From Bacteroidota bacterium (GTDB lineage Bacteria > Bacteroidota > Ignavibacteria > Palsa-1295), in contig JAJPIQ010000015.1 of NCBI GenBank assembly GCA_021324685.1, forward strand, positions 1-64,000: a DNA stretch of 64,000 nucleotides, given 5' to 3'. A model generated the notes under the pieces. That model made no database searches and was not told where the DNA came from. It worked only from the letters and a program-made list of their open reading frames with translations. Positions 1 through 64,000 of this stretch are shown here, one piece after another; within the stretch, counting starts at the first letter, position 1, and each line of letters opens with the position of its first letter. Made by a program: the position numbers and the translations under genes.

Positions 1-1497
1 CTCTGGTGGGGGGATGAAAGCTGGCTGATGATCGAGTTTCGAACCCAGATGTTGCACGGCGTTTTTCAGCATCCGTATGCTTTGGCATCCAGCCTTTCGC
101 ATGGCAGTGGGATCGTACTTGGGAATATGTGGGTACCCGCGCTTTTCTACGGCCTTCCGGCTGTACTCATTTCGCCCGAATCGATGGATATTGTTCTCCT
201 GGGGCGGACCATCACGGCGCTTTTTGCTTTCACACTTCTCGTTGCGCTCTATGAAATTGCACGGCGCCTTACCGGGGACCGGCTGCTTGCGATCTTTAGT
301 GTGCTCCTGCTTGTGACTTCGCGATCGTTCCTTTTTACGAGCCACTCGGCTCGTTACGACGAGCTTTCTGCTCTTGCGATTCTTTCCGGAATGTATCTTT
401 TGCAAAGAATGCGATGGGTTCCTTCTTTGGCCAAAAGTCTCGCGCTCGGATTTCTGGCTATGGCGACGATGCTGATCACCGTCCATGTCACCTTCGCTTT
501 GTTCCTCGCGGCCTTTTTATGGAATATCTATCGCTCTAAAAGAGAATGGCCGAAGCACACCGGTCTTTTTTTAAGTGGTGCCCTCATTTTTCTCGTCGCA
601 CTTTCTTCTCTTTCCATCCTTTCTGGGCAGGCGACGCTATTCGGCACGTCGAGTAGTGCCGCCTTTTGGCTGAACGTTCACGATATCCCGGCGTTGCGAT
701 TTTATTCTCGTTCGGTTCAGGTCGCAAACATTGTGCAGCGATGGAAGACGTTCCTGGAATTTGGGAGTGGATATATTACTGTATCTGTGGCGGTGGTTCT
801 CTTATTCGTTGTGAAGGTCCTGCGAGATCGATCCCTGGCCCACATTGGGTTTACGGCCACTCTATTCATCGCCATATTTATTTCATGGCTGGAACTTGAA
901 AGCTCAGCTCCCACGAGCTATCTGATCTATATCCTGCCCGTCCTTTCCGTTGCATCGGTACTTATATTTCAGCGGGTCCTTTCAGAACCGTTCAGGATGA
1001 CCCTACTCAGCTTGCTGGCGATCGCACTAACCGTTCTGGCATTGAAAGAAATGCCTGGGCCGCACGGCAAAGGGTATCGTATCATGACGGATAATTATCA
1101 GGCGGTGGCGGCGGCCGTTTCTCAGGTCCACGATATCGAAGAATCGGCCGGCGACACTGCGAGGCCTCCGCTCGTGCTGGCATTCAATCCTGCCGTCCAT
1201 GAACTTCTTCGCGATAGCTCGGTCTCTCTTATGACGACCCACTTTATCGAGTTCCCAGAAATGCATCGAAGTATCGATTCGGTGTTGAAGAGGGAAGGCG
1301 TGAAATTCGTGCTGCTCTACGCAAGCGCGATCAAACCCGATTATATGCGCGAAGTAGCGCCCATTCAGGAAGCGCTCGCCCGCATAGGAACGCCGATCTG
1401 GGAACGCCCCGGCTATTTTACCGATATTGGCCGTTCGTATTTCGACAAACAAGTTGGAACGCCCGATACTATCCGCCTATATCAGATCCATGAGTGA
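1..1497 (+). CDS. GT-C-type integral membrane glycosyltransferase, 5' end cut by the window
   Basis: The reading frame is open from base 1, so the gene starts upstream; the first internal ATG is at 28. The visible protein begins with a WWGDESWLM stretch, the acidic first-loop motif expected of GT-C enzymes, and then shows about ten hydrophobic segments followed by a soluble C-terminal region of about 130 residues. It is a close paralogue of the next gene: GDESWLM, the 'FLF(T/S)SHSAR' stretch and the C-terminal 'MT(T/D)HFI.FP' stretch all line up. GT-C enzymes use polyprenyl-phosphate sugars on the periplasmic side of the inner membrane; donor and acceptor cannot be read from the sequence. It overlaps the next gene by 8 bases (ATGAGTGA), which suggests translational coupling. 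Confidence 0.8.
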   Translation, partial: LWWGDESWLMIEFRTQMLHGVFQHPYALASSLSHGSGIVLGNMWVPALFYGLPAVLISPESMDIVLLGRTITALFAFTLLVALYEIARRLTGDRLLAIFSVLLLVTSRSFLFTSHSARYDELSALAILSGMYLLQRMRWVPSLAKSLALGFLAMATMLITVHVTFALFLAAFLWNIYRSKREWPKHTGLFLSGALIFLVALSSLSILSGQATLFGTSSSAAFWLNVHDIPALRFYSRSVQVANIVQRWKTFLEFGSGYITVSVAVVLLFVVKVLRDRSLAHIGFTATLFIAIFISWLELESSAPTSYLIYILPVLSVASVLIFQRVLSEPFRMTLLSLLAIALTVLALKEMPGPHGKGYRIMTDNYQAVAAAVSQVHDIEESAGDTARPPLVLAFNPAVHELLRDSSVSLMTTHFIEFPEMHRSIDSVLKREGVKFVLLYASAIKPDYMREVAPIQEALARIGTPIWERPGYFTDIGRSYFDKQVGTPDTIRLYQIHE

Positions 1498-3067
1498 CCG
1501 GACGGAAAAAATCGTTGCTGTAACGTTGCTGGTTCTTACTGGGATTCTGCTCGCCCATGAAATGCGCTCTCTTTCGTTCTTTCCGGAACCGAACGGATTG
1601 CGATGGTTTGGCGACGAGTCCTGGCTGATGTCCGAAGCGCGCGAGCAAATGGCGACGGGAACCGTTCGTTATCCGCTTGCCATCGGTTCGACGCTCGAAT
1701 TCGGCAAGGGCCTCGTCCTGAGTATGACGTGGCTTTCGTCTGCGCTCTATGGCCTGCCTGTGCTGATCGCCGGATCCGATCCGATCACCGTTGGGAGGGT
1801 CGTCACGGCAGTACTTTCCGTCTTCGTTCTTTTTGCCCTTTTTGCGAGCGCTCGCTCACTGGGAGCGAGTCGCTGTATGGCGTTATTTTCTGTCTTTCTT
1901 TTCGTTTCGACGCGCGCTTTTCTCTTTTCCAGTCATTCCGCCCGGCCCGATATGCTGGCCGGTGGGATCGCTCTCGCATTCGTGGCGATACTCACGAAGT
2001 GGTCGTATGCCGAACGTGAACGGAGCGGGGTGTGGTGGACGGCTTATGGTGCGATCGTTATGTTCCTCGCCGTAAGTTCATCGATCCACTTGATAACCTT
2101 GTTATTTCCCGTGGCTCTTTTTTTTGCATGGCGCCTGGGAGCCTTTCGACGTGTGGGTTTCATGGCTGCCACGGTGTTGGGGGCAGGGGGAGTCCTTGCC
2201 GCTCTGATCCTGATCTACTATCTCACGACGGGAAACCTGCGGCTGTTCAGCGTTAGCTCGGGACCGGTCCAGTTCAATGATGTGCTGTCTTCGATTCCCA
2301 TCCTGCGACCGTTTTCGAGGTCCGTGCAACTCGCAAATCTTACGATCCGCGCGAAACAATTTGCGGCCGAGGCAGCTCCGCTCTTTCTTCTGCTCCTGAT
2401 CGTTCCATTTGTTTGGAAACGTAATCGATCGCATACCTTAACGGTTGCGATCGTCATTGTTTTTTTGAGCTGGTTTTTTTTGCAGGGAGCGGAGATCAAT
2501 TATCTGGCCCATGTCCTGCCCTTGTTATTTCTTGCACTTGCCATCGCGCTTACACGACTGTTATCGTACTCACGCTGGCTGTTGCTGCCGATCGTCGCGA
2601 TCGGCATTGCGTTCGGATTTACCGGGTGGCGTGATGCCGCTCGCGCCTGCAGCAATGCGTCGAACATCGATCGCTCGAATGCGAATGCCGTCGAATCCCT
2701 GAAAGCGGCGATTGCTGCGCGATGGCACTTCGCGCAAAAACCGTTGGTCCTTACCGAACCGCCGGTACTCGATCGGCTCGCGAACGACACTTCACTCCGC
2801 GTGATGACGGACCATTTCATCTCGTTTCCTTCTATTCCCGTATCGCTGGATACGTTTTTAATGCGGGAACACGTTAACTTTATCGTGCTCTATAATTCTC
2901 CATCGTACCCCAAAAATCGGCCCGTGAACGATCCGTTTTATCGGAATGTCCGGCGTTCCAGCACGCTCATTTCCGAAGCGATCGGAATAAGTGGCGACGT
3001 GGGCCGCGATTATTTCGACCGTTCCTATTTGCGCGATACATTGCTTTTGTTCGAGGTCTCGCCATGA
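1490..3067 (+). CDS. GT-C-type integral membrane glycosyltransferase, paralogue of the preceding gene
   Basis: About 525 residues starting at the ATG at 1490, which lies inside the stop region of the upstream gene. A longer in-frame start at 1427 exists, but it would extend far into the neighbour. The protein has an N-terminal membrane segment, then an extracytoplasmic loop with FGDESWLM (probable catalytic acidic residues, by analogy with GT-C families), many further hydrophobic segments, and a soluble C-terminal region ending near 'FIVLYNSPSYPKNRP'. Conserved stretches are shared with the gene ending at 1497, so the pair arose by tandem duplication. Its last bases overlap the next start by 4 (ATGA), pointing to one transcript. 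The sugar transferred is unknown. Confidence 0.8.
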   Translation: MSDRTEKIVAVTLLVLTGILLAHEMRSLSFFPEPNGLRWFGDESWLMSEAREQMATGTVRYPLAIGSTLEFGKGLVLSMTWLSSALYGLPVLIAGSDPITVGRVVTAVLSVFVLFALFASARSLGASRCMALFSVFLFVSTRAFLFSSHSARPDMLAGGIALAFVAILTKWSYAERERSGVWWTAYGAIVMFLAVSSSIHLITLLFPVALFFAWRLGAFRRVGFMAATVLGAGGVLAALILIYYLTTGNLRLFSVSSGPVQFNDVLSSIPILRPFSRSVQLANLTIRAKQFAAEAAPLFLLLLIVPFVWKRNRSHTLTVAIVIVFLSWFFLQGAEINYLAHVLPLLFLALAIALTRLLSYSRWLLLPIVAIGIAFGFTGWRDAARACSNASNIDRSNANAVESLKAAIAARWHFAQKPLVLTEPPVLDRLANDTSLRVMTDHFISFPSIPVSLDTFLMREHVNFIVLYNSPSYPKNRPVNDPFYRNVRRSSTLISEAIGISGDVGRDYFDRSYLRDTLLLFEVSP

Positions 3068-4605
3068 AAACGATTGGAGTCCTGGGGACATTGTGTGCCG
3101 TTGTTCTCTGGCCGTTTCGGCTCAGATTCCCATTCGACGATGTCTTTATCACATTCCGATATGCCGAGCACGTGGCCTCCGGCTATGGGCTTGTTTGGAA
3201 TATTGGCGGAATTCACACCGAAGGTTATACGAATTTTCTTTTCATTCTTCTCCTTGCCGTTGCTCGCTTTTTCACTTCGGACCTTCTCGCTTTTGCACAG
3301 GCGATCGGGCTCCTTTCCACGATCGCGACGGCAATCGTGCTCTACGCGATAGCACTGCGGCTGAACGCGAGCGAGCCACGGATGGGCCGACAGGCCGGCT
3401 TTCTTGCCGCGGTGTTGTATTGCGTGACTCCGCTCACCTGGATCAATGCCCTAAGCGGAATGGAGACGAGCTTCTTCGTTCTTCTTTGTGCGCTTGGGAT
3501 CTACTTTGCGACCGAGGAACGCTTATCTACAGCGTTCCTGGTTACGTTCCTTGCAACGCTTACGCGGCCCGAAGGAGCATTGCTCGCTTTTATTATTTTG
3601 GTGGCGGTCCGAACAAAAACCGCCGAGGTGTGGCCGGCGATTCGGTCGTTCGTGATCTGTTTCGCGATTCCACTCGCCTTGTACGCGGTTTGGAAGTATT
3701 TTTATTTCGGAACAGTGCTCCCGAATTCATTTTATGTCAAGGTCTTATCCGGTTCCCATGCCCGTCTGCCGGGTCTGCAATATGTTCGCCTGTTCTTCGC
3801 GAGCGCACTGGTCGTTATACTGTTGCCGTTCTGTATTCGCTCGTGGCGCGGTTCCTTCATCGTTCTTCCGATCGCCTGGGCTGGAGGGTTACTTGTTTTT
3901 TACCTCTTCGTTCTTCCTTTGGAGGGACTTTATGACCGCTTTTTGTGGCCTGCCTTTGCGGCCCTTACGGTCCCTGCCGCCGTTGGTGCCGTAAACTTCA
4001 TCCATCGCCGGACCTGGCGTCCATTCTGGATCCCTGCTTCGATCATTTTCCTGGTACAGGTACTCTATTCGTTTCTCACGCCACGCACCAAACAAGCGCT
4101 CGCGGCACATGAGGACTTGTGGGACGTTAATATGGACCGTGTCGTGCAGGAACTTAACATGCTGCCGCACCGGGATTCTGTTCGCTTTGCCTATGGCGAT
4201 GCCGGTTATGTGGTCTATAAGACGGGGATCTATCACATCGATCTGTTCGGACTCAATGACACGCGGATTGCCCATGCTCATTCGACCGGCGAACGTGCTG
4301 CCATCGTCGCAGAAGAACGGCCGGACCTGCTGTTGCTTCCCATCTATGGGGTCCGAAGGACCGGCCCGGACGGCATTCGCATCCGGGATACATGTGCCGA
4401 ATGGATCGAGGATGCCTACGGCCTCGCGAGATCGAAGCAGTTCGAGCCTGTCGCGACGATCGATGCATTCCCCTATACGCTGGCCTTCGTGGTGAACGTC
4501 AATAGCACCTATTATTGGGAATTAAAAAATTATCTCGAACGCCGTTTAAACAATCCATCCGGGAATCTACGGCCGATCCCCAATTTCTGCTATTTCACGC
4601 GATAA
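3064..4605 (+). CDS. GT-C glycosyltransferase, AftB-like (arabinofuranosyltransferase-type fold)
   Basis: A 513-residue multi-pass protein. Its first loop reads 'FDDVFITFRYAEHVASGYG', followed by 'EGYTNFLF'; this combination is typical of the AftB-like branch of GT-C enzymes, which add terminal sugars from decaprenyl/polyprenyl-phosphate donors in the periplasm. A C-terminal globular part carries 'YGDAGYVVYKTGIYHIDLFGLND'-type residues, also seen in that branch. The family link is recognition from motifs; arabinose specificity is not implied for this organism. The start overlaps the previous stop by 4 bases. The 3' end overlaps the convergent gene on the minus strand by 16 bases (4590-4605). 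Confidence 0.78.
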   Translation: MKTIGVLGTLCAVVLWPFRLRFPFDDVFITFRYAEHVASGYGLVWNIGGIHTEGYTNFLFILLLAVARFFTSDLLAFAQAIGLLSTIATAIVLYAIALRLNASEPRMGRQAGFLAAVLYCVTPLTWINALSGMETSFFVLLCALGIYFATEERLSTAFLVTFLATLTRPEGALLAFIILVAVRTKTAEVWPAIRSFVICFAIPLALYAVWKYFYFGTVLPNSFYVKVLSGSHARLPGLQYVRLFFASALVVILLPFCIRSWRGSFIVLPIAWAGGLLVFYLFVLPLEGLYDRFLWPAFAALTVPAAVGAVNFIHRRTWRPFWIPASIIFLVQVLYSFLTPRTKQALAAHEDLWDVNMDRVVQELNMLPHRDSVRFAYGDAGYVVYKTGIYHIDLFGLNDTRIAHAHSTGERAAIVAEERPDLLLLPIYGVRRTGPDGIRIRDTCAEWIEDAYGLARSKQFEPVATIDAFPYTLAFVVNVNSTYYWELKNYLERRLNNPSGNLRPIPNFCYFTR

Positions 4606-6080
4606 ATTTCATGCCCGGCGGTCCGAGCGGTTAGCCGGAATAACGAGGTATCGCTGCGAACGCTGGCATGTCCGCGCGGATCGTAGGGTGGCGTTCGGTA
4701 CACGGCCCACTGAATACCGAGCCGAATGAGATCGTCATGCAGGACCCGGGCCGTGGAATCGTGAACGTGCGGGAACATTTTTAAGTATTCCGGCAGACCG
4801 ACTTCCGCCCAGCCACCCGAAATTCGCGGTTGAGCGGATTGAAGATGGGGAAAGTAAAGATCGAAGTCGTCGGAATAAACGCGAATGGCATCCTGGGCCT
4901 TTTCGAGACCAAGGGCATGCTGAACGTCCGAATATTCATCAACGCGAGCGCCGGCGTGCGACGAAAAAACGATCGTTCCGACGATGGCCGTGGACCACAG
5001 CAGCATGGAAGATGCTTTGGCAACGCTAAGCGGAATGCGTATGCGCAATACTGAGAACAATTCTTCCACCAGGTAAAAAAGTGAAGTAACGATAATCGGG
5101 AGAACGACGATCATATTTCTTGGACTGCTCCCGGCGGCAGTGATTGCAATATACACGAGGGAAACCGCGGAAAGGAGAACAAGACGGTCAGGGACATTCC
5201 GTTTTACGACCCACAGTGTGAGGATCCCAAGCATCGGAACCGCATAGGGGACACTTTTCCATAGGCCGATCGCATAACAAGCGAAGAACTGGGCCGGATC
5301 TTTTGCAATGAGCGTCCACGCAGAAATATTCCCAATCATCGGGGGATTATTCCAGTCCATTCCATACATTGTTTTCCAGACATTGAACGCCTGCGCATTT
5401 TCAAAAAACCCATGGCCCGAAAAAAGCTGAACGGCTCCCTGTAGCACAACGAATGGAAGGAACCCCACACAAAAAGTGAAAAGCGGTTTCCAGCGTTGGA
5501 TTGAACGAAAGAACAAAAGAAAAACAACAAATGGGACGGCGAACGCCACGACATGCGTTCGAAAGAGATAGGCCAGTCCCATTAAAATTCCCATTTTGTG
5601 CAGCCCCTCGTTATTCGAATAGGATGTGAAGGCCCAGGCCATGAAGAGCAAGGCCAGAAAATCCGGGGTTTCGCTGAGCACAGCGCGAAGGACCTGTGGC
5701 GAAAATAGAATGAACGCCAGGGCAAGCACCGCGCCCGATTCTGTTACGCTCTTTCGTAAAAAACGATAAACAAAATAAGCCAGCCACGGCGCAAGTACGA
5801 TCTGCAGGAGCATCGCAGCACGGACCGGATCGTACATAAACGATAAGAGCCGCAAAAGGAACGGGTAACCGATCGGATAGAAACCGTTGTAAAAGGATTC
5901 GGGATTGTGGAGCGAAAGGTGCTCTGCCTGCCATCGCAAGGGGAACACATCGTTACTGAGCACGGCAAAATGCGACGCCCATGAAGCGGCGAGCAATACC
6001 ACGCCATAGAGGAATGGCGATACGGGACTGATGGCGAGATAGTGTTTTCGAGCGATGGGCATGAAACAATTACGACGCAA
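4590..6080 (-). CDS. GT-C-type membrane glycosyltransferase (ArnT/GT39-like)
   Basis: A 496-residue protein from the ATG at 6080; an internal ATG at 6062 (Met-Pro-Ile-Ala) is an equally plausible start and would avoid part of the overlap with the divergent gene. It has about eleven hydrophobic segments, with an extracytoplasmic loop after the first one containing 'SNDVFPLRWQAEHL' and 'YNGFYPIGYPFLLRLL', the usual layout of dolichyl/polyprenyl-phosphate sugar transferases. The C-terminal region is soluble. It is convergent with the AftB-like gene and divergent from the next one. No specific substrate can be assigned. Confidence 0.72.
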   Translation of the reverse strand: MRRNCFMPIARKHYLAISPVSPFLYGVVLLAASWASHFAVLSNDVFPLRWQAEHLSLHNPESFYNGFYPIGYPFLLRLLSFMYDPVRAAMLLQIVLAPWLAYFVYRFLRKSVTESGAVLALAFILFSPQVLRAVLSETPDFLALLFMAWAFTSYSNNEGLHKMGILMGLAYLFRTHVVAFAVPFVVFLLFFRSIQRWKPLFTFCVGFLPFVVLQGAVQLFSGHGFFENAQAFNVWKTMYGMDWNNPPMIGNISAWTLIAKDPAQFFACYAIGLWKSVPYAVPMLGILTLWVVKRNVPDRLVLLSAVSLVYIAITAAGSSPRNMIVVLPIIVTSLFYLVEELFSVLRIRIPLSVAKASSMLLWSTAIVGTIVFSSHAGARVDEYSDVQHALGLEKAQDAIRVYSDDFDLYFPHLQSAQPRISGGWAEVGLPEYLKMFPHVHDSTARVLHDDLIRLGIQWAVYRTPPYDPRGHASVRSDTSLFRLTARTAGHEIYRVK

Positions 6081-6102
6081 AGCTCATTTCATTAGTCCCC
6101 GA

Positions 6103-7797
6103 ATGTCCTTTACTCCTGTAACAGTTCTTCGCCGATCGTGGCCTCTTGCGCTTGCCTTTATCGTGGCGCTCGCAGCGCGTCTTTGGGCGCTTTCGGCCCA
6201 CTCCCTGCTGCTCGACGAGGCGTTCGTAGCCGTAGGGGCACGCGATATCCTTCGGAACCATACCCCGATCTGGGACGCGATTTCGAACGCCCCGTTCATT
6301 TGGGGGATCGGCCATTTGATCGGTCTTTCCGGCCTTAACGATCCGGCGCTGGTACGGCTTCCGGCTGCGGTGGTGGGAGCCTGTTCGGTCCTTGTTGTGT
6401 ACCGATTTGCGCGCCGCCTCATGGGTACTCCTTCTGCAACACTCGCCGCATTTCTTTATGCGGTACACCCATTTGCGGTCGCATTTAGCCGGATTTTGTT
6501 TGCCGACTCGTTCCAGGTTTTCTTCGAACTCGCCGGGTGTCTTGCGATCGATCGGTACATTCTTTCGACGAGACGGTATCGCCCGGGTCTGATCGCCATT
6601 GTGCTGCTCTGGGCCGCCGCCTTCCTGACGAAGTACAACGCCATCGTTCCCGGAGGTCTCTGGCTGTTGATGGGAATCGTTTCCAGGCGCTACCGGCTTG
6701 GTCCGGCGCTGGTCTGTGGCGTCCTCATGCTGGCAGCATCGGCAGGAACACTGTTATTGTGGCCGTGCGACGCTCCGGTCTGGCTTGCTGCGTTTTTGCA
6801 AAAGGGCGGGAGCTACGATATCCTGAACGCGGCCGCTTTTTTTTGGACAAAGGTTCACCTGGTGCTCTTTGGCATTACAGAAGCCGCGCTCGCCGGGGGA
6901 GTAGTCGCGATGGTACTATTGAACGGAGAACGAAAAAAAGAGATCGCGCACCTTGTGCTTTTCCTTGTTTTCTATCTTGTAGCCATTATCTTCTTAGGAC
7001 GTACGTTCGAGCGCTACCTGCTCATTACGGTTCCTTTTGCGTGCCTTCTTCTGGCGAAACTATGGGAAGTCATTCCCATCGTGAAAAGAGAACGAATAAG
7101 ATTATGGGAAATGGCGGGTACGGTGCTACTTGGCCTCACAACGATCGTGTTCGCGATCGGGATCGTTCGCTCATGGACAAACTATATTCGATATCTTGAA
7201 AATGATGTCGATCGCCCTGCACTGACGGCGGACGTCCTAAGGCTCGAAGGCGAGGGACATCGCGCGTTCTGGCTGGTGCCGGAACCGATCGAAGCGTATT
7301 ATCTCGGACTTTCGCAGCATTATTCACGTGCCACGCGTCCGCACCTCGACGGATGGCTTGGCGAGCAGAACTATTTCGAGTGGTCCGCCCTGCCATACAG
7401 TGAAGAATGGAGGGGCTATAATGTTCTTTCGGTGCGCAGCATGCTACGGCGCTGGGGGATTAAGAAAACGCTCTTTTCACCGGTCGCTTTTATCGACTCG
7501 GTTCATGCGATCGAACGCGGGTCCGTAAACGGGTTTAAAGTGCCTGTACAGGATTACCTCACGAGCGACTTTGTGAGGCCGGGCGATGCCCTTGTGATGC
7601 GCTGCGGCATGACCAATCTGGAAGGCGAGCCGATTTTAGAGGATGTTTCACATGAGAACGGGCCACCGCTTCTTCCTTCGCTCCCGCTCAAAGAATACAG
7701 CGTCTTCCGTGTCTATCGCCCGGCGGGCGTTTCCAGCAATGCCGATACAACGATCACCACTTTCGAAGCCGGAATGTGGGTCCTTGTTCGGAAATGA
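6103..7797 (+). CDS. GT39/PMT-2-type membrane glycosyltransferase
   Basis: About 564 residues from the ATG at 6103, chosen because the first membrane segment follows directly. In-frame ATGs at 6055 and 6061 would overlap the start region of the divergent gene. The first loop contains 'LLLDEAFVAVGA', the Asp-Glu motif characteristic of the PMT/ArnT superfamily, followed by 'RLPAAVVGACSVLVVYRFARRLMG', a very typical stretch of PMT-2 proteins. Around ten further hydrophobic segments precede a soluble C-terminal third. These enzymes transfer a sugar from a polyprenyl-phosphate carrier to lipid, protein or glycan in the periplasm. Five such enzymes in 8 kb suggest a shared glycan-decorating role (inference). 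Confidence 0.82.
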   Translation: MSFTPVTVLRRSWPLALAFIVALAARLWALSAHSLLLDEAFVAVGARDILRNHTPIWDAISNAPFIWGIGHLIGLSGLNDPALVRLPAAVVGACSVLVVYRFARRLMGTPSATLAAFLYAVHPFAVAFSRILFADSFQVFFELAGCLAIDRYILSTRRYRPGLIAIVLLWAAAFLTKYNAIVPGGLWLLMGIVSRRYRLGPALVCGVLMLAASAGTLLLWPCDAPVWLAAFLQKGGSYDILNAAAFFWTKVHLVLFGITEAALAGGVVAMVLLNGERKKEIAHLVLFLVFYLVAIIFLGRTFERYLLITVPFACLLLAKLWEVIPIVKRERIRLWEMAGTVLLGLTTIVFAIGIVRSWTNYIRYLENDVDRPALTADVLRLEGEGHRAFWLVPEPIEAYYLGLSQHYSRATRPHLDGWLGEQNYFEWSALPYSEEWRGYNVLSVRSMLRRWGIKKTLFSPVAFIDSVHAIERGSVNGFKVPVQDYLTSDFVRPGDALVMRCGMTNLEGEPILEDVSHENGPPLLPSLPLKEYSVFRVYRPAGVSSNADTTITTFEAGMWVLVRK

Positions 7798-7834
7798 AAG
7801 TTTGCGCTAAGAATTTTCTTTCAAAAAAGAAAAC

Positions 7835-9154
7835 TCATTTCAGGCTCTCTAACGCTCGACGCAGCCGGGGGAGCATGTCTTCGATATCCTGACTGGAGAC
7901 TGCGCCAATAGAAAGCCGGAACCAGCCGGTATTATCTTCCGAGCCGAAGGCCTGGAAAGGAACAATGGCCAGCCGCGCTTCTTCGAGCAGGTATTTTCGA
8001 ATATCCTCATTGGTCTCGAGAATTTTTCCCTTATGGGTCCTGCAGCCGGCGAGATCGAATTGCGCCGTGAGATAAATGGCTCCCATGGGGGAGATCGCAG
8101 CGGCTGGGAACCCCTCTTCGTGGAGGTCCTGAATTCCCTGATACAACAGATTGAGCCGTTCTTCGATGTTCGAAACCATCGTGGCGTGATAACCGTCGAT
8201 CGCATCGTCATCGAGCAGGAGCGCCGCGGTTGCGACTTGCTCCGCTCGCGGTGCCCAGGCGCCAATATGGCCCAAAATATTCGACATGCGGTGGGCAACG
8301 TCCGGCGCAGCGACGGCCCATCCTACGCGAACGCCGGTCGCGGCGAACGCCTTGCTGATCCCATCGACAAATATGGTATTCGGGGCAAGTTCGGGTCGGA
8401 GCGAGACCGGATTATGATGTACGGTATCGCCGAACGTGAGCATCCAATAGACCTGATCGTACATCATGAAAAGCGGGCGTTCGCCGGATCCGCGGCGGTC
8501 GTTTTCGTCGATAACGAGATCGCAAATTCCCTCGAGCGCTTCGCGGCTGAACGCCGTTCCGCTTGGATTGAGCGGCGAGCAGAGCGAAAGGAGTTTCGCA
8601 TCGCCCAGCGTGCCTCCCAGGACTTCACGGGTCGGAAGAAAGGCATCCTCGGCGCGGCAAATAACTCGTTCCCATGTCGCACGGCTCAAGTGGCAATAGT
8701 GATTGTTGTTCCAGGACGGAATCGGGTACACCACTTTGTCCCCTTCGTCTATCAAAACATTATAGGTGGCATAGATCGCAGGCCGAGCGCCGCTCGTAAT
8801 GATGAACGATTCGATCGGGTAATCGAGGCCGAGACGTCGTTCGTAAAAATTCTTGACTGCTTTTCGGAGCGAGAGCATTCCGTCGGACGGCGGGTAGTTC
8901 GTTTCGCCGGCATCGAGTGCAAGTTCGATCGACTTCCGAAGTTCGCGAGGAATAGGGAAGTACCTGGGGTCAAAGTCGCCAACGGTAAGATTGCAGATCG
9001 TATGACCTTCTGCGGTCATCGCTCGAATATCGGCGGCGATCTTCAGGATCTCGGAGCCCACCAGGCCCTGTGCCATGTGAGAAACTGCGGGTACGGACCG
9101 AATAGGAAATGCTGGCTTTGTTACAGTGTTGAGTTCTTCGACTTCGAGATTCAT
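7835..9154 (-). CDS. PLP-dependent aminotransferase, class I/II (aspartate aminotransferase-like)
   Basis: 439 residues from the ATG at 9154. A longer open frame to 9553 exists, but it runs through the neighbouring gene and encodes nothing recognisable. Fold-type I features are visible: 'LTVGDFDPRYFPIP' near the N-terminus, 'ITSGARPAIYATYNVL', the substrate/cofactor stretch 'SPLNPSGTAFS' (Asn196), 'YDQVY' (Asp233), the PLP-lysine in 'DGISKAFAATGVRVGW' (Lys268) and a C-terminal 'WFRLSIG' with the carboxylate-binding Arg. It lies 101 bases downstream of the amidase/ABC-transporter operon on the same strand, so it could be its last gene or a separate one. The amino donor and acceptor are not determinable. 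Confidence 0.88.
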   Translation of the reverse strand: MNLEVEELNTVTKPAFPIRSVPAVSHMAQGLVGSEILKIAADIRAMTAEGHTICNLTVGDFDPRYFPIPRELRKSIELALDAGETNYPPSDGMLSLRKAVKNFYERRLGLDYPIESFIITSGARPAIYATYNVLIDEGDKVVYPIPSWNNNHYCHLSRATWERVICRAEDAFLPTREVLGGTLGDAKLLSLCSPLNPSGTAFSREALEGICDLVIDENDRRGSGERPLFMMYDQVYWMLTFGDTVHHNPVSLRPELAPNTIFVDGISKAFAATGVRVGWAVAAPDVAHRMSNILGHIGAWAPRAEQVATAALLLDDDAIDGYHATMVSNIEERLNLLYQGIQDLHEEGFPAAAISPMGAIYLTAQFDLAGCRTHKGKILETNEDIRKYLLEEARLAIVPFQAFGSEDNTGWFRLSIGAVSSQDIEDMLPRLRRALESLK

Positions 9155-9255
9155 GATTACGTTCGCGGCCACGCTAATAATTTTTTCAGGCCAGTACAAA
9201 TATGATAAAAAGAATGGTGGCCGCCTTGAAATTCGGTTTTTCTGGGCCGTGAAAA

Positions 9256-10458
9256 TTAACCGAGCGATGGATAGTAGTGTGCGAGTTCCAGAACGTTCGA
9301 GCCAGATGGCCAGGGATGACGCTCCCGGTCGTGGAGTAATGCATGGAGAAATCCGTGTGAGGGGTGAAAGAGTAGCCGGTGCAATGCTCGTTCCGTTCGG
9401 GAACTCGAATTCGATTTCATCGCGAATTCCGAATCCGGAAGTTGAAATAACGTGTGCATCTGAAAGGAAGTGCACCCTCGCCTTAAATATTCGAAAGCCA
9501 TGGCTCCGGTGACGATGTTCCCGGTCGCCGAGAGCGGAATCGTGTGCGGCCATTGCGACAGGACAGAAAGGTTCCTATCGCTGAGGTCCGGCCCGCCATA
9601 GGCGACACCCCGGACGCCCTCGTAACTTTTATTCGGATCGAACAGGCGGTTTCCATAAATGACATAGTCGGCCCGGCGCGGATGATGTTCGACGGCATTC
9701 AGCATTTCGAGTTGGAAATCGTCATGCTGGGCGGCATTGAAAATCTTAAGGCCAAGCCGAATGTCCTTGCCCACGCTGGTTTCCCGAATGAGGTCTGGCA
9801 CCGATCGAAGCCAGTTCAGGATCGTTTCCCGTTCTCGAGAAAATGATTCGTCTCCGGCGAGCGTCGGCGAAAAATCTTTTTCAAGCGGCATGCAACCCTC
9901 GCGAAGCGTATGCCACGTCCGGTATAACTCGGATGTCGTAAATTCGTATTCAGAACGGTTCCATTGCGTTTCTTCGGGTTTCGGAAGGTGGTACTTGACA
10001 GATGGAACGACCAGCATGGAGTGCGAGCCGGCACTCTCGATGGAGCGGCTGAAAAACTTTAAATAATCCGAAAAGCGTTCGCTCCATCCTCTGCCCTTCC
10101 AGGTCACGGTCCAGCCATGCTGGCCACGGACCGGTTCTCGAGTTCCCACGATCTCTTCGACCGTCATTTTTGTCGCAGGAATGGCCCAGGCTTTCATCGA
10201 CTGTGCGCCTGCCTCGTTCTCGGCAATGAGCGTTTTGAGCACCGCAAAACCCAAGCCCGCTTCGGCATCCCGTTGAACCTGATGCGCGTTAAGGGAGAGC
10301 TGTCCGGACGCTTTGCCGAACGGATTCTTAATCCGATGCCCTGCATATTCGCTTGCGAGCGAGATTCCATACGTTTCAAGAATATATGGTTCCAGCGGCC
10401 GGGGAAGGCCGCTCGAAAATCGTTCGTAATCGTTCAGAAGGCGGGTGTGCCAGTTCAT
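9256..10458 (-). CDS. Dihydroorotate-dehydrogenase-like FMN TIM-barrel oxidoreductase
   Basis: 400 residues from the ATG at 10458, which overlaps the stop of the upstream gene by 4 bases (ATGA); a longer frame to 10539 would intrude into that gene. The stretch 'IKNPFGKASGQLSLNAHQVQRD..GLGFAVLKT' resembles the first strands of class 1/2 DHODs ('NP.G.A.G' then 'G.GF.E.GT'). 'LGLKIFNAA' could provide the conserved Lys, 'GGPDLSDRNLSVL' resembles the DHOD 'G.SG' loop, and 'IPLSATGNIVTGAMAFEYLRRGCTSFQMHT' matches the phosphate-binding end of the barrel. The C-terminus is longer than usual. It is not in a pyrimidine context and probably oxidises or reduces an intermediate of the operon's pathway (inference). 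Confidence 0.7.
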   Translation of the reverse strand: MNWHTRLLNDYERFSSGLPRPLEPYILETYGISLASEYAGHRIKNPFGKASGQLSLNAHQVQRDAEAGLGFAVLKTLIAENEAGAQSMKAWAIPATKMTVEEIVGTREPVRGQHGWTVTWKGRGWSERFSDYLKFFSRSIESAGSHSMLVVPSVKYHLPKPEETQWNRSEYEFTTSELYRTWHTLREGCMPLEKDFSPTLAGDESFSRERETILNWLRSVPDLIRETSVGKDIRLGLKIFNAAQHDDFQLEMLNAVEHHPRRADYVIYGNRLFDPNKSYEGVRGVAYGGPDLSDRNLSVLSQWPHTIPLSATGNIVTGAMAFEYLRRGCTSFQMHTLFQLPDSEFAMKSNSSSRTERALHRLLFHPSHGFLHALLHDRERHPWPSGSNVLELAHYYPSLG

Positions 10459-11390
10459 CGGCGTTTCATGTCGGCCGGCAGTGCGTTCAAAAAATCGGCG
10501 ATTCGCTGAATTTCTTCGCGAGAAAGTTCCCGACCCCACGGATCATAAGTCGCTTCGGGAGAAACAATACCCAGCCAGGATAAGGCATAGAGCATGCGAG
10601 CAATATATCCTTCCATTGGCTGAGAAAAGGTTACCATTGAGAAACGGTCGATCAAGTCCGAATAATAAAAGAACGAGACCATGTCCTCCGCATACCAGGC
10701 TTTCAGAAGATCGACCTGGGGGGCAGTCAAAGCGGAGCCCATTCCGATGAGGCTGGCATCGGCGCCCATCATCAGCGAATATCCGAGGAACCGGTCTTCG
10801 CCCGTAATGAGGAGCATCTCAGGATATTCCGTTTTCATGTGGCGGGCAACGTCTTGAAATGTCATCACGCTATCGAGCGTGGCGATCTTCATACCGATCA
10901 CATTTGGTACAGCAAACAAACGGTCCAGGATTTCGGGGGAATACGAAATGCCGCCGGCTGCATCGTACAAATAAAATAAGATCAGAGGAAGCCCAGAGTT
11001 CGAAAGCTCCTCATGATAGGAAATAATTGCGGATGTTCGTTCTCGTTCCGGCCGGTTGCGGAGATGCGTCGGGGGATGGCAAAGAATGGCATCGGCGCCC
11101 AGCGATCTTGCCTGATCGGCCATTGCATGGGATCCGGCGCCTGCGATTATGACCGCATTTGGTAACGATTCTCTCCAATGCGTGAGGACTTCTGCCCGCT
11201 CAGGGCTCGTCATCAGCATTCCGCGTCCGGTGTGTGCCCATACCGCAATGCCGGCGAGTTGCAGGTCAGCCATATATTCGGCCATCCGAATATGGGACTC
11301 CCGATGAATCGTCCGCTCTGTGGTGAACGGCACGGGGAGTGCCGGGATTAAAGCGTGCCGTAGCCGATTTCGGATGTCATTCGACTTCAT
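10455..11390 (-). CDS. DapA/NanA-family (dihydrodipicolinate synthase-like) lyase or dehydratase
   Basis: 311 residues from the ATG at 11390, which forms an ATGA overlap with the upstream gene. The family's TIM-barrel order is visible: 'ALIPALPVPFT' at the N-terminus, the 'AHTGRG' loop where DapA has 'GTTGE', 'IIAGAGS', 'LPLILFYLYDAAGG' with a candidate catalytic Tyr140, and 'VIGMKIATLDS' with the Schiff-base Lys168. DapA-family enzymes cleave or form C-C bonds next to a 2-oxo acid, or dehydrate sugar acids, through a lysine Schiff base. The 'YLYDAAGG' loop differs from lysine-pathway DapA ('YN.P.RT'), so a catabolic aldolase/dehydratase is more likely than lysine biosynthesis. The exact reaction is unknown. 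Confidence 0.82.
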   Translation of the reverse strand: MKSNDIRNRLRHALIPALPVPFTTERTIHRESHIRMAEYMADLQLAGIAVWAHTGRGMLMTSPERAEVLTHWRESLPNAVIIAGAGSHAMADQARSLGADAILCHPPTHLRNRPERERTSAIISYHEELSNSGLPLILFYLYDAAGGISYSPEILDRLFAVPNVIGMKIATLDSVMTFQDVARHMKTEYPEMLLITGEDRFLGYSLMMGADASLIGMGSALTAPQVDLLKAWYAEDMVSFFYYSDLIDRFSMVTFSQPMEGYIARMLYALSWLGIVSPEATYDPWGRELSREEIQRIADFLNALPADMKRR

Positions 11391-12505
11391 CGCTGAAACT
11401 CTTTTCTGCTGAGGGTATAACGTTCTATTTTTTCCTCGCTCGCTCGGTAGCCCATCGGTGGTATCGCGATACACCCATCGGCTCCGATCGAGATTTGCGG
11501 TTCCACTATGTCGTCATGAAACCATCGAGTACTTGCTTCAATGTCGGTAGGATAAACGAATCCGGGCAAACTTGCAATTTCGAGTGCCTGCGCAGACGCA
11601 ATGCCGAGTTCCGGCATTGTCCCGAGCCACAGTGAAAGCCCTGCTTCTCGCGCGCGGCCTTCCATCAATTTTGCATTCCACAGGCCGCCTACCCGTTGAA
11701 CTTTAATATTAATAATTCCGGCCGCATTTAATCGAATGATTTCTTCGAGGGATTCCATCGAATCGGCGGATTCATCGAGGCAGATCGGCGTCCGGATGGA
11801 GCGCATCAGGTCTGCTGAATCTTCCAGCGCATCTGCTGCCAACGGTTGTTCTATCATCACCAGATTGAATCGGTCGAGTGCGCGGAGAATTTCCCTGTGT
11901 TCCGCAAGTTCGTATGAGGCATTGGCATCGACCATGAGGGGAATATCTCCGAAGCGTTTTCTCACGGCTGTGAGCGGTTCCAGATCCCATCCGGGAGCGA
12001 TTTTTATTTTTATACGCCGGTAACCATCCCTCAGGTAATGTTCGATTCGCTCCAGCAAAGCGTCCACCGTATCGAACATTCCCACCGCAAGGCCCGATGG
12101 GATGTTATGGTGGGGTATTCCTAACAGTTCGCGAATGGTCGTCCCGAGAAGTGAAGCGAAAAGGTCCCATACGGCACCCTCGATCCCGGCTCGAGCAAAA
12201 CATTCGTATTTAAAGCGGTTCAGTGAATCGGCATATTGGACAGGGTTGGCAATCGTGCGGGAAAAAATATCGGGAATGAGATCGTTCACAAGCGTATCCC
12301 ATGTGCTTTCGGGTGTCTCTTTGGAGTAAAACGATCCGGGCATCGGCGATGCTTCTCCGTAGCCGGAATGGCCGGCTGCCTGAACCTGAATCACGATACT
12401 TTCTTTTTCTGAAACGGTGCCATTCGAAATGCGGAACGGTTCCCGCATCGGAATCCGGACCCGGCGCAGGAGGATCCGCTCGACCGAAATTGCCGTTGCA
12501 CTCAT
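11387..12505 (-). CDS. Enolase-superfamily enzyme, o-succinylbenzoate synthase / N-acylamino acid racemase clade
   Basis: 372 residues. The muconate-lactonising-enzyme subgroup layout is complete: a capping domain (1-130), then the barrel with KIK (Lys166/Lys168), metal ligands Asp193 ('MVDANASY'), Glu219 ('MIEQPL') and Asp244 ('CLDES'), and Lys268 ('IINIKVQRVGGL'). The C-terminal 'ASLPGFVYPTDIEAS.RW' is typical of the MenC/NAAAR clade. Members either make o-succinylbenzoate for menaquinone or racemise N-succinyl/N-acyl/N-carbamoyl amino acids; many do both. No menaquinone gene is nearby, whereas a transporter and an amidase are, so a racemase-type role is favoured (inference). ATGA overlaps exist at both ends. 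Confidence 0.86.
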   Translation of the reverse strand: MSATAISVERILLRRVRIPMREPFRISNGTVSEKESIVIQVQAAGHSGYGEASPMPGSFYSKETPESTWDTLVNDLIPDIFSRTIANPVQYADSLNRFKYECFARAGIEGAVWDLFASLLGTTIRELLGIPHHNIPSGLAVGMFDTVDALLERIEHYLRDGYRRIKIKIAPGWDLEPLTAVRKRFGDIPLMVDANASYELAEHREILRALDRFNLVMIEQPLAADALEDSADLMRSIRTPICLDESADSMESLEEIIRLNAAGIINIKVQRVGGLWNAKLMEGRAREAGLSLWLGTMPELGIASAQALEIASLPGFVYPTDIEASTRWFHDDIVEPQISIGADGCIAIPPMGYRASEEKIERYTLSRKEFQR

Positions 12506-13332
12506 CCTTTCACTCCGGTTCGTAAAAAGGCGTCTGCGACGTGCCGTTGTGCGACCATATAGAATAGCACGATAGGGATAATGCTGAGGAGCGTTCCCGC
12601 CATCAAAAGATCGTAACGAAAATTATGTTGGACCGTCTGCAAAATTGCAAGCCCGAAGGAGAGCGGCATTTTTTCTTCGCTCGAAAGGAAGAGGACGGGA
12701 CTCAAAAGATCGTTCCAAATGCCCATAAACACGAACAGCGATAGTACGGCAAGTGCCGGTTTTGAGAGTGGCAGTAGCACCGTAGCGAAAAAACGGAATC
12801 GTCCCGCACCGTCGATTCGGGCGGCATCTTCCAGTTCTTTCGGCACCGACTCGAAGAATTGCCGTAGTAAAAAAACACCAAAGGCGCCGGTGGCAAATGC
12901 ACCGCCAAAAAAATGGGGAACGATCAAGGATGCTTGGTTATCGAGCCATCCCAGCCAACGGATGATGATGAATACCGGGACCATCGTCACCTGGAATGGG
13001 ATCATCATCGTCGAAAGAATAATGGAGAATAAAATCCCTTTGCCACGAAACTCCATGCGCGCAAAGGCAAAGGCGGCAAGCGCCGCCGCAGACACTTCGC
13101 CAAAGGTGCCTAACACGCTGATCTTGATGGAATTAAAAAAGAACGTGCCGATGGGCAACTCGCGGAAAATTGCGGCATAATTCGAAAAGTGCGGCGATCG
13201 AGGAACGAGGGACGGTGGGAACCGAACGAGCGATTGCGGCGACTCGAGGGAAGTTACAAGCATCCAGAAGAACGGTATCAGCATCAGTGCCGCAACGAGT
13301 CCCAGGGCGGTATATCGCAGAATGTTCTTCAT
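12502..13332 (-). CDS. ABC transporter permease, MalG/CUT1 type
   Basis: 276 residues from the ATG at 13332 (ATGA overlap with the upstream permease); an alternative start at 13347 would overlap more. Six hydrophobic segments are visible. The ATPase-contacting EAA loop 'ELEDAARIDGAGRFRFFATVLLPLSKPAL' lies in the expected position before the last segments. N-terminal 'PFFWMLVTSLESP' and C-terminal '.VQRHVADAFLRTGVKG' (here 'VAQRHVADAF') are hallmarks of the MalG-like partner in carbohydrate-type (CUT1) importers. It pairs with the frameshifted permease just upstream and with the lipoprotein receptor. No ATPase gene is present in the operon. Confidence 0.93.
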   Translation of the reverse strand: MKNILRYTALGLVAALMLIPFFWMLVTSLESPQSLVRFPPSLVPRSPHFSNYAAIFRELPIGTFFFNSIKISVLGTFGEVSAAALAAFAFARMEFRGKGILFSIILSTMMIPFQVTMVPVFIIIRWLGWLDNQASLIVPHFFGGAFATGAFGVFLLRQFFESVPKELEDAARIDGAGRFRFFATVLLPLSKPALAVLSLFVFMGIWNDLLSPVLFLSSEEKMPLSFGLAILQTVQHNFRYDLLMAGTLLSIIPIVLFYMVAQRHVADAFLRTGVKG

Positions 13333-14187
13333 GGCCGGAATACCCATCGGCGTCGAAGGAGGAATTGAAGCCCGGTGATGGTGAGTACGAGTACGAAGAA
13401 AATATATCCCAATGCACTGGCGCCACCCAAATTAAAAAAGCGAAACGCCATTTGCCAGATGTAGTAACTAAAGGTCAGCGTCGAAATCCCGGGTCCGCCA
13501 TTTGTCATGACAAATGTCTGCTCAAAGACCTGGAATGCACCGATAGTCGTTACCACCAGAACAAAGAACATCACCGGCGAAAGGAGCGGCAGCGTGATAT
13601 GCCGGAAGCGGTTCCAGGCGTTCGATCCATCCAGGCGTGCAGCCTCGTGATAATCCCTGGAAATGCTTGAAAGGCCGGCCAGAAAGATCATCATGTTATA
13701 CCCGGAATTTTTCCATACGCCCATGATCGATGGCCGGAAGCGCCCAATGAGGATCCTGCAGCCACTTCGGACCTGGGATATGAACGATGGACAACAGATA
13801 ATTAATGAGTCCGATATCGCTGTTATACATCCAGGACCATATAATCGCCGCCGCGACCATCGACGTGACAACGGGAAGGAAATAAACGGTGCGAAAGAAT
13901 GCAAGCCCGCGAATCTTTTTTTCTATGAGGAGTGCCAAAAGCAGGGACACGATGACGCTTGCTGGAACGTAAAGGAGGACATAATAACACGTGTTGGCAA
14001 AGACCTGCCAAAACAATTGCGAATGGAGCAACTCCGCATAATTGCGTGTGCCAATGAATTGAGGCGCGGTTCCCATCTCATAGTGGGTAAACGAAAGCCC
14101 GAACGAAGCAAGGATTGGCCCGACCGTAAAGACACAGAGCCCAATCAGGACCGGGGCAAGATACAGATAAGCGACGCGCGTTTTCAC
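13329..14187 (-). pseudogene. ABC transporter permease, MalF/CUT1 type, with a single-base frameshift
   Basis: Two overlapping frames together make one permease. The N-terminal part (GTG start at 14187, forming a GTGA overlap with the upstream gene) gives 'YLYLAPVLIGLCVFTVGPI' and further membrane segments up to 'HWALPAI', then runs out of frame to a stop at 13696. The C-terminal part continues in another frame from 'MGVWKNSGYNMMIFLAGL', through the EAA loop 'DYHEAARLDGSNAWNRFRHITLPLL', to the stop at 13329. The total length, 859 bases, is one base more than a 285-residue gene needs. The shift lies near 13725-13732. It is either a sequencing/assembly error, a real disruption, or programmed slippage; the perfect overlaps on both sides argue that the gene was recently intact. 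Confidence 0.85.
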
Positions 14188-15473
14188 GGAGTTTTGTTCC
14201 GGGCAAGGACTTCGTTAATGTTCGCGTCGATCGCGGCACAGCCCGCAGGAACGGAAATTCTACCGGCAAGCATGTCCTGCATGTTCGGCACAAATCCGTG
14301 ATCGCGCCACTCCTGCCAACCGGGTGTGATCAGGGTGAAAAGATGACCGTAGCTATTGATCGCAAGCAGCGCGCGCCGGTTGCATTTGGGAGTCCCATCA
14401 AGGAATTCGCTGGAATACGCAAGTGGCTTATAGAGCGGCATCGCGGAAAAAAAGAGGTCGTTGATTCCTTTTTTCGGCGGGAGTGTCACGATCCATTTGA
14501 TCAGTTCCCACGCGGAATCGGGATGCTGGCAGGAACTTGTAATTCCAAACGCCTGACCGTTTTGTCGATCGAGCAGTCCTGCGGAGCCACGGGGAGGAGC
14601 GGTCAGGTCCCATGAAAAGCTGGCGTGAGCAAGTTCCGTCTTGGCATAGTCGATATGCAGCATCATTGCGGCATGACCGAGCAAAAACTGCTGGCCCAGC
14701 GTTTGCGATGGATCTGGGGGAGGAGCGACATGTTCCTTCTCCACCAGATTGACGTAAGATTGCACCGCCGCTACGGTAGCGGGTTCCATCATCGCGCTTT
14801 TTGTCTTATCGTCGGACAGAATTTTACCGCCATTGGAATAAATATACGTATCGATTCCAGTAAATCCGCCGTCATCGAGGAGAATACCCCAAACTTTGGA
14901 TTGTGGATCGGTGGCGTTATTGGTCAGTGTACGAGCAGCATTCAAAAAGTCTGCGTAGGTCCAGGTCGAATCCGGATATTTCAACCCTGCTTTATCGAAA
15001 AGGTCCTTGTTATAAAAAAGCGCGGTGACTCCGCCGGATGCGGGCATGGCCATGAGCGGGCCTGTAGGAACATTGCCTTTTCGCCAGACCGTAAAAAATT
15101 GTGTAAAGAAATCGCTGTCGCGGAGGTCGCGGCGAAAGAACGAATCGAGCGGAATTGTGTAATTGTGCTTGAAGAGGTCCTGTCCGAACCAATCGTCGAT
15201 AAGGACCACATCTCCAATTGTACTTCCACTGACGGCCGCCGATTCGATTTTCGTAGTGTATAGTCCGAAGGGAATGGCCTCGACTTCCACTTCGATGTTC
15301 GGATGCGCTTTTGTAAACGGATCGATCACATCGCGCTGCCACGTATCTTTCTGGTCAAGATAAAAATGGACAAGTTTAAGGTGGACTTTCCCTGAATTCG
15401 CTCCTTCTTCATGGCCGCAGCCCGACAACAAAGACCAACAGAGAATCGCGATACAACACACAATTAATTTCAT
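14184..15473 (-). CDS. Extracellular solute-binding lipoprotein of a CUT1-type ABC importer
   Basis: 429 residues. The N-terminus is a lipoprotein signal with lipobox LSGC (Cys19), so the mature protein is anchored to a membrane facing the periplasm. The body fits SBP family 1: 'VHLKLVHFYLDQ', 'DVIDPFTKAHPNIEVEVEAIPF', 'GDVVLIDDWF', 'ALFYNKDLFDKAGLKYPDSTWTYADFLNAARTLT' and 'HPDSAWELIKW' are all family signatures. It captures the transported compound and delivers it to the two permeases encoded downstream. CUT1 receptors usually bind oligosaccharides, polyols or glycerol-phosphate-like ligands. The associated enzymes here do not look like glycosidases, so the ligand is open. The start overlaps the amidase stop by 4 bases. 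Confidence 0.93.
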   Translation of the reverse strand: MKLIVCCIAILCWSLLSGCGHEEGANSGKVHLKLVHFYLDQKDTWQRDVIDPFTKAHPNIEVEVEAIPFGLYTTKIESAAVSGSTIGDVVLIDDWFGQDLFKHNYTIPLDSFFRRDLRDSDFFTQFFTVWRKGNVPTGPLMAMPASGGVTALFYNKDLFDKAGLKYPDSTWTYADFLNAARTLTNNATDPQSKVWGILLDDGGFTGIDTYIYSNGGKILSDDKTKSAMMEPATVAAVQSYVNLVEKEHVAPPPDPSQTLGQQFLLGHAAMMLHIDYAKTELAHASFSWDLTAPPRGSAGLLDRQNGQAFGITSSCQHPDSAWELIKWIVTLPPKKGINDLFFSAMPLYKPLAYSSEFLDGTPKCNRRALLAINSYGHLFTLITPGWQEWRDHGFVPNMQDMLAGRISVPAGCAAIDANINEVLARNKTP

Positions 15474-16345
15474 AACGTATCGTAATATCGTTTTTGTTGT
15501 CTCGCAATTTCCGAGTATTGTTTTGCGTACAAATCCATTCTTGTTAGTGCTTCAAGATCCGGACGGGTATCGTCCGGGTCGTGAATGAGAACAACATTCG
15601 ATGTTTGTCTCCGCTCGTCAAGATCGATGTCGTAGATGGCAAGGCCCTCTCGCCGGCCAGTTTGGGACACAATATCGCCATTGAAGTCGATAATGCGGGC
15701 AGTGCCGGGATAAAACCGCCCGGCATACGGCGCATAGGGTGGATGGCCGGCTAAATTCGATTCGACCACATACAGTGAATGATCGATCGCACGCGACCGT
15801 ATTTGCGCTTCGAGACCGCTTTGCGTTGGTCCGTGAGTGGTTGTTGGCCAGAACAGGATTTCTGTTCCGTTCATGGCATAAATGCGAGCGATCTCGGGGA
15901 AATAAAGGTCCAGGCAAATCATAATCCCGATTTTGGCAAATCCGAGATCGAGAATAGGGAACTCGCAACCCGGGCTAACCCACCGGGCTTCGGAACCGGT
16001 CGGCTGGAGTTTGCGGTAAAAGCCGATTTCCTCTCCGGCTGAATCATAAACCGTCGCCTGGTTAAAAACTTTGTCTTCGGTTCGCGTAAAAAACGGGGCA
16101 ATCACGGCGATCGAAAATTCCCGAGCACAATGAGAAAAAAAACGTGCCCACTCGCTCGAATTTTGAACTTCCTCTTCCGGGTTTGGGACGTTGTTCGTCG
16201 TTACGGTCTCCGGTAGGCAGACAATATCTGCGGAGTTCCGGGCCGCGTCTTCGATATATTTCTTAGCGCGATGGAGGTTGAAGTCCACCGAATGCGGAGA
16301 ATCCTCCATCAGAAAGGAAACGGTGGCGGTCCGAATTTTGCGCAT
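15470..16345 (-). CDS. Carbon-nitrogen hydrolase (nitrilase superfamily amidase)
   Basis: 291 residues, near the usual family length. The catalytic triad is in place: Glu46 ('CLPET'), Lys112 ('FYRKLQPT') and Cys144 ('IMICLDLYFPE'), with a second conserved Glu151. No signal peptide is seen, so it is cytosolic. The superfamily hydrolyses amides, N-carbamoyl groups or nitriles; N-carbamoyl-amino-acid, beta-ureidopropionate and N-carbamoylputrescine hydrolases have this fold. It is the first gene of the operon and overlaps the receptor gene by 4 bases (ATGA). The 87-base gap to the divergent egtD must hold the operon's promoter, though no clear consensus is visible. Confidence 0.9.
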   Translation of the reverse strand: MRKIRTATVSFLMEDSPHSVDFNLHRAKKYIEDAARNSADIVCLPETVTTNNVPNPEEEVQNSSEWARFFSHCAREFSIAVIAPFFTRTEDKVFNQATVYDSAGEEIGFYRKLQPTGSEARWVSPGCEFPILDLGFAKIGIMICLDLYFPEIARIYAMNGTEILFWPTTTHGPTQSGLEAQIRSRAIDHSLYVVESNLAGHPPYAPYAGRFYPGTARIIDFNGDIVSQTGRREGLAIYDIDLDERRQTSNVVLIHDPDDTRPDLEALTRMDLYAKQYSEIARQQKRYYDTL

Positions 16346-16432
16346 TCTAAACGAACGAAGGAGAAGCCATGAGCCGTTTCCCTGAATGAACGTAAAACAA
16401 TAATCCAGATTTCGTGTTTCAAGCCCTATTGT

Positions 16433-17398
16433 ATGCAGTCTACACTAAGTTCCAAGGACAAAACCGTAACGAACGATTCCTTCAAGACGGAAATCATAGC
16501 CGGCTTCTTCACATCGCCGAAGCGGATTACGAGCAAGTTCTTTTATGACGAACTCGGCTCGAGCCTTTTCGAAAAAATTACGACGCTGCCAGAATATTAT
16601 CTCACTCGTACAGAGATTTCTATTTTCGAACGATTTCTCCCTGAGATGGCTGCGGCCATTGGGCCGAAGGCAACCGTCGTCGAGTTTGGCTCTGGCTCCG
16701 GAACGAAAACACGAATGCTGCTCGGCCATCTTCTACACCCCCGTTCCTATATCCCGATCGATATTTCACGCGAAACGCTCCATCGGTCTGCAATGGAGCT
16801 CTCCATTCAATTCCCGCAGATAGAAATCTGCCCGATCCATGCCGATTATACGGAGGAGATTCGTCTCCCGGGCCTTCGAGCTGCCGACGGGCGAACGCTC
16901 ATTTTTTTCCCGGGTTCGACCATTGGGAATTTTACGCCGCCGGAAGCCGAGTCATTCCTTCGGCGGGCCGCTTCTCTGGTAGGGCCACGCGGTGCGCTGC
17001 TGATTGGGTTCGATCGAAGGAAAGATCCGCGTATTCTCGAAGCCGCGTATAACGATTCCGAAGGGGTTACCGCGGCGTTCAATCTCAATCTTATACGCCG
17101 CATTGACGATGCATTCGGAATTCACATTCCCGCCGAGAATTTCAAACATTATGCATTTTTCAATGAAGCGAAGAGCCGGATCGAAATGCACCTGGTGAGC
17201 CTCGAAGACCAACGCTTCTCCCTCGACGGCAATGAAATCTTCTTCTCGAAGGACGAGCACGTCGTTACGGAATATTCCTATAAATACACGTCGGAATCGT
17301 TCCAAATGCTTCTCAAAGCCGGTGGATTCGAAGTCGAGCGCCGATGGACCGATCCAAAGGACTATTTTGAGGTCTGTTATGCGACGCTGGCGGATTAA
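16433..17398 (+). CDS. egtD: L-histidine N-alpha-methyltransferase (ergothioneine biosynthesis, EgtD)
   Basis: 321 residues, the normal EgtD length. The diagnostic N-terminal stretch 'FFYDELGSSLFEKITTLPEYYLTRTE' is present, followed by the SAM-binding 'VVEFGSGSGTKTRML', 'YIPIDIS' and 'FFPGSTIGNFTP'. EgtD trimethylates histidine to hercynine with three SAM molecules, the first step of ergothioneine synthesis; the sulfur-inserting partner EgtB is not in this window. The gene is divergent from the amidase operon and convergent with guaB. No obvious Shine-Dalgarno precedes the ATG. Confidence 0.93.
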   Translation: MQSTLSSKDKTVTNDSFKTEIIAGFFTSPKRITSKFFYDELGSSLFEKITTLPEYYLTRTEISIFERFLPEMAAAIGPKATVVEFGSGSGTKTRMLLGHLLHPRSYIPIDISRETLHRSAMELSIQFPQIEICPIHADYTEEIRLPGLRAADGRTLIFFPGSTIGNFTPPEAESFLRRAASLVGPRGALLIGFDRRKDPRILEAAYNDSEGVTAAFNLNLIRRIDDAFGIHIPAENFKHYAFFNEAKSRIEMHLVSLEDQRFSLDGNEIFFSKDEHVVTEYSYKYTSESFQMLLKAGGFEVERRWTDPKDYFEVCYATLAD

Positions 17399-17404
17399 AT
17401 TATC

Positions 17405-17419
17405 TGCGCGTCCCGCGCA
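17405..17419. terminator. GC hairpin between convergent egtD and guaB
   Basis: TGCGCG and CGCGCA form a perfect 6-bp stem around a 3-base loop in the 26-base gap between the two convergent genes. It is flanked by A/T-rich sequence but lacks a clean T-run on either side. A bidirectional terminator is plausible from position and stem, not proven. Confidence 0.4.
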
Positions 17420-17424
17420 TTAAA

Positions 17425-19038
<1,614 letters not shown>

Positions 19039-19173
19039 CTAATAGGAATACCCTTCGATTCGATTTCGCTGCGTTTTACACTATCGATCCTACGCTACCC
19101 TTGTTACGCTATCCGGGCGCGGAACCGCCCCGCAAAAGCCACGGTTTTTGCTCGCCCAACGCGAAAAAGTTTA

Positions 19174-19273
19174 GGGACTGAGTCCCACGCATCGTTGACA
19201 CGCCCAACCGAGTCAGGTCCGGAAGGAAGCAGCTCTCAGCGAGGTTTGCGGGTGACGTGGTAAGCTTGGTCCC
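19174..19273 (+). ncRNA. ffs: Signal recognition particle RNA, small bacterial (4.5S) type
   Basis: The near-invariant SRP domain IV core GTCAGGTCCGGAAGGAAGCAGC is at 19212-19233 (the Ffh-binding asymmetric loop and GGAA tetraloop). The ends pair: GGGACTGAG at 19174-19182 with CTTGGTCCC at 19265-19273 gives a 9-bp closing stem with two G-T wobbles. The resulting 100-nucleotide length is that of the E. coli-type RNA without an Alu domain. A run of six T follows directly (19274-19279), a plausible terminator. It works with Ffh and FtsY in co-translational membrane targeting. Confidence 0.95.
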
Positions 19274-19309
19274 TTTTTTATTACTTTTTCGCTGAATTCG
19301 AGAGTTTCG

Positions 19310-19669
19310 ATGCCTCGCAAGCCCTCTTCCCCTGCTTCCAGTGCCGCGATGAAGGCCGTTCCCACGCGCCGGACGCTCGTCCTCCTCGAAACCGGTCTAC
19401 TGTTGGGATTAGCCGAAGGAATCCTGACGGACGTCATCACGCATCTTACGATCTCGCCCTATTTGAAAGCTTTATTTCTGATGATCGGCGTCATTGGAGC
19501 CTTCGCATTTGCGATTCGGATTCTGGAGCCCGTCATCCGCGGTTCTCTTAAGGTCATTTCGAAACTCGACTCCGGTGGTGGCGCTATGGTCCGGGTTGGA
19601 CTCCATTTGATCATCCTTTTCTTAATTTTTGTTGCATATGTCCGCATCTTTTTTCCGACGCTCAAATAA
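19310..19669 (+). CDS. Small integral membrane protein, unknown function
   Basis: 119 residues with three hydrophobic segments (about 23-45, 52-72 and 92-114) separated by short charged loops, after a basic, Ser/Pro/Ala-rich N-terminus. It begins 37 bases after the SRP RNA and is on the same strand. The regular alternation of hydrophobic segments supports this strand over the shorter overlapping frame on the minus strand. It is not recognised; the closest general description is a small multi-pass protein of a phosphate-starvation- or DUF-type membrane family, without evidence for either. Confidence 0.6.
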   Translation: MPRKPSSPASSAAMKAVPTRRTLVLLETGLLLGLAEGILTDVITHLTISPYLKALFLMIGVIGAFAFAIRILEPVIRGSLKVISKLDSGGGAMVRVGLHLIILFLIFVAYVRIFFPTLK

Positions 19670-19727
19670 ATTTCTTTTTCTCAAATAATTTTTCGGGACT
19701 GAAATAACTTTTGGCGGGCTCAAAAAA

Positions 19728-20162
19728 GTGGAAGATCAATTTCTTACGATTTCGGCAAATTTCCGAATCCCGATCTCTGAGATCGAAGTTTCCTTTTCGC
19801 GTTCCGGCGGACCCGGCGGCCAGCATGTTAACAAAACTTCGACGCAGGCCGAACTCGTTTTCGATCTTCAGAACTCGCCCTCTGTATCGGAGTATGACCG
19901 CAGTTGGCTCGTTTCGCGTCTCTCTTCGAAGCTCGATTCCGCCGGACGCCTTCATATCAGTTCTCAGGCATTTCGAAGCCAGCTCCGAAATAAACAAGCG
20001 GCGCTCGAAAAATTAGAGGAGTTGCTGCGAGCGGCTCTTGTTCGTCCCAAGCCTCGACGAAAAACCAAGCCTTCCAAAACCGCGAAAGAAACGCGCCTGA
20101 AATCCAAAAAGCGAAATTCCGAGAAAAAACAGCTCAGATCGAAAACGCCGGATAGGGACTAA
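19728..20162 (+). CDS. arfB: Peptidyl-tRNA hydrolase ArfB (YaeJ), ribosome rescue factor
   Basis: 144 residues, matching the short release-factor-like family that lacks the codon-recognition domains of RF1/RF2. The catalytic GGQ motif is present in 'SFSRSGGPGGQHVNKTSTQAEL' (about residues 24-44). The C-terminal third is very rich in Lys/Arg ('RPKPRRKTKPSK', 'KSKKRNSEKK'), the tail ArfB inserts into the empty mRNA channel of a stalled ribosome. It hydrolyses the peptidyl-tRNA to free non-stop complexes. Confidence 0.93.
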   Translation: MEDQFLTISANFRIPISEIEVSFSRSGGPGGQHVNKTSTQAELVFDLQNSPSVSEYDRSWLVSRLSSKLDSAGRLHISSQAFRSQLRNKQAALEKLEELLRAALVRPKPRRKTKPSKTAKETRLKSKKRNSEKKQLRSKTPDRD

Positions 20163-20325
20163 GCTTCGGGTTCGCGACCTTTGAGCAATGCACAAGTTTA
20201 TGATCCCCTTCTGAAAAGCAACTGCAGAAGGTCTGGTCCAGGATACAATCCTTGTCCGCGGTTCTTCATATTTTTGTTTAGCACATTTATTCTTCATTCT
20301 GCCTTTGCCGTCGTATTTTTGAAGT

Positions 20326-21324
20326 ATGCTGAATTATATCTGGCTCTTTCTGATCGTGGCGGCGATCTGTGTGGCAGTAGGACGCGATGTGAGCGAAGAA
20401 ACGAGCGGCCGGTTTCGCAACAACGAATGGGTCGCGCTCCATGACGCGCCCGGAGCCATGAAGGTCGCCGGGCCGAATCACTTCTCTGGAACTTCATTCC
20501 TTACCAAAAGCGAGATCGCTCGGTTTTATTCGGCCGATGAAGCCAAGGCGATCAAAGGCGATTCCGTATTCTTTGCCACGGATATTGTGCAGTCTCAGGC
20601 TGACCCGCGCACCGGAACGCTTACGCTTACGCTTCCCGCAAACGTGCCACCGGTGCTGAGCGATGCGGCAGCTGCCAGCGGCGACCCCACGAAGATCGTC
20701 GGACGGACCGCGTTCGATACCGCCACCTTTGCTAATGGCGGGAACCTGAAATTCCTTCCGCCTACGGTCCATTTTCGCATTCTTGCCAAGGTGGCCGACG
20801 AAGGAATTTTAAAAATTGCAAATACTGCTGTAGAACTTGCGATTGGGCTCATCGGAGTGATGGCGCTTTGGCTCGGAATTATGAAGATCGCCGAAGCCGC
20901 GGGGCTCGTCCTGCTCTTGTCGAAGATCGTAAAGCCTGTTATGGTGCGCGTGTTTCCGGACGTCCCGCCGGACCATCCGGCGATCGGCGCCATGGTAATG
21001 AACATGACGGCGAATTTCCTCGGACTTTCGAACGCGGCCACGCCGCTCGGCCTCAAAGCGATGGAGGAACTGAATAAATTGAATCCCGTCGCGGGAACTG
21101 CTACGAACGCGATGTGCATGTTCCTCACGATCAATACCACGGCGCTCACGCTCGTGCCGGCGACCGTCATCGCGATCCGGCTCACACTGGGCTCCGCGAA
21201 CCCGACTGACATTATTATGCCGACGTTCCTCGCCACATTTGTGAGCCTGATAGTGGGAATCATCTTTACACGCGCGATCGAGCGATTCTTCCCGGTCCGC
21301 GAAGCGAAAGGAGAAGCCGTGTAA
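20326..21324 (+). CDS. spmA: SpmA-like nucleoside-recognition (Gate) domain membrane protein
   Basis: 332 residues. After a first membrane segment there is an unusually long extracytoplasmic insert of about 140 residues, then the SpmA core: 'GLIGVMALWLGIMKIAEAAGL' and the signature 'NMTANFLGLSNAATPLGLKAMEELNKLNP', followed by 'NAMCMFLTINTTALTLVPATVIAIR'. SpmA and SpmB are named from spore maturation in Bacillus, but occur in many non-sporulating bacteria, where their role is not settled; a transport or channel function is suspected from the Gate domain. The stop codon shares a base with the start of spmB (TAATG), so the two are coupled. Confidence 0.9.
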   Translation: MLNYIWLFLIVAAICVAVGRDVSEETSGRFRNNEWVALHDAPGAMKVAGPNHFSGTSFLTKSEIARFYSADEAKAIKGDSVFFATDIVQSQADPRTGTLTLTLPANVPPVLSDAAAASGDPTKIVGRTAFDTATFANGGNLKFLPPTVHFRILAKVADEGILKIANTAVELAIGLIGVMALWLGIMKIAEAAGLVLLLSKIVKPVMVRVFPDVPPDHPAIGAMVMNMTANFLGLSNAATPLGLKAMEELNKLNPVAGTATNAMCMFLTINTTALTLVPATVIAIRLTLGSANPTDIIMPTFLATFVSLIVGIIFTRAIERFFPVREAKGEAV

Positions 21325-21869
21325 TGGAATCTCCCTTCATTGCTATTACGAAGATCCTTTCGACGGCGGCGATCCCGCTGATCGTCTTTGCGATCGTCCT
21401 CGTTGCTGCCATTCGTAAAGTAAAAGTATATGAAGAATTCGTCGAAGGGGCCAAAGACGGATTTACGACCGCCATTCGGATCATTCCCTACCTCGTCGCG
21501 ATGCTGGTCGCGATCGGGATGTTCCGTGCTTCCGGAGCGATGGACATGCTTTCCTCGGCGATCAGCCCGGTCACGAATGCTCTTGGGTTCCCAAGCGAGC
21601 TCATGCCGTTGGCGATCGTGCGAAACCTTTCGGGATCCGGCTCCCTCGGCCTTATGACGGACATTATGAAAACGCATGGCCCGGACAGTTTCATGGGCCG
21701 CGTTGCCGGAGCGATGATGGGAAGCCATGAAACGACCTTTTACGTCCTGGCTGTTTACTTCGGAGCGGTAAATATCCGCCGAACTCGCCATGCCGCACTT
21801 GCGGGAATTTTTTCCGATGTCGTGGCGCTTATTATGAGTGTTATTTTAGTGAAGTGGCTGTTCCCCTGA
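21324..21869 (+). CDS. spmB: SpmB-like nucleoside-recognition (Gate) domain membrane protein
   Basis: 181 residues, the usual SpmB length, with about five hydrophobic segments. Signature stretches are 'AIRIIPYLVAMLVAIGMFRASGAMD', 'FPSELMPLAIVRNLSGSGSLGLM' and 'GSHETTFYVLAVYFGAVNIR'. It is translated directly after spmA and presumably forms a complex with it. In many Bacteroidota the two are fused into one protein; here they remain separate. Confidence 0.92.
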   Translation: MESPFIAITKILSTAAIPLIVFAIVLVAAIRKVKVYEEFVEGAKDGFTTAIRIIPYLVAMLVAIGMFRASGAMDMLSSAISPVTNALGFPSELMPLAIVRNLSGSGSLGLMTDIMKTHGPDSFMGRVAGAMMGSHETTFYVLAVYFGAVNIRRTRHAALAGIFSDVVALIMSVILVKWLFP

Positions 21870-21901
21870 ATTCTGCGGGTCATCCGCTACTGCCATGAAA
21901 A

Positions 21902-22678
21902 ATGACAGTAGTCAATAACGAACCTGTTCATTCATTTTCGCCCAACATGAGAAATGTTTTTAGTGCTGCGATCTTCTCGCTTGCGATCGTGCTGGCCGCC
22001 ATTCTTCTTGGCGGCGCATGGAAAAAATCCCATCCCACTCACGAATCGATCGCGGTAACCGGTTCGGCCAATCAGAATTTCACTTCCGACCTTATTGTCT
22101 GGAATGCCTGGTTTACCGAAAAGGAGATGGATCTCGAGACGGCCTATGCGAAGCTAAAGCACGATCAGGACATTGTGCGGCAATACCTCATTGGAAAAGG
22201 TGTCGTGCCGCAGGAGATCGTTTTTACGTCGGTGAATATTCAGAAGAAGACAAAGCATGTTTTCGATGCGGTAACGAAGTCCTCGAGCGACGTCTTCGAT
22301 GGGTACGAGCTCTCGCAGAACGTAGACATTCAATCGCCGGAAGTCGATAAGATCGAGCAGATCTCGCGTGGCGTATCGGAACTTATTACACAAAATGTTG
22401 AGATCTATTCGCAAGATCCTTCTTTTTATTATACGAAGCTGGCTGATCTTAAAATAAAATTACTGGCGGCAGCGACCGCAGACGCTCGAAATCGCGCCGA
22501 ACATATTGCCCGAAATGCGGGAGCATCGCTTGGCTCGCTGCGATACGCCTCCATGGGAATTTTCCAAATTACGGGACAAAATTCCAATGAAGAATTCTCT
22601 GGAGGCGGGGCATTTAACACGTCCTCGAAGGCAAAAACCGCTTCGATCACCGTGCGATTGGAATATACCGTGGACTAA
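21902..22678 (+). CDS. SIMPL-domain (DUF541, YggE-like) exported or membrane-anchored protein
   Basis: 258 residues with one N-terminal membrane segment (about 18-40) and no convincing cleavage site, so it is probably anchored with its domain in the periplasm. The SIMPL domain is seen from 'ESIAVTGSANQNFTSDLIVWNAWF', through 'YLIGKGVVPQEIVFTSVNI', to 'AATADARNRAEHIARNAGASLGSLRYASMG'. The family includes E. coli YggE, linked to oxidative-stress protection, and BP26 of Brucella, which forms channel-like oligomers; the biochemical role is unclear. It lies 32 bases after spmB. Confidence 0.85.
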   Translation: MTVVNNEPVHSFSPNMRNVFSAAIFSLAIVLAAILLGGAWKKSHPTHESIAVTGSANQNFTSDLIVWNAWFTEKEMDLETAYAKLKHDQDIVRQYLIGKGVVPQEIVFTSVNIQKKTKHVFDAVTKSSSDVFDGYELSQNVDIQSPEVDKIEQISRGVSELITQNVEIYSQDPSFYYTKLADLKIKLLAAATADARNRAEHIARNAGASLGSLRYASMGIFQITGQNSNEEFSGGGAFNTSSKAKTASITVRLEYTVD

Positions 22679-22697
22679 GCCATTCCTTTTTTTGTCC

Positions 22698-24092
22698 ATG
22701 ACAAAAATAACGTTTGCCCTTCTATCCATCCTCGCCGTGTGCCGAGCCGGCCAGGCACAATCGCTGTTGGACCGGATGCATTTGCCCCAGTCGCCCTCGG
22801 ATGCCTATCGAGGCCTGGCGCTCGGAGCCGGAACGACGATTGTCGATGGCGAGCCCTATTTCCTGATCCACGCCGCGCCACAGTTTACGCTCGGACCGTG
22901 GGGATTCGGATTCGATGGGAACATTCGTATTAGTCCCGAAGGGCAGCTCCGAAAAGAGGACTGGACCGGTGCCTATTCGTATCTGCGATGGATTAATTAT
23001 GTCAGCTTTCAGCAGCCGCACGACGATTTTTATTTTCGAGTGGGCGGCCTCGAGCACGCAACGATCGGCAATGGCACGATCGTAAGCGATTACTGGAACA
23101 ACTCCTCGTACGATAACCGCCGGATCGGCTTCGCGGGAAGATTGGACCTCGGGTTATTTGGTGCCGAGGGGCTCACGAGCGATCTGTTTCAACGCAACCT
23201 GGTCGCCGTTCGGCCGTTTGTCCGGCCGTTCCAGATCGTTCCCATCCTCGGCGATATTTGGTTCCTGAGCCATATCGAGGTCGGTGTGACAGGCGCTTTC
23301 GACTTCGATACGAACGCCACGCGGATCATTCCCAATCATGAACCGTACGTGACGCATTATTATAATGCCGATAGTACAGTCGATTCGATCGTTATTCATC
23401 GGGATTCCGCCACGATCCCTTCTCCGCTCGTGACGCTCGGTGCCGATCTTTCAATGATGCTCTGGCAATCTGCAAAAACAGAAGGGCATCTGTATGCCGA
23501 TTACGTTCGCTTCGAGAAGTTCAACGATGGGATTATCATTGGGGCGCGGACCAGCTTTAATTTACTGGACTCCGTGTTCCTCGATCTGAAGGCCGAGCGT
23601 TCGCTTTTCAAAAATCAGTTTCTTCCGAATTATTATAATTCATTCTACGAGCGCGATCGCTTCGATAATCAGGCCGCGATGGACGAATACATTACGAAAG
23701 TGACGCTGCTGGCCGATAGTGCCGGCGGCAACGGAAATGGGTTTCGCGCGGGTGCCTTCATTAATTATTACGATAATATCGTCCTGCAGGGGACCTACCT
23801 GCATCTCGATAACCTGCCAGGGAACGACCTCTTGGACCTCGAAATGGCCCTTCCGCACCTGCCGTATGGAATGTTCTTACGCGTGCACTACGCACGAAAA
23901 AATATCAATGGACCGTCCGATCTGTTTGCACTCGACGATCGCTCGCTGATGTACGGCGAATTAAGTTACCGCCCCTGGAACTGGCTCATTCTCACGGCCG
24001 TGGAACGATGGACCTTTGCGGTGGACGATGTGGGGCATCTTCACACCCAGTCCATTTTCGAGCCCCGGGCGGACGTGGTCATCACATTTTAG
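22698..24092 (+). CDS. Predicted outer-membrane beta-barrel protein, unknown function
   Basis: 464 residues from the ATG at 22698. A longer open frame reaches back to 22506, but its first 64 codons lie inside the SIMPL gene, and the ATG at 22698 is followed directly by a signal peptide ('ITFALLSILAVCRAGQAQ'). The mature protein has alternating hydrophobic/aromatic strands, many Tyr/Phe/Asn residues and a C-terminal Phe in 'VVITF', as in outer-membrane barrels. No conserved family is recognised. It is convergent with the cytochrome gene, only 2 bases apart. Confidence 0.7.
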   Translation: MTKITFALLSILAVCRAGQAQSLLDRMHLPQSPSDAYRGLALGAGTTIVDGEPYFLIHAAPQFTLGPWGFGFDGNIRISPEGQLRKEDWTGAYSYLRWINYVSFQQPHDDFYFRVGGLEHATIGNGTIVSDYWNNSSYDNRRIGFAGRLDLGLFGAEGLTSDLFQRNLVAVRPFVRPFQIVPILGDIWFLSHIEVGVTGAFDFDTNATRIIPNHEPYVTHYYNADSTVDSIVIHRDSATIPSPLVTLGADLSMMLWQSAKTEGHLYADYVRFEKFNDGIIIGARTSFNLLDSVFLDLKAERSLFKNQFLPNYYNSFYERDRFDNQAAMDEYITKVTLLADSAGGNGNGFRAGAFINYYDNIVLQGTYLHLDNLPGNDLLDLEMALPHLPYGMFLRVHYARKNINGPSDLFALDDRSLMYGELSYRPWNWLILTAVERWTFAVDDVGHLHTQSIFEPRADVVITF

Positions 24093-24094
24093 GG

Positions 24095-24919
24095 TTACTT
24101 GCCTAATGCCTGCTGGAGGTAGGCCACGATATCGGCAATTTGCTGATCGGTCAAAATATCCTTCCCATAGAACGGCATGGCCGCGGAACCGCAACGGATC
24201 GATTTCGCTCCCATCTGTGGATTGTCTATCGCTTTGGCCAGCGGCGGTCCGACTTTTTTCTCGTTCATCGTGTGGCAGTACTCGCAGGTCCGAGAAAATA
24301 ATTGCTTGCCATTGTCGGGATCGCCGGGGAGCATCATGATCTTCTTTGCCGAGGCGTTAGCAGCGGTTTCGTCGATCTTGTCTTCCTCGTGAACGGCCGG
24401 TTTTGTGACCCACTGGATCTTCAGGTTCGAGGAGATGCCGCCCGGAGCATTGTCGATCGCCTGAAAATATGCGATGAGCGCGTCGATATCGGACTTCGAC
24501 AGAACGGTAGCCATGTCGTCGCCTTTATGTTGATACATAACAGCACACATGGTCGCGCCGAACGCATTTTTTTGGACAGCCTCTCCTTTAAATGTTCCGT
24601 TCCATGTACTCGTACGGTGTATGATCCCGACGAGCGTATGCCCGGCGCGAAGGCGGCTGTCGTGTGTGGTCGGCTGTCCATCGATATGGCACGAGGAACA
24701 GGCGTCCTTGATCTTGCCATAACTCGTGTTATAGAAAATTTTCTGTCCCGCAAGCGCAAGCCCTGAGAGCGCTGTAGGGACCGAAGGTGCACGATGCGAA
24801 GTGTCGACGCTCGGGGCCGTCGTAGCGGTTTCCTTTTGCTCGGGCGTCGTGGTGGTTTCCGAACGATTGCACGAAGCAAGCGCGAAAGCAAGGCTAAGAA
24901 AAAGAGCGATCTGTTTCAT
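24095..24919 (-). CDS. Diheme cytochrome c lipoprotein
   Basis: 274 residues with a lipoprotein signal (lipobox LASC, Cys17) and a Thr/Ser/Pro linker. Two class-I-like heme sites are visible: CSSCH at 74-78 and CEYCH at 212-216. Candidate distal Met ligands are in 'ATMCAVMYQ' for the first domain and 'AAMPFYGKDILTDQQIADIVAYLQ' for the second, the latter being the classic C-terminus of a cytochrome c. The two halves are an internal tandem of c-type domains. It would carry electrons in the periplasm, but the redox partner is not apparent from the neighbours (DUF2203 protein and proline dehydrogenase upstream, same strand). Confidence 0.9.
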   Translation of the reverse strand: MKQIALFLSLAFALASCNRSETTTTPEQKETATTAPSVDTSHRAPSVPTALSGLALAGQKIFYNTSYGKIKDACSSCHIDGQPTTHDSRLRAGHTLVGIIHRTSTWNGTFKGEAVQKNAFGATMCAVMYQHKGDDMATVLSKSDIDALIAYFQAIDNAPGGISSNLKIQWVTKPAVHEEDKIDETAANASAKKIMMLPGDPDNGKQLFSRTCEYCHTMNEKKVGPPLAKAIDNPQMGAKSIRCGSAAMPFYGKDILTDQQIADIVAYLQQALGK

Positions 24920-24958
24920 AGCAACTGAAAGATATGGGAAGCAAGATGATAAAGATCG

Positions 24959-25345
24959 TTATAAACTTTCGAGACTGCGGCGCCCCTGGAAACCGCCTTC
25001 GAGTGTATGCCAGGCCTGAATGGCCGGTTCCCCAAGTATGTAACACAAATAGACGACGCTCCCGTTTTCGCGTTGATGTGGAAAATCGATAAGGCCACGG
25101 TCTAAGTCCTTGACCTCGATGCCACGCTCATGGAATTCGGAAACAAGTTCGACGAGCCGTTCCATTTCGGGTGGGAATGCTTTCTGTCCGTTCGGTCCCA
25201 TGCCGCCAAAATATTGATGCCGGTGCACATCGTAGCCTTTCCGGTCGCACTCCTGCTTTAGCTTTACCATCTCTTCGAGCTTTGGCTGAATGTCGATACA
25301 TTCGGCCTGCGCTTCTTCGAGGGAAAAAAGGCGTTTGAATTTCAT
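24959..25345 (-). CDS. DUF2203 family protein
   Basis: 128 residues. 'FSLEEAQ' at the N-terminus followed by a helical region, and the C-terminal '[47 protein letters not shown]', are the hallmarks of DUF2203. Members are widespread and often sit near metabolic or redox genes; no function is established. The start overlaps the end of proline dehydrogenase by 4 bases (ATGA), so the two are co-expressed. Confidence 0.88.
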
Positions 25346-26265
25346 TTACTTCCCGTAAAGAGTGCTTTCACGATATAGCCGGCCATTTTTGGATTTTCCT
25401 TCAGGCGCCGAACGGAATATCCATACCAATCTTCCCCAAAGGGGACATAAATTCGCATCCGAAATCCAAACCGGATTAACCGGTCCCGCGCTTGTTCTCG
25501 CACGCCGAGCAGCATTTGAAACTCGAACGCGTCGTGCGACAAATGATATTTTTCGATCAATCGCGTTGCCCCGTGAAGGAGCACTTCGTCGTGTGTGGCG
25601 ATGCCAACGTAAGCCCCGTTGCTAAACAATGTTTCGAGGCACTCGAGGTAATTATTTTGAACCTCCTCGCGGCGTTGAAATGCGATCGTTTCCGGTTCCA
25701 CATAAATTCCCTTGCAAAGACGCACGTTCGTCTTTAATCCGTTCGACGCACCTTCTGCCAGGAGCGCATGGATGTCTGCCGGGGTCCGTTTAAGATACGC
25801 TTGCAGTACCACGCCGACATTCGTGAACTCGCGGCGTAGCGTCCGATAGAGATCGATGGTCTGGGTCGTGTAAGGTGAATTTTCCATGTCGATACGGACG
25901 AAAATATTCCCATGCTCACGTGCGGTGACAAGAATTTCGCGCACGTTCTTTTCGCAGATGTCCGGATCGATCGCGAGGCCGAGCGAAGTCAGCTTGATGG
26001 AAAGGTTGCCCTGAACGCCGTCGTGTTTAAGGCGGCGGAGCACTTCGCAGGAATGCTGTGTATTCGTGCGTGCTTCTTCGAGCGATCGAATGAACTCGCC
26101 CAGGACATCGATCGTCGCCATGGCGCCTTTTGCGTTGAGCGAACGGACGGTCCGCATGGCATCGTCCAGCGTTGCGCCGGCGATATAGCGCTCGCTCACT
26201 TTGCGGACGATGGGCTTCGGAATGATGGGGAGGGCCGAGGCGAGAATGCGATTAAATACGTTCAT
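25342..26265 (-). CDS. Proline dehydrogenase (FAD-dependent, monofunctional)
   Basis: 307 residues, the size of stand-alone PRODH enzymes. Family stretches are '[15 protein letters not shown]', '[13 protein letters not shown]', '[15 protein letters not shown]', '[12 protein letters not shown]', 'VGIATHDE' and '[12 protein letters not shown]', ending in '[23 protein letters not shown]', which contains the substrate-binding Arg pair. It oxidises L-proline to pyrroline-5-carboxylate, passing electrons to quinone. The pyrroline-5-carboxylate dehydrogenase is not in this window. It is coupled to the DUF2203 gene. Confidence 0.95.
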
Positions 26266-26312
26266 CCGGGCGCGCTAAACAGCAAAATACGGAACATAGT
26301 TGGCCTTTTGGA

Positions 26313-28721
26313 TCACGGGGAAAGCTCGCCCTCGACAAGGAACTCTCGCGGTGAGCCATAATGCGCGCCGCCCGCGACCGGATCGAACTGCGTGAGATAC
26401 GTCGTATTGAATATATTCACGACCGTCGCCGCGATCATCACCGGCAGCCCAAAATGGGAAAGATTATATCCGGCCGAAAAATTGACTATTCCGTGATGCG
26501 CAACAGAGAGATCCGAATAATTCGAGTTGAGATTAAGCAAGTTCTCATAGCCCGAAGAGGGAGGTGAAAGCTCGGGGCCGACCGCAATTGGATTACTTTG
26601 AATTTCACCAAAGGGCAACCCGGAATCGTAGCGGCCACTGAGGGAAATGAAATATTCTGGTACCGGCTGAAATTTCAGATAAAATGAAGCCGCAAGCGGT
26701 TCGCTCGCGTTCGTGCGGAATGTCGTGCTGCCTATCGCTTCGGCAGCATAACTTTGGGCTAGCCCTCCCTGAATGAATCCCGATGAATATGGCGAAGAAC
26801 CGTCAGATGGAACCATCCCCAGAGACAGAATGGAAGAAACAGTTAACATCCCCGAAAAATGGTTCCAATTTCGGAGTTCGAGCTCCAGTTCACCGCCATA
26901 TATCTTACCGTTCTTAATGTTGGCGGGAAGAGGAATGTCCGAGTTATCAAGATCGAATTCGGCAAGCATGTTCGTCACCGTTTTGTAATAGCCGCTTAGA
27001 TCCAGACTCAGATATTTGTCGATGGCATAATGAGCCCCGATCCCAACATTATTCGATCGCTCCGCCTTGACGTCGGTTGATGCCGTTCCCATGAAGGATG
27101 CGGCGGCGGAAGAACTGGAGATGAGCACATTTTCAAGTGGCGCCTGCCGGAACACGGTGTTGAAGGACGCACGTAACGTTAGCGGATCGCTTACGCGATA
27201 CGCGATATTCAATCGTGGAGAAATTCCCGATTGATTATCGAGAAGTCGGTACGCGTCGTACCGCACGCCGGGCGCAATCATCCAATGTCCGGCATGAATC
27301 TCGTCCTGGAGATACGCAGAAATATGCTCGCCGGTCACACTGGTATCAACGACAAATGGTTTGCCACCGTTTGCCAGATTAAAAGCGGAATCGATGGTCG
27401 AAGGATGGACCAGAGCGAATGTAAAATACTGTTGGAGCGGAAAGACTTCGAGTTGCGCCCCGACCTCAAAATTATTATTCGCACCGAACCAATCCGTTTG
27501 GGACGTGAACGAAAGCTCACCGCCCGATTCGAAATTCTCGCTTTGAGACGCAACAAATAAGTTCTCACTCTGCATAGCAGCGAATAACGTTGCGGAGTCC
27601 GTAATCCCGGTCGCGCCATTGCTCGTGTACGACTGAGACTGGCGCCGGGTATATCCTGTAAGGCTAAGGATCGAACGGGAGGAAACATCGTAATCGATGC
27701 GAGCGCCGAACATCGTTGCGATAATACTATTTTCTCGGTCCTGCACGGTCACCGTATTTTCGTTTGGGATCTGGAATGTCGAAGAACCGTAATATCCGAG
27801 CGCAGAGATGGTCAGGTCCTTACTTGCCATGATGTTGACCTTGCCGAAATAATCATTGCCGTTTCCGTTGGAATGATTTTGAGTGGTCCCCGTAAGTGGA
27901 TCCAGATACCGCTCGGTGGAATAATTGCCATACGAGGCATAATAGGCAAAGGCGTTATCACCGCGTCCGCCGAGATCGATCTCCTGTGAACTGTTACCGT
28001 CGGTCCCGATCGTGTATTCCGCATGACCGAAGGTGGTGGCATCGAAGCCGGACTTGGTGTTGATATTCAGAATTCCGTTTGCACCATAGCGGGCATCGAG
28101 ATCGCCGCGCAGAAGATCGGCAGATTGGATCAGGCTTGGTTCGAAGATCGGCATGGTCAGCCGCGTTTCCTGGCTGGTGACCGGAATGCCATCGATGATA
28201 TACTCGGGCGGGGGGGCTTCGCCACGAAGGTGCATCCATGCGTTCGCGCTTGGAACGATTCCTGGGCTTTGGCGCTCCGCTTCTTCCAACGCATACGCCG
28301 TATTCTCGACCGGAAGCTGTGAGAGGATAGGAGCCGTAACGGCCGTGTGCGATCGCAACTTCGTCAGGCTCCCGTTGGGTGAGGCGGGACCATTCTCGAA
28401 ACCCGGAATGGAATCGAGTTCGATGTGGACCGGGACCGGCGAGGAAAGCGCGATCCGGCAGACGAAGACGGAACGATTTTGTTCGCGAAGATAGAGATCG
28501 TACGTGCCGAACGGAACCTCCGGGAACTCGAAGGCACCCGTGCTGTCCGGCTGATCGACTTCAACGAGCAGGGAGGTCGTGACGTCCTGTAATCCGAAGG
28601 TAAGGTTGTCGGCATCGCCCGGGTCCAAAAGCTTGACGGTCCCAAAAACGGTCGCGACGGAAATTTGCGCCTGCGCCATGAGCGGAAGCGCGAGCAGAAA
28701 GAAGGTGAGAAGATATTTCAT
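26313..28721 (-). CDS. TonB-dependent outer-membrane receptor
   Basis: About 802 residues from the ATG at 28721, directly followed by the signal peptide 'YLLTFFLLALPLMAQAQ'; a longer frame to 28772 adds a non-signal extension. After a short beta-sandwich-like N-terminal domain ('GAFEFPEVPFGTYDLYLRE'), the plug domain has 'PEYIIDGIPVTSQETRLTMP' and 'ADLLRGDLDARYGANGILNINTKSG'. The rest is a beta-barrel with many Tyr/Asn/Gly-rich strands. It imports a ligand across the outer membrane using TonB energy; the ligand is not deducible. It follows another receptor gene 67 bases upstream on the same strand. Confidence 0.9.
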   Translation of the reverse strand: MKYLLTFFLLALPLMAQAQISVATVFGTVKLLDPGDADNLTFGLQDVTTSLLVEVDQPDSTGAFEFPEVPFGTYDLYLREQNRSVFVCRIALSSPVPVHIELDSIPGFENGPASPNGSLTKLRSHTAVTAPILSQLPVENTAYALEEAERQSPGIVPSANAWMHLRGEAPPPEYIIDGIPVTSQETRLTMPIFEPSLIQSADLLRGDLDARYGANGILNINTKSGFDATTFGHAEYTIGTDGNSSQEIDLGGRGDNAFAYYASYGNYSTERYLDPLTGTTQNHSNGNGNDYFGKVNIMASKDLTISALGYYGSSTFQIPNENTVTVQDRENSIIATMFGARIDYDVSSRSILSLTGYTRRQSQSYTSNGATGITDSATLFAAMQSENLFVASQSENFESGGELSFTSQTDWFGANNNFEVGAQLEVFPLQQYFTFALVHPSTIDSAFNLANGGKPFVVDTSVTGEHISAYLQDEIHAGHWMIAPGVRYDAYRLLDNQSGISPRLNIAYRVSDPLTLRASFNTVFRQAPLENVLISSSSAAASFMGTASTDVKAERSNNVGIGAHYAIDKYLSLDLSGYYKTVTNMLAEFDLDNSDIPLPANIKNGKIYGGELELELRNWNHFSGMLTVSSILSLGMVPSDGSSPYSSGFIQGGLAQSYAAEAIGSTTFRTNASEPLAASFYLKFQPVPEYFISLSGRYDSGLPFGEIQSNPIAVGPELSPPSSGYENLLNLNSNYSDLSVAHHGIVNFSAGYNLSHFGLPVMIAATVVNIFNTTYLTQFDPVAGGAHYGSPREFLVEGELSP

Positions 28722-28788
28722 AAACGGACGGCTGAGTGAAAGCGACAGGAGCAACATCCGTTCCTCGTTCAAGCTCAGCTATGGTACG

Positions 28789-31080
28789 TTAATAAATTAC
28801 ATCATAGACGAGCCGAAACCCCCGCGCCGGCTGTGGCAGAAAATCGTGAATGACCGAAAGATTGTCGCGATACGCCTGGTTTAGGACATTGTCGCAATGC
28901 AGGCTGATATAATGTACCGCATTACCGGATGCGAGGTGCACCCCAACGCCGATATTGACGATCCCATAGCCCCTGACGGAATCGTCGCCGGGACCCAGTC
29001 GGTATTGCGGCGCGGCAAGACGCCATTCGATAAGGCCATTATAGATGGGACCGACATAGTCAAGTCGCAGCGCGCCTTTGAGCGGCGGAATGAATGGCAG
29101 CGGCGATGTGCTGTCGTTCAGGATCGAGGCATTGACATAGCTGGCGTTTGCTGTCAGAGCCCAGCGCTCCGCAAGTTGGTATGACGTGCTCGCTTCAAAG
29201 CCCCACAGCCGAGCATCCCCCTGAGCAAATTGGCGGTATTCATAACTTGGAGTATTGATCGTATCCTGAATGCCTGTGAAATAACTATAAAGATAATGAT
29301 GGATCAGGTTCAAAAATGGCGAGATCTCAAACGTCATATTGTGGAACGTTCCTTTGAGTGAAAGATCGAATTCCACCCCGGTCTCGGGAACCAGGGCCGA
29401 ATCGCCGAGGATCGAAGATTGGCTCGCATCGTCCGGACCGTTGCCCCAGAGTTCCTGTACGGTCGGCGCGCGGAAACTGCGCCCGATGCTGAACGTCCCG
29501 GTAATTTCCTTCGAACATTGCTGCGCAATGCCAATCGAGCCTGTCACTGCGTTCTCCTCTCGCGATTCGTTAAAGTTCACAAAGGCCGGATTCGTGGAGT
29601 GTGGCGCAGGAAAAGTCGAAATGTGGTTCCAGTCGCAACGCAGGGCTCCCTGAATTCGTGTGTTTTCAGCAGCAGAATATTCTTCATAGGCGTAGCCGGC
29701 AATGTCGGATGTGACCGAGTTCGGGCCAAGCGGTTCGAGCCCTCCAATGTTTAAATTATCGAAGTTGGTCCAAAGTCCGAGCGTGCCATTCCAATCGCCC
29801 ATTTTTTGTTCCTCGAATTGCAGCGAAGCATTATAACCATTTTGATGAAAATTATTTTGCTCGAACTCGATAGGGAAATTTCCTGTGAGGGTATCGGGGA
29901 TCGTCGGGTGTTCGGAATGAATATAATCCGTAACGTTTCCATTGAAGCGGATCTGATCGATAAAGGACCCACCTATATCGAACAATCCCCGTAACTCGAC
30001 CGTATATTTTTCCATTTGAATTCGAGAGATGGTCGGATTTTTATAGGTCGTGTCCCATGGGTCGCCGGGAATCCCGTAGTTCATCGAATAATGCTTCGCT
30101 CCTGCGCCCACCATGCCGAAATTCCCGGTGTAGGAATATCCAATTCCTTCTTCGGATGTATGGTCGAACGATTGCGGCATTCGATTCAGATCGTAGGTTT
30201 GTCCGATTCCAGGATCGGTATAAGTCCCTTCAGGAATTTTAATGTCCTCCGAATGCAGTCCTCCCGCAGAAACGGAAAATGCGGAAGCGCCATTGCTAAG
30301 GGTGGTATTGAAGTAACCGGAATAGAGATCGTTCACAGAATTTCCCATGACTCCGGCCCGGCCCGAAACGGTCTGCGTCGAAGCGGTAGGAATGACGCTT
30401 GTAATCACATTGACCAGGCCGCCAACGGCATTCGGACCGAACATCACGCTCGCCGGGCCGCGCACGACATCGATCTCCTCCACCGATTCCGGTTCGATGG
30501 GGACCGCATGAGCGGGATCGAACGTCGAAATATCGCCCGTTCGCAAGCCATTCTCGAGGATAAGGACATCGTTATCGGTAAGACCGCGTAAGATCGGACG
30601 TGCGGGAGCTGAACCATTGTATCGCACGGAAACGCCTGGCACATCCTCGATCTCTTCGGCAAAGCTGGAGCCCGGACTTTGATGCGCTTCGATCTGCGAT
30701 TTCGAAGCTACCGACTGATATTCCTCGCTCGTCGGACGCGCATACGGACTGGCGGAAACCGTGACTTCTTCCCCTGGAATCGCGGACGCCGCGAGCGTGA
30801 AAGAAACGTCCGCCGTATCTTCCGTTACCTCGACTTCCTTCGTCATGGATTCATAACCGAGCGAACGAACAAAAACATGGTACTGGCCTGGAGGAACTTC
30901 ATCGAACCGAAAGGCTCCATTGGAGCCCGTATGCGTTTCGCGGTCGAGTTCTAACAACCGGACAATGGCTCCCACGACGGGAGTATTCGAGGCCGACACC
31001 GTTCCATGAATGGAGGCGGCGCTTGCAAGGGCCGGAACCAGCAGGGAAAAAAACGATAGGAGAGAACGACAAGTACGCAT
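28789..31080 (-). CDS. TonB-dependent receptor with carboxypeptidase-regulatory-like N-terminal domain
   Basis: 763 residues from the ATG at 31080 (an ATG two codons upstream is possible), with signal peptide 'SLLSFFSLLVPALASAA'. A CarboxypepD_reg-like domain follows ('IHGTVSASNTPVVGAIVRLL... GAFRFDEVPPGQYHVFVRSLGY'), typical of Bacteroidota receptors. The plug then shows 'RPILRGLTDNDVLILENGLRTGD' and 'IDVVRGPASVMFGPNAVGGLVNVIT', and the remainder is the barrel, ending '..ARGFRLVYDVIY'. The barrel contains 'GRSFRAPTVQELWGNG', common in metal-chelate and vitamin receptors, but the ligand is unassigned. It lies 13 bases downstream of nadC. Confidence 0.93.
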   Translation of the reverse strand: MRTCRSLLSFFSLLVPALASAASIHGTVSASNTPVVGAIVRLLELDRETHTGSNGAFRFDEVPPGQYHVFVRSLGYESMTKEVEVTEDTADVSFTLAASAIPGEEVTVSASPYARPTSEEYQSVASKSQIEAHQSPGSSFAEEIEDVPGVSVRYNGSAPARPILRGLTDNDVLILENGLRTGDISTFDPAHAVPIEPESVEEIDVVRGPASVMFGPNAVGGLVNVITSVIPTASTQTVSGRAGVMGNSVNDLYSGYFNTTLSNGASAFSVSAGGLHSEDIKIPEGTYTDPGIGQTYDLNRMPQSFDHTSEEGIGYSYTGNFGMVGAGAKHYSMNYGIPGDPWDTTYKNPTISRIQMEKYTVELRGLFDIGGSFIDQIRFNGNVTDYIHSEHPTIPDTLTGNFPIEFEQNNFHQNGYNASLQFEEQKMGDWNGTLGLWTNFDNLNIGGLEPLGPNSVTSDIAGYAYEEYSAAENTRIQGALRCDWNHISTFPAPHSTNPAFVNFNESREENAVTGSIGIAQQCSKEITGTFSIGRSFRAPTVQELWGNGPDDASQSSILGDSALVPETGVEFDLSLKGTFHNMTFEISPFLNLIHHYLYSYFTGIQDTINTPSYEYRQFAQGDARLWGFEASTSYQLAERWALTANASYVNASILNDSTSPLPFIPPLKGALRLDYVGPIYNGLIEWRLAAPQYRLGPGDDSVRGYGIVNIGVGVHLASGNAVHYISLHCDNVLNQAYRDNLSVIHDFLPQPARGFRLVYDVIY

Positions 31081-31093
31081 GAACAAAAAGAGT

Positions 31094-31969
31094 CTATTCG
31101 ATCTCCAGCGACATATCGAGCGCTTTGACCGAGTGCGTCAGTGCACCGACCGAAATAAAGTTCACACCGGTTTCCGCAACCGCCCGGACCGCCTGGAGCG
31201 TAATCCCACCCGAGGCTTCGGTTTCAAAAGTGCCGTTGTTCATGCGGACCGCTTCGCGCAGGCCTCCGACATCGAAATTATCGAATAATACACGATCGAC
31301 GACGCTCTTGCCATGTCGTAATACTTCAGAAAGTTGTTCGATCGATGTCACTTCGATCTCGACCGGTACGCGCACATGTTCGGAAAAAAAATCTTCGAGC
31401 TTGGCGAGGACCGCTTGAAGATTGCCTCGATTGGCTGCAATATGATTGTCCTTGACGAGCACCATATCGCTTAACGAATAACGGTGGTTCGTTCCGCCGC
31501 CGGCACGAACGGCATAACGGTCGAACGGCCGTAAGAGAGGCGCGGTCTTTCGCGTGTCGAGAATGATCGCTCCGGTCCCTTCCACGGCACGAACAAACGC
31601 ACGGGTGAGTGATGCGATGCCGGACATCCGCTGTAAAAAATTGAGCGCGACTCGCTCGGCCGCAAGTAAGGTTCGAAGCGGCGCTCGAAGGGTTGCGATC
31701 GTGTCTCCGGGCATGACTTCACATCCATCGCCGATGCGTTCCGAGAATTCGAAGATAGGCGATGTGATTCCGTGAAGAATTTCGTAAAGCAGGAACGTGT
31801 GCCGCGCAATTTCGAGGCCGGCGACGATTCCTTCGGCCTTGGCGACGAACGTTCCGAGTCCTTCCGCGCCTTCGTCGACGGTCGCGATCGACGTTACGTC
31901 TTCGCGGCCGCCATCCTCGATGAGGGCAATGCGTATCCGCTGGCGTTCAATGTCACTGATGGTTAGCAT
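31094..31969 (-). CDS. nadC: Nicotinate-nucleotide pyrophosphorylase (quinolinate phosphoribosyltransferase)
   Basis: 291 residues from the ATG at 31969; the frame is open to 32095 but that part overlaps the thioesterase gene. The family signature is clear: 'EDGGREDVTSIAT' near the N-terminus, 'RVALNFLQRMSGIAS', the PRPP/quinolinate site 'LDTRKTAPLLRPFDRYAVRAGGGTNHRYSLSD', 'VLVKDNH', 'VEIEVTS' and 'LFDNFD'. It converts quinolinate and PRPP to nicotinate mononucleotide in de novo NAD synthesis. nadA and nadB are not in the window. It overlaps the upstream gene by 17 bases. Confidence 0.97.
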   Translation of the reverse strand: MLTISDIERQRIRIALIEDGGREDVTSIATVDEGAEGLGTFVAKAEGIVAGLEIARHTFLLYEILHGITSPIFEFSERIGDGCEVMPGDTIATLRAPLRTLLAAERVALNFLQRMSGIASLTRAFVRAVEGTGAIILDTRKTAPLLRPFDRYAVRAGGGTNHRYSLSDMVLVKDNHIAANRGNLQAVLAKLEDFFSEHVRVPVEIEVTSIEQLSEVLRHGKSVVDRVLFDNFDVGGLREAVRMNNGTFETEASGGITLQAVRAVAETGVNFISVGALTHSVKALDMSLEIE

Positions 31970-32384
31970 GGCGTTCGACCGCTTCGCGGTAAAGTTGAGG
32001 AGGGCGCGAGGGTTTCCCGGATGTACTCGAAACGAAGACGAGAGTGGAGGCACCTTCGGCCACGAGTTCGTCCGAATCGGACTGACGGACTTCATACGTT
32101 ATTTCGAGCCGTGAGGTAACGATCGCTTTCATACGCGCGGTCACGAGAAGAAGATCATCATATTTCGGACCACTAAAATAGCGCGCACTGGCTTCGATGA
32201 CTGGAAGGCGAAATCCCGTTGCCTCTATTTGGGCATAGGGCAGTCCATGGGCCCGGAGCATTTCCGTGCGTGCAACTTCGAAGTATTCAAAATACTTCCC
32301 ATAATAAACGATGCCCATCTGGTCGGTATCCGCATAGCGTACGCGGATAGCCGTCGTGTGCTCGAAATAGCTATTCGTTTCCAT
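31953..32384 (-). CDS. Acyl-CoA thioesterase, YbgC/4-hydroxybenzoyl-CoA thioesterase family (hotdog fold)
   Basis: 143 residues from the ATG at 32384; two codons longer from 32390. The hotdog active-site stretch 'VRYADTDQMGIVYYGKYFEYFEVARTE' contains the catalytic Asp of 'DTDQMG' and matches YbgC-type thioesterases, which hydrolyse short acyl-CoAs or acyl-ACPs. It lies between a small membrane-anchored protein and nadC and shares overlaps with both. Confidence 0.92.
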   Translation of the reverse strand: METNSYFEHTTAIRVRYADTDQMGIVYYGKYFEYFEVARTEMLRAHGLPYAQIEATGFRLPVIEASARYFSGPKYDDLLLVTARMKAIVTSRLEITYEVRQSDSDELVAEGASTLVFVSSTSGKPSRPPQLYREAVERHANHQ

Positions 32385-32889
32385 GCTCATTCGGATCGGG
32401 ATAAACAGAAGTGGGAGAGTACCATTGCATCGTTTCCAGGCTTAGGTTCGTGTGTTCGGGATCCTGCAACTTTCGCTCGACGAGAGGAAACAAAGGCACC
32501 GGCTCCTTGCTCCCGTGAAAGAAGAGCGCCGGCTTTTCGCGGTCCCAGCCCCATTCGGCATGTGCGAATCGTGCAAGTACCGTCCCGAGATACGCCGCAA
32601 AGATAAAGGAAAGATCGTCGTTCGTTTTGGGCGCATCTGTTTCAGGATCTCGATTGCGCCATCCTCGCTCGATCAAGTCGTCAAGAACCGCAATGCTCGC
32701 AAGCGATCGGTCGAGTTCAACTCCAAACGCTTCTCGAGCTGCAGCGCGGCAGATATCGGCGCCGGTCTCCATTCGGTCATCTAATTTCGCCTGTTTCCGT
32801 CGGTCCTGCCGGGCGGAACTTCCACGAAATGCCAGGGGAAGAAACGCCAGCGCGAGAAAAAAGAAAAGCAGGCTGGTGAAAATCGGCAT
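32371..32889 (-). CDS. Hypothetical protein with N-terminal membrane anchor
   Basis: 172 residues. The first 22 are strongly hydrophobic ('FTSLLFFFLALAFLPLAF') followed by a positively charged stretch ('RQDRRKQAK'), so the rest is probably cytoplasmic. The remainder is an alpha-helical-looking domain with 'ADICRAAAREAFGVELD', 'LSFIFAAYLGTVLARFAHAEWGWD' and 'PLFPLVERKL'. The family is not recognised. It starts 10 bases after accA and its end overlaps the thioesterase start, so it belongs to the accA-thioesterase-nadC transcript. Confidence 0.75.
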   Translation of the reverse strand: MPIFTSLLFFFLALAFLPLAFRGSSARQDRRKQAKLDDRMETGADICRAAAREAFGVELDRSLASIAVLDDLIERGWRNRDPETDAPKTNDDLSFIFAAYLGTVLARFAHAEWGWDREKPALFFHGSKEPVPLFPLVERKLQDPEHTNLSLETMQWYSPTSVYPDPNEHGNE

Positions 32890-32899
32890 CGGAGAGAGC

Positions 32900-33907
32900 C
32901 TATTGAGCCTCGGCCATCGAATGACCGTTGATCGAGACTTTCGACACGCTGTTCGAGGGGTCGTTCCACATTCCCATGCGAGAGAATTTTTCGGTCCGGC
33001 GTTCGAGAGCTCCCTCTCCGAGCGATTGCAGCGCTTCCAATTCTTCGACCAGGACTTCTTTTACTCGCGCAAACATTTCCTGCGGTTCCCGGTGTGCACC
33101 GCCCAGCGGCTCGGGAACAATGCGGTCAATAATGCCATGAGTGAGCAGATCCGGCGCGGTGAGCTTGAGTGCTTCGGCGGCCTGCTCTTTAAAGTTCCAA
33201 CTGCGCCAGAGAATGGAGGAGCAGCTCTCCGGAGAAATGACACTATACCAGGCATTTTCGAGCATCAGGATCCGGTCCCCCACGCCGATACCGAGCGCGC
33301 CGCCTGAGGCCCCTTCGCCGATAATGAGCACAACAATGGGAACTTCGAGTTTGGCCATTTCAAATAAGTTCCTTGCGATCGCTTCGGCCTGTCCCCGTTC
33401 TTCTGCTTCCAGGCCGGGATACGCCCCGGGTGTATCGAGCAGTGTCACGACCGGTTTGCGGAATTTTTCGGCAAGTTTCATCAGCCGAAGCGCCTTGCGA
33501 TAGCCTTCGGGATTCGGCATCCCAAAATTGCGATAGACATTCTGCTTCGTATCGCGGCCTTTTTGGTGGCCGATCCACATGACGGCCCCGATCTGATCCA
33601 GGGTCCCAAAGCCGCCGACGATCGCAGGATCGTCGCGCACGCTGCGATCGCCATGCAACTCGATGAAATCGCTCGTGAGCGCCTGAATATAATCGAGAGA
33701 ATACGGGCGTTCCGGATGCCGTGCCAGTTGCACACGCTGCCACCGCGTTAGATTTCGATAGATTTCGCTTCGTAGCGATTCGATCTGTTCGCGAAGCGCA
33801 GCAAGCTCTTTCGAAAGTTCGACCGTTTTCGAAAGCTCGACCATTTCCTCGTATTTCTTTTCGAGGTCTTCGAGCGGTTTTTCAAAATCGAGGACCGTTT
33901 TTGCCAT
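32900..33907 (-). CDS. accA: Acetyl-CoA carboxylase, carboxyltransferase subunit alpha
   Basis: 335 residues from the ATG at 33907; the frame is open further upstream but that part belongs to the preceding gene. The N-terminal coiled region '[17 protein letters not shown]... [13 protein letters not shown]' and the core '[19 protein letters not shown]', '[26 protein letters not shown]', '[40 protein letters not shown]' are diagnostic. With AccD (elsewhere) it transfers carboxyl from biotin-BCCP to acetyl-CoA, making malonyl-CoA. The C-terminal tail is slightly extended. Confidence 0.98.
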
Positions 33908-33915
33908 AAGTGCTC

Positions 33916-35952
33916 CTAAGAGGAAAGCTGTTCGGTACGTTCGTGAAACGAACGTGTCAGGAATGCCTTGAGCAGGATTTCGCAATCCATGCCGATCGTG
34001 TGGTTTCGCAAGTAGTACTGATCAAACTGCTGGATATCTTCTTCGCGAAGTTCCGTTCGCGAGGCGACAGCGGCAAGGCTGGTAATGCCACGCTTTGGAT
34101 AAAATGCACCTTGCCTGCCGGTTCCCCGAATACTCACCAGCGTCCTGGTGCCGCGAAATACACTTGTCCACCGTTCGAGGCTTGCTCGCCGGCGGGGCGC
34201 TGGGCTTAGCAGATAGCTAAACACAACCGCGGGCAGAGCCGCTCCGCTGATCGCAATATCCAAAATACGCTTCAGGAGTCGATGTGAAAGCCGGTCCAGG
34301 TTGTAGGTGACGGGCAAGAGTGCGAGCGACGCACCCGAGGGCTCCGTAAGCAATTCGATTTGCTGTTTACCCAAGAGCACATCGCTCGTGGCCGGAACCA
34401 TGGAAAAATTCACACGAAGGGAAGGGTTCTCTTCCGACGTGCGCTGCATGACCGAAAGGACTTCGGTGTACGCAAGTGCATCGCTTGCAAAAATCACTTC
34501 GGCAATTCGATTATCGCGTATGACCTTCGCTGCCATGGCAAGATCGCCGAGAATCGGAAGCCCTGGCGCAATCTCCGTTCCAAACCGTTCCAGCGTGGTA
34601 TCGATCACCCCTCGAATGTCGAACCGCCGTACAAATTCCATCTTTCGCAGGAGTTGGGTAATCCGGACCGCTTCTTCGTTTGCACCGACAATGAGCGTTC
34701 GCTTAAACGCCTGACTGGTCGAGAAACCCATCCCGGAAATAAACCGTCGAACGAGCCGGAATGCAAAACGGTCGCTCAGAAGCAAGATACCCGCTAACAG
34801 GCTAACAATGACAACGAAGGTACGATTAGCCGGGAATTCTTTGAAAAAATAGGTCAGGGAAGAAAGTCCAATGAGAATGGCCGGAACCGCTATGACGACC
34901 GGCCGTGCCGCCCAGGTTCGTCCAGGGTGGTAGGCTTTTAAGATAGCCAGTAGAATTAAGACGATCATTGGTGGCACCAGTAACGCCGAAGGATAATCCC
35001 AGTGCGGAAGGCCGAACCAGCGATGAAAAAGTAATTGCGATGTCAACAGTACGCTTACGCCGATCATGAGGTAATCGAGCGTCACGAGCGCGATCGACGA
35101 GCGATATTTACGGGCCAGAGCGATCGTGGTCCGCAAAAAAATTCCTATACGGAGTAAAAGACTGAAGATAAACGAGGCGCGGTAATGCTTTTTTACGAAG
35201 ACATGCATTGCATCGTAAAATACGCGGACTTCGTTGATGGCGCTGCGCCGCGTCGATTCCCCTTTAAAATGTATCGTTGCGGTGGAATGTACATAGTAGA
35301 CTTTCAGTCCCGCTTCCTTGACGCGATAGCAGAGATCGATGTCTTCTCCATACATGAAAAAGTCCTCGTCGAAGCCATGCGTGGCTTCGAGCGCGGTGCG
35401 GGAAAGCATCATGAACGCACCGCCCAGTGCGTCGACCTCGTAGGTCGCGTCGACCGGCAGATAGGTGAGATTATACCTCGCGAAAAGATTCGAATTCGGG
35501 AAAAGACTGGCCAGCCCAAACAATTTTGTGAAACTGGCCCATGGTGTTGGGAACCCACGACGGCAGCTAAGCTGAAACGTGCCGTCGCCATTCAAAAGCT
35601 TACAACCAGCCAATCCGGCGTCGGGGTGCGCCCGCATAAAATCCACCATCGAGCGCAACGTGTCCTCGCCTAAGATAGTATCCGGATTGAGGATGAGGAT
35701 AAAATCGCCGTGCGCTTCCCTAAGCGCGAGGTTATTTGCGCGGCCGAAGCCGATATTTCGGTCGAGCGCATATAACTGAATGTCTGGGAACTCCGAGCGC
35801 ACCATGGCGGCGCTGCCATCGGACGAATCGTTATCGACGACGATGATTTCACCGGTAAGTTTACCGACCTGGAGTGAGCGCCAGACACTCGCGAGCGAGC
35901 CACGAAGGAAATCCTTCACATTATAGCTGACAATAACGATCGAAAGGTCCAT
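33916..35952 (-). CDS. Fusion: GT2 glycosyltransferase + polyprenyl glycosylphosphotransferase-like membrane protein with degenerate catalytic domain
   Basis: 678 residues. Residues 1-260 form a rhamnosyltransferase-like GT2 domain ('[19 protein letters not shown]', '[13 protein letters not shown]', '[12 protein letters not shown]', '[12 protein letters not shown]', '[22 protein letters not shown]'). Several membrane segments (about 270-410) follow, then a Rossmann-like domain ('[21 protein letters not shown]') as in WbaP/CpsE-type proteins. The C-terminal part starts like a sugar-phosphate transferase ('[16 protein letters not shown]') and ends like one ('[30 protein letters not shown]'), but the middle with the 'FRSM' and Asp-Glu catalytic stretch is missing. 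It may act as a glycosyltransferase with a scaffold-like second half. It lies between accA (8 bases away) and a GT2 gene. Confidence 0.85.
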
Positions 35953-35960
35953 AGCCTCAA

Positions 35961-36704
35961 TCAGAGCTCTCCGGCAATGGCTCTGGCTTTCAACTTCCAG
36001 ACCATTCCAACCGCCTCTCGGACGATTGCTTTACTCATTTTACTCGTCCCCGCATGACGGTCCGCGAACGTAATCGGAATTTCCTTAATTCGAAAACCTT
36101 TGCGCCATGCACGGAAATTCATTTCGATCTGGAACGCATAGCCGTTGGAGCGAATATCGTCGAGATCGATCGCTTCGAGCACCGCTCGGCGAAAACATTT
36201 GAATCCTCCCGTTGCGTCCCGCACCGGAATGCCAGTTACCATGCGGGCATAGACATTCGCATTATAGGAAAGCAGAAGCCGACGGCGCGGCCAGTTTTGT
36301 ACCTGTGCACCAGGAATATACCGCGAACCGATCACCAGATCATATTTCGTAATTTCTCGCAGGAATGTCGGGATTTCTCGCGGTTCATGCGAAAAGTCCG
36401 CATCCATTTCGAAGATATAATCGTATCGTTCCTTGAGGCCATATTTAAAGCCCGTAACGTACGCAGTTCCCAACCCCATTTTCCCCGGCCGCGTAAGCAA
36501 GTGGATGTGGCTATAGGTCGGATCTTCTTTTGCCTGCAATTCGCGCACAATATCCGAAGTTCCATCGGGCGAATTATCGTCCACGATCAGGACATGGAGC
36601 GCGACCTCGGGGCATTCGGCCTGTTGATTGAGGACCGCGTGAACTAACCGCACGATGTTCTCGTGCTCATTATAGGTGGGAATGATGATGAGTGCTCGGG
36701 CCAT
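35961..36704 (-). CDS. GT2 glycosyltransferase, polyprenol-phosphate mannosyltransferase (DPM1/Ppm1-like)
   Basis: 247 residues without membrane segments, the length of soluble DPM1-type enzymes. Characteristic stretches are 'ALIIIPTYNEHENI', 'VLIVDDNSPDGTSDIV', 'GLGTAYVTGFKYGL', 'IFEMDADFSHEPREIP', 'DLVIGSRYIPGA', 'RDATGGFKCFRRAVLE' and 'RIKEIPITFADRHAGTSKM'. It makes polyprenyl-phosphate-linked sugar from a nucleotide sugar; such donors feed GT-C enzymes, of which this window has at least seven. Donor sugar identity is inferred only from family. Confidence 0.9.
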   Translation of the reverse strand: MARALIIIPTYNEHENIVRLVHAVLNQQAECPEVALHVLIVDDNSPDGTSDIVRELQAKEDPTYSHIHLLTRPGKMGLGTAYVTGFKYGLKERYDYIFEMDADFSHEPREIPTFLREITKYDLVIGSRYIPGAQVQNWPRRRLLLSYNANVYARMVTGIPVRDATGGFKCFRRAVLEAIDLDDIRSNGYAFQIEMNFRAWRKGFRIKEIPITFADRHAGTSKMSKAIVREAVGMVWKLKARAIAGEL

Positions 36705-36716
36705 GGAACGAGTGAT

Positions 36717-37865
36717 TTAGATCCCGACTCCTTCGAGAACGTTTCTCGCGATATATTCCACTTCATCCGAAGTAAGTTCGGAATGCATCGGCAGGGCAAG
36801 GATATGATCCGCTGCGAATTCCGCATTTGGAAAATCTCCGCGCGATCCTGAAGCATAGGCTTTTTGCAGATGCAAGGGAACCGGGTAATAAATATTGTAT
36901 GGAATTCCGACGCGCTTCAAATGCTCGATAACGGGTTCGCGGCCTTTCGGAAGAACAATCGAATACTGGTGCCAGATCGAATTTGCCCTCGAGTCGACAT
37001 GCGGTGTTCGGATGACTTCGGGGTACGCCTCGAAGATCATCGAATAAGCGGTCGCAGCACGCGACCGAGAATCGTTCCACTCATCGAGGTGCGGCAGTTT
37101 AATCGTTAGAATGGCCGCCTGGATGGCATCGAGCCGTGAATTGACGCCCAGACGATCATGATAATAGGTGCGCTCCGAGCCGTGGTTGGCGATCGTTCGA
37201 ACGGCGTGCGCTAAGGAATCGTCGCTGGTAGTGACCATGCCGCCATCACCGAAAGCCCCCAAATTTTTGGAGGGATAAAATGAGATCGCCGCCAGATCGC
37301 CAAGCCCGCAAACTTTTTCACCATTCCACTGAGCCCCCACAGCCTGCGCTGCATCTTCGATGACAATAAGATGATGCTTCTTTGCTATCTCGCGAATACG
37401 ACTCATATTCGCCGGCTGGCCAAATAAATGCACCGGCAAAATGGCGCGCGTTTTTGTTGTAATCTTCGCTTCGATCGCTTCGGGGTCCATATTGAATGTC
37501 TGCGGTTCGATATCGACATACACAGCGCGGGCGCCAAGAAGAGCGATAGTTTCGGTCGTGGCAGCAAAGGTAAAGGGGGTTGTTATGACCTCTTCGCCCG
37601 GCTTGATATCGATCGCCATCAGTGCGAGTTGCAGTGCATCGGTGCCCGAAGCGCAGGCAATGGCATGTTTCACGCCTAAATACTCTTCCATCGCCCGCTC
37701 GAAGTGCTGAACATAAGGACCGTTGATATATTTTCCGCTACGGACGACTTCAAGCACGGCGGAATCAATTTCATTCTGATACCGGCGGTATTGGCCGATG
37801 ACATCGACCATTTGAATCGGTTTTGAGAGTGTTTCGAATTCTACCATTTTGTCTAACTTTTTCAT
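36717..37865 (-). CDS. DegT/DnrJ/EryC1/StrS-family sugar aminotransferase
   Basis: 382 residues. PLP-lysine Lys200 is in 'ISFYPSKNLGAFGDGGMV'; other signatures are 'YINGPYVQHFERAMEEYLGVKHAIACASGTDALQLAL', 'TTPFTFAATTETI', 'VEDAAQ'-like 'VIEDAAQAVGA' and 'LDAIQAAIL'. Enzymes of this family aminate keto-sugars attached to UDP or dTDP, for example UDP-3-keto-GlcNAcA in WbpE-type pathways. With the WecB epimerase and UDP-sugar dehydrogenase in the same locus, an amino- or diamino-uronate is a plausible product (inference). Confidence 0.92.
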   Translation of the reverse strand: MKKLDKMVEFETLSKPIQMVDVIGQYRRYQNEIDSAVLEVVRSGKYINGPYVQHFERAMEEYLGVKHAIACASGTDALQLALMAIDIKPGEEVITTPFTFAATTETIALLGARAVYVDIEPQTFNMDPEAIEAKITTKTRAILPVHLFGQPANMSRIREIAKKHHLIVIEDAAQAVGAQWNGEKVCGLGDLAAISFYPSKNLGAFGDGGMVTTSDDSLAHAVRTIANHGSERTYYHDRLGVNSRLDAIQAAILTIKLPHLDEWNDSRSRAATAYSMIFEAYPEVIRTPHVDSRANSIWHQYSIVLPKGREPVIEHLKRVGIPYNIYYPVPLHLQKAYASGSRGDFPNAEFAADHILALPMHSELTSDEVEYIARNVLEGVGI

Positions 37866-37873
37866 GCTTAATC

Positions 37874-39355
37874 CTATGCCTGCCCTTTGCCGCGGAACAT
37901 CATATATCCCGTACGGAAAAGAATTTTTACATCAAGGCGAAATGACATCGACTCGATATACATCAGGTCATACTTGACCCGTTGTTTAACATCGTCGATA
38001 TTTTCGTCGTATTTATCGACCATCGCCTGATACAGGCCGGTAACGCCGGGGCGTACACGATGGCGACGATTGTAATACGGAATTTCTTCGACAAGTTGCT
38101 TTACAAAGAATTCGCGTTCCGGGCGAGGCCCTACCAGCGACATATCGCCTTTTAACACATTCCAAAGCTGAGGAACTTCGTCCAAATGCGATTTCCGCAA
38201 AAATTTTCCGATCGGGGTAACGCGCGGATCGTTCTTCGAAGCCCATTTCGGCCCTGAAGAAGCTTCGGCATCAACGAACATCGAGCGAAATTTATACATT
38301 CGAAAGTGCTTGCCTTCCTTGCCGATCCGCTCCTGGGAATAAATGATCGGCCCTTTCGATGTAAGTCTGACCGCCAATGCAGTAGCCATCCAAATTGGGC
38401 TTCCTAAGACAATCAGCAAAAGGCTCACAATAATATCAAGCGAACGCTTGGCAGCTTCTTCCCAGGGGCGTAAAAGAACGGGGTTCACATCGATGAGCGG
38501 AAATCCATATATCTCTCTTGCGCGGGCCTGGCCAGAAACGATATCGTATAAATCGGGTACTATTTTAAGTCCCGCATTCGATTTGGAGGCACGGGCGATC
38601 ACGTCGATCAGGCGTTCGTGCTCATCGGAACCGAGCGCAATGAGGACTTCCTTCACACCATGCCGGTCGATCACCGTCTCAAGGTCCTCGGTCGTTCCCA
38701 ATCGCGGTACTTCATACGCTTTCGGATGATGTCCTGGCTTTCCATTACGCTGTTCGATCGTAAAGTAGTCGGGCCCGGCATTGCCGTTCATTGGCGTCGG
38801 ATTGACAAAACCAATTACCTGATATCCCAATCGCGGATAATGGGCGACACGCGCTGCCAGATCTTTTGCTTTTTCTACGTCGCCGATCACAATGGAGGGT
38901 CGAGTACCAACGCCGGCCTCTAATAAGCGCCGTTGTGTATACCGAATAATGGAACGAATGCTAATGCAAAAAAGGGCAGTAACGATCCAGTAGGCAAGAC
39001 CCAGTAAACGCGGATCGTTTGCGGATGGCGTGTACGTATCGAGTGGATCCCACCACATAAAAATTGAGAGCAGGATCGTTCCTACGCCGAGCGTTTTCAG
39101 GATGGTAATAATTTCGTCAAATGGGGCACGTACATACCATGGGCGATAGAGTCCAAAGAACACAAACAGGACCATCCAAAACGCATAAATGAGGACGGCC
39201 GATTGGGGTAAGAGCGAAGGCGTAAGGTCACTGGGTCCGCGATGAAACATAAACCATCCGGAATCGACGCGCAGCCAATAAAACGCGAACCACGCCATGT
39301 TTAGAGCGAAAAAATCGCCCCCCAACAGCAATAAAAGTTCCTTGCGCTGCGTCAC
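37874..39355 (-). CDS. Polyprenyl glycosylphosphotransferase (exopolysaccharide-initiating, WbaP/EpsL type)
   Basis: 493 residues from a GTG at 39355 that forms a GTGA overlap with the upstream gene; the longer open frame to 39664 has no recognisable content. Four N-terminal membrane segments (about 1-125) and a Rossmann-like domain ('RPSIVIGDVEKAKDLAARVAHYP') precede a complete C-terminal catalytic domain: 'KRSLDIIVSLLLIVLGSPIW', 'SQERIGKEGKHFRMYKFRSM', 'RKSHLDEVPQLWNVLKGDMSLVGPRPE' and 'RVRPGVTGLYQ'. It transfers a sugar-1-phosphate from a UDP-sugar to undecaprenyl phosphate, starting repeat-unit assembly on the inner membrane. Confidence 0.95.
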   Translation of the reverse strand: MTQRKELLLLLGGDFFALNMAWFAFYWLRVDSGWFMFHRGPSDLTPSLLPQSAVLIYAFWMVLFVFFGLYRPWYVRAPFDEIITILKTLGVGTILLSIFMWWDPLDTYTPSANDPRLLGLAYWIVTALFCISIRSIIRYTQRRLLEAGVGTRPSIVIGDVEKAKDLAARVAHYPRLGYQVIGFVNPTPMNGNAGPDYFTIEQRNGKPGHHPKAYEVPRLGTTEDLETVIDRHGVKEVLIALGSDEHERLIDVIARASKSNAGLKIVPDLYDIVSGQARAREIYGFPLIDVNPVLLRPWEEAAKRSLDIIVSLLLIVLGSPIWMATALAVRLTSKGPIIYSQERIGKEGKHFRMYKFRSMFVDAEASSGPKWASKNDPRVTPIGKFLRKSHLDEVPQLWNVLKGDMSLVGPRPEREFFVKQLVEEIPYYNRRHRVRPGVTGLYQAMVDKYDENIDDVKQRVKYDLMYIESMSFRLDVKILFRTGYMMFRGKGQA

Positions 39356-40545
39356 GAGCGAAGAGCCTCCTCCACTATCGATGCAGGTGCGGCAGAACGC
39401 GTCGTTTGGGGCCAAATGGGTTCCTGCCGGGACAGCATGAATTCGAATACTCCGCGCATGAACGCAACATTCATGCTGAAAAACCAATACAAACTGCTTG
39501 CAAATGGAATCGGTTGACGTGCGTTTCGAAACAACCATCCCATGAAAACCAGAACGGTTGCAAGTCCTTCGAGGATCAATAGGGACCACGCCCACGCGAG
39601 ATGCCCATAAAAGTCGAATTGGGTTCCAATGACGACCCCCAACGCGAGAAATCCTGTGAGCCACCGCAATATTTTATGCGGCCATAACATCCATGCGGCG
39701 GATCCATGAAATAAAGGTTGGGGAAGTATTCGTAGTGTATAAAGGCAGCGTGAAGCATTCCTTTTTTTACGAGCGCCTTCTTCGCGATAATTCCTTGCAT
39801 ATTGTTCGGTGGAGATTGCACCTTCCTCGTAGAGCAATCGATGGCCGCTTTCGATAATCGTTAATACCGAAAAGAAATCGTCATAGACGCGGTCATTCGG
39901 TAAGGGCTTCCATAGGGCTCGCCGCATAGAATAGTTACCGCCGTATAGACCGACGGTCGATCCGATTTCGGCTTCATTGCGCCGAAGGTTGCTTTCGAAC
40001 GAGAGGAACGTAGATTCCGAACGATAAACACCGTCCGTGCGGTCGCTGGCAATAGTCAACCTTCCCGCGACCCCACCGACGGTTGCATCGATATAATGGC
40101 GAACGTGGGAAAGTATCGCATTCGGATTGAGCGTGACGTCGGCATCGACAAACAATAAAATCTCGTTTTTGGCATGGGTAACAAGATCGTTCAGCGTGAG
40201 CATCTTGCCGCGTTGCGGGAAAAAGTAAAAAGGTCGAAGGAAAGAATGCCGTTCCGATAGTTCCCTTAAGATCGAGTTCGTCATATCCGTCGAGCCATCG
40301 GACCCGCAAAGGATTTCAAGTTTTTCACGAGGATAATTCAAATGAACCAGCGATTCGATACACCGTCTAAGCACGAGTTCTTCATTGAACGCCGGAAGGA
40401 TGATGGAGACCGTCGGGCGATATGTTTCGTCAATATGCCATTTTCGAGGACGCAGCCGGGCACGCAGGGCAACCAACAAGGGAAATCCTACGTAAGAATA
40501 TAGGAGGAGCAAGGCGCAAATTGCTGCGAAGTAGATCATTCCCAA
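39352..40545 (-). CDS. Membrane GT2 glycosyltransferase
   Basis: 397 residues (two codons fewer if the ATG at 40539 is used). One N-terminal membrane segment is followed by a GT2 catalytic domain: 'VSIILPAFNEELVLRRCIESL', 'ILCGSDGSTDMTNSI', 'ILLFVDADVTLNPNAI', 'LYGGNYSMRRALW' and 'DDFFSVLTIIESGHRLLYEEGAISTEQ'. Three or four C-terminal membrane segments follow. This topology resembles processive membrane synthases, but the QxxRW motif of cellulose/hyaluronan synthases is not seen; 'GARKKRNASRCLYTL' occupies that place. It probably elongates the lipid-linked repeat. Confidence 0.88.
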   Translation of the reverse strand: MGMIYFAAICALLLLYSYVGFPLLVALRARLRPRKWHIDETYRPTVSIILPAFNEELVLRRCIESLVHLNYPREKLEILCGSDGSTDMTNSILRELSERHSFLRPFYFFPQRGKMLTLNDLVTHAKNEILLFVDADVTLNPNAILSHVRHYIDATVGGVAGRLTIASDRTDGVYRSESTFLSFESNLRRNEAEIGSTVGLYGGNYSMRRALWKPLPNDRVYDDFFSVLTIIESGHRLLYEEGAISTEQYARNYREEGARKKRNASRCLYTLRILPQPLFHGSAAWMLWPHKILRWLTGFLALGVVIGTQFDFYGHLAWAWSLLILEGLATVLVFMGWLFRNARQPIPFASSLYWFFSMNVAFMRGVFEFMLSRQEPIWPQTTRSAAPASIVEEALRS

Positions 40546-41778
40546 TCAAATCGAAGGTGTGCGAGACGCTTCCCGGTTGAAGGAAAGGATCGAGGTATAT
40601 AACTTGCTAAAATCTTCTCCAATTTTTTTCCAGTTATATTTTTGCATGACAAGTTCACGTGCTGTGCGGCCAAATTGAGCTCGTAATTCTGCGTTAGAAA
40701 GAAGTTCTACGGTCGCATTGGCAAAAGCCAATGGATCGTCAGCGAGGAGCAATTGCTGCGCATTTTTCGCCAAATTGCCCTCTACTCCTATCGAAGTAGA
40801 AACCACTGCTTTTCCTGCAGCAAAGAAATCGAGCAATTTAAGCCGCATTCCGCCACCAATGCGGAGTGGTACCACAAGAACGGCGGAACGAGCTAAATAG
40901 TCGCGGACGTCAGGCACTCTGCCAAGCAACCGTACATTCGCTCCAAAAGTCGATGCCTGTCTTTGAAGACGGGATGCGTCCGTTCCTATAATATCAAATT
41001 TTGCAGTCGAACGCTTCTTTAGGATAAGCGGGAAGATCGAGGTTAGGAAGTATCGAATAGCATCGAAATTTGGGTCCCAGGCGAGGCTTCCAATCCAAAG
41101 AATTTGATCTGGATCCTCTGGTGCCTCACTCGGATGAAAATAATCGGTATCAACGCCTGCGGGAATGACTTCGATTTTTGCTGCCGGCGCGACATGCCTT
41201 ATAATGTCTGCATCTTCGTTTGTGATCGCTGCAATGGCATCAAAGGCATTCAAATATTTACTTTCTTGTCGCTTCAATCGGCGGCCGTGAATGGTTGCAA
41301 TCAGGCGTTTAAAAAGATTTCGTTCCGTTTTTGCAAAACGCTCGTAAATCAGCGCTTCGAAATTATGCTCCCGAAGTAAAATGGGAAGATGATGTTTCGC
41401 TTTGAGCCAAAGACCGTATTCCCCCATATGAGCGTGATCGACGTGCACAACGTCGAATCTGGTGCTCTCGACGATTCGCTCTAAAAGAGCGTACATTTCC
41501 GGCATCATTCGTCGCTCGATCGGATACGCCCCGCGAAACATCGTTCGAAATAAGACTCGCCACCGCGCCGGCAGTGGTTTCGAGACTATTTCGACCCTGG
41601 CATATTTCGAAAGGGCTGTGAGTCCTTCCTTTGTCTCTTCTGGATAATCGAGAGGGTACGTTACCAACGTGATCTCATGTCCTAATTCTGCGAGTGATTT
41701 GGTAATATTAAAAATGCCGATTGCACCGCCGTCGGTCAACGGCCAGGGCATACGTGGTGTGAGTTGCAGGATTTTCAA
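40546..41778 (-). CDS. GT4-family glycosyltransferase
   Basis: 410 residues starting at a TTG at 41778, chosen because it forms a TTGA overlap with the upstream stop and begins exactly at the conserved first strand 'KILQLTPRMPWPLTDGGAIGIFNITKSLAELGHEITLVTY'; an ATG at 41832 would overlap the neighbour by 58 bases. The GT-B layout is visible, with the C-terminal nucleotide-sugar domain 'IEVIPAGVDTDYFHP', 'ILWIGSLAWDPNFDAIRYFL', 'FDIIGTDASRLQRQA', 'VRLLGRVPDVRDYLARSAVLVVPLRIGGGMRLKLLDFFAAGKAVVST'. It adds a sugar to the growing repeat unit in the cytoplasm. Confidence 0.93.
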   Translation of the reverse strand: MKILQLTPRMPWPLTDGGAIGIFNITKSLAELGHEITLVTYPLDYPEETKEGLTALSKYARVEIVSKPLPARWRVLFRTMFRGAYPIERRMMPEMYALLERIVESTRFDVVHVDHAHMGEYGLWLKAKHHLPILLREHNFEALIYERFAKTERNLFKRLIATIHGRRLKRQESKYLNAFDAIAAITNEDADIIRHVAPAAKIEVIPAGVDTDYFHPSEAPEDPDQILWIGSLAWDPNFDAIRYFLTSIFPLILKKRSTAKFDIIGTDASRLQRQASTFGANVRLLGRVPDVRDYLARSAVLVVPLRIGGGMRLKLLDFFAAGKAVVSTSIGVEGNLAKNAQQLLLADDPLAFANATVELLSNAELRAQFGRTARELVMQKYNWKKIGEDFSKLYTSILSFNREASRTPSI

Positions 41779-42749
41779 GCCCAACGGAAGAGAAAAAAAT
41801 AAAAACGCCGAAGTTCGATGACCTGCCTCCAAGTTAATTTAGGGCGGGCATTTAAAAAATATCCAATATCTTTAAGACCATCTTTTAATCCACGCAAGTT
41901 CGCACGCCACGTCCCTTTATGCATGAGCAACGCTATTACGCGACGAGAGATAAGTATCATGATAAGAATTGGTAATGCTAAAAGCGGCCAATGTTTTGCA
42001 ATTAACCAAATCATATGGCGAGAATTCATATAAGCTCTTCGATCGGAAGGTCGCATATTCGAAGAGAAAAAGTGTAAAGTAAGAAATTCCGGACAGAGGC
42101 AAATTTTTAGACCGTTTTTAAAAAATTGCAAACCTAAGTCTATTCCTTCAGATCCATAAGTCCATTTTTCATCATATCCTTGAACCTTTTTAAGAGAATC
42201 TAATCGGAAACAGGAACCTCCTTCTACTACAAAAATCCCTTCGAAGGCATGTTCAGATTTTTTTCTTAAGCGATAGTTATTCCATCCTTCGGTCTCAGTA
42301 ATTCCTGTTAAAGGTTGATAGCATGACATACTAATTGCATCAATTTCTGAATGAGACTCCAAATATTTCACAACTCGAAAAATTGTGGCAGGCGTTGCAG
42401 GATTAGAATCATTATCAAAATGAAACACGTACTTCCCTTTTGCTAATCGCGTGACGATATTTCTTGAGGATACCCCATTATTTTGTTGCACTTCATACGA
42501 TAGAACATTTGGAAATTCATGCGCCAGCATCTGGATACTTCCATCTGTCGAGCCATTGTCAATCACGATAATTTCGATTGATGGATATCGGATTCCGCGA
42601 GTGATGACGTCCAGTGTCTGCCGTAAATCGTCGCATCGGTTATAATTCAGAATGCCAATCGTAATCAGCGGCAGCGTAGGATCCTTTAGGTCGGCATCTG
42701 CTATCGACCAATGTCTCGCATCCCATACGGTACTCATGGTTTGCTTCAC
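41775..42749 (-). CDS. GT2-family glycosyltransferase, AT-rich gene
   Basis: 324 residues. The GT2 core is 'LPLITIGILNYNRCDDLRQTLDVI', 'IIVIDNGSTDGSIQML', 'GKYVFHFDNDSNPATPATI' and 'GGSCFRLDSLKKVQGYDE'. The C-terminus has a hydrophobic stretch ('LLALPILIMILISRRVIALL') and basic residues, suggesting membrane association. Base composition drops noticeably here: the 60 bases from 42061 contain 20 G/C, against about half in flanking core genes, a sign of a foreign origin. ATGA overlap with the upstream flippase gene; TTGA overlap with the downstream GT4 gene. Confidence 0.9.
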   Translation of the reverse strand: MKQTMSTVWDARHWSIADADLKDPTLPLITIGILNYNRCDDLRQTLDVITRGIRYPSIEIIVIDNGSTDGSIQMLAHEFPNVLSYEVQQNNGVSSRNIVTRLAKGKYVFHFDNDSNPATPATIFRVVKYLESHSEIDAISMSCYQPLTGITETEGWNNYRLRKKSEHAFEGIFVVEGGSCFRLDSLKKVQGYDEKWTYGSEGIDLGLQFFKNGLKICLCPEFLTLHFFSSNMRPSDRRAYMNSRHMIWLIAKHWPLLALPILIMILISRRVIALLMHKGTWRANLRGLKDGLKDIGYFLNARPKLTWRQVIELRRFYFFLFRWA

Positions 42750-44323
42750 AGGTTTCCGACTCTAAACCGAGCCAGCATGTCTCGCACGTCTGCAATGGAA
42801 AGGACCTTTAGAAAATGAATCGCCATGAGGAACAAACCGAGAAGCAAGCCCGCATTTAACCACTCTGCGATTGCGATTCGAGAAAGAAAATGAGCGATCA
42901 TTATGACTGCCGTCGCAGAAATAAATATTTTAAAACATAATTCCCTGAACTTCGGCGCATTGAAAAAATCGGCTTTCCAGATCAGAGAGAGAAATAACAA
43001 TGTTCCAAGGCTTACGGCGATTAATTTGGAGGTCATGGCCCCCGCGGCGCCATACGCAGGAATCAGCAGAATATCGCCCAGGATTACTGATAGCATGATG
43101 AACGCCGTATAAACGGTAAACGGCCACGATTTCCCTGCAGCGATCGTCATCTCCGATAAAAAAGACGAAATGAATACTGGGATCAGCATCCATCCTATAT
43201 ACTGAAGCAAGTATCCGGAAGCTGCATATTTACTGCCAAGAAATAGTTTCACCATCATGGTCGATGCGGGAAGCAAAACGATCGCAATCGCCACGGCGGC
43301 AGTGAGAAGAAAACGTAACGCTAATTCCGTTAACCGTTTCGATTTCACGCTATCGTGTTTTCGCAGTAAGCGGGTTACTTCGGGTGCGGCAACATACGCC
43401 AGAACCATTGGGATGGGAATGACGGCTGCCATAAGCCGGACGATCGCTCCGTAACTCGCAACTTCGTTCGGAGTGCTCAAGCGATCTAACAAGAGTTTAT
43501 CGATCTCTGTGTGAATTGTAAGAAATGCAATGGCAGCACTCAGCGGTATCGCACCCCTGAGCAGCGATTTTATCGTCTCAAAAGAGATGTGAAGTCGGAT
43601 GCCCTCACTGCGACACCATTTTACAATAGCCACCGTGAGCAACAGAAAACCTGGGATATTCGAAAGCGCATAGATCAAAAGGACCGCCGGGACAGTCAAA
43701 TGTCCCAGTGTGGCAAGGAGGAGGGCCGTTGCGAAGGCAATCGCGTCTGCCAATGCAAATCCGGCGACCAGATAAAATTTTCCAATGCTTTTCAGGACCG
43801 ATTCACCAACAGCGCGGACAATGAGCAACCGGGAAGAAATGAAGAGTGTTACCAGCACGATCTCCATATTCGTTACCATGCTGGCCGGATATAATGCGGG
43901 AGCGATCAAAAGGACAAGTATAACAACAAAAATAGAAAGGCATACGCGAACGAGCAAGGCGCTACCGAACAACGTTCCCCTACGATCGCGATGACCATCC
44001 AGCGCATCCTGCTCCGCTTCTGCGAACATCCGCGTAAAAAGCGAATTCATCCCTAAGTCAGCTACGAGACTCATCATGGCCACAAAACTGATGGATACCG
44101 TGAACTGCGCGTATTCAACACGCGAAAGAACGCGCGGTATAATCAGTTGGCCGATAAAGAGAAAAAGATTCGTTAAAATGTTGAGGAGCAGCCCTCCGGC
44201 AGCACCCCGGACAAGGCGAGAGCCAAGGGCGGGTTCCAGTCGTATTGTCGCGGAAGTGGTATCAGTCATCTGTGGCAGGAGAGCACTTAATGTCAATTCC
44301 TGGGAGGAAGTTTCGAACCGCAT
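42746..44323 (-). CDS. Polysaccharide flippase, Wzx/MATE-like (MOP superfamily)
   Basis: 525 residues (507 if the ATG at 44269, before 'TDTTSATIRLEP', is the start). About fourteen hydrophobic segments span the protein, beginning 'GGLLLNILTNLFLFIGQLIIPRVLSRVEYAQF', which is typical of O-antigen/polysaccharide flippases. It would move the undecaprenyl-linked repeat unit across the inner membrane. Its start lies close to the divergent gene at 44375, so the intervening 51 to 105 bases must carry both promoters. It is the first gene of a long leftward run. Confidence 0.92.
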   Translation of the reverse strand: MRFETSSQELTLSALLPQMTDTTSATIRLEPALGSRLVRGAAGGLLLNILTNLFLFIGQLIIPRVLSRVEYAQFTVSISFVAMMSLVADLGMNSLFTRMFAEAEQDALDGHRDRRGTLFGSALLVRVCLSIFVVILVLLIAPALYPASMVTNMEIVLVTLFISSRLLIVRAVGESVLKSIGKFYLVAGFALADAIAFATALLLATLGHLTVPAVLLIYALSNIPGFLLLTVAIVKWCRSEGIRLHISFETIKSLLRGAIPLSAAIAFLTIHTEIDKLLLDRLSTPNEVASYGAIVRLMAAVIPIPMVLAYVAAPEVTRLLRKHDSVKSKRLTELALRFLLTAAVAIAIVLLPASTMMVKLFLGSKYAASGYLLQYIGWMLIPVFISSFLSEMTIAAGKSWPFTVYTAFIMLSVILGDILLIPAYGAAGAMTSKLIAVSLGTLLFLSLIWKADFFNAPKFRELCFKIFISATAVIMIAHFLSRIAIAEWLNAGLLLGLFLMAIHFLKVLSIADVRDMLARFRVGNL

Positions 44324-44374
44324 TTATTTTTCTCTGGAACGAAGCACCAGTTTCCTACGTAACGCCTTTTTCCG

Positions 44375-45967
44375 ATGACAGAGCAACGACGGAATCGCCG
44401 GTTTTCTTTCGATATCTTTCTTTTTGCCACCCTTGCGATCTCACTCGCGTTGTTTGTACTGGTCGCGATTGAACCGATTGGAGCCGATAATGCCGTCCTG
44501 CATTCAATGGCACTGGATCTCACTCGATACGGTAGAATTCCCTACCTCGGAACGTGGGACAATAATTTTCCTGGGATTATTTTCCTGCATGGCATTGGAA
44601 TTTTGCTTTTCGGAGAGTCAAATCTCGGCTTTCGGATCTTCGACATCGTCATTCAACTTGCCTTTATTGTTTTCCTTTATTATTTCTTATTGCGATGGCT
44701 CCGGCCGCATAGCGCTGCATTGGCTTCAGTGCTGTATGCGGCATATTACGTAAGCGGAAGTACATATCTCTATGGTCAGCAGGATGGTTATGGAATGATG
44801 TTGGTCCTGATCGGAGCCTCGTTTCTGGTCGGTATTGATCGTTCCAAAAAGTTTTGGCTAAGAATTGGGGCTGCCGGATTTATTTCCGGGATCTCAGTCC
44901 TTATGCGACCAACCTTTCTACTTTACCTGGCACTTCTTGGTTTTTATTTATTATGGGACGAGAACGGAAAACTTAAGATGAAGTGCGTTTTGCACTCGGT
45001 TTTTCTGATTCTCTCGGGGTTGGCTCCCATCGCCCTTCTTCTACTTTTTTATGCCGAAATTCCGAATGGACTCGAAGCATTTTATACGTCCACGATACGG
45101 TTTAATTTAGATCTTTACACTAAGCTTACAGGGGGAAGTTTTGGGATAGAAATATATCGCTCCGGGCTTATGATTCCTTTGGCGGTTGCCGGCGTGGCCT
45201 TGAAAGGGCAATATGATGACGATATTTTCAGCCGGGTTCCCCATAAAAAAGACCTGCTTCTTTTCCTGAGTTTTATTGTCACTGGACTTCTCGTTGCTGT
45301 CCTCATGGGGAAATTCTGGCGTTACCAGTTTGCCCCATTCTATATCGTACTTATACCGTTCTCAGCGGTGGGAATCGAGCGAGTTATACGCAGGACGAAG
45401 GACGAGTTAAAACAACATTTTGCAATGCTGGCGTGCGTTCTATTCTCGACCTTCATTGGATATAACCCGATCGCGCCGGTCGCGTTTTCGCTCGGATTGC
45501 TGAAACATATCGATCCCTTTGAAGCTGCAGATGAAGCGCGCCGTCGGAATCCACTTTCAGGAGCGAAACCAGAACATGCGTTGGTCGATTTTTTGAACCG
45601 TCCACAAAATCGTTCGGCTACAATTTCATTCGCTGGCTTCGATCCGTATCTGCGTCTCGACCTTGCACGACCATTCGTCGGCCGCTTTTTTAATTATCAT
45701 GCGATTGCGTTTCGGACCGATCGGACGAACGTTGGAATTCCACATTACACGGAATACCAGCGGGAGTGGCAGCAAGTGTATCTTCACAACCTTGAAACCG
45801 TGGAGCCTCGGTTTATTATCCTTGGCCGGCACCAGCCGTTTTGGTACATTCGAGATGTCTACGACGATTGCCTTCACTTCATCCCCGGCTTCGATCACTT
45901 TTTCCAATCGAATTATCGATACGATACGAGTTTCGGAGGATTTCAAGTGTATTCATTTACCAAATAA
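44375..45967 (+). CDS. GT-C-like multi-pass membrane protein (putative glycosyltransferase)
   Basis: 530 residues with an N-terminal membrane segment, a first loop 'GADNAVLHSMALDLTRYGRIPYLGTWDNNFPGIIFLHGIG', about ten further membrane segments and a C-terminal soluble domain of about 150 residues ('RSATISFAGFDPYLRL', 'WQQVYLHNLETVEPRFIILG'). The first-loop acidic residue, the 'NFPGIIFLH' motif and the layout resemble GT-C enzymes. It is a paralogue of the next gene on the same strand, both inverted relative to the surrounding polysaccharide genes. Confidence 0.75.
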   Translation: MTEQRRNRRFSFDIFLFATLAISLALFVLVAIEPIGADNAVLHSMALDLTRYGRIPYLGTWDNNFPGIIFLHGIGILLFGESNLGFRIFDIVIQLAFIVFLYYFLLRWLRPHSAALASVLYAAYYVSGSTYLYGQQDGYGMMLVLIGASFLVGIDRSKKFWLRIGAAGFISGISVLMRPTFLLYLALLGFYLLWDENGKLKMKCVLHSVFLILSGLAPIALLLLFYAEIPNGLEAFYTSTIRFNLDLYTKLTGGSFGIEIYRSGLMIPLAVAGVALKGQYDDDIFSRVPHKKDLLLFLSFIVTGLLVAVLMGKFWRYQFAPFYIVLIPFSAVGIERVIRRTKDELKQHFAMLACVLFSTFIGYNPIAPVAFSLGLLKHIDPFEAADEARRRNPLSGAKPEHALVDFLNRPQNRSATISFAGFDPYLRLDLARPFVGRFFNYHAIAFRTDRTNVGIPHYTEYQREWQQVYLHNLETVEPRFIILGRHQPFWYIRDVYDDCLHFIPGFDHFFQSNYRYDTSFGGFQVYSFTK

Positions 45968-46012
45968 AAAGTAAAGCGAAGGTTTTTTAAATTAAATCAT
46001 TGATTATTAAAA

Positions 46013-47572
46013 GTGCAGCTAAAAACATTCATTAGAGAGAAGAAAAATACCCTAGCGATCCTGGCTCTAAGTCTTATTATTTTCGTTCCGGTTCTTGTGC
46101 AGCCGCTAAGCTTCGACAATGCCATTAATCAGGTAATCTCACTAGATTGGATCCGATATGGGAGAATTCCTTACCTCCAAAGCGTGGATCACAATTTCCC
46201 AGGCATTATATATTTACAAACGATAGGCATTCTTCTTGTCGGCAGCTCCGACATTTCATTCAGGATTTTCGATCTTTTTTTAGAATCGTCTTTTGTTGTC
46301 TTCACATTTTTATTTTTTAGGAAATATTTGGATGATCGTATTGCCGGAATAGGTGCAATATTATATGCATTGTACTATGTTTCCGGAGGATCAATATTGT
46401 ATGGACAACGAGATATTTATGCGACGATGTTGCTCTTTATCGCTATCTCGCTTTCATTCCCACTAATCCGGTTGCGAGATTCGCGGCGTGTATTGTTCAG
46501 CGGGGTCTTTGTAGGACTCTCAATTCTATTCCGTCCTACATCTGCAGTTTTTCTCATCCCCCTGTGTCTTGGAATTTATTGGAATCAAGATAAGGCTAAA
46601 GTCTATCGTAAGATTCTTTTGCTTGTTAGTGCCGCGGCTGTTCCCATTCTGATTGTGATATTATATTACAGCTTTTTGCCTGGTGGAATTAAGGCTCTTT
46701 GGAGCCTTGCAATTAAATTTAACGTCGAGGTTCATTCCAAAATCCCGTCTTCCGATATATTCTGGAGGCCAATGCTCAAATACATTTTTGTTTTGGTTCT
46801 TAGTACATTAGGGCTTTACTCCGGCTCGATCCACAGTTTAAAATACTCGCCAAGCTACGTGGAGCGGCTATTTTTAAAAATTTCTGTTCTATTATCCATC
46901 TTGATCGTGGTCGTCCAAGGGAAAAACTTCCCGAATCATTTTGCAACATTTTTTATGTTTCTTATCCCTTTTGCAGCGATCGGGATTGATCAAATTGTAC
47001 GTCACATAATAAATCCTCTCCGCCAGTTTTATGCCGTCGTGCTATGCTGCTTAATATGCTTTATTCAATTCAATCCTATTTCGCTCACTTCTTTTCTACT
47101 TGGAATACTAGAAAAAAATGACCCATTCCACGCGGTCCAGGAACTGGACTCCGACACTTTATACGGGAGTGCAGTGCAAGATCAATTAATCCGCTATGTG
47201 AACCAACGTTCTGGAATGAGCGATGAAGTCGAAATTTGTTCATTGAACCCGACTGTACGGCTCCATTTACAAAGGAAATGTGCTGGATACTTTCCCTCTC
47301 TTCATCCTCTTGCAGAAACACCTAATTCCGATAAAAACAATAATCCAATTTATTCCGACGACCAAAAAGAATGGCAGACAGACTATGTGCGGAGCATAGC
47401 GGCGGAAAGACCTTTATACGTCATTCTCGCCAGCGAAATGAAATACTGGGCCGTAAAAGATTTTTCGAAATTTTTGCATTCTTTACCAAACTTTGATTCA
47501 ATATTAAACTCAAATTATACACGGGAATGCCAGATCGGAGGGTTTGAAATATACCGCAGAAACTCAAGTTAG
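46013..47572 (+). CDS. GT-C-like multi-pass membrane protein, paralogue of the preceding gene, AT-rich
   Basis: 519 residues starting at a GTG at 46013, 45 bases after the upstream stop. The first loop 'SFDNAINQVISLDWIRYGRIPYLQSVDHNFPGIIYLQTIGILLVG', 'ALYYVSGGSILYGQRDIYATMLL' and the C-terminal 'EWQTDYVRSIAAERPLYVILA' align with the preceding gene. Composition is low in G/C (20 of 60 bases from 46321), unlike its paralogue, so the two have diverged or arrived separately. The stop overlaps the convergent polymerase gene by 4 bases. Probably a glycosyltransferase acting on lipid-linked saccharide in the periplasm (inference). Confidence 0.75.
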   Translation: MQLKTFIREKKNTLAILALSLIIFVPVLVQPLSFDNAINQVISLDWIRYGRIPYLQSVDHNFPGIIYLQTIGILLVGSSDISFRIFDLFLESSFVVFTFLFFRKYLDDRIAGIGAILYALYYVSGGSILYGQRDIYATMLLFIAISLSFPLIRLRDSRRVLFSGVFVGLSILFRPTSAVFLIPLCLGIYWNQDKAKVYRKILLLVSAAAVPILIVILYYSFLPGGIKALWSLAIKFNVEVHSKIPSSDIFWRPMLKYIFVLVLSTLGLYSGSIHSLKYSPSYVERLFLKISVLLSILIVVVQGKNFPNHFATFFMFLIPFAAIGIDQIVRHIINPLRQFYAVVLCCLICFIQFNPISLTSFLLGILEKNDPFHAVQELDSDTLYGSAVQDQLIRYVNQRSGMSDEVEICSLNPTVRLHLQRKCAGYFPSLHPLAETPNSDKNNNPIYSDDQKEWQTDYVRSIAAERPLYVILASEMKYWAVKDFSKFLHSLPNFDSILNSNYTRECQIGGFEIYRRNSS

Positions 47573-49035
47573 CCCCCTTTAGCAGGATCCCTATTTCCAA
47601 GGGATAAGATATACGCAAACGCCATTCCCATCCATATCAACGCAGGCTTCAGATCGAATGTAGGCCCTGTGTATGCGCCGATTAAGGTGATGAGTATAAA
47701 TGCTGCGACACCTCGGATAACGACCCGATCACGAGCAAGCAGTTGTTTTGATCGAGAAAGCTTAAATGCTTTATTCAGGTACCATGCACTGCTCAAGACG
47801 AAAAGAGACATTCCTACAAAACCAGTCTTAAAAATGAGGTAAAGATAACTATTATGACTAAATCCCATCCATTCATGAGATCGCAAAATAATATTGAACG
47901 CCCGAAACTGAGTTCCAAAGCCATGACCAAGAATCGGCGCTTGGATAATCCTGGTCCATTCATCGCGCCATTCAGCAAAGCGATTCAGTAAAGACAGATC
48001 TCTCGTACCATGCTGTAGAGTTATAAACCGGGCTCCGAAACTCATCAACAATAAATGAATAATTCTAATAGATAACAAGACGGGTAGAATCAAAACAATA
48101 AAAATGGATCCCGCAAGAAGTGCATGCCGAATTCCAAGTTTACGTTCGTCTGTGTTGCCTAGCATCCATACAACCATGATCCCAAATAATACAGCCACAT
48201 ACATGGTGCGTGTAAATGACGCTGCTAAGCCCGCGAATGCAAGGAACAAGAAGAGAATCGAGAGAATAATAATCAAGCGCCGTCTGACGACCATCAATAT
48301 GGAAGTAAGAATCAATATCGTAAGACACGTTAAACTCAAATCGAGTGCCGAACGCCCTGTTTGATAGAGGAAATAGGCCCGTGCCACATTGTTGTGAAAA
48401 ACATAAAGATTCCAAATGATAATAATAAAACCGGCGAATAGAACAGTTGAAAATAACCGCCTCTCCGCTACGGACCCTGGCTCGATAAATCGCTCATATA
48501 AAATCGGCAGCACTAGCAGGGGTGCAAGATTCAAGAGCTCGCGAAGTCCGTCCATAAAGGAATTATGCTGATTCGTAATTCCAATGATCGTTCCTCCGAC
48601 GGACCAGACAAAAAACAGGGCCATTAATAATTGGCCCGGGAAGTGACTTAAGGTTTCCCGATCGATCAGGCGGATGCGAACTAACCAGTATCCAAAAATT
48701 CCAGCAAGGACGACACCCAAGACTAAATCGAATACCGAAGGGGCATTACCGGTTGTTGCGTCTTTTCCATGAACGGTCAACGCAACATTGATAAGAATGA
48801 CAGCAAACACCGACGCTACTCCATTGCGAATAACGGCGAAAAGGGCACCAACGCCAATAAGTGCGGCGATCGGTAGCAGCGATTGGGTCAGGAACATCGA
48901 GGCACCCAGTACGAGCGTCACTCCAATTCCAATCAGGATTTGGTTCCGAATCGATAGCTCGAACGCTCCGCGCGGAACCCGAATCCTCAGCGGACCAGAA
49001 CTTGCGAAAACGGGATCTGCGGTGAGGAGAGACAT
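47569..49035 (-). CDS. O-antigen ligase/polymerase-like protein (Wzy/WaaL family)
   Basis: 488 residues with about twelve hydrophobic segments. Near the C-terminal end of the largest periplasmic loop there is 'APILGHGFGTQFRAFNIILRSHEWMGFSHNSYLYLIFKTGFVG', which matches the Wzy_C signature (the 'G.G...... HN.YL..... G..G' pattern with its His). Members polymerise repeat units or ligate glycan to lipid in the periplasm; in this locus the polymerase role is more likely. The start shares one base with the preceding stop (TAATG overlap with the Wzz-type gene). The sequence is somewhat AT-rich. Confidence 0.87.
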   Translation of the reverse strand: MSLLTADPVFASSGPLRIRVPRGAFELSIRNQILIGIGVTLVLGASMFLTQSLLPIAALIGVGALFAVIRNGVASVFAVILINVALTVHGKDATTGNAPSVFDLVLGVVLAGIFGYWLVRIRLIDRETLSHFPGQLLMALFFVWSVGGTIIGITNQHNSFMDGLRELLNLAPLLVLPILYERFIEPGSVAERRLFSTVLFAGFIIIIWNLYVFHNNVARAYFLYQTGRSALDLSLTCLTILILTSILMVVRRRLIIILSILFLFLAFAGLAASFTRTMYVAVLFGIMVVWMLGNTDERKLGIRHALLAGSIFIVLILPVLLSIRIIHLLLMSFGARFITLQHGTRDLSLLNRFAEWRDEWTRIIQAPILGHGFGTQFRAFNIILRSHEWMGFSHNSYLYLIFKTGFVGMSLFVLSSAWYLNKAFKLSRSKQLLARDRVVIRGVAAFILITLIGAYTGPTFDLKPALIWMGMAFAYILSLGNRDPAKGG

Positions 49036-50282
49036 TAAATTCCCAGACGCTGACGGTCCCGAGCGAAATTCGTGCGTAGTTCCTGTGAGCCCGAGAGCAA
49101 GAGCAGCACGACGGACATCACGACCGCCGTTCCGATAAAGGCCGCCAGCAAAATGATGGAACGATGTGGGCCGGATTTATGGACCGGCACTGTTGCGCTA
49201 TCGAGCGTTACAAAGCCATACAGGTTTTTTTCCTGGTCGAGCTTCGCCTCTTCGTAGGCAGGCAACAAAAATGCTTTTAGCTTGCTCTGGATCTCGAATT
49301 CGCGCATCAGGCTAAGGTATTGGATCGCGACTTCCGGAAGGACATTCGTTGGTACGAAGGAACTCGCTTTTTCGTCCATTCCTGCGTTCATTTGACCGAG
49401 CTTCGATTCGAGTTCGGCAATAGTCGTTTGATAGACATTCACATCGCTCGAATTCGAACCGTATAATTTTTTAGCATTCTCGAGCTGAATTTCCGCAGCG
49501 GTCTTTTGTTCCTCAAGATCGGCCACGGCTGTCATTTCTGCACGAGCCTGTTCCGTGAGCGAATAGATCCCATATTTTTTCTGGAAAGCGAGGAACGCTT
49601 TTTCCGCTGTGTCCAGGTCAGAGAGGTTTCGATTGTATCGCGCCGCGACGGCCGTTATGTTGTGCTCTGCTTCGTCCTTGGCAAGGCGCGTGTTGATGTT
49701 GTTGAGTTCCAGAACGACGACGTTCGCCACTTCGGCCGCGCGGCGTGGACTGGTATCTTCGAAGCTAATAATAAAATTCCCCTCTTCGCTTTGTTCGCCG
49801 TCCAGGTGCTTCGAAAAATCGTCCACCGCATCAGGAATGTTTTTTTCCTTATAGATTGAGACATAGTTATACTCCCGGACAATTTTTTCCATTAGCTCGC
49901 GGCTTTGGAGGAGCGATAGCGGAGTGTAACTGTCCTCACCGCCGCCCATTCCAAGCTTCGAAAGGCCAAGATCCTTCAAGCTTCCGGCGATACCAGATGT
50001 GATATTATCGAGTGCGCCGCCCTGATGCCGCGCCGGCAGTACCACGGCCCGAGCCTTGTAGTAATTGGGCATTTGCGTAAAGGCATACCATGCAGTTCCC
50101 GCTGTAACCGCAACGCAAACTCCAAGAATCAGCCATTTATGCCGTAAAAGAATCGCGACATTCTCGACCCAGGCCTTGCGTGCAGGACTAAGCGTTGAAT
50201 GATTTTCTGAAAGCAATGGAACAGTACCTCCTACGGCGGCGTGAGCGGAGGAAAGCGGCGTTTCAGTTCTGGTTGCGTCCAT
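49035..50282 (-). CDS. Wzz/GNVR-type polysaccharide co-polymerase (chain-length determinant)
   Basis: 415 residues from the ATG at 50282; the longer frame to 50315 begins inside the upstream gene. Two membrane segments bracket a large periplasmic coiled region: 'HKWLILGVCVAVTAGTAWYAF' near residue 50, and 'RSIILLAAFIGTAVVMSVVLLLL' near the C-terminus, with long helices between ('AEKAFLAFQKKYGIYSLTEQARAEM'). No C-terminal tyrosine-kinase domain is present, unlike Wzc. It would set chain length together with the polymerase and contact the outer-membrane exporter. Confidence 0.9.
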   Translation of the reverse strand: MDATRTETPLSSAHAAVGGTVPLLSENHSTLSPARKAWVENVAILLRHKWLILGVCVAVTAGTAWYAFTQMPNYYKARAVVLPARHQGGALDNITSGIAGSLKDLGLSKLGMGGGEDSYTPLSLLQSRELMEKIVREYNYVSIYKEKNIPDAVDDFSKHLDGEQSEEGNFIISFEDTSPRRAAEVANVVVLELNNINTRLAKDEAEHNITAVAARYNRNLSDLDTAEKAFLAFQKKYGIYSLTEQARAEMTAVADLEEQKTAAEIQLENAKKLYGSNSSDVNVYQTTIAELESKLGQMNAGMDEKASSFVPTNVLPEVAIQYLSLMREFEIQSKLKAFLLPAYEEAKLDQEKNLYGFVTLDSATVPVHKSGPHRSIILLAAFIGTAVVMSVVLLLLSGSQELRTNFARDRQRLGI

Positions 50283-50292
50283 GGAGTATGTA

Positions 50293-52035
50293 TTAAAACA
50301 GCGCGCGGGCGCCAATAGCGACGAGTGTCTCCGGCAGTTCTCGCGGTGCCTGAGATATGGAAAGACCGGTCAGGTCCATTCCTGGAGTTTGAGGAATCTC
50401 AGTTAAGTAATCGACGCTCTTCTTTGTTCCGCTCATAAAGAAAGTTAGTCCACGCCACGGTTCGAATTCAATATCGGCAGTAATCGTGAAGATATTCAGA
50501 CGGCGGCCGGCAAGGAAATGCGTGTCATTCGGAGCGCCCTGCGCATTCATACTGACGCGATAGTCCGCGCCGGCATTGTAGACCAAATTGCCGGTCGAGT
50601 CGTAGAGGTTTTCGCCTCGTTCGACGAGTTGCCCCTCCAAAGAAAAGATCCACTTCTCGCTTGGGGCCCATCGAAGTTTCGACCAAAAGCTTTGGGAGTT
50701 CGGTCCGATCTGTGCCCCGAGCAGCGTTTGTGAGGTCGAGTACGAACCCGCCGTATCCCAGTGTGTGTAGGTATAAGGCTCGACACGGATCCACTCGGCT
50801 TCCCAGTCGAGATCGGGAATCCCGAACGCACCGGCCCACATACCGCCCGCCTGCCACGCCCATTTGTTCGACCAATAGCCGGTCCCGACTTTGCTGGCAA
50901 CAAAATCATCGAGCAATGCCTGACCGCGAAGTTCCACACCCGGTGCCACCTGCCACAGGGTGTGCGTAGCAAGCAGGGCGTTGTCGCGGTCCTGATCGTC
51001 AAGACCCTTTTTTACGGTATTTAAAAACGAAAATGGAATTAAATATCCAAGTTCGTACCGCTCGGTAAAGACCATAATGTCCGTAAACCCAAGTTCGAAA
51101 TGCCGGCCGATGTCGAACGTCAGGTCATGCAGGGCGATAAGCTTCAACGGGTACGGCGGTTCGATGCTAAACGTGTCTTGCACGAGCGATCCATAAATCA
51201 TTTGATAGCGAACGGCATCGACATGCGCGGCCAAACTAATAAAATTGAAATAAGGAACATTTGGAGAGAGGATCACATCGTCGTTCTGGAAGCCGCCTCC
51301 GATGGAGATCGCTTCGCGGGCCAATTTCCCGGTGAACCAGTCGTTATTGTATGTCAGCTCGTCCGAGGTAAAATCGAAAAACTGCTGGGAAAAATCGGCG
51401 AGATCGTGGTTCTTTGCCAGGGAAGGATCTTCGAGAGCAAGCTGGGAATTCCCGAATTTCTCACCGTTCGTCGTCTGCATAAAATAGCCAACGCGCCCAC
51501 TAAGCGTTCCGGAAAAGCGTCCGCCGATATTTCCCAGGAGGACGGACGCATCATCGGGACTGGTACGATGTCGAAGTTCTAAGCTCGCGATACCGTGGAT
51601 GAAGAGGTCCGATCGAGTGAAATCATCGTACCATTGGTACAGATATTTATCTTTATCGGTAAAAATGCCACTCCAAAAGAGTGGCTCGGCCTCATGGGAA
51701 GGAAACATCGTCACAGCCTCGCGCGGCTCATGTGCGTACGTACGAAGATATTTTCGTACGAGATCGTGCTCTGCATTTGAAAGTCTGTTGGAAGTGTCCG
51801 CCTGGCGTAAGAATTGCGCGACTTCAAATTCCGAAATCGGGAGTTGAGCCTCCGAATATCCTTCGATCACTTCAAGGACCGAAAGATGGCGTAGAAAGTC
51901 GTACACCGGGTCGCCGAGCGGTACCTGCTCGACGCCGATATGGGGGGCAGATGTCAGCGCCTGCGCAAACGCCGGAGCGTGCATTGCTAAGCTGGCAAGC
52001 GCTGCAATTACGAGAACACGTGAGAGTTTATGCAC
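50293..52035 (-). CDS. Wzi-like capsule assembly outer-membrane protein
   Basis: 580 residues with a cleavable signal peptide ('VLVIAALASLAMHAPAFAQA'). The mature protein begins with a helical region ('DFLRHLSVLEVIEGYSEAQLPISEFEVAQFLRQAD') and continues as an aromatic-rich beta-barrel, ending in Phe ('AIGARALF'). Stretches such as 'FFDFTSDELTYNNDWFTGKLAREAISIGGG' and 'LIALHDLTFDIGRHFELGFTDIMVFTERYELGYLIPFSFLN' resemble the Wzi/Caps_assemb family. Wzi barrels bind capsule at the cell surface. The neighbouring exporter and co-polymerase genes support this role. Confidence 0.8.
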   Translation of the reverse strand: MHKLSRVLVIAALASLAMHAPAFAQALTSAPHIGVEQVPLGDPVYDFLRHLSVLEVIEGYSEAQLPISEFEVAQFLRQADTSNRLSNAEHDLVRKYLRTYAHEPREAVTMFPSHEAEPLFWSGIFTDKDKYLYQWYDDFTRSDLFIHGIASLELRHRTSPDDASVLLGNIGGRFSGTLSGRVGYFMQTTNGEKFGNSQLALEDPSLAKNHDLADFSQQFFDFTSDELTYNNDWFTGKLAREAISIGGGFQNDDVILSPNVPYFNFISLAAHVDAVRYQMIYGSLVQDTFSIEPPYPLKLIALHDLTFDIGRHFELGFTDIMVFTERYELGYLIPFSFLNTVKKGLDDQDRDNALLATHTLWQVAPGVELRGQALLDDFVASKVGTGYWSNKWAWQAGGMWAGAFGIPDLDWEAEWIRVEPYTYTHWDTAGSYSTSQTLLGAQIGPNSQSFWSKLRWAPSEKWIFSLEGQLVERGENLYDSTGNLVYNAGADYRVSMNAQGAPNDTHFLAGRRLNIFTITADIEFEPWRGLTFFMSGTKKSVDYLTEIPQTPGMDLTGLSISQAPRELPETLVAIGARALF

Positions 52036-52038
52036 CCG

Positions 52039-53781
52039 TCACTTTTTAAGGAAGGTCAAATATAAGCCAGTGATCAAGCCTCCAAGGCCAAAGACAAGAC
52101 CGGCGATCGTTTGAATATTCTGTGTCGTGTAATTTTCGGGCAAGTCTGGAACCTTTGGAATAAAAATTTCATCGCCAGGTTCGATCTTCGTATCGCTGGG
52201 GTCCATCCATGCTTTTGTCCGAAGCTTGATCACCGCCATTTGAGATTTGTCGGCACCGTTCGCATAACCACCGGCCTGTGAAATATAATATTTCAGGGAA
52301 GCGCCTTCCTGGTATTGCACATAGCCGGCATTATTTACGAAGCCATAGACATAGACGGTCGTCGGCTGTTTCGGAATTTCGATCTCGTCGCCATCACGTA
52401 ATGTCACGTCCTGAGAGTGATCATTCTGCACAAAGAGCCGATCCATATCGGTCACAACGACGGGCGGCCGAATGGACATCTGGCGCTGGAAGTTGATCGT
52501 GTCCGAAACGCCAAGATTCTCGAGACGAGTTATTTTCGAAATTTCTTCAGGTGTTCCGGCCGTAAGTCGCTCATCAGAACCATGTCGTAAAATTTCACCT
52601 CCGGTCGGATATGCTGCCGGTGTGAGGCCACCGGCTTCACGGATAACTTCTGAAAGCGTCGTTTGTCCATCGGTGATCGGATAGACTCCGGGTTCCGCGA
52701 CTTCACCACGGACCGCGACCACCGCCGCTTTATGCGATTCCGGAAGGAAACGGACTACAATGCGATCGTTCGGTTCCAGCGCAACATCGGGGACGCGATG
52801 CGCGACGATTGCAGAAAGATCGTAAACCGTCGGATCGGTTGATCCATTGTCGCTTAAACGGGTAACTTCCACGTGGTGAAGATCGGCATCGGCCGAAGGG
52901 CCGAATGCGTATCGAATTGCAGCGGAAAGCGAATCTCCCCGGACAAATTCAAAATCGCCTGCCGCCTGGACCGCGCCATAGACCCCAAGAGATGGCGCGC
53001 GCAAGTCGCGAAAGGGGACCAGAATGACATCTCCTTCGCGAAGGGGGGGAGCCGCTTTGGGATCATGCGTCGAATTGTAGCGCACGAGATCGACACGCTC
53101 GGAGGTCCCATCGCCATGGGTAACGGTAATATACCGTTCACTGGCCGGAGCCACTTCGCGCTCGCCGAAGATAGATTCCAAATGTTTCTTTCCATTCTCT
53201 TCCATTTCGCGCTGCTTTTCCGTTCCAGGATCGTGCTGCTCGAGCGCAGGGTCGACATGATTCGCGAGATCGACCGCCAGGTCCGCACGGGTGGCCGAAG
53301 AAAGCGCGTAGAGGCCAGGCATCGCAACGTCCCCTTCGACCTTCACATAAATTTTTCTCGGCTGGTAAAGCGCGAGTGTGATTGGTGGGCCGCCACTCTG
53401 CGACTTCGTTCTTGCGAAGGACTCGTTGGCTTTTTCCAGAACTTCCGTTTGAATTTCCGCCAGCGTCTTGCCACGAACATCGAATGCTCCCAAATTAGGA
53501 ATGAGCAGCATATTGTCGGACGAAATGACCGGATAGTATGCATCGCCACTCGTCCAGAAACGGCATTGTAGCACATCGCCGGGTCCCAAATGATATTCGG
53601 TCGGGTCGATACTGCTTTCGAAGGCCATTGATTCTGTGGCAGAGGGTGGCTGCATGGTCTTCTCTGAACCGAGTTTCGGGATCGAACTTTGCGTTCCCAT
53701 CGGCGACGTCACTTGTGCGTGCAGCGTAGGAGCGGCAAGGGCTGCCAGAAAGAAGAAAAAAATGGTCCTGTTGCTCTTCAA
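52039..53781 (-). CDS. Polysaccharide export protein with SLBB domains (Wza/KpsD-like)
   Basis: 580 residues from a TTG at 53781, which gives a TTGA overlap with the epimerase gene and leads straight into a signal peptide ('TIFFFFLAALAAPTLHAQ'). A Poly_export domain begins at 'EYHLGPGDVLQCRFW', and four SLBB-like units follow ('VEGDVAMPGLYAL', 'VYGAVQAAGDFEF', 'VRGEVAEPGVYPI', 'VYGFVNNAGYVQY'). A C-terminal hydrophobic stretch ('IQTIAGLVFGLGGLITGLYLTFL') could span the outer or inner membrane. It forms the export channel for the finished polysaccharide. Confidence 0.92.
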   Translation of the reverse strand: MKSNRTIFFFFLAALAAPTLHAQVTSPMGTQSSIPKLGSEKTMQPPSATESMAFESSIDPTEYHLGPGDVLQCRFWTSGDAYYPVISSDNMLLIPNLGAFDVRGKTLAEIQTEVLEKANESFARTKSQSGGPPITLALYQPRKIYVKVEGDVAMPGLYALSSATRADLAVDLANHVDPALEQHDPGTEKQREMEENGKKHLESIFGEREVAPASERYITVTHGDGTSERVDLVRYNSTHDPKAAPPLREGDVILVPFRDLRAPSLGVYGAVQAAGDFEFVRGDSLSAAIRYAFGPSADADLHHVEVTRLSDNGSTDPTVYDLSAIVAHRVPDVALEPNDRIVVRFLPESHKAAVVAVRGEVAEPGVYPITDGQTTLSEVIREAGGLTPAAYPTGGEILRHGSDERLTAGTPEEISKITRLENLGVSDTINFQRQMSIRPPVVVTDMDRLFVQNDHSQDVTLRDGDEIEIPKQPTTVYVYGFVNNAGYVQYQEGASLKYYISQAGGYANGADKSQMAVIKLRTKAWMDPSDTKIEPGDEIFIPKVPDLPENYTTQNIQTIAGLVFGLGGLITGLYLTFLKK

Positions 53782-54881
53782 AGTCGTTCTTCTAAAATTT
53801 TTGCAATGCGCTGGGCGGCATGGCCGTCCCAAAGATCTGGCACTGCGTGCGATTTCCAGTTCCCACGCAGGGCGCGCCTCGTATCCTCGAGTACACGGTC
53901 AAAATTCAACCCGAGTAACTCGTTGGTTCCCTGTTCGACCGTCACGGGCCGCTCAGTATTTTCACGGAGCGTAATGCATGGCGTTCCGAGCGCGGTCGTC
54001 TCCTCCTGAATGCCCCCCGAATCCGTCAGCACGACGCCGGCCTGATCCTGCAGGGCCAGAAAATCGAGATAGCCGACCGGATCGATGAGCGCAAGCGTTG
54101 TATTCTGCGCAGTGCGTTCGGCCAGGCCAAATTCTTCGAGGCGCTTCCGGGTCCGTGGATGAACAGGAAATAAGATTCGGGGCGTGAACGCTTCCATCCG
54201 CTCAAAAAGCTCCACGAAGCGCGATAATGAGGCCATATCGTCAACATTACTTGGCCGGTGCAGGGTAACGAGCGCATATTTTTTTCCCTCGATGTTGTAT
54301 TTTTTCGCAAGTTGCGGAAACCGCTCACGTGCATTAGGTAAATATTTTTGCACCGAGTCGATCATCGTATTACCGACGAAAAAGACTTTCTTATTTTCGA
54401 TTCCTTCGTGCTCAAGGTTTTTTAACCCGCTGGGCTCGGTCACAAAACAAAAGTCGGAAAATTCATCGGCAACGATACGGTTAATTTCCTCCGGCATGTT
54501 GCGGTCGAACGAGCGTAAACCGGATTCAATATGGGCAAGCCGAATTCCCCCCTTCGCAGCAACAAGTGCCGTTGCGAGCGTGGAATTCACATCGCCGGCT
54601 ACCATGACAAGATCGGGCTTTTCTTCGCCAAGCAGCTTCTCCATTTCGATCATGACCTTAGCCGTCTGCTCCGCATGGGAACCGGAGCCAACTCCCAAAA
54701 ACCGGTCGGGTTGCGGCATATCGAGATCGCGGAAAAAAACGTCCGACATATTCGCATCGTAATGCTGCCCCGTGTGGACGAGTGTACACTCGAATTTGCC
54801 GCTCTTTTTTACGGCTTCGAGGACCGGTGCGACCTTCATAAAATTAGGCCGGGCGCCTACCACGAAGAGAATACGTTTCAT
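53778..54881 (-). CDS. wecB: UDP-N-acetylglucosamine 2-epimerase (non-hydrolysing)
   Basis: 367 residues from the ATG at 54881, at the conserved first strand 'RILFVVGARPNFMKVAPVLEA'; the frame is open to 54944 without meaning. Other family stretches are 'LVHTGQHYDANMSDVFF', 'LAHIESGLRSFDRNMPEEINR', 'LVTLHRPSNVD' and the UDP site 'LTDSGGIQEETTALGTPCITLRENTERP'. It interconverts UDP-GlcNAc and UDP-ManNAc, supplying a precursor for the polysaccharide. The 4-base TTGA overlap couples it to the export gene. Confidence 0.96.
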   Translation of the reverse strand: MKRILFVVGARPNFMKVAPVLEAVKKSGKFECTLVHTGQHYDANMSDVFFRDLDMPQPDRFLGVGSGSHAEQTAKVMIEMEKLLGEEKPDLVMVAGDVNSTLATALVAAKGGIRLAHIESGLRSFDRNMPEEINRIVADEFSDFCFVTEPSGLKNLEHEGIENKKVFFVGNTMIDSVQKYLPNARERFPQLAKKYNIEGKKYALVTLHRPSNVDDMASLSRFVELFERMEAFTPRILFPVHPRTRKRLEEFGLAERTAQNTTLALIDPVGYLDFLALQDQAGVVLTDSGGIQEETTALGTPCITLRENTERPVTVEQGTNELLGLNFDRVLEDTRRALRGNWKSHAVPDLWDGHAAQRIAKILEERL

Positions 54882-55032
54882 ATATTGGAGAATCAGCAAA
54901 AATGCGAGTACGGTGTTTTTTGAAATTAGTTTAGTCCCGGACAAATTCCTTGAACCCTATCGTTAGCAACGCCTTTAATGCAGCATGTAACAAACAAGTC
55001 CTTCCCGTGTTATTTGCCGGAGGGTTTAAGCA

Positions 55033-57129
55033 ATGCGAATACGCACGAGGGTTCCGGTACATGTTCGGCGATCGCTTCTGCGGCTGATGATGATTGTTTC
55101 AGCCGTTCAATTTCTTTGTAATGGCGATTCTGTTGCGCAATCCTGGCAAAAGCTTTCGACTTTTCCAGGCTATATTTGTATCGCCAAATTTTTGAATCCG
55201 GATACCGGCTTTGTCGGGCTCGGCCTAACGCCAGGCTGGCTTTCCCCTCAGGCTGTCGGTCTTTACAAAACAACCGATGGCGGCAAATCATGGATGCAGT
55301 GCTCGATCCCGTCAGGTTACGCCGGGGAGATCGGCGATATCGTAATGACCGATTCTATCAATGGATGGCTGGCCATGACCTGCTGGGGTGGATCTGGTAA
55401 TCGTGCACTCTGGAAGACCTCGGACGGCGGTTTGACATGGAACGAAACGCCGCTCATTGGTTCTGGAACCGCAATCGCTATGACAGCGCATGCAATGATT
55501 GTAACGGATCTATCCAACCATGGGCATTTATCGACGGACGGCGGAGCTACTTTTACGAATTCGCTCCCAAGCAGCACAAACTGCGTGCGCTTCGTGGACG
55601 CCCTGCATGGCGCAATCAGCGATTTCCGCAGCCAGGACTGGCTATGTAGCTCCGATGGTGGCGTAACATGGAATAATTCCTCATTCAACGTCGAATCATG
55701 GGGCCTTTATGGTATTGAAGGCACGCCGAATTTTTATGCCGCCCCGGAAGGTCCGACCGATGGTTCGCCGTATTCCGCTCAAGTTTTCCGGTCAACGGAT
55801 TTTGGCAAAAGCTGGACGAGCCTAACTCTGTTCCCCTACCTACCTACCGGCGGCTTCGATGGAATCGCTGAGAATGTGTTGATTTTCCAGGTAAGTTACG
55901 ACGGTATTCAACAAGACCCAACCCATAAAGGTGGGTTTTATCGTTCCACCGATAGCGGCCAAACCTGGGTTTCCATTGGCGGCCCGAGTGCCTACCACGA
56001 TAGCTGGTTTTCTGTTCTGCAATCTCAGTGCGAATTGCATGTTTTCGGATTCGACGATCAGGCTCCCGGAACGCTCTACGAATACACGGAAAATTTGAAT
56101 AACGGAGGGCCGAATCGATTGGCGATCCCGGATACAGCGCGCCTGGCTCAACAATCTTGTACGGGTACCGACACAACAATTCCCATCGGCATTCTTGGCT
56201 GCGAGGTATCTGGCGGCGTACTCGACTCGGTATGGATTACGGGTTCCGGAGCATTCACGCTTCCAAACTCAGGACTCGGACCGCGGAATCTGGGCGTGTT
56301 TGATAGTATTGCTGTTAGCTATTCCGGGATCAGGACAACCGATTCGGGAGTCCTACATCTTGCTTATAATCTTGGAGCCGGCCAACGAGACACATCGATT
56401 GCGCTGCTCGGAACCGCATCGTTCCTTTCGCAAGAATTCACGCTGCATCGCGCCGTTGTTGCTGCGTACTTTGGCGAGATCGATTCGCTCCCTCTTTTTG
56501 TGGATGTAAGCCCTGCACTTAATATCGATTCGCTTTGGCCATTCATAACGGGTTTTCAGTTTACGTATAGCTGGGATTCCTCCGTCGCAAGTTATGCATC
56601 GTATGTACCCTCAAACGGATGGCTTCTCAATTCCATTGTTCCTCATGGAAATTCGGTCGATATTGATATCCAAAATGTTTCAGGAACGGCGTCAGACCCG
56701 ATCTCATTGGGCACCGCTCTTTTCCGTTCCCATTCTCGTGGATTAGGATTCACGTGGGCAGAAGTTCCGCGTTTTATCTGCAATTTTGGCAGCCAAGCGG
56801 AAGAGTTTTGCGTTACAGACAATGAGGAAAGTCACTGGTCTATCAAATCGCTTGGTGAGAAAAGCAGTGTTTCCACGGGACCAACTCAGGAAAATTCATT
56901 CGCAATCTACCCGAATCCGGCTTCGACAGAACTTTTTATTCGGAACCCGAATCCCAGCCACGCGCAGATCACGGTTTTCGATGCATTGGGAAGAAAAGTA
57001 CTTCAGAGTATGGTTTCGCCAAACTCGGTTCAGCGGATAGATATCGCGTCATTTCCCACCGGTTCCTACGTCGCTATTTTCTCAAGCGATGGTTTGGAAT
57101 CCATTCAAAGTTTCTGCAAACTGTATTAA
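55033..57129 (+). CDS. Exported Asp-box repeat protein with type IX secretion C-terminal sorting domain
   Basis: 698 residues. A strong GGAGGG Shine-Dalgarno lies at 55019-55024, 8 bases before the ATG. After a signal peptide ('RLMMIVSAVQFLCNGDSVAQ') come six Asp-box motifs (TTDGGKSW, TSDGGLTW, STDGGATF, SSDGGVTW, STDFGKSW, STDSGQTW), as in photosynthesis-stability-factor-like or sialidase-type beta-propellers. A linker region follows, and residues 623-698 form a Por/T9SS sorting domain ('FAIYPNPAST', 'ITVFDALGRKVLQ', 'LPTGSY'-like 'FPTGSYVAIF'). It should be secreted or displayed on the surface; its activity is unknown. It overlaps the convergent dehydrogenase by 4 bases. Confidence 0.85.
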   Translation: MRIRTRVPVHVRRSLLRLMMIVSAVQFLCNGDSVAQSWQKLSTFPGYICIAKFLNPDTGFVGLGLTPGWLSPQAVGLYKTTDGGKSWMQCSIPSGYAGEIGDIVMTDSINGWLAMTCWGGSGNRALWKTSDGGLTWNETPLIGSGTAIAMTAHAMIVTDLSNHGHLSTDGGATFTNSLPSSTNCVRFVDALHGAISDFRSQDWLCSSDGGVTWNNSSFNVESWGLYGIEGTPNFYAAPEGPTDGSPYSAQVFRSTDFGKSWTSLTLFPYLPTGGFDGIAENVLIFQVSYDGIQQDPTHKGGFYRSTDSGQTWVSIGGPSAYHDSWFSVLQSQCELHVFGFDDQAPGTLYEYTENLNNGGPNRLAIPDTARLAQQSCTGTDTTIPIGILGCEVSGGVLDSVWITGSGAFTLPNSGLGPRNLGVFDSIAVSYSGIRTTDSGVLHLAYNLGAGQRDTSIALLGTASFLSQEFTLHRAVVAAYFGEIDSLPLFVDVSPALNIDSLWPFITGFQFTYSWDSSVASYASYVPSNGWLLNSIVPHGNSVDIDIQNVSGTASDPISLGTALFRSHSRGLGFTWAEVPRFICNFGSQAEEFCVTDNEESHWSIKSLGEKSSVSTGPTQENSFAIYPNPASTELFIRNPNPSHAQITVFDALGRKVLQSMVSPNSVQRIDIASFPTGSYVAIFSSDGLESIQSFCKLY

Positions 57130-58562
57130 GGTAAGTGTGCGGCTTTTCCGCTTCCTAACAGTTGAATCTTTGCCCGAAGCTTTGGGTCGTTGACATGCTT
57201 CGTCGCATTGCGTGTATCGATGAGAGCGGTCGAATGGCGAGCGATGAACTCGTAGTCCCATTGCGTGTGATCGGTCGTAATGATGATGACGTTCGCCGCT
57301 TCAAGCGTTTGTTCGTCGAGCGTTTGTGCTTCGAAGGTGCGGCCACTTACCCATAGCTTTTCGACGAACGGATCGCAATACGAAATCTGGCTGACGCCTT
57401 CCTGCATAAGAATTTCCATGACGCGAATCGCCGGGGAGTGCCGCGTGTCATCGACGTCCCGCTTAAAAGCGACGCCGAGAACTAAAATGTTCGCGTCGCG
57501 CAAGCGAATGGGTTGATCCGCGATAGCTTTAAAGACAAGGTCCTTCACATAAAACGGCATCGACTCGTTCGTTTCGGCCGCGAGCGTGATAAAGTTCGTT
57601 TCAAAATCGTAAGCGCGTGCCTGCCACGAAAGATAGTAAGGATCGATGAGAATGCAATGTCCGCCGATGCCTGGACCCGGATAGAACGGCATATAGCCGA
57701 AGGGCTTCGTCGCGGCGGCATCGACGACTTCCCACATGCTGATTCCGCCCATGCGGTCGCAGAGCTTTGCGAGTTCGTTGACGAGCGCAATATTCACCGA
57801 GCGGAAAATATTCTCCAGCAGCTTTTCCATCTCCGCAACTTTGGGAGAGGTAACCGCGATCACATGCTCGATGATCTGTTCGTTCGCAAGCACCGCAAGC
57901 CGCGTACAAGCCGGGGTAACGCCGCCGACCACGATCGGCGTGTTCGCCGTCGTCCATTTTTGGTTTCCTGGATCGATGCGCTCCGGAGAGAACGCGAGGA
58001 AAAAATCCTCCCCTACTTTTTTGCCGGTTGCTTCGAGGATGGGTTGGACGGTCCCTTCGGTCGTATTAGGGAACGTTGTCGATTTAAGAATGATTAGCTG
58101 CCCGTCACGAAGTTCTTTCGCCAATTCCTCGACGGCGCTGGTAATATACGTAATATCGGGATCTTTATTCGTCGTGAACGGTGTGGGAACGCAAATATAG
58201 ATCGCGTCGAGTGTCCGAGCATTCGAGTAATCCGCCTGCGCACGAAAGCTCCCATTGTTCACCACATCGGCCACATGCGCATCCGGAATATCCTGGATAT
58301 AGTTCTTGCCTTTTTGAAGTGAGGAGATCTTTGTTCTATCGAGATCGATGCCGACGGTCTCGAATCCTTTTCGCGCGAACTCGATTGCCAGGGGCAGTCC
58401 AACGTACCCGAGGCCGATTACCCCGATCTTCGCGGTTTTATTGCGAATTTTCTGTTCTAAGGCAGCGGCGTGCTGCGATGCATGATCGCTCGCGCCTTTG
58501 GTTCGGCCATTGGATAAAGTCTCAGTAGTTTTGGAAGGAGCGAGGGGGATCGACTGTGCCAT
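57126..58562 (-). CDS. UDP-N-acetyl-hexosamine 6-dehydrogenase (WbpA/WecC family)
   Basis: 478 residues, with a 40-residue N-terminal extension of low complexity before the NAD-binding 'IGVIGLGYVGLPLAIEFARKGF'. Catalytic Cys303 lies in 'GPGIGGHCILIDPYYLSW'; 'FSPERIDPGN' and 'AFKRDVDDTRHSPAI' are also typical. It oxidises the C6 hydroxyl of a UDP-HexNAc to the uronate with two NAD+. 'DPYYLSW' and the rest fit the WbpA (UDP-GlcNAcA) branch, though UDP-ManNAcA made after WecB cannot be excluded. Convergent with the T9SS-sorted gene. Confidence 0.92.
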   Translation of the reverse strand: MAQSIPLAPSKTTETLSNGRTKGASDHASQHAAALEQKIRNKTAKIGVIGLGYVGLPLAIEFARKGFETVGIDLDRTKISSLQKGKNYIQDIPDAHVADVVNNGSFRAQADYSNARTLDAIYICVPTPFTTNKDPDITYITSAVEELAKELRDGQLIILKSTTFPNTTEGTVQPILEATGKKVGEDFFLAFSPERIDPGNQKWTTANTPIVVGGVTPACTRLAVLANEQIIEHVIAVTSPKVAEMEKLLENIFRSVNIALVNELAKLCDRMGGISMWEVVDAAATKPFGYMPFYPGPGIGGHCILIDPYYLSWQARAYDFETNFITLAAETNESMPFYVKDLVFKAIADQPIRLRDANILVLGVAFKRDVDDTRHSPAIRVMEILMQEGVSQISYCDPFVEKLWVSGRTFEAQTLDEQTLEAANVIIITTDHTQWDYEFIARHSTALIDTRNATKHVNDPKLRAKIQLLGSGKAAHLP

Positions 58563-58691
58563 GAAGGGCGAAGTACGGCTGTTTACGAGGTTCTGTTTCG
58601 AAAATCGGATCGTTTATGGTCTATTCGAATCAGCGATTATGTGCGCAGGGCTAACGCGGGACTGTCCCAAAAGCTTCCTCGATTTGAGTCT

Positions 58692-58797
58692 CTAAGGTTC
58701 TATGTGCAAGGTCATTTCCTGGCTCTTACCTTTGCCCACCACCAGCAGAGTCCCGATGAGCAGGAACCGCCAGTCATAAAAAAATTCGGTGGCGCTG
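58692..58797 (-). other. Short reading frame fragment downstream of folE, possible remnant or repeat
   Basis: In the 235-base gap between folE and the dehydrogenase gene, a minus-strand frame continues out of the folE end and ends with TAG at 58692-58694. Its peptide contains 'ATEFFYDWRFLLIGTLLVV', which looks like a membrane-spanning stretch rather than random sequence, followed by 'GKGKSQEMTLHIEP'. No good start codon of its own is seen (a TTG lies inside folE). It could be the tail of a lost gene or a dispersed repeat. Nothing else is visible in the gap. Confidence 0.3.
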
Positions 58798-59478
58798 TTA
58801 CGCCAGTTTTGTCCCAATAAGTGTCATGAATTCTGCCCGTGTTTGTGGCTGCTTGAAAGCCCCGAGCATAGCGCTCGTTGTCGTCACCGAGTTTTGCTTT
58901 TGGACGCCCCGCATCATCATGCATAAATGGCGCGCTTCGCAAATTACCGCGACCCCGGTCGGATCCAGGTAATGGGTTATCGTATCGGCGATCTGGCGCG
59001 TCATTCGTTCTTGTACCTGCAGTCTGCGAGCGAAAATTTCGACAATCCTCGGTAGTTTCGAAAGGCCGACGATTTTTCCATTCGGAATATACGCAATATG
59101 AGCACGTCCGTAAAACGGAAGCAAATGATGTTCGCACATCGAAAAAAAGTCAATGTCCTTCACGACGACCATTTCATCATATTTTTCCTCGAAAATTGCC
59201 CCGTTCAGAATTTTTTCGATATTGGCAGTATAGCCGCTTGTGAGAAACTCCCAAGCTAGCGCCGAGCGGTGTGGCGTTCGCCAAAGCCCGACACGGTCAG
59301 GATCTTCGCCTACAGCCTCTAATATCGCTTTTGTAGCGCCGCGCAGTGCGGGATTCGAATCTGGCTCGCCCTCTGCCGGTCCGAGCGTGCAGGGCGAAGC
59401 GAGGAGTTCTTCCCGTTCGAGAGTGGAAATTTCTTCAAGTTCGACAGTTCGTTCGGGCAAAGTTGTGACAGGGGCCAT
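58798..59478 (-). CDS. folE: GTP cyclohydrolase I
   Basis: 226 residues. The zinc site is Cys115 in '[20 protein letters not shown]' with His118, plus Cys186 in '[12 protein letters not shown]'; '[27 protein letters not shown]' completes the core. It converts GTP to 7,8-dihydroneopterin triphosphate for folate, and in many bacteria also for queuosine-type or pterin products. The first 45 residues are an Asp/Glu-rich extension. It is divergent from the Rrf2 regulator; the 109-base gap holds both promoters, and regulation of folE by that factor is possible (inference). Confidence 0.97.
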
Positions 59479-59542
59479 GGCTTTTATGGAATTTCGAAAG
59501 GTGCATAAAATAAAATCACAATGAAAAATTTCTTATGGCAAG

Positions 59543-59561
59543 TAGGACTTTTTTAGTCCTA
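59543..59561. promoter_or_regulatory. Palindromic operator resembling an IscR type 1 site
   Basis: TAGGACT at 59543-59549 and AGTCCTA at 59555-59561 are perfect inverted repeats separated by five T. The inner half-sites GACT-N5-AGTC have the same spacing as the E. coli IscR type 1 motif. The site lies 26 bases before the Rrf2-type regulator gene and overlaps a likely promoter: TATAAC at 59562-59567 would be the -10. Binding there would block transcription, suggesting negative autoregulation of the whole iron-sulfur operon (inference). Confidence 0.65.
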
Positions 59562-59587
59562 TATAACGTTGCCTGTCTCAACAAGCA

Positions 59588-59980
59588 ATGCTCCGGTTAT
59601 CGAAACGGGTTGAATACGGCCTTGTGGCCCTGCAGCACCTCGCCAAAACAGGCGATGTGGCGACCGTACGCGAGATTTCGGACGAGAACAGTATTTCGTA
59701 CGACTTGCTTGCGAAGATCATGCAGGACCTGAAACGGGACGGCGTGCTCTATTCGAGCCAGGGGGTCCGGGGGGGCTATGGCCTGATGCTTGCTCCTCAG
59801 GAAATTCCTGTTAACCGTGTCGTTGGAGCCCTGGAAGAGCAAAGTTCGATTACCGAATGTACTTCGGAAACGGAATGCTGTTCGCGGGAAGCCGTCTGTA
59901 CCATCAAAGGCCCGATGCATAAATTGCAGGAGCAGATGGAGCAGGTCCTGAGTTCGGTAACGATTGCTCAACTACTTTAA
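59588..59980 (+). CDS. iscR: Rrf2-family transcriptional regulator, IscR-like
   Basis: 130 residues. The winged-helix N-terminus reads '[16 protein letters not shown]', with recognition region '[34 protein letters not shown]'. A cysteine cluster is present: Cys91, Cys97, Cys98 and Cys104, close to the C-x5-C-x5-C [2Fe-2S] ligands of E. coli IscR. It probably senses iron-sulfur status and represses the operon it heads when loaded with a cluster. The gene symbol rests on the cysteines and on the iscS-iscU-iscA-hscB neighbours; the family also contains NsrR and other sensors. Confidence 0.85.
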
Positions 59981-59997
59981 AGTTTGGACGAGAAAAA

Positions 59998-61230
59998 ATG
60001 GTAAAGTTACCAATCTATTTAGACAATAACGCCACGACCCAGATGGACGAACGGGTCTTCGAGGCGATGAAACCGTATTTTATCGAATACTTCGGGAATG
60101 CGGCGAGCCGGAATCATTCCTTCGGGTGGAAAGCGGAGGAGGCCGTCGATTGGGCACGCGAAACGATCGCTCGCTCGATCCATGCCGATCCGAAAGAGAT
60201 CGTCTTTACCAGTGGCGCGACCGAATCCGATAATCTGGCGATCAAAGGGATCGCGGAAATGTACGCCTCGAAGGGCGATCACATGATCACGCTGACAACC
60301 GAGCACAAAGCGGTACTCGATACCTGCAAAGCGCTCGAACGCAAGGGTCATCGCGTCACGTATATGCAGGTCTCGAAAGAGGGCTTTGTCGATCTCGATA
60401 TGCTGCGCGACGCGATCACGGATAAGACCGTGCTTGTCACGATCATGCACGCAAACAACGAGATCGGCGTCATTCAGGATATCGAAGCCATCGGCAAGCT
60501 GTGCCACGAAAAAGGGGTGATCTTCCATACCGATTCGACACAGTCGGTCGGAAAAATTCCCTTCGATGTCCAGAAGATGAATGTCGATCTGGCTTCGATC
60601 TCGGGCCACAAAATTTATGGACCGAAGGGTGTCGGCGCCCTCTATGTTCGCAAGAAGTCCCCGCGCGTGAAACTCGCTTCGCAAATGGATGGCGGGGGTC
60701 ATGAGCGCGGGATGCGTTCCGGAACGCTGAATGTGCCGGGCATCGTCGGCCTCGCAAAGGCGCTCGAAATTTGTATTTCGGACATGGCGAGCGATACGAA
60801 GCGGATTCAATCCATGCGCGACAAGATGTGGATGGATTTCCAGGCCGAGCTCGATGAAATTTACATCAATGGCCCCGATCCGCTCGACAAACCCGAATGG
60901 CGTCTGCCTGGGAACCTGAATGTCAGCTTTGCCTTCGTCGAAGGCGAGGCGCTGATGATGGGAATTAAAGATATTGCGGTTTCTTCGGGTTCCGCGTGTA
61001 CGTCTGCAAGTTTAGAACCGAGTTACGTACTCAAGGCGCTCGGCGTCGGTGAAGACCTGGCGCACACATCGATCCGCTTCGGCATTGGCCGATTCAATAC
61101 GCAGGAAGAATGCGATTACACCGTCCGGCAGGTGGTCGAAGCGGTCAGGCATTTGCGCGAGATGTCGCCACTGTATGAGATGGCGAAAGCAGGAATCGAT
61201 TTGAAGAAGATCGAATGGGCAGCGCACTGA
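59998..61230 (+). CDS. iscS: Cysteine desulfurase
   Basis: 410 residues. Family marks are '[15 protein letters not shown]', '[15 protein letters not shown]', '[18 protein letters not shown]', '[12 protein letters not shown]', the PLP-lysine in '[19 protein letters not shown]', and the catalytic cysteine in '[20 protein letters not shown]', with the long flexible loop of group I (IscS/NifS) enzymes. It removes sulfur from L-cysteine and hands it to IscU as persulfide. It starts 17 bases after the regulator, and its TGA is directly followed by the next gene's ATG. Confidence 0.97.
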
Positions 61231-61896
61231 ATGGCAAGAACGGAAAAGATCGTGGAAAAATACTTTGGTAATCCGGAAGTCCTGCTTGGCTTTATGCGGC
61301 GGACCCGGAAACCGGTATTCCATAAGTCGAACCTGTTTTTTCGGGACATTCAGTTCGCCGTACGCGATTATTTCGATGCCGTGGAACGCTCGCCGATCAC
61401 GCTTCCCGAAGCGGAACGAATGGCGCATGAGATCGTAGAACGCTATACGACGGAAGGCATTTTGCGGCCCGTGAACAATCAGGCGTTTTGTTTGGAATAT
61501 CCCGAATGGAAAACGCCGGCCGCCGGTACATACGCGATGCTCACGATCCACGGTGCGCCACTTCCGGTCAATGCCGATGCGGCACTCGAAGCGGCCGTGC
61601 AGGCATCGCCGGCAGAGATCGGCAGCGACGCCGAGCCAATTTTGAAAGGCGGAGACGAGTCGCCCGATGGAAACCGCGTTGCCGAACTGATCCTGCCGAT
61701 CGCTCCGCCAAAGAATGCGGAGCCGGGACATCTGGACGGTCGACCATTCAAGCCCGGAGAGCGAGAATATCAATTTCATCGCGACCCGCAAGCGGGGACC
61801 GACGACAAGCCGGAACCGGGCGAGAAAAAATCGGAAGGCGTCAGCGAAGTTTCGCCGAAGCCGAAGATCGCTCCGCCGCCGTGGATGAAAAAGTAG
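61231..61896 (+). CDS. Unrecognised protein encoded between iscS and iscU
   Basis: 221 residues. The first 110 look folded: 'KIVEKYFGNPEVLLGFMRRT', 'FHKSNLFFRDIQFAVRDYFDAVERS', 'LPEAERMAHEIVERYTTEGILRPVNNQAFCLEYPEW'. The last 110 are rich in Ala, Pro, Glu, Lys and Gly and look disordered. There is a single visible Cys and no metal-binding motif. It begins immediately at the iscS stop, with no gap, and is followed by a 119-base gap before iscU. Its position suggests a role linked to sulfur transfer or scaffold maturation, but nothing in the sequence proves it. Confidence 0.8.
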   Translation: MARTEKIVEKYFGNPEVLLGFMRRTRKPVFHKSNLFFRDIQFAVRDYFDAVERSPITLPEAERMAHEIVERYTTEGILRPVNNQAFCLEYPEWKTPAAGTYAMLTIHGAPLPVNADAALEAAVQASPAEIGSDAEPILKGGDESPDGNRVAELILPIAPPKNAEPGHLDGRPFKPGEREYQFHRDPQAGTDDKPEPGEKKSEGVSEVSPKPKIAPPPWMKK

Positions 61897-62015
61897 CAAA
61901 TGGAGCGCATGCTTCCGCGTGCGCTTCGATTTAATCTGCGCTTCCAGTGCAAGAAAAAATTGTTAAGAGCTAAATACTTGTTATGAGCTAACGCTCTACA
62001 CTTTGGGAGAACATT

Positions 62016-62423
62016 ATGGCATACTCAGAAAAAGTAATCGATCACTATCAGCATCCGCGTAATGTCGGAACGCTGGACCCGAAAGATGCGAACGTCGGCA
62101 CGGGCCTCGTCGGCGCTCCCGAATGCGGGGACGTGATGCGGCTTCAGCTTAAGATCAATCCTGAAACGGGCGTGATCGAGGACGCGAAGTTCAAGACATT
62201 CGGCTGCGGCTCGGCGATCGCCTCGAGTTCCTTCGCGACCGAAATGATCAAAGGCAAGACGGTCGATGAGGCCTACGCGATCAAGAACACGACGATCGTG
62301 CAGGAACTGAATTTACCGCCCGTGAAAATTCATTGCTCGGTGCTCGCCGAAGATGCGATCAAAGCGGCGATCGAAGATTTTAAGAAAAAACAGGCCACGG
62401 TTCCAGTGGAATCCATGGCGTAA
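62016..62423 (+). CDS. iscU: Iron-sulfur cluster scaffold protein IscU
   Basis: 135 residues. The three ligand cysteines and the conserved Asp are present: Cys37 and Asp39 in 'GAPECGDVM', Cys64 in 'FGCGSAIASSS', Cys107 (with His106) in 'VKIHCSVLAEDAIK'. 'LPPVK' just before Cys107 is the HscA-binding motif (LPPVK), so an HscA-type chaperone is expected in the genome. A GGGAG Shine-Dalgarno precedes the ATG. It receives sulfur from IscS and assembles [2Fe-2S] clusters. Confidence 0.98.
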   Translation: MAYSEKVIDHYQHPRNVGTLDPKDANVGTGLVGAPECGDVMRLQLKINPETGVIEDAKFKTFGCGSAIASSSFATEMIKGKTVDEAYAIKNTTIVQELNLPPVKIHCSVLAEDAIKAAIEDFKKKQATVPVESMA

Positions 62424-62448
62424 CAATTGATTTTTTAAGGAGAACCAC

Positions 62449-62847
62449 ATGTCAGATGTAATGACCATGCCTTCGCTCGAAGAAACGACCGTCGAGCAGG
62501 CGTTTACCGATCTCGAGAACGAGATCACGCTGACCGAAAAGGCGTCGAGCGAGGTAAAGAAGATCATGGAAGCGAATAAGATCCCGGAGACCTACGGCCT
62601 CCGCGTTGGCGTCAAAGGGGGCGGATGTTCCGGCCTTTCGTACTCGCTCGGATTCGATGCCGAGCAGCGCGAGAACGACAAAGTCATTCTGAAGGAGGGC
62701 ATTCGGATCTTCGTCGATCCGAAGTCGCTCTTCTATCTTTCGGGAACCCAACTCGACTTTACCGACGGCCTGAACGGACGCGGCTTCGTGTTCAACAACC
62801 CGAACGCGACCAAGACCTGCGGCTGCGGAAGTTCTTTCGGCGCGTGA
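62449..62847 (+). CDS. iscA: A-type iron-sulfur carrier protein (IscA/ErpA-like)
   Basis: 132 residues, with a 25-residue N-terminal extension relative to E. coli IscA. The three ligand cysteines are Cys60 ('GGGCSGLSY') and Cys124/Cys126 ('KTCGCGSSF'). It passes clusters from IscU to apo-proteins. A GGAG Shine-Dalgarno lies 9 bases before the ATG. Which A-type subfamily it belongs to (IscA, ErpA, SufA) cannot be decided without comparison; the symbol reflects the operon context. Confidence 0.92.
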   Translation: MSDVMTMPSLEETTVEQAFTDLENEITLTEKASSEVKKIMEANKIPETYGLRVGVKGGGCSGLSYSLGFDAEQRENDKVILKEGIRIFVDPKSLFYLSGTQLDFTDGLNGRGFVFNNPNATKTCGCGSSFGA

Positions 62848-62946
62848 CCCGGGCCGTGATGAATTAGCGATGAGGAAACGAGGACGGAGACCCGTGCTCT
62901 CCACTCCTTTTCAGAATTCACAAATTCATCATTCATTTTTGCTCCC

Positions 62947-63540
62947 ATGGACCATTACCTCACCTTCGGCATCGACCGGACCTTCGGGATCGATCGCGAG
63001 CGGCTCGAAAAGCGATTCTACCAATTGCAATCGTCGTCGCACCCGGATCGGCATGTCCGCGCCGAGTCCGAACGGCGCGAGCAGGCCCTCGCAGAATCGA
63101 GCGATATCAATGAAGCCTACCGTACTCTTCGGGAACCGATTCCGAGGGCGAAACACCTATTGGAACTTTATGGGTTTTCCGTTGCCGACCAGAAGAGCGT
63201 TCCGCCGGGACTCCTGATGACCGTGATGGAGGCGCAGGAAAAGATCGCGGAGTTCGAAGCGGCGACCGACCGCGAAACGAAACAGGAGGCAATGTCCGAA
63301 CTTGTTGCAATCACCGAAGGACTCGAAACGCAACGTAAAGCGATCGACGAAGAACGCGACCGCCTCGCACGCACATGGGACATCGCGATGCACCCGACGG
63401 ACCCCGCACAGCTTTCCGATAGGGAAAAAGAAGAATTGGGACGCATTGCGCAGCTAATCAGCGAGCGCGCGTATCTCGAAACGCTGCGCATTTCCGTCAC
63501 CGCCGCCCGGCAAGGCAAGCCGGCGTTTATACAGCATTAA
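62947..63540 (+). CDS. hscB: Co-chaperone HscB (J-domain type)
   Basis: 197 residues. The J domain has the invariant HPD at residues 32-34 ('SSSHPDRH'), 'ESSDINEAYRTLREPIPRAKHLLELYG' marks the end of the J domain, and the C-terminal helical bundle binds IscU. HscB delivers IscU to HscA and stimulates its ATPase. It follows iscA after 99 bases and is followed within one base by a gene of another type, so hscA is not in its usual place next door. Confidence 0.93.
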   Translation: MDHYLTFGIDRTFGIDRERLEKRFYQLQSSSHPDRHVRAESERREQALAESSDINEAYRTLREPIPRAKHLLELYGFSVADQKSVPPGLLMTVMEAQEKIAEFEAATDRETKQEAMSELVAITEGLETQRKAIDEERDRLARTWDIAMHPTDPAQLSDREKEELGRIAQLISERAYLETLRISVTAARQGKPAFIQH

Positions 63541-63541
63541 G

Positions 63542-64000
63542 ATGAATAGCCTGGCATTGCTGCTTTCAATTATCGGTATTGCTTCCTTGAGCGATAGAGG
63601 CTTCGCTCAAAATGCTCTAATTGCTTCTGTTGAGCGACCGTGGAAAACGCATTCGGACCTTGATTTTTCGGTTGCTCTTCCTGATTACTACGATGGGAAA
63701 GAAGTTGACTCAAATGGATCATTTCCTGGATTTTTTTCAGACGTAGAATACTACCACATTGTGGATTCCATACATCCCCCAAGGATTTTTCCTCTAAATT
63801 CATTTCCTATAATCATTTTCAGAGCCGACAGTTCTATATCATTGCGTGACCTGTATCAAGCCTGGAAAACACCCGAGATAACACCGCACAGCGGCATAAA
63901 GGAACCTCTCATCATTGATTCCGCAATCCTGACAGACTCTTTTTACATAGTTGCCAGGGGTGAGAAGGGTGTACTTACTCATGAATTCGATGTTGGAATC
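63542..64000 (+). CDS. Exported protein of unknown function, 3' end cut by the window
   Basis: Open frame of 153 codons from the ATG at 63542, one base after the hscB stop, running off the window. The first 23 residues are a likely signal peptide ('LALLLSIIGIASLSDRGFAQN'). The mature part is rich in Asp, Ser, Pro and Phe ('DLDFSVALPDYYDGKEVDS'). It is AT-richer than the iron-sulfur genes. Family and function are not recognised. Confidence 0.6.
   Translation, partial: MNSLALLLSIIGIASLSDRGFAQNALIASVERPWKTHSDLDFSVALPDYYDGKEVDSNGSFPGFFSDVEYYHIVDSIHPPRIFPLNSFPIIIFRADSSISLRDLYQAWKTPEITPHSGIKEPLIIDSAILTDSFYIVARGEKGVLTHEFDVGI

Follow-up and report, generated by a model that had tools for sequence, protein, structure and literature searches.

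An operon for the probable uptake of a small compound, with a candidate role in the catabolism of amide-bearing, partly sugar-derived substrates in a Bacteroidota bacterium

A seven-gene operon on the minus strand (positions 16345 to 9256) of the window, the 64,000-nucleotide stretch of DNA analysed here, encodes NIT, SBP, permease A, permease B, RAC, DAP and DHOD. The explanation that we favour, with a probability of roughly 0.45, is that the operon serves to take up and degrade a compound that carries an amide (N-acyl) bond and derives in part from a sugar; that the compound is N-acylated is something that we infer. What the analysis established is the content and order of the genes, the motifs and folds of their products, and their conserved linkage and joint loss. 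The gene content proposed in a previous sequence-only reading, namely an importer, an amide hydrolase, an N-acylamino-acid-type racemase, a Schiff-base aldolase-family protein and a DHOD-superfamily flavoprotein, was supported. That reading could match the combination to no named pathway, and no match was found here either; searches of the literature for this combination of genes turned up nothing.

Layout of the operon and its importer

The genes of the operon and the neighbouring aminotransferase gene are as follows.
15470..16345, minus strand: NIT, a nitrilase-fold carbon-nitrogen hydrolase (amidase); PF00795, 135 bits against a cut-off of 23.2
14184..15473, minus strand: SBP, a lipoprotein solute-binding protein of the SBP_bac_1, carbohydrate/CUT1 type; PF01547, 98.7 bits
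13329..14187, minus strand: permease A, MalF/UgpA type, frameshifted near 13730 according to alignment with intact relatives
12502..13332, minus strand: permease B, MalG/UgpE type; PF00528, 67 bits; UgpE, 120 bits
11387..12505, minus strand: RAC, an NSAR/OSBS-subfamily racemase of the enolase superfamily; TIGR01928, 259.6 bits
10455..11390, minus strand: DAP, a divergent DapA/NanA-superfamily Schiff-base protein; PF00701, 59 bits
9256..10458, minus strand: DHOD, a divergent FMN-type TIM barrel of the DHOD/DPD superfamily; Foldseek and profile match to DPD
7835..9154, minus strand: class I/II aminotransferase, a neighbour starting 101 bases after DHOD

All six junctions in the window sequence are 4-base overlaps, with GTGA between SBP and permease A (14184-14187) and ATGA between NIT and SBP (15470-15473), permease A and permease B (13329-13332), permease B and RAC (12502-12505), RAC and DAP (11387-11390), and DAP and DHOD (10455-10458). 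This pattern is a sign of a tight operon in the window lineage, but is itself only partly kept: three relatives (L010, L011 and L012) retain the order of the genes, with several junctions other than 4-base overlaps. A comparison of gene order in related genomes, which had been suggested with the sequence-only reading, showed that the genus keeps this order and that the core is shared by several phyla. Promoter-like and terminator-like matches showed no excess over shuffled sequence.

Among the parts of the CUT1 ABC importer, SBP and permease B are intact, permease A is frameshifted and the ATPase is encoded elsewhere. The closest solved structure to SBP is an arabino-oligosaccharide-binding protein (E 4e-28). 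The reading frame of permease A is broken in two (13696-14187 and 13329-13904): compared with three relatives, in which the 861-bp gene is intact, it lacks a net 2 bases. Since the relatives have the gene intact, the frameshift either arose in assembly or is a recent mutation, and the importer could be dead in the window genome. No ATP-binding subunit is encoded within the operon; each of the seven genomes of the genus encodes, away from the operon, one UgpC/MsiK-type ATPase above the family cut-off. The earlier description of a seven-gene coupled operon with an ABC importer thus stands as regards the seven genes, the six overlaps, the solute-binding protein and the two permease genes, but it overlooked that permease A is not one open frame and that the operon lacks an ATPase gene.

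The frameshift, together with the loss of the system from one genome of the genus (G004), could suggest that the operon is decaying or misassembled in the window genome and that its genes are a chance cluster. This is very improbable, as five other species of the genus have the same gene order with intact genes, and the six window genes other than permease A are open and well conserved.

Enzymes encoded in the operon

The Glu-Lys-Cys triad motifs of NIT (LPET, YRK and IC(L/M)D) are invariant among its orthologues. Assignment as N-carbamoylputrescine amidase or another named nitrilase was rejected, the best NCBIfam match being TIGR03381 with 99 bits against a cut-off of 410.

RAC passes the curated TIGR01928 model (MenC low-GC/NAAAR) at 259.6 bits with a cut-off of 200.65, and matches NSAR/NAAAR entries of the PDB with an E value of about 1e-66. 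The catalytic lysines K166/K168 (KxK) and the opposite K268, as well as the metal ligands D193, E219 and D244, are invariant in ten homologues and aligned with PDB NSAR; R271, which corresponds to the Arg close to Lys263 mutated in 7s8w, is also retained. The MenC/NAAAR-like racemase proposed from the sequence is supported at the level of family and residues. MenD was not found above its cut-off in the genome, and a role of RAC as housekeeping menaquinone OSBS is therefore unlikely. Against DgcA, RAC scores 139 bits, far below the cut-off of 400.

The AlphaFold model of DAP is a TIM barrel (pLDDT 94.5) that is closest to NanA and DapA in Foldseek (NanA, E 1e-17). The Schiff-base lysine, K168, is invariant and aligned with the Lys of DapA/NanA, whereas the TGE of the superfamily pyruvate-binding loop is replaced by TGR (HTGRG) in 23 of 23 members. 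At the position of the catalytic tyrosine (Y133 in DapA, Y137 in NanA), DAP has F139 or Y140, varying with gap placement, and Y140 is His in the protein of locus L014. DAP was rejected as DapA or NanA proper, with 47.6 bits against a dapA cut-off of 206 and 36 bits against a nanA cut-off of 382.

DHOD scores 22.7 bits against Pfam DHO_dh (PF01180), which is below the cut-off of 27. Its AlphaFold model (pLDDT 90.8) has the FMN domain of DPD as its top Foldseek match (E 7e-14, TMq 0.56), and the motifs NPFGKASG and ATGNI (C-terminal phosphate-binding) align with DPD in the profile match. Judging from the model and the sequence, DHOD is a putative rare flavoprotein nearest to dihydropyrimidine dehydrogenase.

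Distribution of the genes and the proposed pathway

Within the genus, orthologues of NIT (67-70% identity), of a Gfo/Idh oxidoreductase and of an FG-GAP propeller protein are confined to the six genomes that have the operon, and occur in all six. The Gfo/Idh and FG-GAP genes lie elsewhere in the genome, away from the operon, and neither has an orthologue in G004, G007 or G008. G004 is nested in the genus and lacks the operon, NIT, Gfo/Idh and FG-GAP genes, so that its gaps at two or three unlinked sites read as joint loss. From this co-occurrence, the Gfo/Idh and FG-GAP proteins probably belong to the same pathway, which is thus not limited to the seven genes. The sequence-only reading had mentioned the aminotransferase and gave its distance from DHOD correctly; it was rejected as a pathway member since it is present in genomes without the operon, both in G004 (85% identical) and in other genera (about 50-63%).

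The DAP-DHOD pair was found in Kapabacteria-type Bacteroidota, Acidobacteria, Planctomycetes, Clostridia, Symbiobacteria and Paenibacillus. Of 31 loci from several phyla, 25 have DAP and DHOD side by side; DAP is single-copy in 12 of the 16 DHOD genomes tested and absent from the other four. Both are rare: a survey of 297 genomes from the phylum of L014 gave two clear matches. The partners that join the pair are RAC (in Kapabacteria-type, Acidobacteria, Clostridia and Symbiobacteria loci), M20 or nitrilase amide hydrolases, Gfo/Idh oxidoreductases (in Paenibacillus, Symbiobacteria and Poribacteria loci) and various importers. An M20 amidohydrolase occurs in Clostridia and in the majority of Paenibacillus loci, where it is seen beside RAC or DHOD, and amide hydrolysis recurs independently with the module, through a nitrilase in the window and M20 in Clostridia and Paenibacillus. 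Several DAP-DHOD loci have neither RAC nor M20. RAC is an unlinked copy in G102, G103 and G105 (>460 bits), and was found nowhere in the Paenibacillus genomes G104 and G106; N-acylamino-acid turnover may therefore not be the core function. Tentatively, DAP and DHOD may form an undescribed two-enzyme catabolic module, consisting of a TGR-loop Schiff-base protein and a new DPD-like flavoprotein family, which has passed from phylum to phylum and is central to a pathway that acts on sugar-containing compounds with amide links.

Several of these partners would also suit the catabolism of a sugar acid or glycan-derived acid without N-acyl turnover. A sugar or cyclitol derivative would be oxidized by Gfo/Idh, DAP would cleave a 2-keto-3-deoxy acid, DHOD would adjust the redox state, RAC would catalyse another MLE-subgroup reaction (epimerization or syn-elimination) and NIT would remove an ordinary amide. 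The CUT1-type SBP near an arabino-oligosaccharide binder, the DAP fold closest to NanA and DapA, the heparinase II/III-like lyase, Gfo/Idh and AP_endonuc_2 of the Paenibacillus cluster, and the AP_endonuc_2 and 2-hydroxyacid dehydrogenase beside RAC in another locus (L076) are consistent with such a route, and Gfo/Idh enzymes are known to oxidize glycosides at C3 (PMC11239390). However, RAC, which has both catalytic lysines, clearly belongs to the NSAR/OSBS subfamily and not to the sugar-acid dehydratases, and amide hydrolases of two unrelated families repeatedly accompany the module; we consider this route unlikely.

Salvage of D-amino acids is improbable. Here, RAC would racemize N-acyl-D-amino acids that also undergo deacylation, as in the NSAR/M20 (Geobacillus) or DgcN-DgcA D-glutamate routes (PMC10845958), and DAP and DHOD would degrade the skeleton. 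A compact DAP-DHOD-RAC-M20 operon in Clostridia, an M55 D-aminopeptidase near the module in one locus (L016), a GNAT adjoining DHOD in Acidobacteria and the DgcN-DgcA precedent point in this direction. However, among 399 Bacilli genomes, none of the best 30 loci with relatives of this GNAT has an NSAR or M20 neighbour, the DgcA score of RAC is low, and the sugar-type importer and Gfo/Idh partners would be left unexplained.

In the favoured explanation, the CUT1-type importer (SBP and two permeases), probably powered by the shared UgpC/MsiK-type ATPase, would bring in a small compound that has an amide or N-acyl bond and of which a part probably derives from a sugar. In the cytosol, NIT would hydrolyse the amide, and RAC, judging from its family, would act on an N-acylamino-acid moiety, inverting its alpha-carbon through a 1,1-proton transfer that uses two lysines. 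DAP may catalyse a Schiff-base lyase or dehydratase step on a 2-oxo acid from the released skeleton, and DHOD an FMN-dependent oxidation or reduction at C=C or CH-CH, with the Gfo/Idh and FG-GAP proteins presumably acting in the same pathway. The sequence-only reading had proposed import, epimerization, deacylation, and lyase and flavin steps on an N-acyl or amide compound; the enzyme families fit, but the sugar side, indicated by the CUT1-type importer, the recurring Gfo/Idh partners and the Paenibacillus heparinase II/III-like lyase, was underrated.

Such a route would be an uncharacterized catabolism common to bacteria of soil and sediment that are not related to one another, and would involve two enzyme families of unassigned reaction that usually occur together. 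The substrate is directly testable by way of the linked genes, the co-varying genes at other sites and the cultured carriers, which are Paenibacillus species.

Comparison with known systems

Sialic acid catabolism (NanA and partners) likewise has a NanA-superfamily Schiff-base protein and an importer; however, DAP has HTGRG in place of TGE, the operon has no NanE/NanK, and a racemase, flavoprotein and amidase are foreign to that system. Reductive pyrimidine catabolism (PreTA/DPD, dihydropyrimidinase and beta-ureidopropionase) shares the DPD-like flavoprotein fold and a nitrilase-fold amidohydrolase, whereas the window operon is without hydantoinase or PreT, its DHOD is very divergent and the racemase and aldolase are additional. 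Glycoside pathways with Gfo/Idh and xylose-isomerase-like (AP_endonuc_2) proteins, such as DgpABC, resemble the Paenibacillus cluster, which has both gene types, but no AP_endonuc_2 gene was seen in the window operon, the core of which is DAP-DHOD. The diaminopimelate/lysine branch (DapA, DapB, DapE and DapF) follows the same logic, with an aldolase, a reductase, an N-acyl step, an M20 deacylase and an epimerase; in the window the reductase and epimerase are from different families, an importer is added and DAP is far under the dapA cut-off.

Geobacillus-type GNAT/NSAR/M20 conversion of D- to L-amino acids (the Sakai-type GNAT link) was rejected: the window operon has no GNAT, and relatives of the Acidobacteria GNAT do not adjoin NSAR in the best 30 Bacilli loci. 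Tandems of amidase and NSAR acting on N-acyl, N-carbamoyl and N-succinyl amino acids are known chemistry (PMC7431475; PMC8142540). In the NSAR/M20 desuccinylase tandems (Geobacillus; NSAR-amidohydrolase systems), as in the window, an N-acylamino-acid-type racemase is encoded with an amide hydrolase; the window operon differs in its carbohydrate-type importer, its DapA-family and DHOD-family enzymes, and a nitrilase in place of M20.

Operon layout and importer

A re-reading of the window recovered seven genes on the minus strand and, at each of their six junctions, the 4-base overlap claimed in the sequence-only reading.

16345-9256, minus strand: operon encoding, in order, an amidase (NIT), a solute-binding lipoprotein (SBP), permease A, permease B, an NSAR/OSBS-type racemase (RAC), a DapA/NanA-superfamily protein (DAP) and a DHOD/DPD-like flavoprotein (DHOD)
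13696-14187, minus strand: front part of permease A
13329-13904, minus strand: remainder of permease A

The genes are open except for permease A, the reading frame of which breaks near 13730, with a net two bases missing in the window on alignment with intact 861 bp relatives. In this draft genome, assembled into 89 contigs, the break may be either an assembly error or a true lesion. The gene order is kept in related loci, while the junctions vary: in L010 three genes overlap the next by 4 bases, one by 1 base, and one junction has a gap of 0; two junctions of L012 are gapped, by 3 and 4 bases, and the gaps in L011 are larger.

SBP and both permeases are of the carbohydrate type. No ATPase gene is encoded in the operon; all seven genomes of the genus carry one UgpC/MsiK-type ATPase above the cut-off at another site, and its presence also in G004, which lacks the operon, fits an importer with a shared ATPase. 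In two species the SBP lipoprotein shares one unbroken frame of ∼1,160 codons with a RecQ-like helicase (L072 8273-11770 in G002; L073 10307-13771 in G001); the two are either fused, or a stop has been lost and SBP starts internally.

Enzymes of the operon

NIT is a nitrilase-superfamily amidohydrolase that scores below every named equivalog cut-off, and its Glu-Lys-Cys motifs are invariant across six orthologues. RAC exceeds the TIGR01928 cut-off, matches NSAR/NAAAR enzymes in the PDB at ∼1e-66 and keeps both lysines, all three acidic ligands and R271. NSAR enzymes work with a pair of lysines (PMC8142540), and amidase/NSAR tandems act on many N-substituted amino acids (PMC7431475). Since its eighth-strand motif is GTMPE, compared with GGMIE in the Amycolatopsis enzyme, the substrate details may differ from those of the latter. 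D-Amino-acid salvage appears improbable as an explanation of the operon. A second NSAR-like racemase adjoins an M20-like gene in another genome, G103 (L082 7044-9168); downstream, on the other strand, lie DHOD-like (PreA-looking) and nitrilase-like genes, which look like ordinary pyrimidine catabolism.

DAP has the NanA/DapA fold and the Schiff-base lysine, with TGR replacing the superfamily TGE motif in 23 of 23 members; the counterpart of the catalytic tyrosine is F139 or Y140, depending on gap placement in the alignment. DHOD falls below its Pfam cut-off, and single-sequence searching gave no close solved relative. Its predicted model is nearest to the FMN domain of dihydropyrimidine dehydrogenase, followed by DHODH, and the NPFG and ATG-I motifs of the family profile align with DPD.

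Distribution and recurrent partners

A DHOD scan covering 84,980 species genomes, which detects close relatives only and thus gives lower bounds, found at least 31 DHOD loci, in Bacteroidota/Ignavibacteriae MAGs, Acidobacteria, an Abditibacteriales MAG, Poribacteria, Planctomycetes, Symbiobacteria, Clostridia/Bacillota and about ten Paenibacillus. Within the window's class DHOD is limited to the genus (7 of 100 genomes, one a weak chance-level match), and a strong match occurs in just two of 297 genomes of the phylum of another compared locus, L014. DAP adjoins DHOD in 25 of the 31 loci, some of the others ending at contig edges; it is single-copy in 12 of 16 tested genomes and missing from four. 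RAC is linked in four lineages and unlinked, at >460 bits, in three further genomes; it was not found in Paenibacillus G104 and G106.

Gene sets of DHOD loci in other lineages
Clostridia: DAP-DHOD-RAC-M20
Acidobacteria: RAC-DAP-DHOD-GNAT, plus MFS
Symbiobacteria: Gfo/Idh genes, RpiR regulator, DAP-DHOD-RAC
Paenibacillus: heparinase II/III-like lyase, SBP, two permeases, Gfo/Idh, AP_endonuc_2, regulator, M20 (not all), DHOD, DAP; a second DapA-family gene and an SDR epimerase upstream

Two kinds of partner thus recur: amide hydrolases, drawn from unrelated families, and oxidoreductases of the Gfo/Idh type; glycoside-oxidizing Gfo/Idh enzymes are documented (PMC11239390). Plain sugar-acid catabolism is a plausible but less likely explanation than the one given below. 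In one Paenibacillus cluster (L129 6472-8082), both subunits of L-serine ammonia-lyase, alpha and beta, are encoded upstream of the heparinase-like gene, an arrangement that would fit serine freed from an amide.

Co-varying genes and proposed function

The pathway probably extends beyond the operon. Orthologues of NIT, an FG-GAP propeller gene and a Gfo/Idh gene are present in all six genomes that carry the operon, and in those alone; G004 lacks them (identity among the orthologues 62-70% for NIT and Gfo/Idh). The amidase lies outside the operon beside the FG-GAP gene in G001 and G002, in G001 also beside Gfo/Idh; in G003 it is preceded by the FG-GAP gene and by another with weak likeness to glycoside hydrolases. 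In the window's genome the Gfo/Idh and FG-GAP genes share a 4-base overlap on another contig, C87. The FG-GAP/beta-propeller protein there (L142 9150-11897, 915 amino acids), confined in the genus to operon-bearing genomes, weakly resembles propeller domains of lambda-carrageenase and rhamnogalacturonan lyase.

In the aminotransferase tree, G004 groups with G000, G005 and G006 (98/97), within the genus, while operon-bearing G003 and G001/G002 branch outside this group; the simplest reading is that G004 lost these genes jointly, from two or three unlinked places, though the genomes are few and G004 has 7% contamination. The aminotransferase, 101 bases past DHOD, is an ordinary neighbour: its identity is 85% to the copy in G004 and ∼50-63% to those in several genera without DHOD. 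In G004 a stretch of ∼330 bases, empty of genes, separates the aminotransferase from an EgtD-like gene, which marks an empty site. By sequence reading, an EgtD-like gene flanks the operon (window 16433-17398) and an EgtB-like gene (L142 7879-9153) the unlinked Gfo/Idh-FG-GAP pair. Positions 40001-50000 of the window have a GC content of 0.41-0.49 against ∼0.53 and are possibly acquired DNA.

What is established for this probable catabolic importer operon is its gene content, the motifs and folds of the proteins, and the linkage and co-variation of the genes. It would import a compound that bears an amide or N-acyl bond together with a sugar-derived part, the latter suggested by the importer type and the Gfo/Idh and lyase partners; RAC would racemize the N-acylamino-acid moiety, the amide would be hydrolyzed, and DAP and DHOD would break down the skeleton. 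We give this whole reading a tentative probability of about 0.45. Neither the combination, as the sequence-only reading had held, nor the DAP-DHOD pair matched a named pathway in the curated models and open literature searched. Every part belongs to a known superfamily, and DAP-DHOD may, with modest probability, be a new module.
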